Shown: positions 1-58,335 of the stretch, piece by piece
How positions within the stretch are numbered: the first letter of the stretch is position 1
Layout: each line of letters opens with the position of its first letter
Assembly (NCBI GenBank): GCA_003223325.1
Contig: QHYS01000116.1
Location: 1-58,335, forward strand
Length of the DNA stretch: 58,335 nucleotides
Direction of reading: 5' to 3'
Source of the DNA: Acidobacteriota bacterium
GTDB lineage: Bacteria > Acidobacteriota > Terriglobia > Acidiferrales > UBA7541
The notes under the pieces: generated by a model
Database searches by the model: none
Seen by the model: the letters and a program-made list of their open reading frames with translations, nothing else
Told to the model about the DNA's origin: nothing
Position numbers and translations under genes: made by a program

Positions 1-254
1 GACGTCCACCGCAAAGGAGGCCCACGGTGTCAGCCACGACTCCATGATCTGAGACACACTGCGGCGGTTCATCGGCTGACGGCGTGGTACCGAGAAGCAA
101 GGATGTCCAGAGATTGCTGCTGTTGTTGTCAACCTTTTTGGGTCACGTTGACATCGCCAGCACTCAACTCTACCTCACTATGACCCCCGAGCTGTTACAC
201 GAGGCGAGCCAACGCTTCGCCCAATATGTTTTCGGGGAGGTGAGCCATGGCTGA
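1..254 (+). pseudogene. Tyrosine recombinase, 3' part, frameshifted (RIT element, upstream member)
   Basis: The 5' end lies outside the window. From base 1 the reading frame encodes a tyrosine-recombinase box II segment (HDLRHTAAVHRLTAWYRE). Near bases 98-102 one base appears to be missing and the frame changes. The new frame gives DVQRLLLLLSTFLGHV and then the terminal segment with the catalytic tyrosine (IASTQLYLTMTPE). The stop at 252-254 overlaps the start of the next recombinase at 247, the tight overlap typical of recombinase-in-trio elements. The product would be inactive unless the slip is a sequencing error. Confidence 0.75.
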
Positions 255-1251
255 CAGCAGCCGACTCGGTCCCTGGGTCCGTCGCTTCCTTCTCGAACAC
301 CTGATCAACGAGCGGAATCTGTCCCGAGGCAGGCGACAAAGCTATCGGGACACCGTAACTCTACTGATTCCTTTCGTCGCCCGGAAGGCCCGCAGGAGCG
401 TCGACGCCATGGAGGTGATCCACGTATCCGCCGACTTGGTGAAGATGTTTCTTCTTCATCTGGAGGAGAGTCGGGGCTGCGCCATTTCGACACGGAACCA
501 GCGCCTGGCAGCCCTCCACTCGCTGGCCCGCTTCGTGGCCTTGCACAGCCCCGAGCACATCGCTTGGTGTGAGGAGATCTGCCTCATACCTTTCAAGAAA
601 TGCACGCAGACACCCGGCGCTTATTTGGAAAAGGCTGAAATTGATGCTCTCCTCGCGGCCCCCAACCTAAAGAGTGCGCAGGGGCAGCGCGATCACCTTC
701 TTCTCCTGTTCCTCTACAACACCGGCGCACGTGCCGACGAAGCTGCACAGGTCCTTGTTGGAGACCTCAACTTCGCCCACGTTCCCAAGCGCGACCTTTC
801 GTGGGTAAAGTTACGTGGAAAGGGCAATAAGCTACGCCACTGCCCCCTCTGGCCTCAGACCGTGAACGAACTGGCAGCTGCCATCCAGGGGAGGGTTCCG
901 GCAGAGCGTGTCTTCCTAAACCGGTACGGTCGCCCCATCACGCGCTTCGGGATCTACGATTTGGTGACACGATACGTTCGAAGATCTGTGCGCGTGATGC
1001 CATCCTTGGCGACGAAAAATGTGAGCCCGCACACGATCCGGCGCTCGACCGCGACCCATCTTCTTAGAAGCGGGGTAGACATCAACACCGTGCGCGACTG
1101 GCTCGGCCACGTCTCGGTCGACACCACAAACATCTACGCCCGGGTGGATCTCGAGACGAAAGCGAAAGCCATCGCACACTGCGAACCCGAACCGACAAAA
1201 CAAGCGAAGCCCGCAGACGAGGGACTTATGACCTTCTTACAGAGTCTCTGA
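247..1251 (+). CDS. Tyrosine recombinase, likely last gene of a RIT element
   Basis: A site-specific integrase of 334 residues. An N-terminal SAM-like DNA-binding domain covers about residues 10-110. The C-terminal catalytic domain shows Arg in NTGARADEA, Lys in LRGKGNKLRH, H-x-x-R in SPHTIRRSTATHLL, His in WLGHVSVDTT and the nucleophilic Tyr in NIYARVD, so the full catalytic set is present. The start overlaps the end of the preceding recombinase fragment by eight bases, with GGGGAGG a few bases upstream. Overlapping recombinase genes are the hallmark of RIT elements, where three recombinases are thought to act together. The role is inferred from this arrangement; substrate sites are unknown. 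Confidence 0.9.
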   Translation: MADSSRLGPWVRRFLLEHLINERNLSRGRRQSYRDTVTLLIPFVARKARRSVDAMEVIHVSADLVKMFLLHLEESRGCAISTRNQRLAALHSLARFVALHSPEHIAWCEEICLIPFKKCTQTPGAYLEKAEIDALLAAPNLKSAQGQRDHLLLLFLYNTGARADEAAQVLVGDLNFAHVPKRDLSWVKLRGKGNKLRHCPLWPQTVNELAAAIQGRVPAERVFLNRYGRPITRFGIYDLVTRYVRRSVRVMPSLATKNVSPHTIRRSTATHLLRSGVDINTVRDWLGHVSVDTTNIYARVDLETKAKAIAHCEPEPTKQAKPADEGLMTFLQSL

Positions 1252-1261
1252 CCCTCGATCA

Positions 1262-1328
1262 GTTATGTGGCGTTCGAGCCCTTGCAGCAATTCCAGCTGC
1301 TGGGTTATCTGACCGAACGCCACATAAC
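1262..1328. repeat. 15-bp inverted repeat at the RIT element end
   Basis: The sequence GTTATGTGGCGTTCG (1262-1276) is perfectly repeated in inverse orientation at 1314-1328, separated by 37 bases that contain a smaller GCAGC/GCTGC hairpin. It lies 10 bases after the stop of the recombinase gene. Long palindromic ends are expected of RIT elements, so this is probably the terminal structure bound by the recombinases. It could also act as a transcription terminator, although no T-run follows. Confidence 0.7.
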
Positions 1329-1475
1329 AGGAATCGAAACAAAACGGGACTTTAGACGACATGTTTTCCGGTCTGGATGACCATTAGTAAGGTAGACGGC
1401 TCAACGCGGGCACGCCCGGCGCCCGGACCAAAACCTCGTCTGACCGAAACCCACTTCCTGAGAGCCTCGCGCCGC

Positions 1476-1571
1476 CTAAACCATCGCAGCCGCGTAGTCG
1501 CGCTTGTTGAACAACGTATCGAATGCCTTCAGAACCAGCGCCTTGTTTCGTGCTTCCTTTGGCTCAGCCAT
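1476..1571 (-). pseudogene. SnoaL-like (NTF2-fold) protein, N-terminal stub
   Basis: A reading frame starting at 1571 encodes MAEPKEARNKALVLKAF followed by DTLFNKRDYAAA. This matches the first helix of the small SnoaL-like polyketide-cyclase/NTF2-fold family, whose members are about 130 residues long. After about 29 residues the similarity ends and a stop follows. The break lies about 150 bp beyond the recombinase-element inverted repeat, so insertion or a linked deletion probably removed the rest. It sits directly downstream of the hydroxyacid dehydrogenase on the same strand. Confidence 0.55.
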
Positions 1572-1611
1572 GTTTTTGCTCTTAGTTAAACTACGTTTAT
1601 GCTGCGGGTGC

Positions 1612-2493
1612 CTAATGGGTGTCGAGCCACTTCCGAATATTCGAGACGGTATCCTCGTAGAACGTCTTGTAAAGATCATGCGATACGTAGCCGATATGCG
1701 GCGTTGCCAGTACGTTGTCCAGCGTCCGGAAGGGGTGAGACGGAGGCAGCGGCTCAATGTCGAATGCGTCGATCGCCGCGCCGGCGATTTGCTTGTTCTT
1801 CAACACGCTGATCAAAGCTTGCTCTTCGACGATCGGCCCGCGCGACGCATTGATCAACCGGGCCGTTGGCTTCATTCTCTCCAGCTCCGCCGCTCCTACG
1901 AGGCCGCGCGTACGGCTGCTCAACACCAAATGGATCGTCAGGATGTCGGCCCGCTCGAACAGCTGGTCCTTGGAAACCAGGATTGCGCCCGCGGCTTTGG
2001 CGGCCTCGGGCGTCATGTTCTGGCTCCAGGCAATCAGATTCATTCCAAAAGCGCTCCCAATCCGCGCGACCTGTGATCCAATCCGCCCAAGTCCCAGAAC
2101 GCTAAGGGTCTTTCCACGGAGATCCGTCCCCACTGTTTGCTGCCAGCCGCCGGATCGGACGGAGTTGCTCTCCGTCACGATATGTCGCGCGGAGGCCAAG
2201 ATCAGCGCCCAGGTAAATTCGATCGTCGGGTCCGACCTATACCCCGTGTGAACCACTGCGATCCCATGATCGCCCGCGGCGGCGATGACGTTGCGGGGCA
2301 GCGGCGTCCGCTCGCGCATGACACAAACAACATCAAAAGGCAGCAACCGCTCAATCACGGCGTCCGGATCGGCGAGGTGGTTCTGAAATGCGGCGATGTC
2401 CGCTCGATCGCGGAGCACCGACCAATCGGCGCTCTCAAGCGCCACATTTTGGTAATCGTCCAAAACAGCGATCTTGTACTTCTTCATTGGCAT
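1612..2493 (-). CDS. D-2-hydroxyacid dehydrogenase family protein
   Basis: An NAD(P)-dependent dehydrogenase of the D-isomer 2-hydroxyacid family, related to phosphoglycerate dehydrogenase. The nucleotide-binding Rossmann motif is visible as LGLGRIGSQVA, the catalytic Arg in INASRGPIVEE, the Glu in FDIEPLP and the catalytic His in TPHIGYVS. At 293 residues it is about 20 shorter than its relatives. The segment between RTPLPRNVI and HGIAVVHTGY lacks the usual stretch ending in the first domain (residues about 65-75), suggesting an in-frame deletion. Substrate cannot be told. Two ATG codons lie six bases apart; I took the first. Confidence 0.85.
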   Translation of the reverse strand: MPMKKYKIAVLDDYQNVALESADWSVLRDRADIAAFQNHLADPDAVIERLLPFDVVCVMRERTPLPRNVIAAAGDHGIAVVHTGYRSDPTIEFTWALILASARHIVTESNSVRSGGWQQTVGTDLRGKTLSVLGLGRIGSQVARIGSAFGMNLIAWSQNMTPEAAKAAGAILVSKDQLFERADILTIHLVLSSRTRGLVGAAELERMKPTARLINASRGPIVEEQALISVLKNKQIAGAAIDAFDIEPLPPSHPFRTLDNVLATPHIGYVSHDLYKTFYEDTVSNIRKWLDTH

Positions 2494-2624
2494 CCATCCC
2501 GCGGTGATTGATTCGAGCCTTCGCGTCCCGCGACGTCAGGTTCCGGTGTAAGTGAATGGAGCCTTCGGCCCCTGCGTCATCAGGGTCGTGATCTTTTTAT
2601 CTGCACAATGCGAATCAAAAAAAG

Positions 2625-3053
2625 TCAATGCGTCTTTTCTCGGATCTGACTAACTAGATCTGCCACGGTTATTTTTGCGAGTGATCTCTCGAAGCTGTCC
2701 TGAGCTTGAGAAAGAACCCCCGACATGCATTCCTTGAGGTTGCAACTGACCGGACACCTCTTTTCCACAGGATAAGAGTGAATCGCAAACGCCGGTGGTG
2801 CCGCACTTGCACGGTATATATCTAACAGCGTGATCCGTTTGGGCGCACGTGCAAGTACGCTCGCTCCGCTTTTCCCGCGTGTCGTCACGACCAACCCCGC
2901 TTTCGAGAGTTTGGAGAGCGACTTCCGGACGAAGGTCGGGTTTGCGTTCACGCTCTCGGCCAGCGTCGCCGAGGAGATTTCCTCGCCATAGTAGAAGGCG
3001 AGCGCAGCCATGATGTGCGCGGCGACGGCAAATTGGACGCTCTTGACTGACAT
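2625..3053 (-). CDS. Rrf2 family transcriptional regulator
   Basis: A winged-helix DNA-binding protein of 142 residues. The helix-turn-helix covers about residues 25-60 (ISSATLAESVNANPTFVRK), followed by the wing (LVVTTRGKSGAS). Three cysteines in the pattern C-x4-C-x4-C (residues about 99-109, RCPVSCNLKEC) resemble the loop that binds Fe-S clusters in IscR/NsrR-like members, so a redox- or NO-responsive role is possible but not proven. It stands alone on the minus strand, with a decayed gene upstream and the dehydrogenase downstream. Confidence 0.88.
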   Translation of the reverse strand: MSVKSVQFAVAAHIMAALAFYYGEEISSATLAESVNANPTFVRKSLSKLSKAGLVVTTRGKSGASVLARAPKRITLLDIYRASAAPPAFAIHSYPVEKRCPVSCNLKECMSGVLSQAQDSFERSLAKITVADLVSQIREKTH

Positions 3054-3107
3054 AAGGTGTCTCGCGTTTATATGTGATGTTCAGCAGCACAATTCGGTTG
3101 CAATCTT

Positions 3108-3401
3108 TTATGGCAAAGAGCATCTCACCTGCGCCGCATCCGCGCACATTGGCGGCTCTCCGATCATATTCGGATTGCCGGGCATACAAGTAAAACCGTT
3201 GCTTGTTTCGCGGAGAACGATCATCTTGCCTTGGGCATCCGTATAAGCGACGCGCGCCGACACCGCAACTTCTGGCGGGACCGCCGAGAGCGCCCGCGCG
3301 ATCTTGGCTTGTGTCGTCTCGACAACGTCAGCCGCCGAACTGTGATCACGCACCTCCGCAGGAGCTGCGTCTCGCGGGTTCGTTTCGTTCACGAGTAGCA
3401 C
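3108..3401 (-). pseudogene. Remnant of a conserved acidobacterial secreted protein
   Basis: This 97-residue frame (GTG start) carries the pattern KIARALSAVPPEV, then MIVLRETSNGFTCMPGNP and GEPPMCADAA. I recognise this as the core of a small exported protein family common in Acidobacteria, normally with a signal peptide before it and a further 50 or so residues after the MCADAA segment. Both ends are missing here, so the copy looks truncated. The function of the family is not known to me. The low level of detail keeps confidence moderate. Confidence 0.45.
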
Positions 3402-3594
3402 TCTCGCCGAAACGGCGAGGCCGTCGCGGGCAGACCCTCACGATTGCGAAGTGGCTTGGGACCCTCGCTCCAAGCATGCTGTTTGGGGTTATCGAAGGCT
3501 CGGGTGAATAACCCGCTGCCGCGGTACAGGCGCGGAACTAGTCCACTGGCCGCGTCCATCACGCATCTCGTTTCCGTGGAAATGATTGCCTTGA

Positions 3595-3789
3595 AACCAC
3601 AAGATTAACCCTATAATCGCGGACGCTCGCCAATTCCTCGCGGGTAAGGGCACGGATGTGGAAGCGATTGCGCCTCAGGTGGAGGACAAATTCGCGAGTG
3701 CTTTCATTCGAGCAAAAAAGCCGCAGACCCGAGCATCAGCCTGCTGTGAACCATCGTGCTGCGCTCCTGCTGAAGCACAGATAGCATGA
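3595..3789 (+). pseudogene. 3' fragment of an unidentified gene with a Cys-rich tail, coupled to arsC
   Basis: An open frame without a clear start encodes NPIIADARQFLAGKGTDV, continues to KFASAFIRAKKP and ends in ACCEPSCCAPAEAQIA. Its stop (3787-3789) overlaps the arsC start as ATGA, typical of translational coupling, so it was probably the preceding gene of an ars operon. The CC-x2-CC tail would suit binding of arsenite or another thiophilic metalloid. An upstream in-frame stop at 3592 shows that the 5' part is lost or shifted. The family is not recognised. Confidence 0.4.
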
Positions 3790-4283
3790 CAAAGGATCGC
3801 CGCTACAATGTTCTCTTCTTATGCACCGGAAACTCGGCTCGGTCGATCATGGCCGAGGCGATTCTCAAGCACAAAGGCGCACCTAATTTCAAAGCCTACA
3901 GTGCCGGGAGCCTTCCTTCAGGATTTGTGCGGCCTGAAGCGCTCAAGCTGATTGAGCAAGCTCGCCTGCGTGTAAATGGCTTGCGTAGCAAGGATTGGGG
4001 CGAATTCGCAAAACCCGGAGCACCGAAGTTGGACTTTGTCTTCACTGTGTGTGACAAGGCCGCGAAAGAAGTTTGCCCAATATGGCCGGGCCAGCCTATG
4101 ACCGCGCATTGGGGCGTTCCCGATCCCGCTGCAGTAAAGGGCCCAGAGGATGAAATCGATAAGGCATTCCGGGATGCATTTATGACTCTTGATCGCAGGA
4201 TCGGCTTATTTCTGTGCCTCCCCCTCACAAGTTTGAACACGCTTGCAATCCAGAAAAACATCGATGACATAGGAAGGCGATGA
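3786..4283 (+). CDS. arsC: Arsenate reductase, low-molecular-weight phosphatase type
   Basis: A cytosolic arsenate reductase related to LMW protein-tyrosine phosphatases, predicted to reduce arsenate to arsenite with thiol reductants. The active-site P-loop is near the N terminus (FLCTGNSARSIMAEA). The second half has CDKAAKEVCPIWPG and HWGVPDPA, the latter holding the conserved Asp. At 165 residues it is of usual length. The start overlaps the preceding fragment (ATGA), and the stop overlaps the start of an acr3 remnant, so it sits in what was an arsenic-detoxification operon. With the efflux pump destroyed, usefulness in this strain is uncertain. Confidence 0.92.
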   Translation: MTKDRRYNVLFLCTGNSARSIMAEAILKHKGAPNFKAYSAGSLPSGFVRPEALKLIEQARLRVNGLRSKDWGEFAKPGAPKLDFVFTVCDKAAKEVCPIWPGQPMTAHWGVPDPAAVKGPEDEIDKAFRDAFMTLDRRIGLFLCLPLTSLNTLAIQKNIDDIGRR

Positions 4284-4390
4284 TGAGTACGGAAGCCAGT
4301 TACCTCCCCGTCAAAGCGAATGTATGTTCACCCCTAAGCAGAAGCGCCTCGGCTTTCTCGACCGCTATCTCACGCTCTGGATTTTTCTGC
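4280..4390 (+). pseudogene. acr3: Arsenite permease Acr3, N-terminal remnant
   Basis: Immediately after arsC, an ATGATG start encodes STEASYLPVK. After a frame change near 4320, the second frame gives MFTPKQKRLGFLDRYLTLW followed by IFL. KRLGFLDRYLTLWIFL is the conserved beginning of Acr3 arsenite efflux permeases, a family of about 350-400 residues with ten membrane helices. Everything after the first helix is missing; the following DNA already runs into the opposite-strand sigma-54 regulator. This is a frameshifted and deleted gene, not a functional pump. Confidence 0.75.
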
Positions 4391-4519
4391 CATCACTGCG
4401 ATTCTCGGACAGTGATTTCGTGGCCGGGAACAGAACTTTTTGACCTGGGCCTAGAACAAGTGCGGAAGGAGATTATCGAGTTCCCAATCACCCGCAGCCG
4501 CCTCGCGCGGGCGCTCGAA

Positions 4520-5596
4520 TCACGCAATTCGGGCGTGCGGCGGATTGAGTCCCGCCTGGCGGATTTTGTAAAGTAGCGACCGGTAGCTGATCCGCAGGTC
4601 TCTGGCGGCTCGTTTCCGATTCCAGCGATTTGCTTCCAAAGCGCTGAGAATAATCCAGCCCTCAAGCTCCCGCACGGCCTTACGTGTCACCTTTTTCAGC
4701 TGGATCGGGCCATTCGTGGGGAGTTCGGGTGCAATCGGGGTGCGTTCCCAACTCACCAGTTCCTCACTGATAGCTTCCTCCGACCCCAAAATCACGTACC
4801 GCTCCATGAGGTTTTCGAGCTCGCGAATATTTCCCGGCCAAGTGTGTTGCTCAAAGAGCTTCAGCAGGAGGGGCGAGATGGGAGCGGCCGAACTCTTGTA
4901 CCGCTTGCGGAGCCGCTCGTAGAAGTACCTGGCAAGTTGCGGAACGTCCTCGATGCGCGAACGAAGCGTCGGCAGCTCGACCGTCGCGACATTGATGCGG
5001 TAGTAGAGATCTGCGCGGAACCTGCCGACAGCAATTTCATGCTCCAAGGGGCGGCTCGTGGCACAAATCACGCGGATCTGCACAGTAATGTCTTCCCTGC
5101 CCCCGATCCGGGAGAATTGCGCATCCTGCAGGAGTTGAAGCAGCTTAGCCTGAAGCGGCAGATCAATTTCGTCGATGCCATCCAGGAACAGGGTACCCGT
5201 GTGGGCCATCTCGACACGGCCCGGCTTGCTTGCGTAGGCACCCGTAAAGGCCCCCTTTTCATAGCCGAAGAGTTCACTCTCCAATAGAGTGCAGGGAATA
5301 GCCGCACAGTTGACACTGACAAACGGGCCAGCCGCAACACTGGATCGGGAGTGAATGTAACGTGCCAGAACTCCCTTGCCCGTGCCGCTCGCCCCTTGAA
5401 TAAGGAGCGGCACATTCGTGGCGGCGAATTTTGGGATCCTTTGACGGAACTCTTGCATGGCGGCAGAGCGGCCGAAGATCAATTCCTCTGGCGGTAGGTC
5501 ATCTGTCCGAAGAGTAAGTGTAACTCCCTGTGGGGCGGTCCGGACCACTGTCAACTCCCCCGAGGAGTAAAAACCTCCGGTCCCTCCGCGGCGCAA
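4520..5596 (-). CDS. Sigma-54-dependent transcriptional activator (AAA+ and HTH part)
   Basis: A bacterial enhancer-binding protein. The AAA+ domain (about residues 40-270) has Walker A GASGTGKG, the sigma-54 contact loop ESELFGYEKGAFTGA, Walker B LFLDGIDEID and an arginine finger region FRADLYYRIN. A Fis-type helix-turn-helix lies at the C terminus (NRKRAARDLRISYRSLLYKI). It should remodel sigma-54 RNA polymerase at unknown promoters. The natural N terminus probably lies in the adjacent frame (5551-5943): adding one base to the C5 tract at 5557-5561 fuses both parts in frame. As it stands the protein lacks a complete sensor domain. Confidence 0.88.
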   Translation of the reverse strand: MRRGGTGGFYSSGELTVVRTAPQGVTLTLRTDDLPPEELIFGRSAAMQEFRQRIPKFAATNVPLLIQGASGTGKGVLARYIHSRSSVAAGPFVSVNCAAIPCTLLESELFGYEKGAFTGAYASKPGRVEMAHTGTLFLDGIDEIDLPLQAKLLQLLQDAQFSRIGGREDITVQIRVICATSRPLEHEIAVGRFRADLYYRINVATVELPTLRSRIEDVPQLARYFYERLRKRYKSSAAPISPLLLKLFEQHTWPGNIRELENLMERYVILGSEEAISEELVSWERTPIAPELPTNGPIQLKKVTRKAVRELEGWIILSALEANRWNRKRAARDLRISYRSLLYKIRQAGLNPPHARIA

Positions 5597-5943
5597 CGGA
5601 AGTTCTGCCGCAAATCGAGCTTCTCCTTGCAGAGATGTTCCGCATATTCCTGATTCAGCAGTCGTTCCAGACAGCGGTTATCGTGGAAGGAATAGGCCTG
5701 GTTAGAGATATGTTGGCCTTCGCTTATCCAGCGAGGGTCGGCCAGGGCGATACAAGAATTGCAACCGGCGCAAGTGCGTTCGGCAACCCTGATCATGCTG
5801 AGAGTCAAAGTTTCCACTTGAACGGCGATCCCCCAGGGTCGTAGGCGATCACGCTCAACCACCGTCGAACCTGGTTCAACCGGAAACGACGACAGACTGA
5901 GCCGTGTCATCTTTTGACCGCTCGCCTGCCTTCCTTGATCCAT
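5551..5943 (-). pseudogene. Cysteine-rich N-terminal part of the sigma-54 activator, split by frameshift
   Basis: This frame reads smoothly as protein, for example SMIRVAERTCAGCNSC, FHDNRCLERLLNQEYAEHLC and QNFRCAAEGPEVF, then stops right where the activator frame begins. One extra base in the homopolymer at 5557-5561 would join TPRG to ELTVVRTAPQG and restore one long gene. The domain has six cysteines, three of them in C-x2-C-x2-C, which suggests metal or Fe-S binding as a sensor. I do not recognise the family. Whether the slip is real, phase-variable or an assembly error cannot be decided here. The start could be at 5943 or 5910. Confidence 0.5.
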
Positions 5944-6638
5944 TGCTCTGCTGTCTCGGCCACGGCCTCTCTACGCCATGACGGAAAGATACCGCCACTG
6001 AGGCGTATGTCTTTGCTTTTCCGCAATGCAATGATGTCAAATTCTGGTGTGTAGGCCGGGGCTAAATCAGCCGGAGTACGCCGGCGATGCTGTGAAGTCT
6101 GCGGACTTCTTATGCCGGAACGGAGGTCCGATATTTTTTAGCTCAGTTGCTCCACGGTTTTTTAGGTTGGAACCTACCCGCTCTTCGCCACCCAGCGCGT
6201 TTGGGCCCCTTCGTTTGAATAACACGGAAAGTGGCGAACTTCGAGATGGAGTATCGCGAACAGAGGCTACCACCATCCAAACTGGATAGCGCTCAGATCA
6301 TTAAAATCGAAGAAGGTCCAGAAGCGCGGTTCTGATCCGCCCTAATCCGTCCTTCGGGGCAGCTATCAAGGACTGCACCTCAGGCTGACACATCAACAGC
6401 TCATTCCAACAGAACTGTGTAGGCAACGTTGATTGGAAATGCTTCCTCTAGCCACAAAGTAGGGCACGCCGCCTACGGAATCCTCTGCAACGACACCGAC
6501 CAAGCGTGCGAGCGTTCCCCAATGTCGAGGATGCGGGCGGCGTCGGCTCACGCGAACATCGGTGGCATAAAGCCTAGCCGATACTCAGTCTGTGAAAGTC
6601 GTGTGAATATGCCCCTCGGTCACGCAAGCTCTGACTCG
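5944..6638. other. Gene-free stretch
   Basis: About 700 bases without a convincing reading frame on either strand. Several open frames of 60-80 codons exist but lack a ribosome-binding site and any recognisable motif. I see no tRNA, inverted repeat or sigma-54 -24/-12 element in it. It probably holds upstream DNA of the sigma-54 regulator and decayed sequence. Confidence 0.5.
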
Positions 6639-7499
6639 CTATTTCGGCTCCATAATCAGCGGTAGTCCATTCTTGCTGTTACCGATGATCACCACTTTGG
6701 CGTTGCTACTGTCTGCCAGCTTCTCGGTAGCTTCGATGCCTTTCCACTCGAGCAACTGCTGACTAATCCCCTGACTGACGGTTTGTTGAAAATCACGGAC
6801 GCCTTGGGCCTCGATGCGCTTGCGGTCTGCTTCCTGCTTTTCCTTTTGCAAAACGAAAGTCATGCGCAGCGCGTCCTGCTCGGCTTGCTGTTTCGCTTCG
6901 ATCGAGGACTTCAGCATGGGCGGCAACTGAATGTCGCGCAGCAAGACGCTCTGGACCTCGATGCCCCTGCTGCCCAGTTGGCGTGCGAGTTCATCATAGA
7001 TCTTCTGTGCGACCTCTTCGCGGCCTCCGGTATAGAGCGCACTGGCATTATGCGCAGCCGTGACGGAACGGATCGCCGAGCGCATGTTGGGCTCCACCAC
7101 TACCTCAACGAACTGGGGGCCGATCTTCTGATAGACCTCAGCAGCTTTCTCGGGATTCAATCGAAAAAGCAGCGAGGTGTCCATGGTCATCACCAACCCT
7201 TCCTCTGAGGGCACGCTGGCCGTTTCCTTCAGCTCTTGCGTGCGAATGGACATGGTGTTGTTTCCCTTGAAGGGATTGACCAGGTGCGTGCCTTCGGGTA
7301 AGACGTCGCCGGTCACGCGTCCAAATAGCGTCAGCACGCCCACATTTCCCGCGGGCACGTAGGCCACCGACGCGTACAGCAGAATCAGCAGCAGGGCTCC
7401 GCCCAGCGCGATTCCCAACGTGCGAGGCAAGGAGCTGCGCACGGTCGTCAAGTACCGTTGCATCACTTCATCTTCTGAACCCTGATGAAAAGTGGCCAT
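6639..7499 (-). CDS. SPFH/Band 7 (prohibitin-like) membrane protein
   Basis: A membrane-anchored scaffold protein of 286 residues. A single N-terminal transmembrane helix lies at about residues 28-47 (IALGGALLLILLYASVAYV). The SPFH domain follows (VPAGNVGVLTLFGRV, GTHLVNPF, SVTAAHNASALYTG, VLLRDIQLPP), then a Glu/Lys/Gln-rich coiled coil (EAKQQAEQDALR to EKQEADRKRIEAQG). Prohibitin-like proteins form ring-shaped oligomers in the membrane and affect protein quality control. I chose the ATG at 7499 because GGAGGAGAG precedes it; an upstream in-frame start at 7568 would add residues without family character. No operon partner is visible. Confidence 0.88.
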   Translation of the reverse strand: MATFHQGSEDEVMQRYLTTVRSSLPRTLGIALGGALLLILLYASVAYVPAGNVGVLTLFGRVTGDVLPEGTHLVNPFKGNNTMSIRTQELKETASVPSEEGLVMTMDTSLLFRLNPEKAAEVYQKIGPQFVEVVVEPNMRSAIRSVTAAHNASALYTGGREEVAQKIYDELARQLGSRGIEVQSVLLRDIQLPPMLKSSIEAKQQAEQDALRMTFVLQKEKQEADRKRIEAQGVRDFQQTVSQGISQQLLEWKGIEATEKLADSSNAKVVIIGNSKNGLPLIMEPK

Positions 7500-7864
7500 G
7501 CTCTCCTCCGGTGGGAAGATGCGTGCCTGAAACTCACACAGCGACATTCTACATGGCTTCGCGGACAATGCAGCGGTGTACTAGCATGCCGCTACTCGGA
7601 CGGCAAGCACTGCACGTCAAGAACTGGTCTACTGAAATATTTTTCAGACCCTTTACCGTTTTCACTCTTCTGTTGACACGCCTACGAATCGCCCGAGTGT
7701 TTCCCAGTGCCGTGCATGCGGGCGACGTCGCCCTGTGCGAATATCCGCAGCTTGCGACTCGCCCGACAAGAAATAGAAGACTAAACGGTGTGGTTGCGCA
7801 CCGGAGAAATGGTCCCCCGATGACGATTCTCGCGACAGAAATCAGGCCGATTTGGCCTTTCGCT
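7500..7864. other. Gene-free stretch
   Basis: About 365 bases between two minus-strand genes. Apart from the ribosome-binding region of the SPFH gene at its left end, I see no gene, repeat or clear promoter. Short open frames here lack start signals. Confidence 0.4.
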
Positions 7865-8140
7865 TCAAAGCTCCACGAACCGCATCAATGCCAGCAGCAC
7901 TAAAACGATTATCAGCACTAGGACCCAATGCCAACGCGGGTTGTCCTCCCACAAAACCTCGACCCAACTCCGTCTGGCGCGGCGTTCCAGTTCACGGCGC
8001 TTGCCGTCGCAGTCCTGGCAAACGAGTCCTCCCGGAAGTTGTGCCAATGTTCGCCCGGCGGGGTCTATTTCTCCGCCGCATTCAATACAACTCACTGTCC
8101 CGTTGCCAGCCGGCAGTCCGACTGCATCGCGCATTTCCAT
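7865..8140 (-). CDS. Small zinc-ribbon protein with C-terminal membrane helix
   Basis: A 91-residue protein with two CxxC pairs (SCIECGGEI and VCQDCDGKRR) spaced about 25 residues, forming a probable zinc ribbon, and a C-terminal transmembrane helix (HWVLVLIIVLVLLALM) ending six residues before the stop. It is probably tail-anchored with the ribbon in the cytoplasm. GGAGG stands five bases before the ATG at 8140; a GTG at 8152 overlaps that site and is less likely. It follows the S1/P1 nuclease closely on the same strand, so the two may be cotranscribed. Function unknown. Confidence 0.65.
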   Translation of the reverse strand: MEMRDAVGLPAGNGTVSCIECGGEIDPAGRTLAQLPGGLVCQDCDGKRRELERRARRSWVEVLWEDNPRWHWVLVLIIVLVLLALMRFVEL

Positions 8141-8163
8141 CGCGTCCTCCACTTAACAATGCA

Positions 8164-8970
8164 CTATTGCAGCGCCTCGTTGAGAAGAAAAGCTAGTCGG
8201 TTTCCCGCCTTCTGAAGCTGTAGGCCAATAGCGGGCCCCGCAATGCGAAAGTAGCCTATTCCAAGATCGGAAGTCTCTCCAGGCGGCAGCGCACCATAAG
8301 CCACTTTCTGAGCCACCGCATGGCTTTCGAGCACCCAATCTGCGACCGTTCCCTCCTCGTACGCACTCATGTTCGAATCCGTCAGAGCAGCGTCAAGTCT
8401 TTTCGCGTAACTGTCCGGATTGGGATCAATACGCTCGATGAGCAAGGTGTCCCACACGCTGTGGAGGTTCGCGGTCTCCCCGAAGAACGTGACATAAGTC
8501 TCGTTTCCACCCCTGTCGTGGTTGTCTGCACAGTGTAGCGGCTGGTGCAGGTCGGCTACAAAGTGCACCACGAACTTCAGCGCTTGGTTCTTTACTTCTG
8601 GACTTGAGGCGTTATCGCGCAGTACCGCGACAAAGCGGGTGATCGCGGCGGTCAGACAATCCCCGTTCGGGCAATCCCTGGCCGAGTCAATCGCTGAAGC
8701 ATCGAGCGGAATATCGATGTAGTGCCAGGGAGCCGTCTCCGGGCGGGAAGGCCGGATTTCATCTGCCCATGTGGAGACTGCCGCCAGCGACCCTTCGGAG
8801 CCAAGGATCTGCCGCACACGGTCACGAGCCCTGGCAGTTAAGTGCCTTTCTGCGATGGTCGCAACGACTCGATGGCCCTCCTGCCCCCAGCCGAGAGCAT
8901 TGCTCGCGACCAGTAACGTGACGGCGCATGCAGTTCCCGCTCGGCGCAGACGCGAAGATTTCTTGTTCAC
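8164..8970 (-). CDS. S1/P1-type secreted nuclease
   Basis: A zinc-dependent single-strand nuclease of the S1/P1 family, exported across the inner membrane. A signal peptide (AGTACAVTLLVASNALG) ends just before the Trp that starts the mature enzyme (WGQEGHRVVATIAERHL), whose amino group and side chains bind zinc in known members. Other conserved ligand segments are TWADEIR, WHYIDIPL, HFVADLHQPLHC, RGGNETYV and LHSVWDTLLI. I chose the GTG at 8970 because the signal peptide directly follows; an ATG at 9090 would add 40 unlikely residues. Probably involved in scavenging nucleic acids. Confidence 0.9.
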   Translation of the reverse strand: MNKKSSRLRRAGTACAVTLLVASNALGWGQEGHRVVATIAERHLTARARDRVRQILGSEGSLAAVSTWADEIRPSRPETAPWHYIDIPLDASAIDSARDCPNGDCLTAAITRFVAVLRDNASSPEVKNQALKFVVHFVADLHQPLHCADNHDRGGNETYVTFFGETANLHSVWDTLLIERIDPNPDSYAKRLDAALTDSNMSAYEEGTVADWVLESHAVAQKVAYGALPPGETSDLGIGYFRIAGPAIGLQLQKAGNRLAFLLNEALQ

Positions 8971-9083
8971 AGCGCTCTCTGCTGAATGCCGCTTAGTTGA
9001 CGGCGACAACTTGACCGACTGCCGTGATGAGCGTATGTAGAGCACAGTAAACACCGTCCCTGAATACCCGTGAAGGATCCGCC

Positions 9084-9473
9084 ATGTCAATTACGCGGGC
9101 AAAGCGCCTGAGTTCAATTGCCGCCATCGGCCTTCTCGGAGCGAGCGCCACAATCTTGGGCCAGGGTAAGAAGTTCACCACGGTGGAGGCCAAAAACCAC
9201 ATCGGCGAGCAAGCTACCGTTTGTGGCAGAGTCGCGAGTGGCCGTTACGCTGCATCCACGCGCGGCAAGCCGACTTTTCTGGACCTCGACAAACCTTATC
9301 CCAGCCAACTGTTCACGGTGCTGATTTGGGGAGAGAATCGCGCCAAGTTCGGAACGCCCGAGGAGACCTATCGAGATAAGAATATCTGCGTGACCGGGCG
9401 GATACAGTCTTATCAAGGCAAACCGGAAATCATCGCTTCTGATCCGGCGCAGCTGTCTACCGACTCGCGATAA
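9084..9473 (+). CDS. Exported OB-fold-like protein
   Basis: A 129-residue protein with a signal peptide (LSSIAAIGLLGASATILGQ) and one compact domain. The pattern VEAKNHIGEQATVCGRVAS, then GKPTFLDLDKPYPSQLFTVL and VTGRIQSYQGKPEIIASDP is that of a small OB-fold family found next to nucleases or alone in many bacteria. It probably binds nucleic acid outside the cytoplasm. It is divergent to the S1/P1 nuclease gene, and the intergenic space would hold both promoters, so a shared role with the nuclease is possible but unproven. Confidence 0.75.
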   Translation: MSITRAKRLSSIAAIGLLGASATILGQGKKFTTVEAKNHIGEQATVCGRVASGRYAASTRGKPTFLDLDKPYPSQLFTVLIWGENRAKFGTPEETYRDKNICVTGRIQSYQGKPEIIASDPAQLSTDSR

Positions 9474-10049
9474 GATCACACGTTATCGGTCGCGCATCCG
9501 AAGACAATGCCGTCGCTCTCATCGAGTGCTGTCATCAATCTCTCGTTCGTAAAGCGCCCTTGATGGACGTCCTGTCTCCGGATTTCAAGAATGCTGCCAC
9601 TCACACCTTCGACGACGTTTACACCCTTGAGGATGGCCTCGGCCAAAAATCTCGTATGTCCTCGACTAGAACACTATTACCAGTTGGGATAGAACTCGCG
9701 CACGCCAGCTTGTAGGTGAAGGGTTACCGTTCTTGCCCTTTCGGTTGCAAGGCGGGTTCACAATTCCACCGTGACTAGGTTTCGCGAGGCCCCCCTATAA
9801 TGCCACGTTTAGGCTACACCGTGACATTGGAGCAAAAAGCCGCCGCGTGACCGGAGCCACCACCGGCCGGCCGCTGAACCCTATTTTCATAGTTCTTTGC
9901 GATTTCGTGCTATGGCGGAGGCACTCCAGCTCAGAAGCGAGGCGACAACAAAGAACGGTATCGAAGGGTGGGCTGGGCATCGTTCCAATCACTTTCGCGA
10001 TAGACTATCTTGCGACCCAGTGGTGTAGGATCTTTCAATGGAGGCGGCC
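9474..10049. other. Gene-free stretch
   Basis: About 575 bases with no supported gene. A short frame from about 9562 (MDVLSPDFKNAATH and onward, about 50 codons) has no ribosome-binding site and no known family. The last bases hold the GGAGG at 10040-10044 that serves the next gene. Confidence 0.45.
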
Positions 10050-10604
10050 ATGATGAAGATCAAAACTCGGACTATCGTTATCGGCGCAGTGCTCGTACTC
10101 GGAGTCTTGGCGATCGTAACCCGAGCGTCTCACCTGCAGTTTGGCTCGCGATATACCAGTCCTCCCGCAAACGTTGCCGCCACGGTTGGCGGGAAGCGCA
10201 TTAGCATCGACTATTATGCGCCATCGATGCACGGACGAAAGATCGTCGGAGGGCTGGTGCCGTTTGGCGAGGTCTGGTGTACCGGGGCAAACTGGGCAAC
10301 AAAAATCACAACCGAGGGTAATCTGGAAATGGGTGGCCTGAAGCTCCCCGCGGGAAGCTACAGCATCTGGACGATTCCAAACGAGAAAGAGTGGACCCTA
10401 ATCATCAACAAACAAACGGGCCAATTTCACCTCAACTACGATTCCTCTCGTGACTTTGGCCGCACAAAGATGGATGTCAAGAAGCTGTCCGATCCGGTTG
10501 AGACGTTCACGATCGAATTGAGATCTGATACGGGCAACAAGGGAACCCTGGCGCTGATGTGGGAGACAACCGAGGCGTCAATCCCGTTCACGGTCGTTCA
10601 GTAA
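10050..10604 (+). CDS. DUF2911 domain protein, exported
   Basis: A 184-residue protein with an N-terminal membrane/signal segment (TIVIGAVLVLGVLAIVTR) and a DUF2911 domain. Typical blocks are visible: ISIDYYAPSMHGRKI, LVPFGEVWCTGANWATKI, KLPAGSYSIWTIP and EWTLIINKQTGQFH. The family is widespread in Bacteroidetes and Acidobacteria and has no established function. ATG at 10050 is preceded by GGAGG at the right distance, which argues against the ATG at 10038. It stands alone between convergent and divergent neighbours. Confidence 0.9.
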   Translation: MMKIKTRTIVIGAVLVLGVLAIVTRASHLQFGSRYTSPPANVAATVGGKRISIDYYAPSMHGRKIVGGLVPFGEVWCTGANWATKITTEGNLEMGGLKLPAGSYSIWTIPNEKEWTLIINKQTGQFHLNYDSSRDFGRTKMDVKKLSDPVETFTIELRSDTGNKGTLALMWETTEASIPFTVVQ

Positions 10605-10642
10605 CGGTGTACCAAGCCTGAGACATCCGCGCCTCTCGCAAA

Positions 10643-11419
10643 CTACTTGACGAGCTCCATGCCTTTCGCCTTATAGGCCTCCGCCGCCTTCGGGCCCGTT
10701 AGGAATTTGACCGCAGCTTTGGCGGCCTCGCTGTTCCTGGCGTCCGGGCTGACACCCGCGGCAAACCCAATGTAGGTCTGGAACTCCTTGGGCAGCGGGC
10801 CCGCTAGTTCCAGCCCCGTCGCGGACGCAATCTCGCTGATTAAAGTGATCAAGAGTTCGGCTTTACCGTCTCTGACCGCCGCCGTTGTTTCTTCGGCTCC
10901 CGGCAAAAGCAAGGTCTTCGACTTAAGGGCATCGGCAATCCCCATACGGTCGAGCATTTTGTCGGTTGGCGGTCTGCTGGCTCCCGCTGCGGCGTAGGTA
11001 ATTGACTTCGCGTTCAGCAGCGCCTTCTTGAGCGCTTCAGGTGTACTGACGTCGGGCTTGGCCGCGCCCGCGCGGATGCCGATGCCGATACCGACGCGGG
11101 CGGCGTTCGCACGTGAGTCTGCCGCGACCTTCCGCTCTTTGATCAGAGCGTCGATTGCTTCGGAGGTAAGAACGGTGAAATCAAACGCCTCGCCGCTCTC
11201 GATCCTTGGTTTCAGCGTTGCCGTGGTACCGAATTCCACCGACAAGGGATGGCCGATGGCGCGCTCGCATTGCGGAATGATTTCGTTTAGCGCTCCCTGC
11301 ACGCCATTGGAAGCCAATACGCGAACCGTGGGCGACTGTGCAAACGCAACCTCAGCAAACAGGAAAATAATTCCGCCAATTGTGATTGCTATGGCTCCGC
11401 CTAGAGTACGTGTCTTCAT
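10643..11419 (-). CDS. ModA-like periplasmic substrate-binding protein
   Basis: A 258-residue periplasmic binding protein of the type II fold, related to molybdate-binding ModA. A signal peptide (IAITIGGIIFLFAEVAFAQ) precedes VRVLASNGVQGALNEIIP, which matches the start of the ModA core. Later blocks are EAFDFTVLTSEAIDALI and DGKAELLITLISEI. No permease or ATPase gene lies beside it, so it is an orphan component or works in another way. GGAGAGA precedes the ATG at 11419. MobA is encoded nearby on the same strand, which fits a molybdenum theme, but the ligand is not proven. Confidence 0.82.
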   Translation of the reverse strand: MKTRTLGGAIAITIGGIIFLFAEVAFAQSPTVRVLASNGVQGALNEIIPQCERAIGHPLSVEFGTTATLKPRIESGEAFDFTVLTSEAIDALIKERKVAADSRANAARVGIGIGIRAGAAKPDVSTPEALKKALLNAKSITYAAAGASRPPTDKMLDRMGIADALKSKTLLLPGAEETTAAVRDGKAELLITLISEIASATGLELAGPLPKEFQTYIGFAAGVSPDARNSEAAKAAVKFLTGPKAAEAYKAKGMELVK

Positions 11420-11588
11420 TGGCTTCTCTCCTTTTCGTACGATGATCCCTGACCGCAACAGCGCAACCGCGCGAAGAAATCTGCGAGGCAAGCACGTTCG
11501 CCTCTGAACTTGTCATCAGTATGCATTGTCTCCAACATGATCATCGATATTGCCATGAACGATTGGCAGACGGTGCTAGTGGAGCAGG

Positions 11589-11858
11589 TTAAGGCTTGCT
11601 CGCCCATGAGAAACGGGCAACGACGGCAGTCACCACAAGGAACGCAAGCAAAAATCCCTGATTTAATGAGGAACTCTGGGCGAGCCCGGAAGCCGCCGCG
11701 AAAGAGACCAGCGCAAAAATTAGCAGCGCCAGCACGATGCAGATCGATAGGAGTAGCGGACCAAAACCTCGTGATTGTCCATTCCGGACCGCACGTGAAG
11801 CGCTAATCACGATAGTCAAAAGTACAAGCAGGTCGGCGATGCTCAGGGCAATTCCCAT
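11589..11858 (-). CDS. Small multi-pass membrane protein
   Basis: About 89 residues with three hydrophobic segments (SIADLLVLLTIVISA, LLLSICIVLALLIFALVSFAA and GFLLAFLVVTAVVARF). I chose the internal ATG at 11858 because the membrane segments begin there; the open frame extends further to 12017 with residues of no clear character. No convincing ribosome-binding site is visible. The gene lies between mobA and the ModA-like gene, all on the same strand. Function unknown. Confidence 0.5.
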   Translation of the reverse strand: MGIALSIADLLVLLTIVISASRAVRNGQSRGFGPLLLSICIVLALLIFALVSFAAASGLAQSSSLNQGFLLAFLVVTAVVARFSWASKP

Positions 11859-11963
11859 TCGAGCCGGATTGTACGTCTCGTGGCACAGCGAGCGCAAGGC
11901 CCCGGTTACACGAACGAGGTTCCTTGCGGCAGATGGGAGTGGAACACCGAGTTTCCTGTCTTC

Positions 11964-12007
11964 TTTATAGGTGACGTGCTTCCAGTTTATAGGTGACGTG
12001 CTTCCAG
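11964..12007. repeat. 22-bp tandem duplication over the 3' end of mobA
   Basis: The 22-base unit that begins TTTATAGGTGACG and ends GCTTCCAG occurs twice in direct succession (11964-11985 and 11986-12007) with no mismatch. The right copy holds the last codons and stop of mobA on the minus strand. The left copy is therefore a downstream duplicate. This looks like a recent replication-slippage event and does not change the protein. Confidence 0.85.
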
Positions 12008-12712
12008 CCATCTGCAAGCTTCTTCATAGTCCTCTGGAGCGTTCATGTTGCGCAGCACACGTCCGTGCGGATCGATACGCCGCCAATCGCGTTCGGTGAC
12101 GAATTCGATGCGGAATTGCTCAACGGCATCGGTAACTTTGCGGACTCCCCGCTGCAACGCCGCAATAATCGGTTCGGCGCACTCAGGTCGATACATCGCC
12201 GCGAGCGGTTCAAGGCCCCCCGCGGTGCGCGGCATAATGATTTGCCGTTTTGAAGCTTTCGCGCGAGCAAGCAACCAATCCACCCACTCCGCAGTGAGGT
12301 ACGGTAGGTCGCACGCCAAAATAAGAGTCCAGAAGGTCCGGGTCGCCGTGAGCGCGCTAGCGATTCCGGCAAGAGGCCCTGGAGTTCTTTTGCGCTCACG
12401 ACGACGGGTGAATTGCTGGTCCTCGATCACCCGCAGTCCGAGATGTGCGTAACGCTCGGGAGAACCGACCGCCGTCACCTCAGAAACCAGGGGCTCGAGC
12501 AGACGAGCGATTCGAAGGATGAGTGGCTGACCGCCAAACTCGAGCAGGCCCTTTGCTTTTCCCATGCGCGAGCTTTCTCCGCCGCTAAGGATGAAGGCTG
12601 ACACTTCTTCGTAGCGTTTAGTGACCGTCGCGGCTTCTAGTTTGACGATATCCACGAATTTTAAGTTAGTGCATTCGGCCTGCTGAGAAAAGGCCGTGCC
12701 ACTGCGTGCCAC
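11987..12712 (-). CDS. mobA: Molybdenum cofactor guanylyltransferase
   Basis: Cytosolic enzyme that links GMP from GTP to molybdopterin to give the guanine dinucleotide cofactor. The N-terminal nucleotide-binding signature is LSGGESSRMGKAKGLLEFGG. GPLAGIASAL and LILACDLPYLT, with the metal-binding Asp, follow. The family is usually about 200 residues; the first 35 residues here (before RYEEVSAFILSGG) are probably not translated and a GTG near the TVTKRYEEV segment could be the real start. The cofactor would serve molybdoenzymes; a molybdenum hydroxylase pair is present at 54-57 kb, though that class normally uses the cytosine form. Confidence 0.88.
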   Translation of the reverse strand: MARSGTAFSQQAECTNLKFVDIVKLEAATVTKRYEEVSAFILSGGESSRMGKAKGLLEFGGQPLILRIARLLEPLVSEVTAVGSPERYAHLGLRVIEDQQFTRRRERKRTPGPLAGIASALTATRTFWTLILACDLPYLTAEWVDWLLARAKASKRQIIMPRTAGGLEPLAAMYRPECAEPIIAALQRGVRKVTDAVEQFRIEFVTERDWRRIDPHGRVLRNMNAPEDYEEACRWLEARHL

Positions 12713-12874
12713 TGCCGCACTTCTTAGCGACGACGTGCCATTGCCGAGACCGGCGCCATAGAAGTCCCGTCGAGCCGCGCCTGCGCAGATATTAAACCCG
12801 ATTTACTTAGGCTCTTTTCTGCACCTTTACCTCCTGCTATTCTGTGGGTTGGTGCGGCGGTAAGGGGGAGGCAC

Positions 12875-13213
12875 ATGAAAATCAATGTGACGCGGGAAGA
12901 TATCAGGAATGGAAAGCCTGGGAAGCCGAGCGAATGTATGGTGGCGCTCGCTCTAAAGCGGGAGCTTGGAATCTCTTATGCCAGTGTGGGCTACAGGGAA
13001 GCGAAGATTCTGGTCGATGGACAGTACACGAAGCTCTATTTTCCCAAAAGAGTTGAGAAGAAAATTCGGTTTTGGGACGGATTCCATTTCGTATTTCCGT
13101 TCAGCTTCGAACTTGTGCCCGCGGGTTTCCTGACAGGCTCAGCAATCACATTGCGGACTGCGAACCTCCGTCCCGCGCCTGTTTTGATTTGCACTTTGCC
13201 TCAAGCCGCCTAA
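12875..13213 (+). CDS. Conserved hypothetical protein (MKINVTREDI family)
   Basis: A 112-residue protein. Its start, MKINVTREDIRNGKPGK, followed by PSECMVALALKREL, LYFPKRVEKKIRFWDGF and PFSFEL, matches a small family seen in phages, plasmids and scattered genomes, always with a similar N-terminal block and a PFSFEL-like end of the core. The function is unknown. The ribosome-binding site GGGGGAGG is strong and correctly spaced, which supports expression. The last 30 residues are not conserved in my memory of the family. Confidence 0.7.
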   Translation: MKINVTREDIRNGKPGKPSECMVALALKRELGISYASVGYREAKILVDGQYTKLYFPKRVEKKIRFWDGFHFVFPFSFELVPAGFLTGSAITLRTANLRPAPVLICTLPQAA

Positions 13214-13392
13214 AAGATCCTAACCGGCGGTACATCAGACACTCTCCACTCTCGGGGCGCCAATTCTGAGGTGGCGGGATTGGCTCGGAATCCGAAGGCC
13301 GAGCCAAATCGGATTAATTCACGATGGCTTGACTGACTGCGACCCCGGCAGCTGGTATTACCCTCGACTATGGTCCTCTCCTGCTTAGGATG

Positions 13393-13446
13393 CATTGTGC
13401 GTCTTGCACGAGTCACTTCACCGCAGGAGGCAAGACAGGTGCAATG
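13393..13446. terminator. Imperfect stem-loop between convergent genes
   Basis: GTCTTGC (13401-13407) pairs with GCAAGAC (13430-13436), and CATTG (13393-13397) with CAATG (13442-13446) further out. The structure sits between the ends of two convergent genes and could stop transcription from both sides. No strong T-run is visible, so it may be rho-assisted or only fortuitous. Confidence 0.35.
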
Positions 13447-13454
13447 TAAGACCA

Positions 13455-14498
13455 TTACCTTTGCTGGTGGGCGAACGACGTCCTGCTCATCTCTTGCTCG
13501 ACTGCCGTAAGCACTTGCTCCAAGGTTATGGAAAGCATTTCCGGAGAATAAGAACGCCCTCGAACATAATCGCCGCGCCGGTAGTTGGGAGGATCAGACG
13601 AGTGGTTTTGTATGACTACGCCGCGCGGCAAGGGACCATTCCGGGAAGCATTGGTAGAGCCGAACAATGCCACCACTCGTGTTCCTAGCGCCGCGGCGAG
13701 GTGAAGCGGCCCCGTATCGCCACCTACTACAAGAAGAGCTTGGGACAGCAACGCAACCAGTTCCGGCAATGCTGGGCAATAGACGATGGGCTTTGCCGGA
13801 ATTGAATGCGTGACGACGGTTTCGCCCAGCTGCTGTTCGCCCGGAGCAAGATTTATCACCGAGCGTATTGCGTGACGACGCCACACTTCAGCGCACAATG
13901 CGCCGAAGCGATCCGCCGGCCAGCATTTCGATTTCCAGCCACCGCCTGGGCTCACAACAACGTAGTTTTCGGCGCCTTGCTGTCCTAGCCTTGCGCGCAC
14001 TTGTCGGAGGTCTTGGGCAGCCGCTTGGATGGGAAACTCCATCGCGGCGGGACGCAAAGCACCTGCATGCATGGCCAGGCTCATGCTCATTTCTGCGACA
14101 TGCTGTCCCGCAGGAGCAACCCGGTCGGTGTAAAATCTAGCCGCTCCGCGTTCGCGCGCGGAGTTTCGATCGCGGCCGATCCGGCGCTCTGCACCTGAAA
14201 TCCATGCTAGGATCGCCGATCTATAAATACCTTGGAAATCGATGACACATGAATACCGCGCCTGCCGCACTCGTCCCATGCAGCGTAAATAACCGGGGAA
14301 CGAAGGTCGCAGGGGTATGACCTCATCGATTCCGCGAACGAGCTGGATCAACGGCGACCATCTCCAATCAACGGCCCAGTCGAGCTGGGCATCGGGAAAG
14401 GCCGAACGCAGGGCGGGAACTACCGGAAGAGTATGCACCAAGTCGCCGAGGGAACTGAGGCGCACTGCGAGAAGCCGGTTCGAGTGGGAAGTCGACAC
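13455..14498 (-). CDS. Glycosyltransferase family 9 (heptosyltransferase-like)
   Basis: A GT-B fold transferase related to WaaC/WaaF, which add heptose from ADP-heptose to the lipopolysaccharide inner core at the cytoplasmic face. The N-terminal signature LAVRLSSLGDLVHTLPVVPA and the C-terminal nucleotide-binding block VVGGDTGPLHLAAALGT are clear, with VVSPGGGWKSKCWPADRF between. I favour the GTG at 14498, close to the conserved start; a TTG at 14549 is possible. No other LPS gene is adjacent; a 2OG oxygenase and a GIY-YIG remnant lie upstream. Confidence 0.88.
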   Translation of the reverse strand: MSTSHSNRLLAVRLSSLGDLVHTLPVVPALRSAFPDAQLDWAVDWRWSPLIQLVRGIDEVIPLRPSFPGYLRCMGRVRQARYSCVIDFQGIYRSAILAWISGAERRIGRDRNSARERGAARFYTDRVAPAGQHVAEMSMSLAMHAGALRPAAMEFPIQAAAQDLRQVRARLGQQGAENYVVVSPGGGWKSKCWPADRFGALCAEVWRRHAIRSVINLAPGEQQLGETVVTHSIPAKPIVYCPALPELVALLSQALLVVGGDTGPLHLAAALGTRVVALFGSTNASRNGPLPRGVVIQNHSSDPPNYRRGDYVRGRSYSPEMLSITLEQVLTAVEQEMSRTSFAHQQR

Positions 14499-14573
14499 GT
14501 TAGTGCCGTTCCAACTTGTTGTAACGAATTGCGGCAAACCAAGAAGCAAGTCGTTGTTTCAGATAACCCCTCC

Positions 14574-14762
14574 TCATCCCGAGCTCAAGTAACCCTCCCG
14601 TCGGTGGGCGTCGTCAGTGCTCAAACCTCCCTCGTAGTAGATCAATCGCAAAGGCCGGCGATAAGCGGTGGAACGTACCGCGGCTGAGTGTGTTTCTGCA
14701 ATCGTGCCCGCAGGTCCCCTCTGCTGCCAATGTAGAACCTTCCATCCTGGTCGCTTAACAAA
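14574..14762 (-). pseudogene. GIY-YIG endonuclease remnant, frameshifted
   Basis: Two overlapping minus-strand frames together rebuild a GIY-YIG domain: LSDQDGRFYIGSRGDLRARL then QKHTQ in the first, and AYRRPLRLIYYEGGLSTDDA then HRREGYLSSG in the second. This is the usual order of the small YhbQ-like endonuclease family, about 85 residues long. The N-terminal YVYVL strand is missing and the frames are separated by a shift near 14670. It is therefore broken. It lies between the oxygenase and the glycosyltransferase gene and is too short and broken to appear as one frame. Confidence 0.65.
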
Positions 14763-14774
14763 AGTTAGACGGCC

Positions 14775-15422
14775 CTAATCTTGGCGCTGGGCGGTTGAAG
14801 GCTTCGCCCTGCGCAGCAGATGCTTGACGGATGCAGAGAGACGGTGTCTTAAGAATACGATCGTCTGATTGCGCTTGTTCGTTACCCAATTGAACTGAAC
14901 CACGCGGCGCTCGCCGCTGAATGGCAAGTGCCCGTGCCAGGAATGATCCGAACGCAAAAAGGCCACGAGGTTACCCCCAGAAGGAACCACCTCAGCTGCG
15001 ACGTCTTCGATGTTTTTCGCGCGCAGCAGGCGCAGGCGGCCGCCGGAATCATGCCAAAGAGGATTCAGATAAATTAGAATCGTGATAATTTTACCGACGG
15101 AGTCGGTATGAATCTGGCCGTCGCCGCCAGCACAACGTCCGCGAACAGTAATTGTCGTGGGCCGACCGGATAAGTCCACCTGAAATTTTTCTTCGAAAGC
15201 TTTGCGAAACTGGTCGGACTGGAGTCCATCGACTAGCGGCTTGAAACCCGGCCCAAACTGGAGTCCTTCTACCGGGAGGCTGCCCGTATCCTCGATGGCC
15301 GGGTAGTCGGCGTTGATCTTCTCCAAAGCCCCCGGTTTCACGAATCCGCTTACGATGACATGCTCATACGGATCGCGGCTCAATGGCGTTGCTCGAAACG
15401 CTTCCCAATTGAAGAGATCCAC
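14775..15422 (-). CDS. 2-oxoglutarate/Fe(II)-dependent oxygenase
   Basis: A 215-residue prolyl-hydroxylase-like dioxygenase. The double-stranded beta-helix carries the iron ligands His and Asp in GQIHTDSVGK and a distal His in SDHSWHGHLPF, followed by the 2-oxoglutarate-binding Arg in GERRVVQFNW. Relatives occur in cell-surface glycan and small-molecule modification clusters, but the substrate cannot be derived. It is cytosolic, with no signal peptide. It lies upstream of a glycosyltransferase on the same strand, with a broken endonuclease gene between them. Confidence 0.85.
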   Translation of the reverse strand: MDLFNWEAFRATPLSRDPYEHVIVSGFVKPGALEKINADYPAIEDTGSLPVEGLQFGPGFKPLVDGLQSDQFRKAFEEKFQVDLSGRPTTITVRGRCAGGDGQIHTDSVGKIITILIYLNPLWHDSGGRLRLLRAKNIEDVAAEVVPSGGNLVAFLRSDHSWHGHLPFSGERRVVQFNWVTNKRNQTIVFLRHRLSASVKHLLRRAKPSTAQRQD

Positions 15423-15705
15423 CGTGTTTCCTCACGCCTTGTGCGGACCGACTCCGCAAATTGGGTGCATTCGTTCCGGAGCCGTGAACCGATTCTAATG
15501 GAAAATTGATTTGGGGTGTATCGGAATTGATCTAAGGTGCAAAGTGCGCCCGTCTCAGGCCGTGCGCTCCGAAGCACGTACTTATCGAGGTACGTTTTTC
15601 GCCGCACGAGCGAACTCCTAAATCCGATTTCGTCGGCCCAGTGCTGTGCTGTAGACTCATCTGGCGAGCACCAAACGTTTAGCTGAGGTCCGCGGAGGAT
15701 AACTG

Positions 15706-16188
15706 ATGAGCTTTCGGCTTTCGAGCAACGATCTGAAGGAGGGGCAAAGAATGCCTGAGGCACAGGTATTCAACGGAATGGGCTACTCTGGCGGTAATCG
15801 CTCTCCCCACCTGGCTTGGGAGAGTGCTCCTGAAGGGACCAAGAGCTACGTCATAACTTGTTACGATCCCGATGCTCCCACCGGTTCAGGATGGTGGCAT
15901 TGGGTTGTCGTCAACATTCCCGCTTCCACGAAGGAACTGCCTGCGGGCGCAAGCGGGGGGAAGAATTTGCCCGCCGGAGCAATGCAAACGCGTACGGATT
16001 TTGGTAAGTCCGGCTATGGCGGCGCCGCACCGCCGCCTGGGCCGGCTCATCATTACATCTTCACAGTCCACGCCCTGAAAGTCCCTCGGTTGGATCTCGA
16101 TGAGCAGTCGAGTGCAGCGATGGTAGGCTTCATGGTGCACATGAATAGCCTTGGCAAGGCGACGCTCACGGTCACTTACGGGAAGTAG
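15706..16188 (+). CDS. YbhB/YbcL family (PEBP) protein
   Basis: A small phosphatidylethanolamine-binding-protein homologue of 160 residues. Conserved ligand-pocket segments are YDPDAPTGSGWWHWVVVNIP and DFGKSGYGGAAPPPGPAHHY. The bacterial proteins are cytosolic, of uncertain role, and often stress-linked. GGAGG lies seven bases before the ATG. The PepSY-domain gene follows on the same strand after a short gap, so the two may be transcribed together. Confidence 0.93.
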   Translation: MSFRLSSNDLKEGQRMPEAQVFNGMGYSGGNRSPHLAWESAPEGTKSYVITCYDPDAPTGSGWWHWVVVNIPASTKELPAGASGGKNLPAGAMQTRTDFGKSGYGGAAPPPGPAHHYIFTVHALKVPRLDLDEQSSAAMVGFMVHMNSLGKATLTVTYGK

Positions 16189-16226
16189 GTACTCCTCATC
16201 GCATCTTCTGAATGACGGAGAATCAA

Positions 16227-17210
16227 ATGAGCATGGCTGAACGCTGGCTTCGCCACCCGCAAAGCGTCGGACTACGGAAAGTGCTGTTCCAGGTTCACCT
16301 TTGGACCGGCCTTATTCTCGCGCTGTACGTTCTGGTGATGAGCCTTACGGGCACCGTCCTGATCTATCGCCGTGAACTTGCCAAGGCCTTCTCAACTCAA
16401 CCGCATATTGTCGCGAGCCCGGGGCCTCGCATGAGCGCCGACGAACTCAAGCGAGCGGCACAACGCGCCCACCCGGGCTACCAGGCGAATCGAGTCTTCG
16501 AATCAAAATACCCGAACCAGCCTGCGGAAGTTTGGCTGGAACGCGGCCCCAAGACAATGCAGCGGCTCTTCAATCCCTATACTGGCGATGATTTGGGTAA
16601 TTCTCTGCAGGCAGGATTCCGCGTTGTGCTCTGGCTCGTTGACCTCCACGACAATCTGCTCTCCGGCAAAGCGGGCCACCTCGCCAATGGCGTCGGCGGG
16701 GCCTGCGTAACCCTTGTGTGTCTGTCGGGAATCGTCATTTGGTGGCCGGGCATCGATAAGTGGCGGCGCAGCTTGATCATCGATTGGAATACGAATCCCA
16801 GAAGCTTCAACTGGTCGCTGCATAGTGCGTTGGGCTTTTGGTCTCTTGCGTTTATTTTTATGTGGGGAATCTCGGGAATTTATCTTTCTTGGCCAAGTCC
16901 GTTTAATGATCTCGTCGACTATTTCGACGCACCGCACTCGAGAGATGTCCGATTCGGCGATCAGGTTTTGGCTTGGCTCGCGCGGTTACATTTCGGCAGA
17001 TTCCCTTCGCTTCCCTTGAAGCTGGTCTGGACGGTTTTTGGGCTCGTACCCGTGGCTTTGCTCGTTACCGGCGTTGTGATGTGGTGGAACCGTGTGTTCG
17101 GACCGTGGTACAGGCGAACGCTGGCAGAGAAACGTCAACTTCACATACAGACTACCCCGCAAAGCCGCGACTCAGCGGCTGTCTACAATTCCCGCAGCAC
17201 CTCGTACTAG
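16227..17210 (+). CDS. PepSY-associated membrane protein (iron reductase-like)
   Basis: An integral membrane protein of 327 residues with four clear helices: LILALYVLVMSLTGTVLIY, GGACVTLVCLSGIVIWW, ALGFWSLAFIFMWGISGIYL and FGLVPVALLVTGVVMWW. Histidines near helix ends (VHLWTG, DLHDNLLSG, SLHSALG) could bind heme. A PepSY-like periplasmic domain lies between the first two helices. Relatives often act as siderophore-iron reductases beside TonB receptors, but none is adjacent here. I chose the ATG at 16227 because GGAG precedes it by six bases; 16212 is possible. Confidence 0.82.
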   Translation: MSMAERWLRHPQSVGLRKVLFQVHLWTGLILALYVLVMSLTGTVLIYRRELAKAFSTQPHIVASPGPRMSADELKRAAQRAHPGYQANRVFESKYPNQPAEVWLERGPKTMQRLFNPYTGDDLGNSLQAGFRVVLWLVDLHDNLLSGKAGHLANGVGGACVTLVCLSGIVIWWPGIDKWRRSLIIDWNTNPRSFNWSLHSALGFWSLAFIFMWGISGIYLSWPSPFNDLVDYFDAPHSRDVRFGDQVLAWLARLHFGRFPSLPLKLVWTVFGLVPVALLVTGVVMWWNRVFGPWYRRTLAEKRQLHIQTTPQSRDSAAVYNSRSTSY

Positions 17211-17260
17211 CTTATCGCAGCCGGAACCTTCCTGTGACTAGCAAGACACGGCGACACAAG

Positions 17261-17644
17261 CTACCAGCGGGGCTCCCTCGGCTGGCGAGCCGAGTCACGA
17301 TAGTCCTCGTTCGAAAATCCGCCGCGGCCACGCGATCCCCCAGAGCCTCTTCCGCCGCGCGAACTAAAACCCCTGTTGGCGGGAGGGCCGCCGCGTTCCG
17401 GTTTCGGAGTGGCTTCATTCACCCGCAACGCACGGCCGGCTACTTCCTTGCCATTAAGTTCAGTCATTGCTTTGGCTGCTTCATCGTCCTTGGCCATTTC
17501 GACGAAAGCAAATCCACGTGGCTGGCCCGTTTCCCGATCATTTACAATGTGGATGCGAGTGATTTGCCCGAAAGGCTCAAAGAGGGCGCGCAAATCGGAT
17601 TCCGTAGTCTGAAAGCTCATATTGCCGACAAACAAATTCTTCAT
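17261..17644 (-). CDS. RRM-type RNA-binding protein
   Basis: A 127-residue protein with one RNA recognition motif. RNP2 is LFVGNMSF (residues 4-11) and RNP1 is RGFAFVEM (residues 43-50). The C-terminal tail is rich in Gly, Arg and Ser (FSSRGGRGSGGSRGRGGF), as in cold-induced Rbp proteins of cyanobacteria and other bacteria. It follows the cold-shock gene on the same strand, with a strong hairpin between them, so its expression may depend on readthrough from the cold-shock promoter. Probable role: RNA chaperoning at low temperature. Confidence 0.93.
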   Translation of the reverse strand: MKNLFVGNMSFQTTESDLRALFEPFGQITRIHIVNDRETGQPRGFAFVEMAKDDEAAKAMTELNGKEVAGRALRVNEATPKPERGGPPANRGFSSRGGRGSGGSRGRGGFSNEDYRDSARQPREPRW

Positions 17645-17745
17645 GTTTAACCCTATTTAACCTTTTCTGACCTACTTACCCTTCCTTTGACTCAAAATGC
17701 TCCTCCGAATACCGTCTTTTTCTGTTTTGGTCGCGCATATTGACG

Positions 17746-17775
17746 TCCCGTCCCCGGTTTTTGCCGGGGACGGGA
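17746..17775 (-). terminator. 12-bp GC-rich hairpin downstream of the cold-shock gene
   Basis: TCCCGTCCCCGG (17746-17757) pairs perfectly with CCGGGGACGGGA (17764-17775) across a six-base TTTTTG loop. It starts 20 bases after the cold-shock stop codon. No U-run follows on the minus strand, so it may be an attenuator, a 3'-end stabiliser or a processing site rather than a classical terminator. The second cold-shock gene has a comparable hairpin at 53548-53572. Confidence 0.6.
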
Positions 17776-17795
17776 AACGCCTAAGGCCATTCGGA

Positions 17796-17999
17796 TTAGA
17801 GGGCGGTAACGTTCGCTGCCTGCAGGCCCTTTGGGCCCTTGGTGACATCGAACTCAACCGCTTGCCCTTCGGTGAGTGACCTGTATCCATCTCCCTGAAT
17901 GGCGGAGAAGTGCACGAAAACGTCCTCACCCGATTGCCGCTGGATGAATCCGAATCCCTTGCTGGCATTGAACCACTTTACTGTTCCTTGTTCTTTCAC
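17796..17999 (-). CDS. Cold-shock domain protein
   Basis: A 67-residue CspA-family RNA chaperone. Both RNA-binding motifs are intact: KGFGFIQ (RNP1) and DVFVHFSAI (RNP2). It starts with GTG, preceded by AAGGAAAA. It is nearly identical to the second copy at 53337-53540, which also uses GTG. Its long leader (to about 18139) shares a start-proximal motif and a hairpin with that copy, indicating regulation at the RNA level. An RRM protein is encoded downstream. Confidence 0.96.
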
Positions 18000-18146
18000 T
18001 TAATTTTCCTTTTTTAACTAGGCTATCTGATGCGTCTCGAACGCCCTCAGCAGAATACAGAAAGGGGCCGCAAGTTTTATTGAACTCGCAGCCCCTTTAA
18101 ACAAATCTAAAGGTTTTACAAGAGCAACAAACGCAGCAGTATTATA
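18000..18146 (-). promoter_or_regulatory. Cold-shock promoter and structured leader (copy 1)
   Basis: On the minus strand a perfect -10 TATAAT (18146-18141) is followed after five bases by TGCGTTTGTTGCTCTTG (18135-18119), which should lie at the transcript 5' end. A hairpin follows 20 bases later (18098-18061; AAAGGGGC paired with GCCCCTTT and an inner imperfect stem), and then about 60 bases of A/T-rich leader to the GTG. No good -35 is visible. The same order and spacing occur before the second cold-shock gene, so the leader is probably a cis-acting control element. Confidence 0.65.
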
Positions 18147-18161
18147 GCACAGATTTAGCCT

Positions 18162-19232
18162 TCACCTCGCTTGATCCGATGGATTCGCGCTCGTCTGCGG
18201 ATCATCTGTGTGGTCAATGAAGCTTGTGACCTTAGAAACGAAATCCTCGGGATATTCTCGAAAAGGAAAGTGGCCGGCATTATCCACGATAATTATTCTA
18301 ACGTGCGGATTTTTTTCCGCAATTGCGTCATACAGCGCCTGGCCACTGGCGATCAAGGCAGAGGGGTCGTTACGTCCCCAATAGAGCAGCACCGGCATCT
18401 GCAGCACGCCTTCTTTCCTTATGCGCGCATACCACTCCGCTTTCCAGTTAGGGAACCCTTCCGCCGTGGCAAGTTCGCCGCCGGCTCCAGCCTTTAATTT
18501 CGCGACAGTTTCCTGTGACTTCGGCAGCAGCGACATGTATTTGCCCGCCATAAAATATTCGTCATCGAACGCTTCGTCAGGCAAATAGCTCCTGGACCGG
18601 ACCCGGCACTTCCACTCCTCCCAGTCCGGCTCCTTGGGGCACTTGCTGAGAGCCTCCTCACGCGCAGTAGGACTTTCGGGAGCTGCCGTGTTGCTATCCA
18701 CGATTACCAGATCTCGGACAACTTCCGGGTGTTGCAGGGCTAAAAAGAAAACGCAACCGCCTCCCCGCGATTGCCCCACCAGATGGACCATGCCGAGCTT
18801 CATCACCCCAATGAAGTCATAGATATGGTCCACTTCTCCCTGGATATTGAGTTCGTTATCGTCCTGGGGATTGTCGGTCATTCCGGATCCGAGTTTATCG
18901 GGCGCAAAGACGTGAAATCGCTTTGCAAAGAGAGGAATGTTTTTCGACCAAACGTTGGCGCTGGAATGTCCCGACCACCCTTCCCCATGCACTAACACCA
19001 TCGGCTCGCCTGCTCCCATTTCGTAGTAGCGTGTGCGAATGCCGTTTACCTCTATAAATTGCGCTCTCAGTCCGGCCACTTCGCCGTTAGTCGTAAGCTC
19101 CGCGCGCGCGCTCCTAGCGCCGAAGACCGAGAGCCACAGGGCCAGCGCAAAGCCCGTGAAGAGGAGCTGCCGACTTGAAGCCAGACGCCTCTGCCCGCCG
19201 AGCCTTGAGAAAATTTTTCGACCGATTCTCAT
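18162..19232 (-). CDS. Alpha/beta hydrolase, exported
   Basis: A 356-residue hydrolase with an N-terminal signal or anchor segment (LLFTGFALALWLSVFGARSA). The fold's oxyanion segment is VLVHGEGWSGHSSANVW, the nucleophile elbow is GQSRGG with Ser, the acid is likely Asp in YWGRNDPSAL, and the His is in VDNAGHFPFREYPEDF. Such enzymes are esterases, haloalkane dehalogenases or C-C hydrolases; the substrate is unknown. I chose the ATG at 19232 with GGGAG upstream; 19289 is an alternative start. The stop lies just upstream of the cold-shock promoter on the same strand. Confidence 0.87.
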   Translation of the reverse strand: MRIGRKIFSRLGGQRRLASSRQLLFTGFALALWLSVFGARSARAELTTNGEVAGLRAQFIEVNGIRTRYYEMGAGEPMVLVHGEGWSGHSSANVWSKNIPLFAKRFHVFAPDKLGSGMTDNPQDDNELNIQGEVDHIYDFIGVMKLGMVHLVGQSRGGGCVFFLALQHPEVVRDLVIVDSNTAAPESPTAREEALSKCPKEPDWEEWKCRVRSRSYLPDEAFDDEYFMAGKYMSLLPKSQETVAKLKAGAGGELATAEGFPNWKAEWYARIRKEGVLQMPVLLYWGRNDPSALIASGQALYDAIAEKNPHVRIIIVDNAGHFPFREYPEDFVSKVTSFIDHTDDPQTSANPSDQAR

Positions 19233-19471
19233 CTTTGGTGCTCCCGATTCCCCTTGGCCGCTTGTAACATTTAGGGTTCGCGTGCGCAAGACGTGGTTTC
19301 CGCTTAAGTGCCCATGAATTCAGCAGTGAAAGATTCCCTTTGGTTACCGAAGCCGAGACTTATGGCGGATGCTCAAGTAAATGTAGGTTGCCGGACTAAC
19401 AAATGGCTCCCCTTCGACGTCCTCCCGATGGCCCGGTTGTCCCCTCCGAACACCTCCGAACAGCCTACTCT

Positions 19472-19500
19472 TGACACTTAGTAACTTCATTTATACAATG
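19472..19500 (+). promoter_or_regulatory. Sigma-70 promoter with overlapping operator-like repeat
   Basis: TTGACA (19472-19477) and TACAAT (19495-19500) are separated by exactly 17 bases, close to consensus. The inverted repeat TTCATT (19487-19492) and AATGAA (19498-19503) straddles the -10, so a repressor could cover it. The promoter points toward a 16-codon reading frame and the PIN toxin module downstream. Confidence 0.6.
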
Positions 19501-19528
19501 AATACATAGTTAGAGAGGAGGCCAAGTC

Positions 19529-19579
19529 ATGTGCAGTTCAGAAAGCATGTCCAATCCAGAAAAGGTGTTTGATCTCTAA
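19529..19579 (+). CDS. 16-codon leader-type reading frame
   Basis: The ATG at 19529 is preceded by a strong GAGGAGG and encodes MCSSESMSNPEKVFDL before TAA. It lies 29 bases after a near-consensus promoter. It may be a leader peptide, or the 5' stub of a lost gene. Nothing similar is known to me, and its translation is only inferred from the ribosome-binding site. Confidence 0.35.
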   Translation: MCSSESMSNPEKVFDL

Positions 19580-19696
19580 AAACACTGGGCAGGCCCACTG
19601 CGACGATTGCTCAGGAAACAAGCTCGCCATCAACCGACATCAGGTGACACGATCACCTCAACCCTTGCACTCACGCCTGAATTTGGGAGGGCGTTG

Positions 19697-19714
19697 ACTG
19701 TGTGCGCACACAGT
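19697..19714. promoter_or_regulatory. 18-bp perfect palindrome before the toxin-antitoxin genes
   Basis: ACTGTGTGCGCACACAGT is a perfect palindrome 65 bases upstream of the ATG of the first module gene and overlaps a TTGACT hexamer (19694-19699) that could be a -35. Toxin-antitoxin pairs usually repress themselves through such sites, so this is the likely operator. Binding by the 164-residue partner protein is an inference. Confidence 0.5.
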
Positions 19715-19778
19715 TGTACTGAGCGCGAGAAATTTGTCACAAGCTACGTTTCCGCGCACAAGACCAAAGGGAAGCTTT

Positions 19779-20273
19779 ATGGTCCTCGCTTCTAAAACGA
19801 ACATCAAGATAGCCGACGAAGTCTGGATCATCACCGCCCTCTTGCATCGCGAGCAGGCTCAGGAATCCGATTTCACTGTGGAGGAGATCGTCGAACGAGC
19901 CAGGAAAGAGTCTATAAACGGGCCTATTCGCCCGGGGCTGTACGTCCATGTCGTTCAGCACTGCGTTGCCAATCGGCCGCCCAACCCGGCCCGGTATCGA
20001 ATGCTGTTGGAGACTAGGTCGCGACGGCGCCGCCTCTTCCGCCAAGGAGATGCCTATCACCCAGCGCGTGAAGGCGCCAAAATCACGCCGAATCCCGTAG
20101 ACCTCCCTCAAGACTATCGCGGCTTGCTGGCTTGGTATCGGGATTGGTGCGCGACGCTCTCTCGCACTGCTCCTGAAGATTCCCTCTTGGCCTTGGTGGG
20201 CTCGGGCAAGCATCTTTGGAAAGATGAGCATGCCGATGATTACGTGCGCCGCCTGCGAGAGGGTTGGGAATGA
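19779..20273 (+). CDS. Putative antitoxin partner of a PIN toxin
   Basis: A 164-residue protein of a family I have seen upstream of PIN-domain genes; conserved segments are IADEVWIITALLHREQ, FTVEEIVERARKES, GLYVHVVQHCVANRPPNP and RRRLFRQGDAYHP. The fold looks like a winged helix and may bind the palindrome upstream, but this is inferred. It is much larger than classical VapB antitoxins. ATG at 19779 has AAGGGAAG upstream. The stop overlaps the toxin start (ATGA), which indicates translational coupling. Confidence 0.65.
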   Translation: MVLASKTNIKIADEVWIITALLHREQAQESDFTVEEIVERARKESINGPIRPGLYVHVVQHCVANRPPNPARYRMLLETRSRRRRLFRQGDAYHPAREGAKITPNPVDLPQDYRGLLAWYRDWCATLSRTAPEDSLLALVGSGKHLWKDEHADDYVRRLREGWE

Positions 20274-20692
20274 GCCGTATTTTTTGGGATACGAACCTTT
20301 TCATTTACCTCTTTGAAGGTCAGGGGCCACTTTCCAGGCGTGTAGCGGCTCTCCGCCAATCGATGTTGGCGCGTGGCGATCAACTTCTGACGTCCACCCT
20401 GACCCTGGGTGAAATCTTGGTCAAACCCACGGAACGCGGCGATGCAGAGCTTTCCAAAAAATATGAGGAAACTCTTGCTGCAACATCGTTAATAATCCCT
20501 TTCGATCTGAAAGCTGCGAAAATATATGCATCGCTGCGGGGTGATCGTTCACTTCGCGCTCCCGATACTATACAACTGGCATGTGCTGCGGGAGTGGGTG
20601 TAGACCTCTTCATCACCAATGGCACGCGTCTACAAACTAGGCAAATCGCGGGTATTCAATTCATTGTTTCGCTGGAACGCGCGCCCTTGTGA
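20270..20692 (+). CDS. PIN-domain toxin, VapC-like ribonuclease
   Basis: A 140-residue PIN domain. The metal-binding acids are visible: Asp in IFWDTNLFIYLFEG, Glu in STLTLGEILVKPTE, Asp in LRAPDTIQLACA and Asp in VDLFITNGTRLQ. The enzyme should cleave RNA with Mg2+ or Mn2+ when free of its partner. The start overlaps the stop of the preceding gene by ATGA. The module sits directly before the imuA-imuB-dnaE2 cassette but has its own promoter candidates. Confidence 0.87.
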   Translation: MSRIFWDTNLFIYLFEGQGPLSRRVAALRQSMLARGDQLLTSTLTLGEILVKPTERGDAELSKKYEETLAATSLIIPFDLKAAKIYASLRGDRSLRAPDTIQLACAAGVGVDLFITNGTRLQTRQIAGIQFIVSLERAPL

Positions 20693-20798
20693 GAGTGCTG
20701 CCAGAAGTTGACAATGGCCGTAGATCCTGCCAGAATTATGTAGGCGAATAAAAAGCGAAGTACGTAGGTCGTCCTCGGCTCGCCTCTCGGGTCCATCC

Positions 20799-21602
20799 AT
20801 GGCCGTAAATGTTGCTGCCTTGCGCTTCCAAGTCGAAACCGCTCTCGCGGGACGCGTCCCGGCACCCTTCGCGCATCGTTCTATTCAGGTCGAAACCGCT
20901 CCTTTTAATATCGCGGAAATCGATCAGCTCACGGGCGGTTTGCCTCACGGTGGTCTGACAGAAATCTCTGGCCCTTTCTCGTCCGGTCGCGCCACTTTAT
21001 TGCTTTCTGCCTTGGCTTCCAGAACCGCTCATGCACACGTATGCGCTCTTGTGGATGGCCGCGACACCTTTGATCCTTATTCGGCCGAAGCCGCCGGCGT
21101 AAAGCTGGAGCGATTACTTTGGGTGCGCTGCCGCAATATCGACCAGTGCCTGCAGGCCACGGATCTTCTTTTGCAAGGCGGCGGCTTTGGCCTGATTGCT
21201 CTTGATCTGAGTCTCCTCTCCCCTAAAATGGTTCGCTACGTCCCGCTCAACGTGTGGTTTCGTTTTCGGCGTGCGGTAGAAAATACGTCCACGATTTTGC
21301 TTCTGCTGGACCAGGAGTCGAGCGCGGGGAGCTGCGCATCTCTCGTTTTGCGGCTCGGTTTGGAATCTTGTCGCTGGGCAACACCCCAGACGCAGCGAAC
21401 GCTTTTTTCCACAAATTCCTGCGCGTGTTTGTTCGGTGGCTCACAACTTCATGCCGAATTGGCTCATTCTCGCGTGAAATCCGCAACATGGGATCACAAA
21501 GCCCAGAGCTTCACGCGCATGAATGCGACGAACCATGTAGCAAATTTTAGAACCAGAACAATGTGGAGAGACTTCCGAGAAACAGTTATCGAAACGAAAT
21601 GA
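20799..21602 (+). CDS. imuA: ImuA, RecA-like partner of the mutagenesis polymerase
   Basis: A 267-residue RecA/SulA-like protein. It has a P-loop-like element (GPFSSGRATLLLSAL) and a Walker B-like strand (FGLIALDLSLLSP), in the order found in acidobacterial and proteobacterial ImuA. It works with ImuB and DnaE2 in damage-induced translesion synthesis. A start codon at 20799 fits the family (IDQLTGGLPHGGLTEI lies near residue 42), though no good ribosome-binding site is seen. Its stop overlaps the imuB start by ATGA. The C-terminal 50 residues are not typical. Confidence 0.85.
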   Translation: MAVNVAALRFQVETALAGRVPAPFAHRSIQVETAPFNIAEIDQLTGGLPHGGLTEISGPFSSGRATLLLSALASRTAHAHVCALVDGRDTFDPYSAEAAGVKLERLLWVRCRNIDQCLQATDLLLQGGGFGLIALDLSLLSPKMVRYVPLNVWFRFRRAVENTSTILLLLDQESSAGSCASLVLRLGLESCRWATPQTQRTLFSTNSCACLFGGSQLHAELAHSRVKSATWDHKAQSFTRMNATNHVANFRTRTMWRDFRETVIETK

Positions 21603-23260
21603 GTCCAAACACGACGCAGAGATTTCGTTCGCCATTAGCGGCTCTTTTTATGGCTTTCGCTTCCATCTACGTTCCCGATTTTTCGATTCAGGCTGTGGTA
21701 CGCGCCGAACCGGCCCTCCGTCAACAAGCCGTCGCGCTTGTAGACGGATGCCCGCCGCTCGAGAAGGTTGTGGCAGTAAACCAAGCCGCGGCGCGAGCCG
21801 GACTCGATCTGGGGATGACCAAATCTCAGGCCATGCAATTTCGTTCTATCGCCACCCGCTCGCGTTCTTGCAAGCAAGAACAGGCCGCGCATGCAGCTTT
21901 GCTGGATGTCGGATGGTCAGTTTCTCCGCGTGTCGAAGATACGGCCGCCGATTCGATTGTGGTCGATCTCACCGGGCTCGCTTCCTTATTTGGTTCGAAC
22001 GAAGAGATTGCCAATCTTCTGGCGCAGCGTGCTTCTGATCTAGGCTTGATCGTTCATGTGACCGTCTCTTCCAATCTGGAAGTAGCGCTGCACGCGGCAC
22101 GAGGGTTTCCCGGCATAACAGTGATCCCGCCAGGCGACGAATCCCAGCGGCTGGCCGCGCTACCGGTCCAGGTGTTTTCTCCACCCCTCGACATTATCGA
22201 AACTCTCGAGCGCTGGGGCGTGCGCACCTGCGAGGCTTTGGCAAAACTCCCTGTCCTCGATCTTTCCGAACGGCTGGGACAGCAGGGCGTTCGGCTCCAT
22301 CAATGGTCCCGCGGAGCAAGCCTGCGTTCCATGATTTTAGCTGAGCCCAAACTATGTTTTGAGGAAGAGATAACTCTCGAATATGCCGTCGAAGAACTGG
22401 AGCCACTGGCTTTTCTGCTTGGACGTCTGCTCGATCAATTATGCGCGCGGCTCTCGGCACGCTCCCTGAGCGCCTGTGCCATCCATCTGCGATTCGACTT
22501 GGATGCTTCTTGTGACCATGAATTTTTGCCGCCCCAAACTCCCACCAGGCGCTTGGACAAAAAGAGTTACGAAAAGCTTCTCACCCTGCCCGTACCCACG
22601 CGCGACTCCAAAATGCTTTTGAAGCTGCTCCGTCTCCATTTGCAATCTGATCCCCCTAGCGCCCCGATTGTGCATATTTTTTTGGCTGCCGATCCTGCTC
22701 CACCGCGTGTGATGCAAGAAGGGTTATTCCTGCCCTCTGTTCCCGATCCTGAAAAGCTGGAGCTTACAATCGTGCGCCTCGCAAACCTGGTAGGCAATTC
22801 TCAAGTTGGCTCGCCCCGCTTAATCGATAGTCATCGTCCTGATGCTTTTCAAGTGTGCCGTATCTTTCCTCGGTGCGACGCGCCCCAGATTCATCAAAAA
22901 GATGGTCGTCAAAAAAGTATAGGTGTCCTTGGAAAGCGCGGACCTGTGACGGCTTTCCGCGTTTTCCGCCCCAGTCCACGCGCAAAGGTGACATTACGCG
23001 AGGGGTGTCCGGTGCATATTTCTTTTTCCGGTATGCATGGCGAAGTGACTGCCGCCTCCGGACCGTGGCGCACCTCCGGAGAATGGTGGCGTGAAGATGC
23101 CTGGCATCGTGAGGAATGGGACGTCGAGATCCATCGACCATCCGTATCGAGCGCCAACACAATCGAAAATGCGCCTTCAGCGGGGCCGCAAAAAGGCGTC
23201 TACAGAATCTATTACGACGTGGTAGGCCAGGCTTGGTTCGTGGCGGGAATGTACGACTAA
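21599..23260 (+). CDS. imuB: ImuB, Y-family polymerase-like protein
   Basis: A 553-residue protein of the DinB/Y-family fold that lacks the usual catalytic acidic residues and probably acts as an adaptor to the sliding clamp. The palm begins at FASIYVPDFSIQAVVR, where an active polymerase would have an Asp (as in DMDAFFA), and the block VVDLTGLASLFG replaces the S-I-D-E-A motif. The C-terminal part ends in GVYRIYYDVVGQAWFVAGMY. Start overlaps the imuA stop (ATGA), and the TAA overlaps the dnaE2 ATG, so all three genes are translationally coupled. Confidence 0.9.
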   Translation: MSPNTTQRFRSPLAALFMAFASIYVPDFSIQAVVRAEPALRQQAVALVDGCPPLEKVVAVNQAAARAGLDLGMTKSQAMQFRSIATRSRSCKQEQAAHAALLDVGWSVSPRVEDTAADSIVVDLTGLASLFGSNEEIANLLAQRASDLGLIVHVTVSSNLEVALHAARGFPGITVIPPGDESQRLAALPVQVFSPPLDIIETLERWGVRTCEALAKLPVLDLSERLGQQGVRLHQWSRGASLRSMILAEPKLCFEEEITLEYAVEELEPLAFLLGRLLDQLCARLSARSLSACAIHLRFDLDASCDHEFLPPQTPTRRLDKKSYEKLLTLPVPTRDSKMLLKLLRLHLQSDPPSAPIVHIFLAADPAPPRVMQEGLFLPSVPDPEKLELTIVRLANLVGNSQVGSPRLIDSHRPDAFQVCRIFPRCDAPQIHQKDGRQKSIGVLGKRGPVTAFRVFRPSPRAKVTLREGCPVHISFSGMHGEVTAASGPWRTSGEWWREDAWHREEWDVEIHRPSVSSANTIENAPSAGPQKGVYRIYYDVVGQAWFVAGMYD

Positions 23261-26200
23261 TGTATACCGAACTTCACGCGCGCTCTGCTTTCAGCTTTCT
23301 AGAAGGCGCCTCCATCCCGGAAGAGTTGGCCGGCGCTTGCGTCCAACAGGAAATGGGAGCAATGGCCCTGCTGGACCACGACGGCGTGTACGGCGCTCCG
23401 CGGTTTCATCTGGCCGCCAAGAAGCTTTCTATCAAGGCCCACATCGGCGCGGAGATCACTGCACCCGCCGGCTGGCGCTACGCATTGCTCGTCGAAAGCC
23501 GTGCCGGATATCAAAATCTTTGTCGCCTGATTACGCACATGAAGTTGCACGCGAAAAAAGGCGAAGGCCACATCGCAACTGCAGACCTCGCCGGGCGCGC
23601 TGCTGGCCTGATTTGCCTCACCGGCGGCGAAGAAGGGCCGCTGGCGCATGCGCTCATGCAAGGAGGAATGGAACAGGCAACACAATGCGTTCAGCAACTC
23701 TGCCATCTTTTCGGCCGTGAGCGTGTTTACATTGAACTGCAACGGCATTTCTGCCGCGAGGAAGAAGCGCGTAATCAGGCGGCGCTGGTGATCGCGCGCA
23801 AATTATCGTTGCCTCTGCTGGCCACAAACGGAGTGTGCCATGCCTTTCCCCATCAGCGCGAAGTGCTAGATGTCTTCACCTGCATTCGTCACCATCACAA
23901 TTTAAATACTGCCGGACGCCTGCTGTCGCACAATTCCGAACGCCATTTGAAACCGCCTGCCGAAATGGAACGCCTTTTTTCGGACCTTCCGGAAGCCATC
24001 GCCAATACGCAAGTTCTTTCGTCTCGCCTGCAATTCACCTTGAAAGATTTGGGCTACCAATTCCCGAAATATCCGGTGCCCGGCGGCCAGTCGCAAATGC
24101 AATTCCTGCGCGAGCGCACCTATGAGGGAATGACTAGGCGTTATGGCTCTCGCGACGCCGTGGCCAACGAACGCACACGCAAACAGATTGAACGCGAATT
24201 GGACCTGATCGAAAAACTCGATCTTCCTGGCTATTTCCTGATCGTCTGGGATATCGTTCGCTTTTGCCGCGAGCACAATATTCTCGTGCAGGGCCGCGGT
24301 TCCGCTGCCAATAGCGCCGTGTGTTACGCGCTGGGAATTACTGCCGTCGATCCGATCGGCATGGACTTGCTTTTCGAGCGCTTTCTTTCCGAAGAACGCG
24401 GCGAATGGCCCGATATCGATCTCGATCTGCCCAGCGGGGATCAGCGCGAACACGCCATCCAATACATCTACGAACGCTATGGAAAATTAGGCGCGGCTAT
24501 GACCGCCAACGTGATCACCTATCGCGGCCGTTCGGCGGCGCGCGAAATCGGCAAAGCTTTATCCATCGAGCCGGAAACTCTGAATCGTCTGGCCGGCTTG
24601 GTGGGCGCCTGGGAATATACGGATGCTAATGATACTCTCGCGCGTCAATTTCATGACGCCGGCCTCGATGCCCGCCATCCGCTGATTCGCAAATTTTTGG
24701 ATCTCTGCGTCCTGGTCCAGGATTTGCCGCGCCATTTGGGACAGCATTCCGGCGGAATGGTGATCTGCCAAGGGCAGCTCGATTCGATTGTTCCGCTCGA
24801 GCCGGCCACTATGCCCGGACGTGTCGTGGTGCAATGGGATAAAGAAGATTGCACCGATATGGGCATCGTGAAAGTCGATTTGCTCGGTTTGGGCATGATG
24901 GCTGTCCTCGAAGATTCGCTGAAAATGATCAAGCAGGATTACGGCGAAGTGATCGACTTAGGACGGCTGCCCGCCAATGATCCTGCCGTTTATGACACGC
25001 TGCAAAAAGCCGACACAGTCGGCATGTTTCAAATCGAAAGCCGTGCGCAGATGTCTTGCTTGCCGCGCCTGCGGCCCAAGTGTTTTTACGACATCGTGGT
25101 GCAAGTGGCCATCATCCGGCCCGGACCGATCGTGGGCAAAATGGTGCATCCCTATTTGAAGCGCCGCCAAGGACGCGAGCCGACCAATTGTCTTCATCCT
25201 TCGCTAGAACCAGTCCTCAAGCGCACCTTAGGCGTTCCCCTGTTTCAAGAACAATTGCTGCGTATGGCTATGATCGCCGCAGGATTCACCGGCGGCGAAG
25301 CGGAAGAATTGCGCCGGGCCTTGGGATTCAAACGCTCCGAAGCGCGCATGAAAGAAGTAGAGAAAAAGCTCCGGCGCGGCATGGAGCGAAATCATATCGA
25401 TCCCGAGACGCAAGAGAAGATCGTTCAATCGATTGTTTCTTTTGCGTTGTATGGTTTCCCGGAATCGCACGCGGCGAGCTTCGCCTTACTCGCCTATGCC
25501 AGCGCCTATTTGAAATGCCATTATCTGCCCGCGTTTACCGCCGCGCTTTTGAACAATCAGCCCATGGGTTTTTACCATCCGGCAACGATTGTCAAGGATG
25601 CCCAGCGGCATGGCCTTAAAGTCACACCTATTGACGTGACCCGCTCTGACTGGCTGTGTACGCTCGACAAAAATGGCCCCGGTTTTGCTCTCCGACTGGG
25701 TATGCGGTACGTCAAAGGATTGCACGAAGATGTGGCACAGGAAATTGTCCGTCAGCGCGCGCTGCGGCCATTTAGTTCGATCGACGATTTGAAAGTGCGC
25801 GTGCCAGACCTGCAGAAATCCGAATTGACCACGCTGGCCGAAATCGGAGCCTTGAATTTTATTGAATTGCCGTGCAGCGTGCCTCAAATCGAACTCGCAA
25901 ACAAGAGAAGAGCCCGCTCGCACCGTCGCGACGCCCTTTGGCAAGTGGAACGCGCGGCGCGCAACGCAGGTCCCCTCCTCCAGGAACGTGGTGCACTGGA
26001 ATTCAATCCAGAATCTTCGTCAGGTGTTCCATTGCCTGGGGCAGGCTCACCTCTGCTGCCCATGACTGCCGAGGAAAAGCTCGTCGCCGACTTTCGTGGA
26101 ACCGGAATGACGGTGGGACCGCACCCAATGGCCTATCATCGCCATAACCTGCAAAAAGAAGGCATTCGCTCCGCCACCGAGCTCCACCACCTTCCCGATG

Positions 26201-26478
26201 AGACCCTCGTGCGCATCGCTGGCAGCGTGATTGCTCGCCAGCGTCCCGGGACCGCCAAAGGATTTGTTTTTTTAAGTCTGGAAGACGAAACCGGAATCGC
26301 TAACGCCATTATTACGCCGCAGCTTTTCGAGCGCAGCCATGTCGTGATCGTGCACCAGCAATTTTTAGTGATCGAAGGAAAGTTGCAGAATCAGGAAAAC
26401 GTCGTCTCGGTCAAGGCCGCATCCGTCCGCCCGCTGAATATCACCCAAGCGCAACCTGCTTCGCACGATTTTCACTAA
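23260..26478 (+). CDS. dnaE2: Error-prone DNA polymerase DnaE2
   Basis: A 1072-residue C-family polymerase used in induced mutagenesis. An N-terminal PHP domain begins with YTELHARSAFSFLEGAS and includes LDHDGVYG. The polymerase catalytic acids are in EWPDIDLDLPSGDQRE. The helix-hairpin-helix region contains YGFPESHAASFALLAYASAY, and an OB domain lies near the C terminus (IAGSVIARQRPGTAKGFVF). Length and order are normal for DnaE2. It lies in an operon with imuA and imuB. No obvious LexA box was recognised upstream. Confidence 0.96.
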   Translation: MYTELHARSAFSFLEGASIPEELAGACVQQEMGAMALLDHDGVYGAPRFHLAAKKLSIKAHIGAEITAPAGWRYALLVESRAGYQNLCRLITHMKLHAKKGEGHIATADLAGRAAGLICLTGGEEGPLAHALMQGGMEQATQCVQQLCHLFGRERVYIELQRHFCREEEARNQAALVIARKLSLPLLATNGVCHAFPHQREVLDVFTCIRHHHNLNTAGRLLSHNSERHLKPPAEMERLFSDLPEAIANTQVLSSRLQFTLKDLGYQFPKYPVPGGQSQMQFLRERTYEGMTRRYGSRDAVANERTRKQIERELDLIEKLDLPGYFLIVWDIVRFCREHNILVQGRGSAANSAVCYALGITAVDPIGMDLLFERFLSEERGEWPDIDLDLPSGDQREHAIQYIYERYGKLGAAMTANVITYRGRSAAREIGKALSIEPETLNRLAGLVGAWEYTDANDTLARQFHDAGLDARHPLIRKFLDLCVLVQDLPRHLGQHSGGMVICQGQLDSIVPLEPATMPGRVVVQWDKEDCTDMGIVKVDLLGLGMMAVLEDSLKMIKQDYGEVIDLGRLPANDPAVYDTLQKADTVGMFQIESRAQMSCLPRLRPKCFYDIVVQVAIIRPGPIVGKMVHPYLKRRQGREPTNCLHPSLEPVLKRTLGVPLFQEQLLRMAMIAAGFTGGEAEELRRALGFKRSEARMKEVEKKLRRGMERNHIDPETQEKIVQSIVSFALYGFPESHAASFALLAYASAYLKCHYLPAFTAALLNNQPMGFYHPATIVKDAQRHGLKVTPIDVTRSDWLCTLDKNGPGFALRLGMRYVKGLHEDVAQEIVRQRALRPFSSIDDLKVRVPDLQKSELTTLAEIGALNFIELPCSVPQIELANKRRARSHRRDALWQVERAARNAGPLLQERGALEFNPESSSGVPLPGAGSPLLPMTAEEKLVADFRGTGMTVGPHPMAYHRHNLQKEGIRSATELHHLPDETLVRIAGSVIARQRPGTAKGFVFLSLEDETGIANAIITPQLFERSHVVIVHQQFLVIEGKLQNQENVVSVKAASVRPLNITQAQPASHDFH

Positions 26479-26516
26479 GATCTATTCGATTGAATTTCGC
26501 TGCAAACCCTGAATCG

Positions 26517-27182
26517 CTATCGCGAATTGTACACGCCCAGATTGTGCACGCCGCTGCCCAGAGAAACGGCCGCGCCCACCGCCTGCGGCAGCCACCACGT
26601 ATGCCGGACCCACCCATGCCGGCTGTTCATCATCCGGCGGCTGACAAAATCGAGAATCGTGGGAGCCACCTGAACCGCGGCATACATCGAAGCGTTCCCG
26701 GCAAAAGGGCGCAACAGTGGATTCATCTCCCGCGCCTGTGGCATGGAGGAAATCACAAGGCGTGTCGACCAAGCGTCAAATCCCGCGGCACTATGCGCGG
26801 CGAGGCTCAAGACAAGCCGTTCCCGATTTTGCCGCTGCTCGGAGACGGCCCTCATGGGTACTTTGTATGCCGGTACAATCGGTGCCGGCTCAAACGCGGC
26901 GGGAGCAGCAGGAGCAACGGGATCCGCCGGCGACGAATTCGCCGGCTCTGCGATCAGCCGTCCCGGCGCAAAAGCCACGGAAGACTCGGCATCCGATGAG
27001 AGCCTTGCGGCGCTCAAGACTTCTTTTGCGACCAAGGTGGAGTTCTCGGAGCTGTCCGAGCCCGCCGAATCATCGGCCGCCCGAGCCACGGCCGCAGGTT
27101 CGCTTATCTTCTCGGCAGCCTGAATCTTGTGTAGAGAGAAAGCCGGAAATTGGAATAACAGTGCGGCTACGGCTAGTAACAT
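26517..27182 (-). CDS. Exported or membrane protein of unknown function
   Basis: A 221-residue protein with an N-terminal hydrophobic signal (LLAVAALLFQFPAFSL), a low-complexity Ala/Pro/Ser-rich linker (about residues 30-105) and a C-terminal domain with two weakly hydrophobic segments (SMYAAVQVAPTILDFVS and WWLPQAVGAAVSLGSGVHNL). The core AGFDAWSTRLVISSMPQARE and NPLLRPFAGNAS recurs in Acidobacteria, always without assigned function. GAGGGGGC lies just before the ATG. It is convergent to dnaE2. Confidence 0.65.
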   Translation of the reverse strand: MLLAVAALLFQFPAFSLHKIQAAEKISEPAAVARAADDSAGSDSSENSTLVAKEVLSAARLSSDAESSVAFAPGRLIAEPANSSPADPVAPAAPAAFEPAPIVPAYKVPMRAVSEQRQNRERLVLSLAAHSAAGFDAWSTRLVISSMPQAREMNPLLRPFAGNASMYAAVQVAPTILDFVSRRMMNSRHGWVRHTWWLPQAVGAAVSLGSGVHNLGVYNSR

Positions 27183-27348
27183 TCAAGCCCCCTCAGTACG
27201 GCAGAGCGTTCCGCGAAGATCGAGGACGCGGCCGCATGAGAGGCAGAGTAGTGGCTGGGTCCGCTAGCTCCAATAGGCGCTCAGTTTCAGACGTCTTCAC
27301 CAACGGTCCTAGAACCTTGGTTCCATACAGTCCTGGTACCGCCGGTGA

Positions 27349-27513
27349 TCACATCATGGGTATGGTCATTCCGTTGAAAACGACGAAAGTCCCTGGTTGA
27401 GTCAGCAACCGATCGGTACCCGCCACGATACCTTCAATTTCCGACGCTCGCATCACGGTTCCAGATACGATCAGGGCTAAAACCGCCACCAGCGCATATT
27501 TCGTGGTTTTCAT
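27349..27513 (-). CDS. Small exported protein or 5' remnant
   Basis: A 54-codon frame encoding a signal-like N terminus (KYALVAVLALIVSGTVMRA) and SEIEGIVAGTDRLLTQPGTF, then VVFNGMTIPMM before the stop. A G-rich sequence precedes the ATG. It resembles the beginning of a longer exported protein that has been cut short, but no family is recognised with certainty. Confidence 0.35.
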   Translation of the reverse strand: MKTTKYALVAVLALIVSGTVMRASEIEGIVAGTDRLLTQPGTFVVFNGMTIPMM

Positions 27514-27614
27514 AGTCCCCCCCGAGAGAACTTTTCACCCAGGACGAATGGGCAATTACGTTGACACTTTGGCCATTGCTCAAAAGAAGCAATCTACCGA
27601 CAGCTAGAGACATT

Positions 27615-27797
27615 TCAGAGAAGAATCTCCGTTTGGACCCGGACCGCAAATGGAGGACTCGTTGAAGTACGAATGTAAACGCACGCTATGCTTATGTCTC
27701 GAGTGACCCCTTGTCCTTGTAAACGACCCTGAGGGCCCTGCCAAGCGAACACTACAGAAGCCCTAATCGGGTAGCGCACAACGCTTCTGAGTTCCAC
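27615..27797 (-). pseudogene. PilZ-domain protein, truncated
   Basis: Sixty residues match the first half of a PilZ domain: RYPIRASVVFAWQGP corresponds to the c-di-GMP-binding RxxxR region and VTRDISIACVYIRTSTSPP to the D-x-S-x-x-G motif, here with Cys in place of the usual Gly. The frame stops after ILL, where the second half should follow. The gene is therefore broken and has lost its key Gly. It is probably a remnant in this decayed stretch. Confidence 0.55.
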
Positions 27798-28356
27798 TCT
27801 TTAGCTCCAGAATGAAGGGTTCGTGCGCCATACACTCTACGGGCGGCTTCGACCGCTCCGTTGGAGTCTGCAACCGGCACGCCACTCTGCCAAGAGTCAG
27901 CGGCGGCTAAGCTGAACTGGGAATAAAGGGGATACGAGGACCCAGCCCCCGTTACCGGTTGACGAGAACCTTACGTATCTATAGGCTTATGAACATTCTC
28001 TTCAAAAGGACTATAGGAATCCGTAACAACTTTCCAGTGACATGAAAAGCCAGAGGAGACCAGCAAAAGCGCTCCTTCGTCTGCTCATTTTCACGGCGGA
28101 CTTTACCTAACAATCGTGCGTGGGGGCCAGAACATGAAACACTTTGGAGTGTTAGGCATGGTCATCCTCGGGATGGTTGGCGGAGCCAGTCAGGCCGCCT
28201 TAGCCCGGCCTTAGCCCAACTTCCACGGCGGTCGAGTTGATTTCCTGCAAAAACCGGGATCGTCTTCAAAGAAATGGTTTGTTTTCAGAGTGCGTTGGGG
28301 TAAATGGTCATAATAGTGACTAAAGTGACGCAGGGTGTACGAGACAAAAGTGGGGG
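27798..28356. other. Stretch without a supported gene
   Basis: About 560 bases between gene remnants. The only notable frame is a 26-codon one at 28134-28214 encoding MKHFGVLGMVILGMVGGASQ, a signal-peptide-like sequence that stops after AALARP. No ribosome-binding site of quality is present. The rest shows no repeats, tRNA or recognisable protein. Confidence 0.4.
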
Positions 28357-28626
28357 CTACGGAGTGCGAGAGGCCCAAAAGTCTTCAAATCGACCAGAGA
28401 GAATGCCACAACGCAGGGCAATGAAGGCATTGGCTCCGCGTACGGACCAGCGCATTCCAGATTGTTTAAGGCGCTCACCGATTACCGTGCGGCAGCCTGC
28501 CTCGACCACACCGGAGCCAACAAAGAACTTCTTTTCACGATATTCGGCATAGCGCATCTGCGACACATGGTTCGCGAAGTAGCGCAATTGTTGGAGCATC
28601 GACTTTTTGGGCGGGGGAGTATACAT
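28357..28626 (-). pseudogene. ISKra4-family transposase, C-terminal remnant
   Basis: About 89 residues match the end of ISKra4-type transposases: MRYAEYREKKFFVGSGVVEA, then GCRTVIGERLKQSGMRWSVR and GANAFIALRCGILSGRFEDF. The last catalytic Glu (VVEAG) is present, but the first 300 or so residues are absent and no terminal inverted repeats could be identified around it. It is a dead insertion-sequence fragment that marks past rearrangement next to the other remnants at 27-28.7 kb. Confidence 0.75.
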
Positions 28627-28706
28627 CGGAACGACAAAGCGAATGCAAGGGTTAACCGTTTCGACAAAAAATCAAGCCTCTCCCAAAACGGGAAGAGAGA
28701 CCGAGA

Positions 28707-30332
28707 CTATCGCCGAATCTGTTGGCCAGGTCTGGGAAACTCCGTGATCAAGAACTTCCCGTCCGCCTCACGTTCAAGCGCCGGCGCATACAGGCCGATC
28801 AGTTCGCGCCGCCACCAAAGCCCCTGCTGCTTTTCCCTGCGGTCGCTGAACCAGTACTGCCAAACCACCGCCCGCATTTGCATGGGAGGTGCACTCGGAA
28901 ATGGGTCGCCGGCGAATAGCGCGAGTACAGAGGGCGAGCCCGTCATGAGCCTCTCTTCGGCAGAGATCACGAACCGATTCTGTTGCCAGTTGTCGAGGGA
29001 GGCGAACCAGAGATTCCAATCGAACCGTGGCTGGTAGGGGGCGAACATCCCCGGCGCCTCGTGCGGATCCTGTGGCTTATAACGAAAACGGTAAGGCGTC
29101 CATGTCTTGCGGTCGTTCGAGCCTTGAAATTCAATTTCGTAACGGCCCCTCGTCATAACCGCAAACAGTCCGTATTGATTTGCGATGCGAAATGGCTCCA
29201 GCACCGACACCGGCGAGGTGGGAATCGGGAACTGCGGAACGACCATCCATACGAGCTTGGCCGCAATAACAAAAAAAACCCACCCCTGAAAAAATGCTGC
29301 CGCCCATAAACCGATAGAAGAAACCACCCTCCGCGCAGCCACCCATCCGCCTTGGCCCGTACTTTGATCTGCAGCACTCGACTGGGCCGCGGACAGATCA
29401 GCAGGAACCTCCGCTGGCTCGGCCAGACGGCGCCGCAGGAACGTGGCCAGATATTTGTCGTCTAGAAGCAGGATTCCCAGCGCCAGAACAAGGTAATTCA
29501 GGAAGGCATAGTTGCTTGTGAGGATAATTCCGATCTGTACGGGCGTCACCATCCAAAAGAGTACGAGGCGAAATCGTCGTGGCAGCAACGCCATCCAAAC
29601 CAGCACAAGCTCCAGCGCGAGCGTGAAGCCGGCCGTTCCTACGTGAAACCAATGCGGCAAATGATGCGCATACCAAGCAATCCAAGTGGGTAGCGGCCCG
29701 TTTTGATAGTACTCATCCATCGCTGTCAGGTTGCGCCACTCGGGATCGCCGCCGGCGATTTTGGCCACGCCGGATTCAAAATAGATCGTGAACCAGACCA
29801 CCAGCAGCAGAAATAAGCTTGTGCGCGAGGCCGGCTGGTGCTCGCCCCACCGCGGCCGGAATCCCGGCGGTGCAAGAAACAAACTGATGAATCCGGCGCT
29901 CAGCAACATGCCATCGGATTGATAGGACGAAAAGGTCTGTAAAGCGCTGATGAAGGAAAGATAGGCGACCAGGCACACGAAAATCGTCCCACGCGGCCAA
30001 AAATTCAGAACCAACAACACCGAGGCGATCAGCCCTAGGCTGGCGAGTAGCAGCAGCGAACGCGAATCACTTTTCAGCCACAGCAGCGTGGGCACATACC
30101 AAAATCGCCATGCCCCTGCCACCTGCCGAATCGCTTGTAGATATTCTTGCGCGGGAAGGAGGCCGTCTGGGCCAATCAATCCGCGTACTTGTCGCAGGAG
30201 CGAATAGAAGGCGGAGAAGAAAATCAACCCCAATGCGCGCAAGAAAAGCCAGCGTGCCGCCAGCCGGTGCGGCGATCGCCTTGGGTCGGAAGCAAATAGC
30301 CACTCAAAAATGCCTAGGGGGGAAAGCGGCAT
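28707..30332 (-). CDS. Lipase maturation factor-like membrane protein
   Basis: An integral membrane protein of 541 residues in the lipase maturation factor (LMF1-like) family. Several helices are evident, for example LLLLASLGLIASVLLVLNF, LFLLLVVWFTIYFESGVAKI and FLNYLVLALGILLLDD. Conserved segments are FSSYQSDGMLL, ESGVAKIAGGDPEW and PYRFRYKPQDPHEAPG. The eukaryotic relatives aid folding of secreted lipases; the bacterial role is unknown. I chose the ATG at 30332, at the family-typical beginning (GIFEWLFASDPRRS). A TPR-protein gene precedes it on the same strand. Confidence 0.85.
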   Translation of the reverse strand: MPLSPLGIFEWLFASDPRRSPHRLAARWLFLRALGLIFFSAFYSLLRQVRGLIGPDGLLPAQEYLQAIRQVAGAWRFWYVPTLLWLKSDSRSLLLLASLGLIASVLLVLNFWPRGTIFVCLVAYLSFISALQTFSSYQSDGMLLSAGFISLFLAPPGFRPRWGEHQPASRTSLFLLLVVWFTIYFESGVAKIAGGDPEWRNLTAMDEYYQNGPLPTWIAWYAHHLPHWFHVGTAGFTLALELVLVWMALLPRRFRLVLFWMVTPVQIGIILTSNYAFLNYLVLALGILLLDDKYLATFLRRRLAEPAEVPADLSAAQSSAADQSTGQGGWVAARRVVSSIGLWAAAFFQGWVFFVIAAKLVWMVVPQFPIPTSPVSVLEPFRIANQYGLFAVMTRGRYEIEFQGSNDRKTWTPYRFRYKPQDPHEAPGMFAPYQPRFDWNLWFASLDNWQQNRFVISAEERLMTGSPSVLALFAGDPFPSAPPMQMRAVVWQYWFSDRREKQQGLWWRRELIGLYAPALEREADGKFLITEFPRPGQQIRR

Positions 30333-30411
30333 GCTGCCGCCATTATATCTGTAGCGCCGAGGCGCCAATATTTAGGCGGAAGGGATCATGAGATCAGAAT
30401 GAGGAGAAGAA

Positions 30412-30903
30412 CTAGGCTTGCGACTCTCTAACGGCCAGCCATCGCCTACGTGGCATATTGCTCAACACGCGATGGCGAAGGAAGCCAAACATCCGGTTCA
30501 CCAGGTGAGCCCGAGGCAAAAATCTCACGACCGGTGGCCGGCGTGTGGCGAGCTTCCCTATCTCGCTCTGCAGCCGCATGTCTGCGGGCATGTACTGCAG
30601 ACCTCGCGTCAAAGTATCAGCCGCCGCCTGCTTCCGTCCCGAGGCTGCATAGACTTCTGCTAGGTTCAGGTAAAGCTGCGCCTGGCGCCGGCCGCGACAG
30701 ATGGCCGTATGGCACAATCGTTCAGCATCCGCCCACTTGCCTTCGGCGTACGCCAGACTCAAACCGTAGTAGGAAAGGTAATAAGGATTTTCGGGGTCCC
30801 GTTCCGACGCTTGGCGCAGGAGCGCCTTCGCCTTTTCCGCTTCGCCATCACGCATCATGGCCAGCCCTTCTCGAAATTCCCTAAAGGCGAAGAGGTCAAG
30901 CAT
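30412..30903 (-). CDS. TPR-repeat protein
   Basis: A 163-residue soluble protein with about three tetratricopeptide repeats (FREGLAMMRDGEAEKAKALL, DPENPYYLSYYGLSLAYAEG and AQLYLNLAEVYAASGRKQAA) and a basic C-terminal tail (LSNMPRRRWLAVRE). Such proteins mediate protein contacts. It starts at ATG 30903 and precedes the lipase-maturation-factor-like gene by about 80 bases on the same strand. The partner is unknown. Confidence 0.82.
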   Translation of the reverse strand: MLDLFAFREFREGLAMMRDGEAEKAKALLRQASERDPENPYYLSYYGLSLAYAEGKWADAERLCHTAICRGRRQAQLYLNLAEVYAASGRKQAAADTLTRGLQYMPADMRLQSEIGKLATRRPPVVRFLPRAHLVNRMFGFLRHRVLSNMPRRRWLAVRESQA

Positions 30904-31133
30904 GATGCCTCCGATAGCAGCCAGCAGAAAGCCTGGCAGAGTAGGCTCAAAGCTACAGTCCTTAACGGATTAGAAACGACTGGTCAAACGGACAATCGAG
31001 GAACAGGTACGCCCGGTCAGTTTTTTTCGGAAGGTCGCCATTCGGCGATTCTTTGCCCGTTTTGCTCGCATCGCCGATGCGCAAACAGAGGCGCTCTTCC
31101 GTTCGACGCCGCGGCTGATGCCATTAAAAAGTC

Positions 31134-31181
31134 TTGACACTGGCCCAGAAGAGAGTGTTCAATGGTCCAATCATTGGACCA
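31134..31181 (+). promoter_or_regulatory. Promoter and palindromic FadR-type operator
   Basis: TTGACA (31134-31139) is followed after 18 bases by TTCAAT (31158-31163), a plausible promoter. Overlapping its downstream end is TGGTCCAA-TCA-TTGGACCA (31163-31181), a perfect inverted repeat of the TGGTC/GACCA class bound by FadR/PdhR-type GntR regulators. The regulator gene begins 19 bases later, so autoregulation and control of the following oxidoreductase operon are likely. Confidence 0.7.
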
Positions 31182-31199
31182 GAACAAAACCGTGCAGGC

Positions 31200-31907
31200 A
31201 TGGCGCTAGCCAAACCCGAATTTGAAGCCGTCCGTAGGACGAAGGTCTATGAGCAGGCTGCTCAGCAACTGCAGCGGATGATCCGGGACGGCCTGATTAA
31301 ACCCGGCGAGAAATTACCGCCCGAGCGCGAACTGGCGGAAATGTTGCAAGTCAGCCGCGGCTCTCTGCGCGATGCGATCCGTACACTTGAGCTCATGGGC
31401 CTGGTTGAGCCGCGCCAGGGCGAGGGCACGGTCATTTGTGACCCTTCGGCCAAATCCTTGATTAATCCGCTCGCTACCGTGCTTTTCCGCCAGCGCGAAC
31501 TCATCGGCGATCTTCTTGAGTTTCGGCGCATGATTGAACCAACTCTCGCCGGCCGTGCCGCCGAGAATGCCACTGACGAAGAATTGGCCTACATGGAAGA
31601 CATCCTCCGTCGCCAAAAAGACAAGGTAAATCAGGGCCAGTTGGCCATCGAAGAAGATTCAGAATTCCACTACGCGATAGCGCAAGCTGCCAGAAACAGC
31701 GTGGTCTTGAAGGTTGTGGATGCCTTTATGGACCTGTTGCGCGAGACGCGCGAACGCTCGCTGCAGTTGGAAGGTCGCCTGCAAAAGTCATTCGTGGGTC
31801 ATCGTCGAATCCTGGACGCGATTCGCAAGCATGATGTACGGGCGGCGGGAAAAGCCATGCGCCAGCATATCGATGAGGTTGAAGGCATCGTTTTAGACCA
31901 CATGTAA
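31200..31907 (+). CDS. FadR-type (GntR/FCD) transcriptional regulator
   Basis: A 235-residue repressor-type protein. The N-terminal winged helix is seen in KVYEQAAQQLQRMIRDGLI, PPERELAEMLQVSRGSLRDA and GLVEPRQGEGT. The C-terminal FCD ligand domain contains the metal-binding pattern with Asp in IEEDSEFHYAIAQAA and His in VGHRRILDAI and MRQHIDEVEG; FCD proteins of this kind bind carboxylic acids with Zn or Ni. It lies 17 bases before the oxidoreductase operon, which it probably controls in response to oxalate or a related acid. Start chosen at ATG 31200. Confidence 0.93.
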   Translation: MALAKPEFEAVRRTKVYEQAAQQLQRMIRDGLIKPGEKLPPERELAEMLQVSRGSLRDAIRTLELMGLVEPRQGEGTVICDPSAKSLINPLATVLFRQRELIGDLLEFRRMIEPTLAGRAAENATDEELAYMEDILRRQKDKVNQGQLAIEEDSEFHYAIAQAARNSVVLKVVDAFMDLLRETRERSLQLEGRLQKSFVGHRRILDAIRKHDVRAAGKAMRQHIDEVEGIVLDHM

Positions 31908-31924
31908 TCGCGAGGGAGGTATCG

Positions 31925-33097
31925 ATGGGCCGTTTGTTCGCAGTCGAAATCGTTTATCGCGGGATCTTTCAGAAGACCCTGGCCAAGCACATTAGCCGCG
32001 CCATCGTTTTGGCCGCACACCGGGAAGGCAAACCGGGCATCTCGTTTGGACGCTACGGGGACAGCCCGGAGCGCAACGGAATCCCTGCGAAAGCCTTCGC
32101 CATCGTCGCCACCGACGACATCACCCTCGAAGAGGGGATGGCGAAATACGAGCCGAAAGAAGTCGACATCACCATCAACCTGGACGATACCATGTGCAAG
32201 GGAGTGGAGTCTTGGGCGTGGTACGGTTTGCAGCCCATCAACCGCCTCCTCAAGGCCAACGGCACCCTCATCGTCACCTCACGCGAAGAGCCCGAAAAAT
32301 TGATCGCGATGTGCCATCGCAAGGAGGCACCTTATAAACTTGCCATTGTTAAGGGTATCCCTAGCTTCTCCGGGCTGTGGGTTTTTAAGGATGACCACAC
32401 CGATGTGCGGGTGCTTGGCGCTGTCGCACGTGTTTTGCCGGAACTATTTTCCATCGAATCTTTGAAGCAAATGATCCTGGACGACGGGGAAAACCCTCTC
32501 AAAGCGACGTCCGCCCAGCGTTCCTACGAGCGACTTACCACCGTGACTGTCAAGCCCAATCAAGGCAACCCTGAAAAGCCCTACGAGTTCGAGCTGTTGA
32601 AGTGGACCGAGATGCGCGACGGCATCACCATTCCCGCCATAACTCCGGGCCATGCCATGAAGGATCCCGTCACCGGGCAGACCGGCGGATTCCAGCCCGA
32701 GCGCAACGCCACGTTCAAGAAGTTCTCCACTCGCACCATGCGGCCCGTGGTTAATTTCGACACCTGCATCAAGTGCACCCTCTGTTGGCTGCAGTGCCCG
32801 GACTCCTGTTTCGACGTCACGCCAGAGGGCCTCTACGATGCGAACATGGTCTCCTGCTGCGGCTGTGGCGTATGCGAGGCGGTCTGCCCCGTGCCCAACT
32901 GCGTCACCATGGTCAACGAGATCGGCTTCAGTGATAATGCCGGCCAGTGGGAAATGTGGCGCAAAGACAAAGAAGGCTATGGCACCTGGCTGAAAGACAA
33001 GATCGAGAGCCACCCTGTTCGTTCGCATGGTTTCCGATATCGTGGTCAATATGAAGAGCAGGTCCCCGAGGCGCTGGCAGCCGCCGAGGGAGACTGA
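31925..33097 (+). CDS. 2-oxoacid:ferredoxin oxidoreductase, fused gamma-delta subunit
   Basis: A 390-residue fusion. Residues 1 to about 190 form the gamma domain (VEIVYRGIFQKTLAKHISRA, FGRYGDSPERNGIPAKAF, VDITINLDD). Residues about 240-390 form a ferredoxin-like delta domain with two 4Fe-4S motifs, CIKCTLCWLQCPDSC and CCGCGVCEAVCPVPNC, which pass electrons to ferredoxin. A gamma-delta fusion is a known feature of oxalate oxidoreductase of Moorella thermoacetica. GGGAGG precedes the ATG. It is the first gene of the three-subunit operon. Confidence 0.9.
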   Translation: MGRLFAVEIVYRGIFQKTLAKHISRAIVLAAHREGKPGISFGRYGDSPERNGIPAKAFAIVATDDITLEEGMAKYEPKEVDITINLDDTMCKGVESWAWYGLQPINRLLKANGTLIVTSREEPEKLIAMCHRKEAPYKLAIVKGIPSFSGLWVFKDDHTDVRVLGAVARVLPELFSIESLKQMILDDGENPLKATSAQRSYERLTTVTVKPNQGNPEKPYEFELLKWTEMRDGITIPAITPGHAMKDPVTGQTGGFQPERNATFKKFSTRTMRPVVNFDTCIKCTLCWLQCPDSCFDVTPEGLYDANMVSCCGCGVCEAVCPVPNCVTMVNEIGFSDNAGQWEMWRKDKEGYGTWLKDKIESHPVRSHGFRYRGQYEEQVPEALAAAEGD

Positions 33098-33121
33098 GCT
33101 CCGTCTTAGGGGGGAACTTTC

Positions 33122-34348
33122 ATGACGCCGACAGCAGTAGCAGAAAGCACTAAGGGAACCGAACAAACTGCCCTGATCACCGGCAGCGAGGCCATTGCCG
33201 TCGCCTGCAAATTGGCCGACGTGGACGTGATCACGGGATATCCGATTCGCCCGTACGACACGGTGATTCAGTACATCGCCCAGCTGATCGCCGACGGAGA
33301 AATGGATTGCGAGTACATCGTGGCCGAAGGCGAACACTCGCAGTTCGAAATCGTTAAGCACGCTTCCACCGTCGGCGCTCGCGTGTTCTGCGGCAGCAGC
33401 GGCGTAGGCTGGATGTACGCCTTCGAATGCCTAACCGTCACGCCCGCTCTCCGCGTGCCCATGGTCGTCATGGTCGGCAATCGAGCGCTCGACGATCCCG
33501 GCGCCTTTGGCGTCGAGCACAACGATGCGCTTGCCGTACGCGACTTAGGCTGGCAGCTCGTGTGGGTCGATAGTGCGCAGGAGGCCCTGGACACGGCTCT
33601 CATCGCCTATCGCGTCGCGGAAGATCGGCGCATCTTTCTTCCCTGCGCCATTAGTTGTGACGGCGCCTTCCTCACGCATTCCCAGGCGCATGTAAAGATT
33701 CCGCCGCAAGACCAAGTGAACCAGTTCCTTCCGCGCTACGATCGCGGCGATTTGCTGCTGCATCCTGATAACCCCATCTCCGTGGCGCCGCAAGCCAACG
33801 AGGACTGGCTGATGGAGATTCGCCGCCAGACCGCTGCCGCCATGGATCGCTCGATGGGCGTGATTCGCGAAGCCTATAAGGATTACGAGAAGATCATCGG
33901 CCGAAGCTATGGCAATCCCTTCTTCGAAGAATACATGACCGACGATGCCGATATCGTGCTCGTAGGCATGGGTACCCTCTCAACACCCGTCAAAGTGGCG
34001 ATCCGCAAGATGCGTCAGGAGGGTAAGAAGGTCGGCCTCGTGCGCGTTCGCTGGTTCCGACCTTTTGCCGCTGAGGAGTTGGCCAAGTCCCTATCGCGGT
34101 TCAAGGGCATTGGCGTAATCGATCGCGACTTCTCGTTGGGCTCGCCGTATGCAAGCGGCGTCCTGACCACGGAAGTTCGCACCGCCCTCTACCCTGCAGC
34201 CAAGCACCCGCCCATAATCGGTTTTATTTGCGGGCTGGGTGGACGTGAAGTCACCGTTCCCGATGTCGAGAAGATGTCCGATATAACTTTTGCCGCTGCG
34301 GCGGGTAAAGCGCAGCCGGCCACGCAGTGGATTGGTGTCCGCGAGTAA
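33122..34348 (+). CDS. 2-oxoacid:ferredoxin oxidoreductase alpha subunit, oxalate-type motif
   Basis: A 408-residue alpha subunit (pyrimidine-binding domain of the thiamin diphosphate enzyme). Where pyruvate enzymes have YPITP, this has GYPIRPYDTV (Arg43), the change associated with oxalate binding in Moorella oxalate oxidoreductase. A second matching pair is Arg121 and Asp124 in NRALDDPGAFG. Other family blocks are EGEHSQFEIVKHAS and RVFCGSSGVGWMYAFE. The predicted reaction is oxalate + CoA-independent cleavage to two CO2 with two reduced ferredoxins. The assignment rests on motif recall, not on a search. Confidence 0.82.
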   Translation: MTPTAVAESTKGTEQTALITGSEAIAVACKLADVDVITGYPIRPYDTVIQYIAQLIADGEMDCEYIVAEGEHSQFEIVKHASTVGARVFCGSSGVGWMYAFECLTVTPALRVPMVVMVGNRALDDPGAFGVEHNDALAVRDLGWQLVWVDSAQEALDTALIAYRVAEDRRIFLPCAISCDGAFLTHSQAHVKIPPQDQVNQFLPRYDRGDLLLHPDNPISVAPQANEDWLMEIRRQTAAAMDRSMGVIREAYKDYEKIIGRSYGNPFFEEYMTDDADIVLVGMGTLSTPVKVAIRKMRQEGKKVGLVRVRWFRPFAAEELAKSLSRFKGIGVIDRDFSLGSPYASGVLTTEVRTALYPAAKHPPIIGFICGLGGREVTVPDVEKMSDITFAAAAGKAQPATQWIGVRE

Positions 34349-34402
34349 AACATTTCTTTGCATCGCCGCATACGCTAAATAGCGGCGAGGAGGTTAAAAG
34401 CG

Positions 34403-35410
34403 ATGGCGACGATCGATTATCCACTTCCCAAGCTCGAACCATTCAAGGGACAAAAGAAGATTCCGCTCGAGGAGTTCTTCACCTCGGGCCACCGCACCTG
34501 CCAGGGCTGCGAATCTGCGCTGGTGATGAAGATGATGGCCAAGGCTGCCGGCCCGCGCACGATCGTGCTCGGCAGCACGGGCTGTATGTACGTGGCTAAC
34601 ACCACCTACTACAGCACCTCCTGGGTTATCCCATGGATGCATACCCAGTTGGGGAGCAGCGGCTCGGCCGCGCTTGGCACGGCGGCCGGCCTGAAAGCGC
34701 TCATGCGTAAGGGCAAGATGAAGAAAGAGCCCATCAACGTCATCGCCTTCTGCGGCGATGGTGGCGGCGCGGATATGGGCCTCTCCGCCATCTCTGCAAC
34801 GCTCACACATCCCGACTACAACCTGCTCATCTTGATGTATGACAACGAATCCTACGCCAATACTGACATCCAGCTTTCCGGTAGTACCCCTTACGGCGCC
34901 AATACCACCTTCAGCCCGCCGGGCAAGGTAAAGCGCATCCTACATCATCGCTGGAAGAAGAATATGGCCGGCATGCTCGCGGCAGGGCACCCCGAGTGCA
35001 AGTACATCGCTACCGTTGACATGTCTTACGGCTTGCAAGCCATGAACTGCGTCCGCAAGGCGCTGTCTATCGGCGGCCCCACCTTCATCCATTCTCTTGA
35101 TCCCTGCCCCAAGGGCTGGGACTACGACCCCATGATCTCACACGATTTAGGCGAACTGGCGGTCACCACCGGCGTCTGGCCACTTTATGAGATCGAAAAT
35201 GGCTTGCTCAAGCTTTACGGCAAGACGAAGGAAATCGCCGAGGGCCGCTACAAGCGGCTTCCGGTGCGCGACTACCTGCTTAGGCAGGGACGTTTCGCCC
35301 ACTTTAAGGATGAAGATTTCGACTACTTCCAGAGCAAGATCGATCAGATGTGGGAGAAGTGGCTATATCCCGGCATCATTCCCTTCCGTGCGGAGCTCGA
35401 TAAGGAATAA
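34403..35410 (+). CDS. 2-oxoacid:ferredoxin oxidoreductase beta subunit
   Basis: A 335-residue subunit that binds thiamin diphosphate and an Fe-S cluster. The cofactor motif is CGDGGGADMGLSAISATL with LMYDNESYANTDIQLSGSTP. The cluster-binding cysteines are in HRTCQGCESAL, GSTGCMYVANTTY and the later LDPCPKGW. GAGGAGG stands ahead of the ATG. It ends the operon and is followed by a strong terminator. Together with the alpha and gamma-delta genes it should form an alpha-beta-gamma trimer that oxidises a short 2-oxoacid, probably oxalate. Confidence 0.93.
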   Translation: MATIDYPLPKLEPFKGQKKIPLEEFFTSGHRTCQGCESALVMKMMAKAAGPRTIVLGSTGCMYVANTTYYSTSWVIPWMHTQLGSSGSAALGTAAGLKALMRKGKMKKEPINVIAFCGDGGGADMGLSAISATLTHPDYNLLILMYDNESYANTDIQLSGSTPYGANTTFSPPGKVKRILHHRWKKNMAGMLAAGHPECKYIATVDMSYGLQAMNCVRKALSIGGPTFIHSLDPCPKGWDYDPMISHDLGELAVTTGVWPLYEIENGLLKLYGKTKEIAEGRYKRLPVRDYLLRQGRFAHFKDEDFDYFQSKIDQMWEKWLYPGIIPFRAELDKE

Positions 35411-35435
35411 CGCCGGCCCGACGCTACCCAGAACC

Positions 35436-35466
35436 AAAAGGCCGCTCGATCGCGAGCGGCCTTTTT
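35436..35466 (+). terminator. Rho-independent terminator of the oxidoreductase operon
   Basis: AAAAGGCCGCTCG (35436-35448) pairs perfectly with CGAGCGGCCTTTT (35453-35465) around an ATCG loop, followed by a T-rich stretch (CTTTTTATTT). It lies 26 bases after the beta-subunit stop. The A-rich left arm means it may also work for the convergent MFS gene. Confidence 0.92.
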
Positions 35467-35505
35467 ATTTGCAAGCAGCGATTCTCGGGCGCGCCGCCCA
35501 GGAAC

Positions 35506-36797
35506 TCAATCTGCCGGCGCCAATGCGGTGGCTTCTCGCCTTCGCACTTCGCGCAGCCGCAGAGGACGCACAATGCCAATCATCAAGAACGCTGCGACGA
35601 CGTCAGCTAAAGCCGCAACCACAAGCGTCGTGAACCAGCTGCCCGTCATGGATGCGATCTTGCTACCGAGAGGCACAAAAAGCGCCGCGCACCCCTTGGC
35701 TGTGTACAAAAGCGCATAGTTCGTGCTCGCGTATTTTTTGCCGAAGTGATCCGAGGTGAGCGCCGGAAAAATGCTGTAAATATCGCCCCACACCAAAAAG
35801 GTAAGCGCCGCCACGATCACAAAACTCACTGGATTGCTTCCGTATCTGGCCAGCGCCAATACCGCAAATCCCTCAACCAGAAAGGTCACAAAGAGCGTGG
35901 ATTCGCGCCCGATCACATCGGATATCCAACCAAAAAGGGGCCTGCCGATGCCGTTCATCAGGTTATTGACGGAAAGCGCGAAAGTAAGCGCCGGGATCGT
36001 AAACCCGAGCAGCGTGACGGGAACCTTATCGATTTTGAAGCCTGTGGCAATCGGCGCAAGTTGTGCGGTCACCATTAGCCCGCTGGCACCAACCAGCACA
36101 AACGCCGCATACACACCTGGGTTTGCAGCAGATGTGGATTGGATTGCCTCGCCACGGTTCCCTTTGGCGGCTTCTTGAGCGCAACCGCCGCTACCAGCAC
36201 CACAATTCCCTGAATCAACGCGAACTTAAAAAATGTCGCCTGATATCCGCTTGAGCTCAGCGAACGGGTCAGGGGCACGACTGTGAGCGCCGCGCCCGCG
36301 CCAAATCCTGCCGCCGTCAGACCGGCGGCCAGGCCGCGTCGCTTTTCGAACCATTTCACCGCATTCCCGATACATGTCCCATACACCAGGCCCGTCCCGA
36401 TGCCGCCGATTGCCGCTCCGACATAGAGCGCGTTAAGCGTTGCGGCTCGCGAGTAAATAATCCAGCAGAATGCAATCAGCAATGCCCCCACCATAACCAG
36501 TGGACGCGGACCGAAGCGGTCGGCCAAATAGGCCTCAAATGGCACAAGCCAGGTTTCGAACAGGACAAACAAAGTGAACGCCCACTGAATTGCCACCTTG
36601 CCCCAGTGATAATGCGCGTCAATGGGGTTGACAAAAATGGTCCAACCATACTGGAGGTTGGCCACCATAGCCATGCACACGACTCCAAAAATAAGCTGTA
36701 CCCAAGGACGGGCACGAGAACCCGAAGAGACTAAAGCTCTACTCGTTTCGCTACCGGCGCTGGAATAGGCAGGCTTTGCGGCTGAGGCTTCCGACAT
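35506..36797 (-). pseudogene. MFS transporter of the oxalate/formate antiporter family, frameshifted
   Basis: Two adjoining frames form one MFS protein of about 425 residues. The first (36797 to about 36110) carries helices 1-6: YGWTIFVNPI, FTLFVLFETWLVPFEAYLAD, GIGTGLVYGTCIGNAVKWF and GLAAGLTAAGFGAGAA. The second (about 36120 to 35506) carries helices 7-12: MYAAFVLVGASGLMVTAQLA, FTIPALTFALSVNNLMNGIG and GRPLFGWISDVIGRE. A one-base shift at about 36108-36124 separates them. GNAVKWFEKRRGLAAG is typical of the OFA family (OxlT). It fits oxalate import for the facing operon. If the shift is real, the carrier is dead; it may be a sequencing error. Confidence 0.8.
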
Positions 36798-37163
36798 CGA
36801 CGCATCTCCGGCCAGCGGATTACCATCCGATGTTGCCTCCTGGCTCAGAGGCTTTGCTGAAAGGAAGAAAACCTGGATGGCCCCGAGATAGCGATAGTGT
36901 CTCTATTAAGTGCAGTAGTCAATGCATTTTATCGCCTAGACCAGCGCATCCTTTTTGTCGATCCGCAAAGGTTGTCGATCCGGAAAGGGGCCCACGTTGT
37001 CAGCGGGCAGGTCGATGTCGCCAGCCGGCTGCGCCATTCACAAGTTTGTAACACGCTTTCAATATGCTTCGGGACGAGCGGGCACTGTTAGGTCGCAAAT
37101 CCGCCCCTGGCTCAACATGGGTTAGCATGTAGGGAGCTTTTCCCTGGATATGGAGGCAAAAGC
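36798..37163. other. Intergenic region between the MFS gene and phoB
   Basis: A 366-base divergent region. It holds a weak Pho-box-like series at 37035-37063 (CATTCAC, TTGTAAC, TTTCAAT at 11-base steps), which could allow autoregulation of phoBR. GGAGG at 37152-37156 serves the TTG start of phoB. No gene was found. The MFS promoter is expected here on the opposite strand but was not pinned down. Confidence 0.4.
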
Positions 37164-37868
37164 TTGAAGCGTATCCTCATCATTGAAGATGACCGGGATA
37201 TTGTGGAGTTGGTGCGCTACAACCTTGCGAACGAAGGCTTCGAGGTCACCGCCTCGGCTGAGGGCTCAGCAGGTTTGGCGCTGTTGCGCAAGAGCCCGCC
37301 CGATCTTGTGATTCTCGACCTCATGCTGCCCAAAATGCCTGGCCTAGAGGTCTGCAAAGAGATTCGGCGTGACCCGACACTGAATCGCTTGCCTATCCTG
37401 ATGCTCACGGCGCGCGGAGAGGAGGCCGATCGCGTCATTGGGCTCGAAATGGGCGCGGATGATTACGTCACCAAGCCCTTCAGCCCTCGTGAATTGGCGG
37501 CGCGGGTCAAAGCTCTGCTCCGACGCGCTGAACCCGCAGGCGAAGTCGAGCGGGCCATCGAAGTCGGCCGGCTTTCGATCGATCCTTCTTCCTATCGCGT
37601 CACGCGAGCGGGCAAACTGCTCACGCTCAGCACCCTCGAATTTCGTCTGATTTACTATCTGGCGGCCCGCCCCAACCGCGTCTTTACGCGCGATCAGCTG
37701 CTCGATGCTGTATGGGGAACCGACCGGTTTGTTACACCTCGCAGCGTAGATGTGTACATTCGGCGGTTGCGAGAAAAAATCGAGGCGGACCCGGAAAATC
37801 CGGTTCATTTGAAAACCGTCCGCGGCGCTGGATACTTGTTCGAATCGGCGGTGGGCCGGCTGAGTTAG
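37164..37868 (+). CDS. phoB: Phosphate regulon response regulator
   Basis: An OmpR/PhoB-type response regulator of 234 residues. The receiver domain has the acidic pocket (IIEDD), phosphoacceptor Asp in LVILDLMLPKMPG, Thr in MLTARG and Lys in VTKPFSP. The C-terminal winged helix has YLAARPNRVFTRDQLLDAVW and VDVYIRRLREKIE. Phosphorylated PhoB activates phosphate-starvation genes through Pho boxes; three good ones lie downstream. The start is TTG with GGAGG seven bases ahead. It is followed by phoR at 34 bases. Confidence 0.93.
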   Translation: MKRILIIEDDRDIVELVRYNLANEGFEVTASAEGSAGLALLRKSPPDLVILDLMLPKMPGLEVCKEIRRDPTLNRLPILMLTARGEEADRVIGLEMGADDYVTKPFSPRELAARVKALLRRAEPAGEVERAIEVGRLSIDPSSYRVTRAGKLLTLSTLEFRLIYYLAARPNRVFTRDQLLDAVWGTDRFVTPRSVDVYIRRLREKIEADPENPVHLKTVRGAGYLFESAVGRLS

Positions 37869-37901
37869 TCTAACGGGTTTCTCGTACAGGAGTTGCTGCG
37901 C

Positions 37902-39671
37902 TTGAATTTCTTTTGGCGATCAAATCTTGCCATTCTGGCCCTGGTCCTTGTCGTTCTGGCCGCGGGAGACCTGTACTCCTGGCGCGCAGTCGGAAGGCAG
38001 GCGCAGCAGGCGGGCTTCGAAGAACTCGCTGCCTTAGCGCGCCTCGTTCGCTCGCATCCATCCGATCTCGATGATTCAACGGCGCTTCACCATTGGGCTG
38101 CAGAGATCGCCACAATCGGCGCACAAGCAGCCCTTGTTCGAAGTGACGGCCAGATATTGGCCGACTCTGTCCCTGCCTCCAACGTCAGCGTCAGGGACCC
38201 CGAAATCCAGCAAGCTCTCTCAAACGGCGAAGGCCGCTCGATACGCCACAGCAATACGCTCGACCGCGACGTTCTCTACTACGCCGTTTCCTATTCTCCA
38301 ACTCCGTCGCCATCTTCGCCGGCGTCCCTGGGAACGTCTAGAGCACTCGTTCTCCGTCTAGCCCTCCCCCTTGCTGAGGTGGACCAGCAATTCTCCGCCA
38401 TGCGCCGTCCTGTCTGGACTGCATTTCTGATTTTGTTCGCTTCCGCCATCGCGATTTCGTTATTAGACCTCCGCAGCACGTCACGGCGAATCCGCAGCCT
38501 CAAAGAATTTGGCGCTCGCATGGTCTTAGGCGATTTTCGGCCTGTGCACGCCGCCCCCGCTGGCGACAGCCTCGACGAACTCGCCCGTGCGCTCAATGAA
38601 ACTGCCGCCCGGCTGAACGCCAGCATCAGCATGTTGACCGATGAGCGCAATCGCTCCTCCGCTATCCTGGGCAGCATGATCGAGGGGGTCGCGGTGATCA
38701 GTGGAGACGAACGCATTATCTTCTCCAATCGCGCATTTTCCCGAATTCTCGGTTTGGACGACGTTCGGGACATTGAAGGCCATCCCTTGCTCGAAGTGAC
38801 CCGCCAATCAGACCTGCTAGCGGCCATCAAAATGGCACTGAACGGTCAGGAACAGGTGAGCAGCGAGATCGTCGTGGGCACGGTCCGGCCCCGAAGCTTC
38901 GCCGTAACGGCCGCGCCAGTGCAGGCCTCGGCCCATAAGGGAGCCGTTCTCGTGCTGCATGAAATCACCGACCTGCGCCGCCTGGAACGTGTCCGTCAGG
39001 ATTTCGTGGCCAACGTATCGCACGAGTTCCGCACGCCCTTGACCGCCATTCAAGGTTTTGCCGAAACACTTCTGGCCGGGGCCCTGGAGGACCCGGGCAA
39101 TCGCCGCCGCTTCGTGGAGATCATCCGCGAGCACGCCACGCGCCTCGCCCGTTTGACCGAAGACCTGCTGAAACTCTCCCGCATCGAAGCAGGGCAGTTG
39201 AAGCTCGAATTTCGCCCAGTTTCTGTGACTGAGTTGATCGAATCCTGCGTCGAAACGGCCCAATTGAAAGCCGTTCCCAGACGCCTTGCACTCCATGTGC
39301 GCCTGCCGAACGAATTACCCACTGTGCGCGGAGACGCCAATAGCCTTCAAGAGGTGTTACAAAATCTCCTCGATAACGCACTGCAATATACGCCCGCCGG
39401 TGGGAAAATCGAGGTTTCTGCCGTGTGCTCGGATGGCCGTGTCGTCGTCACCGTTGCCGACACCGGTATCGGAATCCCGCAAGTGGAGCAAGAGCGAATC
39501 TTTGAACGGTTCTACCGGGTCGATGCCGCGCGTTCCCGCGAGGCCGGCGGTACCGGCCTGGGCCTCTCCATCGCCCGTCACATTGTGGCGGCGCATGGCG
39601 GACGCCTTTGGGTGGAGAGTGCCGTTGGAGAAGGGTCGCGCTTTCACTTCAGCATCCCCGTTACTCCTTGA
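37902..39671 (+). CDS. phoR: Phosphate regulon sensor kinase PhoR
   Basis: A membrane histidine kinase of about 589 residues. Two transmembrane helices (NLAILALVLVVLAAGDLYSW and WTAFLILFASAIAISLL) flank a periplasmic loop. HAMP and PAS segments follow. The dimerisation domain has the phospho-His in FVANVSHEFRTPLTAIQGF, and the ATPase domain has LQNLLDNALQYTPAG, DTGIGIP and GGTGLGLSIARHIV. It senses phosphate state, probably through PstB/PhoU. TTG at 37902 has AGGAG nine bases before it, so I prefer it to the TTG at 37893. Confidence 0.93.
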   Translation: MNFFWRSNLAILALVLVVLAAGDLYSWRAVGRQAQQAGFEELAALARLVRSHPSDLDDSTALHHWAAEIATIGAQAALVRSDGQILADSVPASNVSVRDPEIQQALSNGEGRSIRHSNTLDRDVLYYAVSYSPTPSPSSPASLGTSRALVLRLALPLAEVDQQFSAMRRPVWTAFLILFASAIAISLLDLRSTSRRIRSLKEFGARMVLGDFRPVHAAPAGDSLDELARALNETAARLNASISMLTDERNRSSAILGSMIEGVAVISGDERIIFSNRAFSRILGLDDVRDIEGHPLLEVTRQSDLLAAIKMALNGQEQVSSEIVVGTVRPRSFAVTAAPVQASAHKGAVLVLHEITDLRRLERVRQDFVANVSHEFRTPLTAIQGFAETLLAGALEDPGNRRRFVEIIREHATRLARLTEDLLKLSRIEAGQLKLEFRPVSVTELIESCVETAQLKAVPRRLALHVRLPNELPTVRGDANSLQEVLQNLLDNALQYTPAGGKIEVSAVCSDGRVVVTVADTGIGIPQVEQERIFERFYRVDAARSREAGGTGLGLSIARHIVAAHGGRLWVESAVGEGSRFHFSIPVTP

Positions 39672-39696
39672 GTCACTTTTCGCAGCATTCATCCTC

Positions 39697-39714
39697 CTGT
39701 CACTGGTCTGTAAC
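39697..39714 (+). promoter_or_regulatory. Pho box upstream of the first phoU
   Basis: CTGTCAC (39697-39703) and CTGTAAC (39708-39714) form two 7-base direct repeats with a four-base spacer, an 11-base period as in the E. coli Pho box. It lies between phoR and the following phoU remnant and indicates PhoB control of a promoter there. Confidence 0.65.
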
Positions 39715-39791
39715 TTACATTGCCGAGTATTGTGGGCGCGCTCACTGACCTCTGCCTGTCGGCGTTGCCCGGCGCCAAGAAGGAGGAGCGA

Positions 39792-40513
39792 ATGGCGACA
39801 CTCGCAACATCAACGCCTAGCATCCGTCTGGAAGTTCTCACGAACTATCTGGTTTCCATGGCCCGAAGCGTCGAAACGAACGTCGACCGTGCTCTGACAG
39901 CCCTGCTGCAGACTGGCTCCTCCGAACCTCGACAATCGCCCGGTGAAATATTCCTCTTGGAGCCTCGCGTTAACGAAATGGAGATCATTATTGACGATCA
40001 TGCAATCGGCATGCTCCGGGGAGGAAACCTATCATCAGCGGAAATCGCCAGGTGGTAGCCACCCTTAAAATCACCAACGACCTCGAACGCATGGGGGACT
40101 TGGCCGTAAATCTCGGTGAAAGGATCATCTCTCTCACAGAAATGCGCCCCGTGGTCGCTCCGCCGGAGCTCGAGCCGATGGTCGTAGCGGTGAGGGCCAT
40201 GATCAAGAAGAGTCTAGGCGCACTGATTTTGAAGAACGTGGTCTGGGCTCGCGAAGTGCTGGAGAGTGATGACCTGGTGGACCGCTACCGTGACGACATC
40301 TTTGAACGGCTCCTGGACGGCATGCGGCACCGTCCTGGCGACATTGCCCCCAATCTGCAACTCGTCCTCGCCAGCCGCTATTTGGAACGGTTAGCGGATC
40401 ACGCGACGAACATTGCCGAAGACATCATCTTTTGGGTACGCGGCCTCGATGTACGCCATGGTCGCGTTGCGAATCTCAACCCCCAGGCTTCTCCGTTTAC
40501 CGAGAATTCATAG
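39792..40513 (+). pseudogene. phoU: PhoU-like protein, frameshifted
   Basis: Two frames make one PhoU protein of about 240 residues. The first begins MATLATSTPSIRLEV after AGGAGGAGCGA and reaches NEMEIIIDDHAIGML. The second begins near 40052 with VVATLKITNDLERMGDLAVN, the metal-binding E/DxxxD helix, and ends with the second copy LERLADHATNIAEDIIFWVR. Between them the frame shifts by one base at about 40025-40052. An intact phoU exists at 46658, so loss of this copy may be tolerated. Alternatively the shift is an assembly error. Confidence 0.78.
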
Positions 40514-40612
40514 TTTCGTGATGCTGACCGCAGTCCGTTACGCTCCGGCTGCTTGCGATACTCGGCCCTGCCCGAGTCCAGCAGGGTCTTACCCTCAAAC
40601 CAAATACCCCTC

Positions 40613-40647
40613 GGGCCAGCGCTCCCCTGGTGCTGGCCCTTAGTTTT
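40613..40647 (+). terminator. Probable terminator after the first phoU
   Basis: GGGCCAGC (40613-40620) pairs with GCTGGCCC (40632-40639) around an 11-base loop and is followed by TTAGTTTT. It lies 100 bases after the phoU stop and 26 bases before the Pho box of the porin gene, so it separates two transcription units. Confidence 0.6.
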
Positions 40648-40672
40648 CCACAGGACCCGCCCACCAGGCCTT

Positions 40673-40701
40673 GTAACATAGAATTAACATTTCTGTTACA
40701 A
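40673..40701 (+). promoter_or_regulatory. Triple Pho box upstream of the porin
   Basis: GTAACAT (40673-40679), TTAACAT (40684-40690) and GTTACAA (40695-40701) repeat with an exact 11-base period and A/T-rich four-base spacers. The unit resembles the repeats before pstS (CGTAACA) and phoU1 (CTGTAAC). It predicts PhoB-dependent expression of the porin. Confidence 0.7.
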
Positions 40702-40813
40702 AAGGATTACCTACTCCGCATAGCTTTGCTAGGGGTTAATTTGCGCATGCGGGGCGTTCTCCGCAATCGGAGCCTTCACGTTAGCTTCCAGCTCAAATTT
40801 GAGGGAGGAACGA

Positions 40814-42616
40814 ATGCGATTATCCTTGGGGTGTATCCTGGCTCTCGCCCTTAGCGTATTGCCTGCATTAGCAGCAGCGGGCACTGGGGCAAATAATAGT
40901 TCTGCGGACGCAAAATCCACCGCCGCGTCCGAGACCAAAACATCACCTGAGACCACCGCCAAATCGGAGGCCAGTGCTGAGCCGGCAAAATCCGGCTTAG
41001 ATTTGGAAGTTGAGGAGCTCCGCGAGCAATTGCAAGCACAAAGCGAGCTCATTAGACAGCAGCAAGAAAGGGTGCAAGCGCTTGAAGAGCAGTTGAAGGT
41101 GAGCACCACCACCCTGCGAGAAGGGTTATCCTCGTCTCCCGCCGCCAAGCCCGCAAACGCTGCGGCCGGCCTTGCTCCAGCTGCCGCCGTCAGCGCAACG
41201 GCGGCGTCGGCAACGGTAGCCGCTGCGCCGCCTGCGGCCCCGCCGGCTGCTCCTCAGAGCACTAACGCGCCTCCCGAGTCGCCCCTCCAACTCCGTGTTG
41301 GCACGGCGTACATCACGCCCGTAGGCTTCGTGGATTTCACCGGCGTTTGGCGCAACCACACTGGCGGTAGTGGCATTGGAACGAATTTCGCCGGCATACC
41401 TTACGGGCCTGTATTTCAGAATAACCTCAGCGAATTCCGCTTCAGTATGCAGAACTCCCGCATCGGCTTCCGCGTTGACGCCCTGGTTAAAGGCGCTCAC
41501 GTGATTGGCTATATGGAGTCGGACTTCCTGGGGAACAACCCAGGAAACGTTGCCGTAAGCAGCAATAGCAACACGCTGCGTTCCCGGTTGTATTGGGTAG
41601 ACGTCCGCAAGAGCGCTTGGGAGGTACTAGGCGGCCAAACCTGGAGTTTGATCACTCCCGGCCGCACCGCCATTTCGCCTCTGCCAGGCGACCTCTTCTA
41701 TTCGCAAGATATAGACGTGAACTACCAGGCGGGGTTGGTCTGGGGACGTATACCCGAACTTCGACTTGTGTACCACGCTTCGCCTAAAGCCGCGCTGGCA
41801 GTTGCCCTCGACGCCCCCGAGCAGTACGTAGGAGGCTCGGCAGGGTTAGGTTCAAGTAGTAACCCACCAATTACGCTTCCAGCGGCCTTTGCCAGCAACG
41901 CGGCCTATTCTCTCAGTGCGACAAGTTCTGAATTCAACAACGGTGCGACTACTCTAAACGTACCCAACGTTGCTCCCGACGTGATCGTCAAACTCGCGTT
42001 CGATCCGGCCAGCAGATTTCACTTTGAGGTGGGTGGCCTAGAGAGACAGTTCAAGCTCTGGAATCCCGCCAGCACGACAAAGCTCTCCGCAACCGGTGCC
42101 GGCGGTTTCATCAACCTCGGTGTGGGACTATTTAAGGGCTTCCGCCTCCTAACCAATAACTTCTATAGCGAGGGAGGCGGCCGTTACATTTTCGGGCAAG
42201 TGCCGGACTTCGTCGTACGCACCGACGGCAGCCCATCCCCGATTCATGCCGGCTCAACCGTTAGCGGCTTTGAATTCACCCACGGCAATGCATCCTTCTA
42301 CGGTTATTACGGTGCCATCTACGTTCTCCAGGACGTCATCACCGATACCACCGGCAAACTCGTGGGCTACGGATGGGTCGGGGCAGGAGCATCGTCGTCT
42401 CAGAACCGGACCATTCAGGAAGGCACGTTGGGCTTTAACCAAACGCTGTGGAAAGACGCGCGATATGGCGCGTTGAACTTAATGGGGCAGTATTCCTATC
42501 TCACGCGGAGCCCATGGTCGGTAGCTTCCGGCGCGCCACGGGATGCTCTCTTGAACATGGTCTTCCTCAACCTGCGCTACACGCTGCCGGGTGGTGCTCC
42601 TAACCTGGAGCGGTAG
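40814..42616 (+). CDS. Outer-membrane porin, phosphate-regulated
   Basis: A 600-residue outer-membrane protein. It has a signal peptide (LGCILALALSVLPALAAAG), a short coiled coil (LEVEELREQLQAQSELIRQQ) that likely binds peptidoglycan or trimerises, an Ala/Pro-rich linker and a beta-barrel from about residue 150 (LQLRVGTAYITPVGFVDFTG, SRIGFRVDALVKG, SRLYWVDVRKSAWEVLGGQT). It ends with alternating strand residues (NMVFLNLRYTLPG). The Pho box upstream suggests a role in phosphate or anion uptake. GAGGGAGGAA precedes the ATG at 40814. Confidence 0.85.
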   Translation: MRLSLGCILALALSVLPALAAAGTGANNSSADAKSTAASETKTSPETTAKSEASAEPAKSGLDLEVEELREQLQAQSELIRQQQERVQALEEQLKVSTTTLREGLSSSPAAKPANAAAGLAPAAAVSATAASATVAAAPPAAPPAAPQSTNAPPESPLQLRVGTAYITPVGFVDFTGVWRNHTGGSGIGTNFAGIPYGPVFQNNLSEFRFSMQNSRIGFRVDALVKGAHVIGYMESDFLGNNPGNVAVSSNSNTLRSRLYWVDVRKSAWEVLGGQTWSLITPGRTAISPLPGDLFYSQDIDVNYQAGLVWGRIPELRLVYHASPKAALAVALDAPEQYVGGSAGLGSSSNPPITLPAAFASNAAYSLSATSSEFNNGATTLNVPNVAPDVIVKLAFDPASRFHFEVGGLERQFKLWNPASTTKLSATGAGGFINLGVGLFKGFRLLTNNFYSEGGGRYIFGQVPDFVVRTDGSPSPIHAGSTVSGFEFTHGNASFYGYYGAIYVLQDVITDTTGKLVGYGWVGAGASSSQNRTIQEGTLGFNQTLWKDARYGALNLMGQYSYLTRSPWSVASGAPRDALLNMVFLNLRYTLPGGAPNLER

Positions 42617-42792
42617 GCTTTTTTCGACCAAGGCGAGCGAGGATGGCCCCTGCGCTGTAAGCCTTGTGTGTCTGAGGATTGCGTCCAGCGGCGGCTCCAA
42701 CGGTGTCACGCAGAATTTACGCACAATGGAAGGTGTATCGATTGTACTCGGTTATTTCTTATGTTTCAAACCAAAGGCCAAATTCACAGACG

Positions 42793-42821
42793 CGTAACAG
42801 CGGCGTAACAATCCCGTAACA
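42793..42821 (+). promoter_or_regulatory. Triple Pho box upstream of pstS
   Basis: CGTAACA occurs three times without change at 42793-42799, 42804-42810 and 42815-42821, giving two perfect 11-base steps. This is the clearest Pho box in the window. It lies 41 bases before the pstS start and predicts strong induction of the pst operon by PhoB. Confidence 0.85.
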
Positions 42822-42862
42822 GAGAGTGAGAGAAAACACCCCAGAAAGGACCGGATACGAGC

Positions 42863-43870
42863 ATGCGTAAGGTTCTCGGTTTCGCCCTATTGGCGGTTTT
42901 GACTGCAACTCCCACCTGGGCTCAAAATATTAACGCGGCTGGTGCTACGTTTCCTTACCCGATCTATTCCAAATGGTTCGACGAGTACCATAAGGCGCAT
43001 CCCAGCGTGCAGATCAATTACCAGTCCATCGGATCGGGCGGCGGAATCCGCCAGCTCTTGGATAAGACCGTCGATTTTGGCGCTTCCGATGGCCCCATGG
43101 CGGACGAGCAGCTTCAACAGGCAGGCTTCAAAATCCTGCACTTCCCCACTGTCTTGGGCGGAGCCGTACCCAGCTACAATATCCCCGGCGTCAGCGCTGA
43201 GTTGAAGTTTACGCCTGAGGCGCTAGCTGCAATTTTTTTGGGCAAGGCCAGCAAATGGAATGATCCTGCCATTTCCGGCCCGAACCCGGGCGTAAAACTT
43301 CCCGCCGAAGACATCGTGGTGGTACACCGTTCCGATGGCAGCGGCACCACCTATATCTGGACAGACTATCTCTCGAAAGTCAGCGAAGAATGGCGCACCA
43401 AGGTGGGCAAAAATACTTCCGTGAACTGGCCGGTTGGCTTGGGCGGTAAGGGCAACGAGGGAGTTGCCGGTCTGATCAAACAGACGCCGTACTCCATCGG
43501 TTATGTTGAGTTGATTTATGCCGTTCAGAATAACCTTCCCTACGGTTCCCTGAAGAACGCATCCGGCGAATTCGTCAAGGCGAGTTTGGCTAGTGTCTCC
43601 GCTGCCGCTGCGGGCGCGGCCAAGTCCATGCCCGACGATTTTCGCGTCTCTATCACCGACCCGCCCGGAAAAGAAGCCTATCCGATCTCTAGCTTTACTT
43701 GGCTGCTCATTCCGGGACAAATTCAGGATGCCGGGAAGAGGTCTGCTATAAAAGATTTTCTGGCATGGATGCTAACCTCAGGGCAGCAATTCTGTGAACC
43801 GTTGGCTTATGCCAAACTGCCCAAGGAAGTCGCGGCCAAGGAGCAAAAGGCTGTTGCCCTGATTCAGTAG
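42863..43870 (+). CDS. pstS: Phosphate ABC transporter, substrate-binding protein
   Basis: A 335-residue periplasmic phosphate-binding protein with signal peptide (VLGFALLAVLTATPTWAQ). Phosphate-binding loops are visible: AGATFPYPIYSKWF, SIGSGGGIRQLLDKTVDFGA, SDGPMAD and VVVHRSDGSGTTYIWTDYLS. Family length is normal. It is the first gene of pstSCAB-phoU, under the triple Pho box, and delivers phosphate to PstC/PstA. AGAAAGGA precedes the ATG. Confidence 0.97.
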   Translation: MRKVLGFALLAVLTATPTWAQNINAAGATFPYPIYSKWFDEYHKAHPSVQINYQSIGSGGGIRQLLDKTVDFGASDGPMADEQLQQAGFKILHFPTVLGGAVPSYNIPGVSAELKFTPEALAAIFLGKASKWNDPAISGPNPGVKLPAEDIVVVHRSDGSGTTYIWTDYLSKVSEEWRTKVGKNTSVNWPVGLGGKGNEGVAGLIKQTPYSIGYVELIYAVQNNLPYGSLKNASGEFVKASLASVSAAAAGAAKSMPDDFRVSITDPPGKEAYPISSFTWLLIPGQIQDAGKRSAIKDFLAWMLTSGQQFCEPLAYAKLPKEVAAKEQKAVALIQ

Positions 43871-43884
43871 CGCCAGCCCATGAA

Positions 43885-44871
43885 ATGGCAACCGCGCCCA
43901 CCACAGCCGAAGCCGCGGGCTTCCCCTGGGGCCCGCGCGCGCTCATCCGCCGTGTGCGCAGCGGTGACGAACTTGCCCGACTGACCACGCTCGTCTTTGC
44001 GCTCGTGGTGGTCTTGCTCGCGGTCATGCTGGTCGAACAGCTTTGGACGAATTCCGCCGAGGCCAGACATCGTTTTGGACTGGCCTTCCTGTGGAGTAGC
44101 ACCTGGGATCCAGTATTTAACCAGTTTGGGGCGTTGCCCTTCGTTTATGGCACGCTCGTTACTTCCGCGCTGGGGCTATTGATCGCTGTTCCCCTCGGGC
44201 TCGGTGCGGCAATCTTTCTGGCGGAATTGGCTCCCCGCAGTCTTTCTGATAATCTCACGTTCCTAATAGATCTGCTCGCCGCCGTGCCCAGCGTGATCTA
44301 TGGTCTGTTGGGAGTCTTTATTCTTGTGCCGCTCATGCGCACAGAAATTCAGCCCGCGCTGAAGCGCGCGCTGGGATTTACGGTTCTTTTTCAGGGTCCC
44401 TTGTACGGCATCGGGTCGTTGACGGCCGGCCTGGTGCTCGCCGTCATGATTGTCCCTTTCATTATTTCCGTCTCCCGGGAGGTCTTGCTGGCTGTGCCCG
44501 GTGACCAGCGCGAAGCGGCATTGGCTCTAGGCGCGACGCGCTGGGAAGCCACCTGGAAAGCCGTCGTCCCCTACGCTCGTACGGGCATCATGGGTTCTAT
44601 TTTCCTGGCCCTCGCGCGCGCCCTCGGCGAAACGATGGCTGTAACCATGGTCATCGGGAACAATCCGCGCATTTCCGCATCGCTTTTCGCCCCGGGTTAT
44701 TCCATCGCCGCAGTGCTTGCAAATGAATTCAGTGAGGCCACCGGCAATCTTTACCTCAGTGCGCTCATCGAACTGGGTTTGGTGCTCTTCCTGCTGACCT
44801 TTGTGCTCAATGGTTTGGCGCGCTTGCTGATTCTATTGACCACCAGTCGGGGAAGCGTGGTGCAAACATGA
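43885..44871 (+). CDS. pstC: Phosphate ABC transporter permease PstC
   Basis: An inner-membrane permease of 328 residues with about six helices (for example LTTLVFALVVVLLAVMLVEQ and GTLVTSALGLLIAVPLGLGA). The ABC-contact (EAA) loop is DQREAALALGATRWEATWK. It pairs with PstA to form the phosphate channel. The start follows pstS by 14 bases, and the end overlaps the pstA start by four bases, indicating coupled translation. Confidence 0.96.
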   Translation: MATAPTTAEAAGFPWGPRALIRRVRSGDELARLTTLVFALVVVLLAVMLVEQLWTNSAEARHRFGLAFLWSSTWDPVFNQFGALPFVYGTLVTSALGLLIAVPLGLGAAIFLAELAPRSLSDNLTFLIDLLAAVPSVIYGLLGVFILVPLMRTEIQPALKRALGFTVLFQGPLYGIGSLTAGLVLAVMIVPFIISVSREVLLAVPGDQREAALALGATRWEATWKAVVPYARTGIMGSIFLALARALGETMAVTMVIGNNPRISASLFAPGYSIAAVLANEFSEATGNLYLSALIELGLVLFLLTFVLNGLARLLILLTTSRGSVVQT

Positions 44872-45719
44872 ACCTGCGCATGCTTTGGCGCAAGTCCGTG
44901 AACGTGCTGATGCTTAGTTTGACCGGCCTCTGCGCGCTGGTAGCCATCTCGTTACTCTTTTTTATCCTTGGGTATCTCGCCTATCACGGCGGTAAAGATG
45001 TGAACTGGGATTTTTTCACCAAGCTGCCTAAGCCCGTCGGAGAGACGGGCGGTGGCATGGCCAACGCGATCGTAGGCTCCGGAAAACTTTTGTTGTTGGC
45101 GGCCCTTTTTGGTGTTCCCGTCGGACTGCTGGGCGGGATGTATCTGGCCGAATTTGGCGGCCGTGCCGTCCCTTTTGTTGTTCGTTATACGGCGGATTTG
45201 CTGAACGGCGTGCCTTCGATCGTCATCGGCATCTTTGCTTACGCGGTGGTGGTGATGCCGGTACACCACTTTTCCAGCTTGGCAGGAGGTTTTGCCCTTG
45301 GCGTGATGATGATTCCGATCGTGCTCCGTAGTACAGAGGAATTCTTGCACGCCGTTCCGCGCTCCATGCGCGAAGGCGCCATGGCCCTGGGCGCTAGCAA
45401 ATGGCGCACCATCTCCAGCGTCGTTTTGCCGGCAGCCTCCCGCGGTATCCTCACCGCCGCCTTGCTGGCTCTCGCCCGTGTCGCCGGGGAGACTGCACCC
45501 TTGCTCTTCACCGCCTTCGGCAACCGTTTTTGGAGCCCCGGCTGGAGCCAGCCGATCGCCTCCTTGCCTGTTATGATCTTTACCTACGCCGTCGGACCTT
45601 ACGAAGACTGGCACCGGCAGGCGTGGGCTGCGGGCCTGGTCTTGCTCGGTCTAGTGCTCGTCACCAATATTGTCGTCAGAACCCTACTCTCGCGCGGAAC
45701 TTCGCCACCAAGGTCATAG
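44868..45719 (+). CDS. pstA: Phosphate ABC transporter permease PstA
   Basis: A 283-residue inner-membrane permease. Helices such as [20 protein letters not shown] and [10 protein letters not shown] are visible, and the ABC-contact loop is [19 protein letters not shown]. The segment [16 protein letters not shown] is typical of PstA. It overlaps pstC at its start (ATGA) and is followed at once by pstB. Confidence 0.96.
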
Positions 45720-45721
45720 AT

Positions 45722-46600
45722 ATGACCCAGACTTCAGCCAAACCTGCTTACAATATGACGGAGTCCGCAGAGAGTTCGGCGATGGGAGCCATGGAGACTG
45801 TTCTTAAACCGCCTATGCCCAGTGGTTCACAGACGGTACTCGAGGCGCCCCTACGGATGCAAGTCCGCAACCTCGATTTTTACTACGGCAAGTTGCACGC
45901 CCTGCACTCGGTCAACCTGCAAATCACCGCCAATCGCGTCACTGCACTCATTGGTCCTTCCGGCTGCGGCAAATCTACCCTGATTCGCACTTTTAACCGC
46001 ATGCACGAGACCGTGCGCGGCACACGCCTCGAAGGTGAAATCCTGCTCGATGGCGAAGACGTATTCGCACAAGATGTTACGCGCCTCCGGCGCCGCATCG
46101 GCATGGTCTTTCAGAGACCTAACCCCTTTCCCAAATCAATTTTTGAAAACGTGGCATATGGATTGCGAATCAATGGTCTCCCGGCAGCCCGGCGCGGCCA
46201 TTTATCCGATGCTGTGGAACATAGTCTGCGGCGTGCGGCGCTGTGGGACGAGGTCAATGATCAGTTACACAAATCTGCCTATGCGCTCTCCGGCGGACAG
46301 CAGCAGCGACTGTGCATCGCGCGTGCCCTCGCGGTCGATCCCGAAGTGCTCCTTCTGGACGAACCCTGCTCTGCGCTCGATCCCGTCAATACCGCCAAGA
46401 TCGAGGAGTTGCTGTTCCATTTGAAGCAGAACTGCACCTTGGTCATCGTAACCCACAATATGCAGCAGGCCGCACGCGTCAGCGATGCCACTGCCTTCCT
46501 GCTCAATGGTGAGTTGATCGAGTTCAGGCCAACGCCGCAGCTCTTCACCACTCCATCCGACCCGCGCACCGAAGCTTACATCACCGGCCGTTTCGGATGA
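45722..46600 (+). CDS. pstB: Phosphate ABC transporter ATP-binding protein
   Basis: A 292-residue ABC ATPase. Walker A is GPSGCGKST, the Q-loop is [20 protein letters not shown], the signature is [15 protein letters not shown], Walker B is [12 protein letters not shown], and the switch His is in VTHNMQQAA. It energises phosphate uptake by PstCA. The first 45 residues (before [12 protein letters not shown]) are an extra, poorly conserved extension; a start nearer to MQVRNL would match most homologues better. phoU follows. Confidence 0.96.
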
Positions 46601-46657
46601 GCCCAAAGTCTTGGGCAACCTCTCACACAACGGGCATATTCTTAAGAGGCGCAAACA

Positions 46658-47323
46658 ATGGAACGACATTTTGAGATCGAGCTGAATGGCGTAAAGGAAA
46701 GGCTCCTCTGGATGGGCAGCCTGGCCGAACGCGCCGTCCATCAGGCCATCCACTCCGTGCTCGATAGCAACGCCTCCCTGGCCGAGGCCGTACTTGACGA
46801 AGAGCCGGCCATCAATGAGCTGCAGATGGAAATCGACGACCGGGTCATGCAGCTGCTTGCGCTCCACCAATTAATGGCTGCCGATCTGCGCTTCGTCCTC
46901 GCCATTTCCCGTATCAATAATGATCTCGAGCGCATCGGCGATCAGGCCGTCAATATCGCGCAGTCTTCACAGCGCATCCTGCGGCATCCCCGTGTCAAGC
47001 CTTACGTCGACTTGCCCCGCATGAGCGAACTTGCCGAAGGAATGGTTCGCGATAGTTTGAACGCCGTCGTCCGCCGCGACCTCACCCTGGCCCGCTCCGT
47101 ACTGGTCCGTGATGACCAAGTGGATAACCTCCGCGATCAAATCTTTCGCGAGTTGCTGAGCTATATGATGGGCGATTCGGCCGTCGTCTTTCAGGCCTTC
47201 GAGCTGATCCTCGTCGCCAAAAATTTGGAACGTGTCGCCGATCACGCCACCAATATCGCCGAAGACGTCATCTACATGGTCGAGGGTCATGACGTGCGCC
47301 ACGCTGCCGCAGACCGCCGCTGA
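46658..47323 (+). CDS. phoU: Phosphate signalling protein PhoU
   Basis: A 221-residue two-domain helical protein that links the Pst transporter to PhoR. Both metal-binding E/DxxxD motifs are seen, in ISRINNDLERIGDQAVNIAQ and KNLERVADHATNIAEDVIYM. It is intact, in contrast to the frameshifted copy at 39792. As the last gene of the pst operon, it should dampen Pho signalling when phosphate is ample. Confidence 0.95.
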   Translation: MERHFEIELNGVKERLLWMGSLAERAVHQAIHSVLDSNASLAEAVLDEEPAINELQMEIDDRVMQLLALHQLMAADLRFVLAISRINNDLERIGDQAVNIAQSSQRILRHPRVKPYVDLPRMSELAEGMVRDSLNAVVRRDLTLARSVLVRDDQVDNLRDQIFRELLSYMMGDSAVVFQAFELILVAKNLERVADHATNIAEDVIYMVEGHDVRHAAADRR

Positions 47324-47497
47324 CCATTAGACGCGCAAAGTCGACTGGCACTTACAACTGGAGGCTCCGCTCGTCAAAGATTCACGCCTCGTCTACCTGC
47401 TTCCACCACCCGCACCCGCTCACGACTCTATTCCGCGGCGGCCAGACTTGGTGTACATTGACGCGCTGCCCTGATGGCTTAAACTGAGAAAGAGAAC

Positions 47498-48838
47498 ATG
47501 AATCCAGTCAAACCAGCAGCCCAATCGACCCTTCGAGAGGCCAATCGCATGACCCGGGACTCGCTCACCATCACCGACAACCGTACCGGTAAAACCTACG
47601 AAATACCCATTACCGACGATACCATCCGCGCTCTCGACCTCCGTCAGATCAAATTGAATCAGAACGATTTCGGAATGATGAGTTACGATCCCGCCTTCAA
47701 TAATACGGCCCTGTGCAAAAGCAAGATCAGCTTCATCGATGGCGATAACGGCGTCCTGCGCTATCGCGGATACCCGATCGAGGAGCTAGCCGAGCGAAGC
47801 ACCTATCTTGAGACCGCCTACCTGATCCTTTTCGGCGAACTTCCCACCCGTAAGCAATTAGAAGAATGGATTTACCACGTCACCCATCACACCTTCATTC
47901 ACGAAAGCATTAAGAAATTTCTCGACGGCTTTCACTACGACGCCCACCCCATGGGTATGTTGATCTCCACCATTGCCGCCCTCTCGACTTTCTACCCCGA
48001 CGCACGCCATATCTTCGACGCTGACTCCCGTCGCAAGCAAACGTATCGGCTGATTGGCAAAATGCCGACGCTCGCTGCATTCGCTTACCGCCACAGTCTC
48101 GGAATGCCGTTTGCCTACCCGGACAACGAGCTGAGCTATCCCGGCAATTTTCTGAACATGCTCTTCAAGACTACGGAATTGAAATACCGCCCCAATCCTA
48201 CGCTTGAGCACGCGCTGGACATTCTCTTCATTCTCCACGCCGATCACGAGCAGAATTGCTCCGCCGCCGCCATGCGCAACGTCGGCAGCTCCCACGTCGA
48301 CCCCTACTCCGCCTGTGCTGCCGCCACCGCCGCCCTCTACGGCCCCTTGCATGGTGGCGCCAATGAAGAAGTTCTGCGCATGCTCATGGATATCGGCTCC
48401 ATCGCCAACGTCCCGTCGTATATTAAGCGCGTCAAATCCGGCGAAAAGCGCCTGATGGGCTTCGGTCATCGCATTTATAAGAATTACGATCCTCGCGCGC
48501 GCATCATCAAGCGCATTGCGGACGAAGTCTTCGACGTCATGGGCCGCAATCCGCTCCTCGATATGGCCCTAGAAATCGAGCGCATCGCCCTGCAGGACGA
48601 ATATTTCGTCAGCCGCAAACTCTATCCCAACGTCGATTTCTACACAGGTTTGATCTACCAATCGATGGGTTTCCCGGTGACCATGTTCCCGGTGTTGTTC
48701 GCTATTCCGCGCACCAGCGGATGGATCGCCCAGTGGGAAGAGATGTTACTCGATCCTGAACAGAAGATCGCTCGCCCCCGTCAGATTTACATGGGCCACG
48801 ACAAGCGGCCCTACGTGCCCATGGATCAGCGCTCCTAG
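47498..48838 (+). CDS. gltA: Citrate synthase
   Basis: A 446-residue type II-like citrate synthase that condenses oxaloacetate and acetyl-CoA at the entry of the TCA cycle. Catalytic blocks are LHADHEQNCSAAAMRNVGSS, GPLHGGANEEVLRML and MGFGHRIYKNYDPRA; the catalytic Asp is in NVDFYTGLIYQSMGFP. It stands alone, 175 bases after phoU, and is followed by a small hairpin. Confidence 0.97.
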   Translation: MNPVKPAAQSTLREANRMTRDSLTITDNRTGKTYEIPITDDTIRALDLRQIKLNQNDFGMMSYDPAFNNTALCKSKISFIDGDNGVLRYRGYPIEELAERSTYLETAYLILFGELPTRKQLEEWIYHVTHHTFIHESIKKFLDGFHYDAHPMGMLISTIAALSTFYPDARHIFDADSRRKQTYRLIGKMPTLAAFAYRHSLGMPFAYPDNELSYPGNFLNMLFKTTELKYRPNPTLEHALDILFILHADHEQNCSAAAMRNVGSSHVDPYSACAAATAALYGPLHGGANEEVLRMLMDIGSIANVPSYIKRVKSGEKRLMGFGHRIYKNYDPRARIIKRIADEVFDVMGRNPLLDMALEIERIALQDEYFVSRKLYPNVDFYTGLIYQSMGFPVTMFPVLFAIPRTSGWIAQWEEMLLDPEQKIARPRQIYMGHDKRPYVPMDQRS

Positions 48839-48871
48839 CTAGCCCCCTCTACTCACGCTCTCTCGTCTCTC

Positions 48872-48890
48872 GGGCGACCTTCGGTCGCCC
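48872..48890 (+). terminator. Hairpin after citrate synthase
   Basis: GGGCGACC (48872-48879) pairs with GGTCGCCC (48883-48890) around a three-base loop (TTC). It lies 34 bases after the stop codon. No T-run follows, so it is only a possible terminator or 3'-end stabiliser. Confidence 0.45.
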
Positions 48891-49128
48891 TCGATGGCAG
48901 TGGGGAAATAAGGTGGAAAACTTAGAAAAAATAGTGCAAAGCCAATTAGATATCGACCGCATTCTCCACCGCCGGGCTTGACGCGGCGCAACCATCAACT
49001 AGAATCGTTTTAGCTCTTACTGTTCACTGGCCTGCAGGAACACCTTCCTTCCGCTTGCCATAAAAGGTATTTCCGCTCCGTTATTAATCGTGAAGGAATG
49101 CGCAAAATCCTCGCTAGCAAGAGGTGCC

Positions 49129-50043
49129 ATGCCGAGCCCACAGATTCAAATACTCTTGATCGAAGGGGACCCCATGGATGCGCGCCGCTTGGTGCAGATG
49201 TTACGCTCCCGCCGCGCCGTGAAGTTTCGCCTGCGCCGCGCCCGCGGGCTCGGCCAAGCCAAACGTCATCTGCAGAATGGCGGGCCCGACGTGGTCCTGG
49301 TGGATCTAGCGCTGCCGGATGCCCAGGGATTGGACGTCCTGGTCGAAGCACAGCGGACGGCCCCGAGCGTACCCTTCATTGCGCTCAGCGGGGCGGCCGA
49401 TGACTCTCTCGCCGCTCAGGCCCTGCAGCTCGGTGCCCAGGATTTTCTGGTTAAATCCGAACTCGGTCCGGCGCGGCTCGCGCGAGCGCTGTCGTTTGCC
49501 ATTGCCCGTCAGCAAGCCCAGTTGCGCTTGCGCAGCCTCTCGCTCCTTGATGAGCTGACCGGTTTGCATAATCGCCGCGGCTTCATCAGCCTGGCGGAAC
49601 AGCACCTGAAATTGAGTTCTCGCGAAGGCGTGCGCTCTACGCTGATCTTCATCGATGTCGATAATCTCAAATACATCAACGACAAATTTGGCCATCGCGA
49701 AGGCGATTACGCCCTCCAGCAAATCGCCGGCCTGCTGCGGGAGTGCTTCCGCGAGTCCGACATCATCGGACGCCTCGGCGGCGATGAATTCTGCGCCTTG
49801 CTTTCCCATCCGGGGCAAACAGGCGATGTCCTCGTTCGCCAACGTCTGCTTCGTTTGATTCGTAAGAGCAATGAGAATTCCACGCGCTTCTACCAGCTTT
49901 CCGTCAGCTTGGGCATTGTTGATATCGCCGGCCCCCATGAGCTCGAGCGGCAGATTAGCCGTGCCGACGCCCTTATGTACGAGCACAAGCGCACCAAGCA
50001 GTTTCGCACTGAGCGCCTCACCCACCTTCGCGAACTCGTATAG
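49129..50043 (+). CDS. Receiver-GGDEF diguanylate cyclase
   Basis: A 304-residue two-domain protein. The N-terminal receiver shows the pattern ILLIEGDPMDARRLVQML, VVLVDLALPDAQGLDVLVEA (phosphoacceptor Asp) and LGAQDFLVKSELGP (Lys). The C-terminal GGDEF domain has LDELTGLHNRRGF, FIDVDNLKYINDKFGHREGD and LGGDEFCALL. The inhibitory I-site RxxD is present as RESD five residues before GGDEF, so product feedback is expected. It should make c-di-GMP in response to an unknown kinase. The ATG at 49129 was chosen to match the receiver start; 49090 is less likely. Confidence 0.93.
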   Translation: MPSPQIQILLIEGDPMDARRLVQMLRSRRAVKFRLRRARGLGQAKRHLQNGGPDVVLVDLALPDAQGLDVLVEAQRTAPSVPFIALSGAADDSLAAQALQLGAQDFLVKSELGPARLARALSFAIARQQAQLRLRSLSLLDELTGLHNRRGFISLAEQHLKLSSREGVRSTLIFIDVDNLKYINDKFGHREGDYALQQIAGLLRECFRESDIIGRLGGDEFCALLSHPGQTGDVLVRQRLLRLIRKSNENSTRFYQLSVSLGIVDIAGPHELERQISRADALMYEHKRTKQFRTERLTHLRELV

Positions 50044-50051
50044 ATTCTTTA

Positions 50052-52946
50052 TTACCTGCGTTGAGCAAAGCGCCGCAGCAAACGCGCGCGATGACGGCGG
50101 AGATCTCGCGGTTTGGGGTTCTCCGGAAAAGGCACGCCATCGCCCATGAGGCCGGCCCAGAGAATGCGGTTGAAGTGCGGCGTATCCAGCCGGTCTTCAG
50201 ACGCAAAATCCATGCCTTCGGTTCTAACCTCCCAGTAAGCCGCATCGTGACGCGGCCGCCTAAGAGGGCTATCGACTCCGGGACTCGAGGTATCCGCAGT
50301 CGCGACGGGCAAAGGCAACTGCGTGGTTCTGAGCACGGCCGGCACGATGGCTCGATAATCCCAAGATTGCAGTGTTCGGTCGAAAATCGCGGTCATCGGT
50401 TCAACCGAGCTGTCGTTCAAACCTAAAGGCTCTATCCCGAGTACGTCTTCGATGGTCCTGAGCACATGCACCGAGGTGTAGCGCTCGGAGACCAGAGCGC
50501 GCTGCCGCACATACGGCCCCACGACAAATGCCAGACTGCGGTGTGCGTCCACGTGATCGGGGCCATCTTGCGCGTCATCCTCGACCACGAAAACGAGAGT
50601 GTCGTTCTTATAAGGGCTGCGCGCGATCTTTTCGATCACCAGCGCCAGGGCGTAGTCGTTGGCGGCCATCTGCGTGTCAACGGTGTTGACGCCATCGATC
50701 GCTTTCGCGAAATCTCCAAAGTGATCGCCGCCCAAACGCACAAGTTCAAGCGCGGGCAGATTGCCGTTGCCCACGTAATCGTCAAATTCGTGCTCCCATT
50801 CCTTGAACCGCCAGTAATCCGGAACACGCTCGTCGAAGCCGCGATAGTAAGGATCGGTGAAAGGAACTAGATCCGCATTCGCGGCAAAGGCGACCTGAGT
50901 CCGCTCAGCGCGCGCGTCGCGAACGGGCGGGAGATATCCCGGCGCAACGTCGGGCAGGCGGTAGCGCAGGAGATCGACGAAGAAACCATAATTGCGCAGG
51001 GTAAGCTTGGCCCGAAATGCGCCATCCCAAAGGTATCCGGCGCCCACGGAATTCTCCTCATCTTCCGCGGCGTCTGGCGCGCTGACACTGGCTGTGCCCG
51101 GAAGGAGATCTTCATCACCCGGCGTAAGCGGATTCGCCCGCAGGCGCTCAGATCGGGACGCAATTCCCGTATTGATGTTCCGCCCTCCGCCTTCGTAGGT
51201 ATAGTCGAGCCCATGGCCGGCATATTGCACCGGAACCGTCTTTTCGACTGAATCGGTTGCGCGCGCTGCGGTGCTCCAGTTCCAGCCGTCACCGCTCACT
51301 TCCCCGCTGGCGTAAAAATTGTCGAGCGTCACAAACCGGCGCGCCAGGTCGTGATGATTCGGCGATATGGGCTCAGGCAGCGATGTGAGCGTGGGGTCGC
51401 CGTTGCCCCGCTCCAGGTCGCCAAGCACTTGGTCGTAGCTGCGGTTCTCCTTGATGATGTAGACGAGGTGATGAACCTTACCGCGCAGGAACTGCATCAG
51501 GGCTTGATCTCTGGCCCCCACGGCGCGGAAATGATCATTTTGCGCCACTTGCTCTGTCAATGCGCCGAGGGTTTTCTCCGATGGCGCGGGCAGGGTGAGA
51601 AATCCCGCTTTGGTGCGCTGAAAAATGAACGCATTTCTTGCGTGACACGCCGCGGGCGATGGCGTGTAGCCGCAGCCGCCGGGGTTCGATCCTTCCGGGC
51701 CTTTGCCGTTCACGATGTAGAGCCGTGCCCCATCACGGCTGACGCTGACGGAATTTGGATACCAACCAGTAGGGATCAAGCCGGCAACTCGCCCCGTATC
51801 GCCCTCCATTTTGACCACTGCCAACGCATTCGTTCCGCCGTCGGTGACGTAAAGCGTGCGCTCGTCGGGCGAAAGTGCCAAACTATTCGGGTTGCTTCCC
51901 TTGAAGCCGCGCGGATTCAGGAACACATCCTTGGGCGCGGTAACTGCGAATTGCGTAATCAGCCGGTCGCTCTCCGTGTCCACAATTGCCACGGAGTCGC
52001 TGTTATCGCAGGCAACGTAAAGTCGCGAGCCGCTGCGGTTGAAGATCATTTTGTTAGGAGTTCCGCGCACGGCGATTCGACTCACCACACGTGGCACGTC
52101 GCTCGGGCCCGGCCTCATTGCCACGACCACAATCTCGCGGTCCCGGATGCTGGAGACATAGGCTTTGTCATTGCCTTTGACAACCACCCAGAATGGATAT
52201 TCCCCGCCCGCCGCGCCTTTTTTCGACGGGTCGCTCTTTCCCGGCCTCAGGTCGAGTTCCGCAATCTTCGCACGCGAGGCGATGTCCACGACGCTGATCG
52301 AATCATTTTCGTAATTTGTGGCAATCAACTGTGTACCCGCCGCGTTCACTCCAATCCCCGCGACTTCGGGCGGAACGCCCAGCCCGAGGCCCGCCGCATG
52401 CCCCAGCCGTACGGGCGCGCCGGCTTCGGCCCACACGGCGCCTTGGCGCGCAAAAACATGCACCACGTCCTGCTCGCCGCCCGAAATATAAAATTCGTTC
52501 CCACTAGGGTTCCACGCTAAGCCATTGAACGCCGTGGCCACCTGCAGGACCTGCATCTTCCTGGGCGGCTGGGTCGTAATGTCATAAACGAAGACGTACT
52601 CATTCGATTCTTGCGGGGTCAGATTGCCGCTCGCGTCATAGCGAATGTTGTAACCGCTCGTAAGAATCAGCAGCGTGTTGCCGTCCGGACTGACAGCTGT
52701 ACTGACGGCTTGGCCAGCCGTGAACTCGGGCGAGCCGGGCAGGTTCGGGTTCAGGACAGAAAAACGAGAGCCAGAGGCGGCCGTTGGAGTGATGCGCATG
52801 CCCGTCGGCAAATCGGCGGTTCTGGCGGCGCCGTCGTCGTCATCGTCAAGAAGGCTGTGTGCTTCGATTTGAAATAGCGCACCTCGTCCGGCCACAAAAA
52901 AAAAGAAGACCAAAAAGAGAAGAATGAGGCGGCGCCGAGTTCGCAT
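50052..52946 (-). CDS. YncE-type beta-propeller fused to a phosphoesterase domain
   Basis: A secreted or periplasmic protein of 964 residues. After a signal peptide (LILLFLVFFFFVAGRG), residues about 55-450 form a seven-bladed propeller with repeats such as STAVSPDGNTLLILTSG, GVNAAGTQLIATNYENDS and LALSPDERTLYVTDGGTN. Residues about 480-900 form an alkaline-phosphatase-like phosphoesterase (VHHLVYIIKENRSYDQVLGD, VVEDDAQDGPDHVDAHRSLA), with the His and Asp metal ligands in the latter. I chose ATG 52946 with GGGAG upstream. Substrate unknown; it could release phosphate, but no Pho box is visible. Confidence 0.85.
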   Translation of the reverse strand: MRTRRRLILLFLVFFFFVAGRGALFQIEAHSLLDDDDDGAARTADLPTGMRITPTAASGSRFSVLNPNLPGSPEFTAGQAVSTAVSPDGNTLLILTSGYNIRYDASGNLTPQESNEYVFVYDITTQPPRKMQVLQVATAFNGLAWNPSGNEFYISGGEQDVVHVFARQGAVWAEAGAPVRLGHAAGLGLGVPPEVAGIGVNAAGTQLIATNYENDSISVVDIASRAKIAELDLRPGKSDPSKKGAAGGEYPFWVVVKGNDKAYVSSIRDREIVVVAMRPGPSDVPRVVSRIAVRGTPNKMIFNRSGSRLYVACDNSDSVAIVDTESDRLITQFAVTAPKDVFLNPRGFKGSNPNSLALSPDERTLYVTDGGTNALAVVKMEGDTGRVAGLIPTGWYPNSVSVSRDGARLYIVNGKGPEGSNPGGCGYTPSPAACHARNAFIFQRTKAGFLTLPAPSEKTLGALTEQVAQNDHFRAVGARDQALMQFLRGKVHHLVYIIKENRSYDQVLGDLERGNGDPTLTSLPEPISPNHHDLARRFVTLDNFYASGEVSGDGWNWSTAARATDSVEKTVPVQYAGHGLDYTYEGGGRNINTGIASRSERLRANPLTPGDEDLLPGTASVSAPDAAEDEENSVGAGYLWDGAFRAKLTLRNYGFFVDLLRYRLPDVAPGYLPPVRDARAERTQVAFAANADLVPFTDPYYRGFDERVPDYWRFKEWEHEFDDYVGNGNLPALELVRLGGDHFGDFAKAIDGVNTVDTQMAANDYALALVIEKIARSPYKNDTLVFVVEDDAQDGPDHVDAHRSLAFVVGPYVRQRALVSERYTSVHVLRTIEDVLGIEPLGLNDSSVEPMTAIFDRTLQSWDYRAIVPAVLRTTQLPLPVATADTSSPGVDSPLRRPRHDAAYWEVRTEGMDFASEDRLDTPHFNRILWAGLMGDGVPFPENPKPRDLRRHRARLLRRFAQRR

Positions 52947-53143
52947 CTCTCTGACTCCCATGCCAAACACAACTCGCGAGAATCAACAACTAAAGGCTCG
53001 CCGATCTTACCAAAAGGCTGATTGCGGCACATGACTGGTGCATGAAACACGTGACACAGACATTTCTTCCGGTACAGCGCTGGTTTTTGTATCAAATCAT
53101 GTAAATCCAACCACTTAGAGATTAACTGCTCAGTTCGTGGCCG

Positions 53144-53336
53144 TCGACAAAAGCCCAAAATTGTGATATTATGGTGTTGCGTTTGTTACTCTTGACATTC
53201 CTTTTGACTCGTTCAGAGGGCTGCAGGAACAAACTTGCAGCCCATTTTTGTGCGGGTTAGAGGCGCCAGCCGTGGTTCGGTTGGAAAAGGCGAGAGTCGG
53301 CGAACAGCTCATTGAAGAAAGAGAAGGACGAAAGAA
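53144..53336 (+). promoter_or_regulatory. Cold-shock promoter and structured leader (copy 2)
   Basis: A -35 TCGACA (53144-53149) and -10 TATTAT (53167-53172) are 17 bases apart. Five bases after the -10 comes TGCGTTTGTTACTCTTG (53178-53194), nearly identical to the motif at the same place before the other cold-shock gene. A perfect 8-bp hairpin GGGCTGCA/TGCAGCCC follows (53218-53243) and then ATTTTTG. About 90 further bases lead to the GTG start. The hairpin plus T-run could act as an attenuator. Confidence 0.7.
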
Positions 53337-53540
53337 GTGAAGGAACAAGGAACTGTAAAGTGGTTCAACGCCAGCAAAGGCTATGGCTTTATCCAGCGTC
53401 AAACCGGTGAGGATGTCTTCGTACATTACTCGGCCATTCAGGCGGATGGATACCGTAGTCTGAATGAGGGTCAAGCTGTGGAGTTCGAAGTCCGCAAGGG
53501 CCCTAAAGGATTGCAGGCGGAGAACGTCGTAGGCCTCTAA
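53337..53540 (+). CDS. Cold-shock domain protein
   Basis: A 67-residue CspA-family RNA chaperone with intact RNP1 (KGYGFIQ) and RNP2 (DVFVHYSAI). It differs from the copy at 17796-17999 at about a dozen positions. It starts with GTG after AAGGACG. Both copies have related leaders and downstream hairpins, which points to shared regulation after duplication. A small conserved gene follows. Confidence 0.96.
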
Positions 53541-53547
53541 CCCATGC

Positions 53548-53572
53548 GGGGCCCGTTCGGGGAACGGGCCCC
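53548..53572 (+). terminator. GC-rich hairpin after the second cold-shock gene
   Basis: GGGGCCCGTTC (53548-53558) pairs with GAACGGGCCCC (53562-53572) around GGG. It lies seven bases after the cold-shock stop codon. No U-run follows. It parallels the hairpin at 17746-17775 and may partly terminate transcription or protect the 3' end. Confidence 0.6.
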
Positions 53573-53638
53573 CAACCTCCGCGGCGCTTTTCGCAGAAAA
53601 CAAAGTCCCCGAAGAGGCAAACGGCTCAAGGAGGCAAC

Positions 53639-53854
53639 GTGCAGGTTCTTTCCACTGGGCAGCAAATCAAACACCAGCAATATGGTCTCGGGATCGTGAC
53701 CGAATCCGATGCCGAGCGCACCGCTATCGAGTTTCACGACCACGGCCGGAAGCTTTTCGTAACGAGCCTGATGACGGCCGAGCTGATTGGCGACGCTCCG
53801 GTCAATCCCGTGCGCGCCAAGCGGCGCAGCCGTAAACCCACCCGCCGCAGCTGA
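53639..53854 (+). CDS. Small conserved basic protein
   Basis: A 71-residue protein starting with GTG and preceded by GGAGG. Its core GQQIKHQQYGLGIVTESDAE and FVTSLMTAELIGDAP resembles the small Tudor/KOW-like fold in UvrD and CarD proteins, where an H-x-x-x-G-x-G turn binds protein or nucleic acid. The tail is basic (RAKRRSRKPTRRS), which would favour RNA or DNA binding. It follows the cold-shock gene after a hairpin, so it may belong to the same transcript. Function not established. Confidence 0.7.
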   Translation: MQVLSTGQQIKHQQYGLGIVTESDAERTAIEFHDHGRKLFVTSLMTAELIGDAPVNPVRAKRRSRKPTRRS

Positions 53855-54016
53855 CGAGCCGACCTGGATCGTCATCCCGAGCGAACGACGTGAGCTAGCG
53901 AGGGATCTCTCCATCCTCTCCGTTTGAGTTATGTACCCCAGTTCGTCCCAATGCGGGGACCTCAGCGCGCTAAACAGCCCGAGACTTCTTCAATTTAGTC
54001 ACCGAACTCCTTGCCT
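53855..54016. other. Intergenic sequence with a repeat-like segment
   Basis: At 53873-53911 the sequence includes GTCATCCCGAGCGAACG and GAGCTAGCGAGGGATCTCTC, a pattern I recognise from dispersed intergenic repeats in Acidobacteria and related genomes. Only one copy is seen in this window, so this is a guess from memory. Nothing else is evident in this short gap between the small gene and the molybdenum hydroxylase. Confidence 0.35.
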
Positions 54017-56296
54017 TCAGGCACGCTGCCCCGGCGCCTTGGATCGCAGCGACGCCTGTACCTTCTGAGGAGTCATCGGAACCTCGCGCATGCGCACCCC
54101 GATCGCATCGTAAACGGCATTGGCGATAGCCGCCGGCACTGGCACGGTTGAGGGTTCGCCGCCCCCAAGCGCGGGCATCTCTTTGCGATTCAGCAGAACA
54201 ATCTGGATATCAGGCACACGGCGGAAGGTCACGATTGGATAGCTTACCCAGTCGAGGTTCTTGACCCCCTGGGCATCGAAGCGCACCTCTTCGAGCAGCG
54301 TGCGGCTCACTCCTTGAATGATGTTGCCCTCGATTTGGTTCCTCAGACCATCGGGATTCACAATCAAACCGCAATCGTGGGCCAGAGTAACGCGCTTGAT
54401 TGTAATTTCCCCGCTGGACTTATCCACCTCGACCTCAGCCACTGCCGCCGTAACGGTGCCGTCCCGGCCCGAAACCGAGACTCCCCTGCCCATTGCTTTG
54501 GAGCCGGAAACCGGGGCCGAGTGCGATACGTGTTCTTTCCATTTCGCGGCCTGAGTGGCGGCAACCAGCACCTCCGTAACGCGCTTGTTGTTTTTTAGGT
54601 ACCGAAGCCGAATTTGAACCGGATCGACATGCAGATCCGCCGCGATCTCGTCCAGCAACGATTCGCTCGCAAACGTGCGCGCCAAATCTCCTGGCGCGCG
54701 AAGATTGCTTGTGCGCAACGGCGTCGGCGTATCCTGCGACCAAGGAATCAGCGCCGCGATGATCCGCTGGTTCTCAAACTCGTACGCTTCTCCGCCGCCC
54801 GCTGTTCCATTGCTTTGGCCGGGACTCACGTTTTTCATCCCGATTTGCCGCCCGGCGAGCAACGGATTTCCCGCCGATTCGCTCCAAGGGAAGCCGCGCT
54901 CCATATAATCCCAGGCCACGATATTGCCCTGCGCATCCACTCCGGCACGTACGGTTACGAGCTGCGCCGGTCCTTTCGGCTCCCAGCCATGCTCGTCGGC
55001 ACGAGTCCACTGCACGCGCACCGGTTTGCCTACCGCGCGCGAAAGAAGTGCGGCATCCAGGGGAGCGTCATCAGGACTGAGCCGGCCGTAACACCCCGAC
55101 TCTTCCCGAAAGATCACGCGGATGTTCTTTTCCGGGATGCGCAGCATGTCGGACAGGGCTTTCCTTGTCCGGAAAGGCCCTTGCGTGCCGGACCAAACGG
55201 TCACGGAATCGCCGCGAACGTCAGCCACGGCGCACGATGGGCCCAGCATGCCATGCAACTGGAAGGGCCAGCGGAACGTCGCCTCATATTTCTTGCTGGC
55301 TTGGGCGAAGGCCGAATCTGCATTGCCCCTATTGACAACAACTTGATCGTTGAAGCTCTTCGTATCTTTCAGATACGCATAGAGCTCATCGGGAGTAGCG
55401 GGCAGAGTTGTGCTGGGCGTTGACCAGGTTACTTTCAGCGCCTTTGCCGCCTGAATCGCCGCCCACTCCGTTTGCGCTACCACCCCCAGGAAATTCCCCT
55501 CTTGTACGACTTTCACCACTCCCGCGATCTGCTTGATCGAACCCTCGTCCACGTTCAGCGGCTTCGAATTCACCACCGGAGGACGCACCACACGGCCATG
55601 CAGCATCCCGGGAAGTCGCACGTCTTGCGCGTAGGTGAATTCGCCGGTGAACTTTCCGGGCAGGTCGGTGCGCGGCACCGAGGTGCCCACAATTTTGTAG
55701 TCCTTTACATTCTTCACCGGGACATCCGGAGAGATCTTCAAGTCCCAGCCAAATCCGCTGGCCTCCATCTTCACGTTGAAGCGCTTATCGCCGACGAGCT
55801 CGCTATAAGAAACCTTTCGCACCGAAGCGCCACTCGCGCTGATCACCCCATCATTCACGGTGAGCTGATCGGCAGGAGCATTGAGGCGCTCCGAGGCCTG
55901 CCGCAAAAGCTCACGCCTCGCCACGGCCGCAGCCTGCCGCAACTGCGGTCCGGCTCGCTCGATCGTTCTGCTCGCGGCAGTGACCGCTTGATCGACGCTC
56001 TTCGACGTGTCCCCCGCCTCCATATGAATCCGGCTGAACGGCACGTCGAGCTCTTCGGCCACAATCTGCGCCAGGGCCGTTTCCGTCCCCGTCCCCAGCT
56101 CCACCTTACTGGTGAACACGGTTACGGTTCCGTCTTGCGCGATCGCCAGCCAGGAATCAAGCGATGTTGCCTCCGGTTCGCCGCCGGCCGCCGCTTGCGC
56201 CAGAGCGCGACTCACGGAGCCAAAAAGGCTGAAGCTCACGACCAGCGCGCCGGTTCCTTTCAGAAGCTCTCTGCGGGAGATGGTGCTGGTTTCCAT
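54017..56296 (-). CDS. Molybdopterin-binding subunit of a xanthine dehydrogenase-family enzyme (IorB-like)
   Basis: A 759-residue large subunit of a molybdenum hydroxylase. It begins with a twin-arginine signal (ISRRELLKGTGALVVSFSLF), so it is exported folded. Cofactor-binding segments include FTSKVELGTGTETALAQIV, EATFRWPFQLHGMLGPSCAV and TSNLRAPGDLARTFASES; the catalytic Glu is in LGGGEPSTVPVPAAIANAV. The enzyme should hydroxylate an N-heterocycle or aldehyde with water, passing electrons to the small 2Fe-2S subunit. The gene is preceded on the same strand by that subunit at 30 bases. No FAD subunit is present. Substrate unknown. Confidence 0.92.
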   Translation of the reverse strand: METSTISRRELLKGTGALVVSFSLFGSVSRALAQAAAGGEPEATSLDSWLAIAQDGTVTVFTSKVELGTGTETALAQIVAEELDVPFSRIHMEAGDTSKSVDQAVTAASRTIERAGPQLRQAAAVARRELLRQASERLNAPADQLTVNDGVISASGASVRKVSYSELVGDKRFNVKMEASGFGWDLKISPDVPVKNVKDYKIVGTSVPRTDLPGKFTGEFTYAQDVRLPGMLHGRVVRPPVVNSKPLNVDEGSIKQIAGVVKVVQEGNFLGVVAQTEWAAIQAAKALKVTWSTPSTTLPATPDELYAYLKDTKSFNDQVVVNRGNADSAFAQASKKYEATFRWPFQLHGMLGPSCAVADVRGDSVTVWSGTQGPFRTRKALSDMLRIPEKNIRVIFREESGCYGRLSPDDAPLDAALLSRAVGKPVRVQWTRADEHGWEPKGPAQLVTVRAGVDAQGNIVAWDYMERGFPWSESAGNPLLAGRQIGMKNVSPGQSNGTAGGGEAYEFENQRIIAALIPWSQDTPTPLRTSNLRAPGDLARTFASESLLDEIAADLHVDPVQIRLRYLKNNKRVTEVLVAATQAAKWKEHVSHSAPVSGSKAMGRGVSVSGRDGTVTAAVAEVEVDKSSGEITIKRVTLAHDCGLIVNPDGLRNQIEGNIIQGVSRTLLEEVRFDAQGVKNLDWVSYPIVTFRRVPDIQIVLLNRKEMPALGGGEPSTVPVPAAIANAVYDAIGVRMREVPMTPQKVQASLRSKAPGQRA

Positions 56297-56326
56297 TTGC
56301 GCTCTCCTTATATTCGAAACTCGCGC

Positions 56327-56791
56327 CTAGACGCGCTCGCTCGCGGCTCGCTTGATTGCACGCATCACGCGCAAGTGGCTGCCGCAGCGGCACAGATTGC
56401 CTTCGAGTGCCCGCTTGATATCGTCGTCACCCGGATGAGGGTTCTTATCGAGCAAAACTTTGGCGGTCATGATCATGCCGTTCATGCAATACCCGCACTG
56501 TGCCGCCTGCTCTTCAACGAATGCCCGCTGCAGGACATGAGGACGTGCGACCGTCCCCAAACCCTCTAGCGTGGTGATCTGCTTGTTCTTGGCCGAGCTC
56601 ACCGGGAAGCTGCACGAACGGACCGTGTTGCCGTCGATGATCACCGTGCAGGCTCCGCACTGCGAAAGCCCACAGCCAAACCGCGGGCCGTGCAGCTCCA
56701 GATCGTCCCGCAGAACGTAGAGAAGCGGGGTAGTAGGATCGCTATCAACCATCCGGGCCTTGCCGTTCACATGCAGTGTTATTTGGGCCAT
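56327..56791 (-). CDS. 2Fe-2S subunit of the molybdenum hydroxylase (IorA-like)
   Basis: A 154-residue protein with two 2Fe-2S domains. The plant-ferredoxin-type cluster uses RFGCGLSQCGACTVIIDG with a fourth Cys in VRSCSFPV. The second cluster uses AQCGYCMNGMIMTAKVLL and NLCRCGSHLRV. It transfers electrons from the molybdenum centre. Export is probably by piggy-back on the Tat signal of the large subunit, since it has none itself. GGAG is six bases ahead of the ATG at 56791. Two-subunit enzymes of this kind use cytochrome or other acceptors instead of FAD. Confidence 0.95.
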   Translation of the reverse strand: MAQITLHVNGKARMVDSDPTTPLLYVLRDDLELHGPRFGCGLSQCGACTVIIDGNTVRSCSFPVSSAKNKQITTLEGLGTVARPHVLQRAFVEEQAAQCGYCMNGMIMTAKVLLDKNPHPGDDDIKRALEGNLCRCGSHLRVMRAIKRAASERV

Positions 56792-57133
56792 GGTGAACTC
56801 CGTTTCAGAGGTTCTTCCTTCGAAGAACCTCCGCTCTCGAGGGGTCACCTCGAGGATTCTAGAAGATGAGCCTTTGAGAACCGCTTTGCGATAGCCCTAC
56901 TATACCCCCGTCTCACTCCCATCGAAAAGAGATGATGATGCGCTGCGAATGCGACCATTAGTCGGCCAGTTCCAACACGCGACCTATGCGCAGCCAAGAT
57001 GAACAAGGCTGCGCGGGCCCCAGGTTCCACCTTTCCGCTATCCCGCTAAATCCCGCTAACCGATTTGGCTTGACATTGCTTTTCCTTAGGTATAAACCGC
57101 GCCCATACTCACCTAAGTCGGCGGAGGCCAGAC
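56792..57133. other. Divergent intergenic region
   Basis: About 340 bases between the molybdenum hydroxylase and TonB receptor genes. The receptor promoter candidate lies at its right end (see 57070-57096). The left end shows an imperfect inverted repeat (GAGGTTCTTCC and GGAAGAACCTC-like, about 56808-56832) just before the hydroxylase small subunit. No gene is supported. Confidence 0.4.
57070..57096 (+). promoter_or_regulatory. Promoter candidate of the TonB receptor
   Basis: TTGACA (57070-57075) is followed after 15 bases by TATAAA (57091-57096). The hexamers are good but the spacing is two bases short of optimal. It lies 38 bases before the receptor ATG, which has GGCGGAGG ahead of it. Confidence 0.5.
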
Positions 57134-58335
57134 ATGCTAGCTAGAGTTCTTCCGAAAAGAATTACTATTACTCTCCCGGTGGCTGTTATTTGGGCTCTCA
57201 GTCTCTTTGCTGCTCAGGGCTATGCGCAGGTGTCCGGAGCGACGCTCTCCGGCACAATCACGGACCCCTCCGGCGCGGTGATACCGAATGCGCAGGTGTC
57301 TGCTAGGAATACGGAGACGGGCGTCATGCGAGAGGCGACCGCCGATACAGCCGGCTTTTACTCGCTCCCCAACCTTCTGCCCGGAAGCTATGAGGTCACC
57401 GTCACGTCGGCTGGATTCAGCACTGCGCGCCAATCGAACCTCACCCTTGCCGTCGGCCAGGAGCAACAGATCAACTTTTCCTTGAAGGTCGGACAAACAA
57501 GTCAAACCGTCGAGGTCACGGAAGCTGCGCCTCAGATACAAACCACCTCCTCGACACTCAGTTCCGAGGTCGAATCCACCACGGTGCGCGAGTTGCCCCT
57601 GAACGGCCGCGACTGGGCGTCGCTGGCCACTCTTTCCCCCGGCGTCACCGGCCTCAATGGAGAAGTCCAATTGCCCTTCGAGAGCGGCGCGCTCAGAGGG
57701 AACCGGGGCTTTGGCTCACAACTGACCATCTCCGGGGGCAAGCCCACACAGAACAACTACCGGCTCGACGGGCTCAGCATCAGCGATTACACCAACGGGT
57801 CGGGCAGCGTCATCGGCGGCACCCTGGGCGTGGATGCCATTCAGGAATTCTCCGTGATCACCGGCAACTACTCGGCGGAGTATGGCAGGACCTCCGGCGG
57901 GGTAATTAACGCCATCAGCAAGTCGGGGACGAACGCTTTCCATGGCGACGTCTATGAATTCTTGCGCAACGATGCGCTGGACGCGAACGACTTCTTTTCA
58001 AATCGTAACGGGCGGCCCCTACCGACTTTAAGGCGCAACCAGTTCGGCGCCGCGGCCGGCGGCCCCATTATCAAGGACCGGACTTTCATCTTCGGCGATT
58101 ATGAGGGGATACGCTTTTCTGAGGGAACCGCCAGCGGGAATTCAACTGTCCCGTCCGAGAATGCGCGGCTAGGAATCCTCGCCGGCGGAACTCCTGTGAA
58201 CCAGCCAGCTGGAACACCCTGCATGAACTCGTGGAATAAGTCCGCGACACCCGATGGACGCTATCTGTCTCCCCTGGCAACCGTTTGCGTGACTGATGCC
58301 GCGGCGAAGTACTTGGCGCTCTATCCTCACCCCAA
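57134..58335 (+). CDS. Oar-like TonB-dependent receptor, 5' part (runs off the window)
   Basis: The first 400 residues of an outer-membrane receptor. A signal peptide (VAVIWALSLFAAQGYAQ) is followed by a carboxypeptidase-regulatory-like beta-sandwich (ATLSGTITDPSGAVIPNAQV, FYSLPNLLPGSYEVTV). The plug domain (ELPLNGRDWASLATLSPGV, IQEFSVITGNYSAEYGRTSG) and the start of the barrel (FHGDVYEFLRNDALDANDFF, GPIIKDRTFIFGDYEG) come next. Such receptors of about 1,000-1,200 residues are greatly expanded in Acidobacteria and are thought to take up plant polymers or sugars. The gene is divergent from the molybdenum hydroxylase. The frame is open to the last base. Confidence 0.93.
   Translation, partial: MLARVLPKRITITLPVAVIWALSLFAAQGYAQVSGATLSGTITDPSGAVIPNAQVSARNTETGVMREATADTAGFYSLPNLLPGSYEVTVTSAGFSTARQSNLTLAVGQEQQINFSLKVGQTSQTVEVTEAAPQIQTTSSTLSSEVESTTVRELPLNGRDWASLATLSPGVTGLNGEVQLPFESGALRGNRGFGSQLTISGGKPTQNNYRLDGLSISDYTNGSGSVIGGTLGVDAIQEFSVITGNYSAEYGRTSGGVINAISKSGTNAFHGDVYEFLRNDALDANDFFSNRNGRPLPTLRRNQFGAAAGGPIIKDRTFIFGDYEGIRFSEGTASGNSTVPSENARLGILAGGTPVNQPAGTPCMNSWNKSATPDGRYLSPLATVCVTDAAAKYLALYPHP

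Follow-up and report, generated by a model that had tools for sequence, protein, structure and literature searches.

A putative oxalate utilization operon around a soil-clade oxalate oxidoreductase in an acidobacterium

The window, the whole 58,335-nucleotide stretch of acidobacterial DNA analysed here, carries at positions 31134-36797 a regulator gene and the gamma-delta, alpha, and beta genes of an oxidoreductase, all on the same strand, together with a carrier gene that converges on them (Table 1). An initial annotation had read an oxalate oxidoreductase (OOR)-like module here, and its ORFs were borne out where it had placed them. The gaps along the series regulator, gamma-delta, alpha, and beta are 17, 24, and 54 bases, short enough to fit a single transcript.

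Table 1. Genes and sequence features of the putative oxalate utilization locus
Feature	Coordinates	Strand	Remarks
GntR/FCD-family regulator	31200..31907	+	Pfam FCD and GntR; ORF opens at TTG 31134
Gamma-delta subunit, fused	31925..33097	+	Domain III-like part; 2x[4Fe-4S] ferredoxin domain; C-terminal extension of ~50 aa
Alpha subunit, TPP-dependent oxidoreductase	33122..34348	+	YPIRP and RALDDPGAFG motifs; PDB, NCBIfam, trees
Beta subunit, TPP/Mg-binding	34403..35410	+	PDB, NCBIfam, tree
OxlT-like oxalate/formate antiporter-family MFS gene, disrupted	35506..36797	-	ORFs 36797-36075 and 36114-35506
Operator-like palindrome TGGTCCAATCATTGGACCA	31163..31181		37 bp 5' of the likely regulator ATG
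Terminator-like hairpin GGCCGCTCG-ATCG-CGAGCGGCC, then T-run	about 35440..35468		Separates beta from the converging carrier gene; read from sequence

The regulator belongs to the FCD subfamily of GntR proteins, with both the GntR helix-turn-helix (71.5 bits; cut-off 27) and the FCD domain (107.3 bits; cut-off 24.3) above the Pfam cut-offs. Its likely start is the ATG at 31200 rather than the TTG at 31134, because a protein read from the TTG would enclose a perfect palindrome, TGGTCCAA-TCA-TTGGACCA. No other site in the 6.1-Mb genome matches this palindrome with fewer than three mismatches. Proteins of the same regulator family were found at 29 loci, with 39-95% identity, and are mostly encoded immediately 5' of gamma-delta. 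Of 42 related regulators, 22 have the arrangement TGGTC-N8/9-GACCA in the 150 bp upstream, against a mean of 0.019 expected from shuffled sequence. Palindrome, Pfam domains, and conservation across relatives thus uphold the proposal of an FCD-type regulator with a perfect operator 5' of the operon.

The carrier gene is read as two overlapping ORFs because 46 bp of the intact gene at a related locus (L003; 86% identity) are missing at about 36114/36115, shifting the frame. Its halves score 275.6 and 232.7 bits against TIGR04259, each below the cut-off of 335 as a single ORF; the intact carriers of L003, L008, and L172 score 531, 481, and 454 bits. The OFA/OxlT-type carrier facing the operon therefore stands as to family and converging orientation, but not as an intact gene. 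Assembly error is possible in the deletion, since the genome is a draft of 377 contigs and MAGs are its nearest relatives.

Each subunit of the enzyme resembles the OOR of Moorella thermoacetica more than any other protein of known structure. This is the best PDB match of alpha (317.7 bits, against 232.3 for the best PFOR, that of Methanosarcina) and of beta (287.6 bits, against 200.8 for the best PFOR), and its delta chain is the best PDB sequence match of gamma-delta (75.5 against 39.3 bits). The three OOR models of NCBIfam rank first for the three subunits, all with scores below their equivalog cut-offs (alpha, 376 of 500 bits; beta, 329 of 590; delta, 90 of 230). AlphaFold models of alpha and gamma-delta have mean pLDDT of 81 and 78, respectively, and in a fold search the chains of 5c4i came top for both (for gamma-delta, the delta chain at E 1e-22).

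Two alpha motifs singled out initially, YPIRP in place of YPITP and R-x-x-D within NRALDDPG, are indeed present: YPIRP at residues 40-44, and NRALDDPGAFG at 120-130. All complete OOR-like alphas contain YPIRP along with R-x-L-D-x-PG-x-FG, save two one-residue variants. PFOR alphas have YPITP or a near variant, and none combines YPIRP with the second motif. Residues R121, D124, and F129 (Moorella Arg109, Asp112, and Phe117) are invariant in the alpha alignment, as are the eight ferredoxin cysteines of gamma-delta. Residue roles are those given in PMC5020499, in which YPIRP is said to be unique to Moorella OOR, and Asp116 and Arg31 are listed as important in its bait-and-switch mechanism. The loop at alpha 122-131, equivalent to the Moorella switch region, has pLDDT below 50 in the model, a value compatible with mobility although no proof of it. 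Gamma and delta are fused here, as was initially noted; they are separate genes in most Moorella-type loci examined, so the fusion was rejected as a diagnostic OOR trait.

Relatives were drawn from named genome contigs and from whole-genome samples of three groups: Acidobacteriota, the Rubrobacter phylum, and the Sedimentibacter phylum. OOR alphas fall into two types: one with RTLDPPGDFG (Moorella-type), and one with NRALDDPGAFG (window or soil type). With both motif regions removed, an alpha tree built in IQ-TREE supports the OOR clade at 100/100 and places all PFORs outside it; the window-type and Moorella-type clades have support of 100/100 and 100/99, respectively. The beta tree gives the same grouping, with the OOR/PFOR split at 100/99. 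Phylogeny of alpha had been proposed as the deciding check, and alpha groups with OOR and not with pyruvate or branched-chain enzymes; beta does likewise, with full support. By its place in these trees, the window enzyme belongs to a distinct sister clade of Moorella-type OOR, from soil and sediment bacteria; with its scores below the NCBIfam cut-offs, it is classed outside the Moorella-type equivalog.

Window-type alphas (at least 55% identity, full length) were found in eight of 396 Acidobacteriota genomes, counting the source genome, with a further fragment in G302, and in eight of 396 genomes of the Rubrobacter phylum sample. Others lie on contigs titled Rokubacteria, Deltaproteobacteria, Myxococcales, and Gammaproteobacteria, which are MAG titles and possibly misnamed. 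Moorella-type OOR above the NCBIfam cut-off occurs in 28 of 398 genomes from the Sedimentibacter phylum sample; a few are also present in Acidobacteriota (L172-L174) and the Rubrobacter phylum (L161 and L162). The OOR alpha is the sole POR_N protein above the Pfam cut-off in each of the two genomes of the Rubrobacter phylum that were inspected.

The gene order regulator, gamma-delta, alpha, beta, and OxlT-type carrier recurs among relatives. An OxlT-family carrier lies within 6 kb in 16, and an FCD regulator in 17, of the 22 window-type loci (the window included) that are flanked by 4.5 kb or more on both sides. OxlT-family carriers adjoin three of six Moorella-type loci as well. The PFOR comparison loci with enough flank, only three in number, have neither carrier nor FCD regulator. 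Tct-type (TctA-type) carriers take the place of OxlT at the Rokubacterial window-type locus and at two Moorella-type loci from actinobacteria.

Six loci (L008, L009, L010, L166, L170, and L172) carry genes for an AMP-forming CoA ligase and a PanE-type reductase alongside, and L008-L010 have an aminotransferase gene in addition. Ligase and PanE-type genes also lie by the operon of L043, where the ligase is annotated by cluster. In Methylobacterium extorquens, PanE2 acts as an oxalyl-CoA reductase (PMC8411744); by homology, the genes at these loci may therefore form an assimilatory branch that leads from oxalate to glyoxylate. The source genome has no close homologue of this CoA ligase, the best match being 31% identical.

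Gene context speaks most strongly at L172, a locus in another acidobacterium of the same class as the source, which encodes a Moorella-type alpha (57% identical to Moorella OOR). Its regulator is 61% identical to that of the window, with an operator of the same type, and its CoA ligase, PanE, and OxlT carrier are 83%, 73%, and 76% identical to the versions in window-type operons. Either OOR type can thus occur in the same regulatory and transport setting, which is what a shared job would predict.

In L172 and L161, a flavoprotein-ferredoxin domain fusion replaces the plain delta, which suggests NAD(P) as the acceptor there. A GltD-like gene lies just upstream of the window-type locus L032. The window operon contains neither a flavoprotein-fusion gene nor a GltD-like gene, leaving ferredoxin as the default guess for its acceptor.

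Elsewhere, the source genome encodes an OxdC-like bicupin whose gene likewise lies in two frames, so OOR is not its sole candidate oxalate enzyme, and that notion was discarded. No oxalyl-CoA decarboxylase was recognizable among its four TPP_enzyme_N proteins. Besides OOR, the genome encodes two 2-oxoacid oxidoreductases of the two-subunit kind. It also contains two haem-copper oxidase subunit I genes, which suggests that the host is aerobic.

Together, phylogeny, motif, and conserved context support the initial proposal of an oxalate-using module in an acidobacterium, and they make oxalate oxidation by the window-type enzyme a well-supported prediction. The operon most likely serves oxalate utilization around a soil-clade OOR. 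It is very probably a self-contained gene set that turns plant and fungal oxalate into CO2. Gene content, homology, monophyly with OOR, and the conservation of motifs and context are what the analysis shows; we infer the substrate, the electron acceptor, repression and induction, and oxygen tolerance alike. Oxalate would be imported by the OxlT-family carrier in intact relatives, and held in the enzyme between alpha Arg43 (Moorella Arg31) and Arg121 (Arg109), beside thiamine pyrophosphate. The TPP ylide would attack one oxalate carboxyl carbon, and the adduct would decarboxylate without coenzyme A. Two low-potential electrons would exit through the beta cluster and the two gamma-delta [4Fe-4S] clusters to ferredoxin or a similar acceptor, and the second oxalate carbon would be released as CO2. 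The loop at alpha 122-131 may act as the gate, with an acidic pattern formed by Asp125 and beta Asp155 rather than by Asp116. The FCD regulator presumably acts on the palindrome before its own gene, with oxalate or a close metabolite as the probable signal that lifts repression. Counting against this reading are the missed equivalog cut-offs, the Ala in place of Asp116, the disrupted carrier, the OxdC-like bicupin, and the pairing of a seemingly aerobic host with a usually oxygen-sensitive enzyme class.

The departures from Moorella OOR leave room, albeit little, for an enzyme that uses the same arginine pair on another small charged C2-C3 substrate, such as glyoxylate, mesoxalate, or oxamate. 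The switch loop is altered, beta carries Asp155 for Gly in soil-type members, and the equivalog cut-offs are missed; however, the fully supported sister position to OOR in both alpha and beta speaks for oxalate, as do the adjoining OxlT-family carriers and, at some loci, genes resembling those for oxalyl-CoA synthetase and reductase. The same kinds of regulator, CoA ligase, PanE, and OxlT flank a Moorella-type OOR in L172, and a different substrate is accordingly judged unlikely. An ordinary pyruvate or branched-chain 2-oxoacid oxidoreductase that merely lies by an unrelated carrier is far less probable still. The superfamily is shared, and the NF040682 PorA score (356 bits) comes near that of the OOR model, yet PFORs fall outside the OOR clade in both trees, YPIRP stands for YPITP, PDB scores clearly favour OOR, and the carrier association recurs across loci. 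An ordinary PFOR/VOR was rejected on trees, motif, and scores.

Compatible with the OOR reading is a somewhat improbable variant of it, in which the operon is decaying in the source genome: the enzyme genes would still be whole, while the module would have lost its own import with the broken carrier. The carrier deletion and the two-frame OxdC-like gene both point this way; against it, the operator and each of the four operon ORFs are undamaged, another OFA-family MFS gene (38% identity) lies on a different contig, and the draft state of the assembly allows for error.

For the preferred OOR reading, a wider hypothesis can be put forward tentatively: the soil clade may represent an oxygen-tolerant OOR with a re-wired gating loop that feeds aerobic respiration, and hence a common but uncounted route of oxalotrophy without oxalyl-CoA decarboxylase in several phyla. 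A survey of oxalotrophy genes targeted oxc, frc, oxdC, and oxlT (PMC10192776), and OOR was set aside in a large gut survey (PMC8062136). The open-access literature searched held no mention of oxalate oxidoreductase and Acidobacteria together. If soil Acidobacteriota, Rubrobacter, Rokubacteria, and others indeed share a second OOR clade, the turnover of oxalate in soils would be undercounted at present, and the question would arise how a low-potential TPP/iron-sulphur enzyme functions in hosts with respiratory oxidases. Moreover, the altered switch loop occurs naturally in dozens of sequences and provides a direct test of the Moorella bait-and-switch model.

Among known systems, the four-subunit PFOR of Methanosarcina acetivorans (PDB 9bt4) has superfamily, cofactors, and domain set in common with the window enzyme; it differs in having YPITP, in lacking R-x-L-D-x-PG-x-FG, in its alpha identity of 33%, and in its position outside the OOR clade. 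Of the oxalyl-CoA route of Methylobacterium extorquens (CoA activation, then PanE2 reduction to glyoxylate), related genes adjoin the operons of relatives but are absent from the window operon. The carriers adjacent to relatives' operons exceed the curated cut-off for OxlT-type antiporters (TIGR04259), whereas the window copy is interrupted by its deletion.

Closest is the OOR of Moorella (PDB 5c4i, 5exd, and 5exe; NCBIfam NF045790-NF045792), which has the same alpha, beta, and gamma-delta architecture and the same YPIRP motif. Equivalents of its Arg109, Asp112, Pro114, Gly115, and Phe117 are present in the window alpha, and the Moorella-like locus L145 also has an OxlT-type carrier and an FCD regulator nearby. 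Nonetheless, the two alphas are only about 42% identical. Moorella Asp116 corresponds to Ala128, a residue that is Ala in all complete soil-type sequences; Moorella Pro113 corresponds to Asp125; and beta Asp155 of soil-type members is Gly in both Moorella-type OOR and PFOR. Window-type gamma-delta proteins have a C-terminal extension in which the stretch RSHGFRYRGQY is conserved in most members. Several Moorella-type operons include a large ORF by the enzyme genes, a CDC48-type ATPase in L145 and L172, which the window lacks. Members of the 2-oxoacid:acceptor oxidoreductase class, to which OOR belongs, are usually oxygen-sensitive, and to our knowledge OOR has been characterized so far only in oxygen-avoiding bacteria; the hosts of the window type, in contrast to that of Moorella OOR, include likely aerobes.

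Two Moorella-type operons for oxalate oxidoreductase (OOR), the acidobacterial L172 and L161 from the Rubrobacter phylum, each encode a fusion of a GltD-like, NAD(P)-binding flavoprotein with a ferredoxin domain resembling that of OOR delta, which suggests that these OORs are NAD(P)-linked. L162, also Moorella-type and from the Rubrobacter phylum, has an ORF of comparable size in the same position. CDC48-type ATPase genes adjoin the OOR genes in L172 and the Moorella-like L145; ORFs of comparable size hold the corresponding position in related loci L144, L146, L147, L148, and L149.

Hydrogenase-like genes, judged by eye, lie less than 10 kb from the window-type OOR operons of L019 and L037. 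In the window itself, a lipase maturation factor homologue is encoded on one side of the operon. On the other side is an apparent phosphate-uptake cluster, whose position there is probably coincidental.

Two TPP-dependent enzymes, L062 and L063, have twin-arginine-like N-termini and may be exported. The L062 gene shares a contig with the OxdC-like gene of the window genome, and at most a few kilobases separate the two.

Features in the window, the window genome, and related loci
Feature	Location	Strand	Remarks
Flavoprotein-ferredoxin fusion	L172 8481-10310	-	
Flavoprotein-ferredoxin fusion	L161 4649-6520	-	
CDC48-type AAA ATPase	L145 8283-10505	-	
CDC48-type AAA ATPase	L172 11011-13269	-	
Hydrogenase-like genes	L019 3691-6153		
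Hydrogenase-like genes	L037 14193-16211		
Lipase maturation factor homologue	window 28707-30368	-	Pfam LMF1 and LMF1_C; bacterial host
Phosphate-uptake-like cluster	window 37164-46600	+	response regulator, histidine kinase, PhoU-like ORFs, possible porin, phosphate-binding-like protein, ABC ATPase
OxdC-like bicupin	G000 C23 6042-7089 (L199, L200)		two frames; TIGR03404, 326.5 bits, above cut-off
TPP-dependent enzyme	L062 76-2028	-	twin-arginine-like N-terminus
TPP-dependent enzyme	L063 121-2028	-	twin-arginine-like N-terminus
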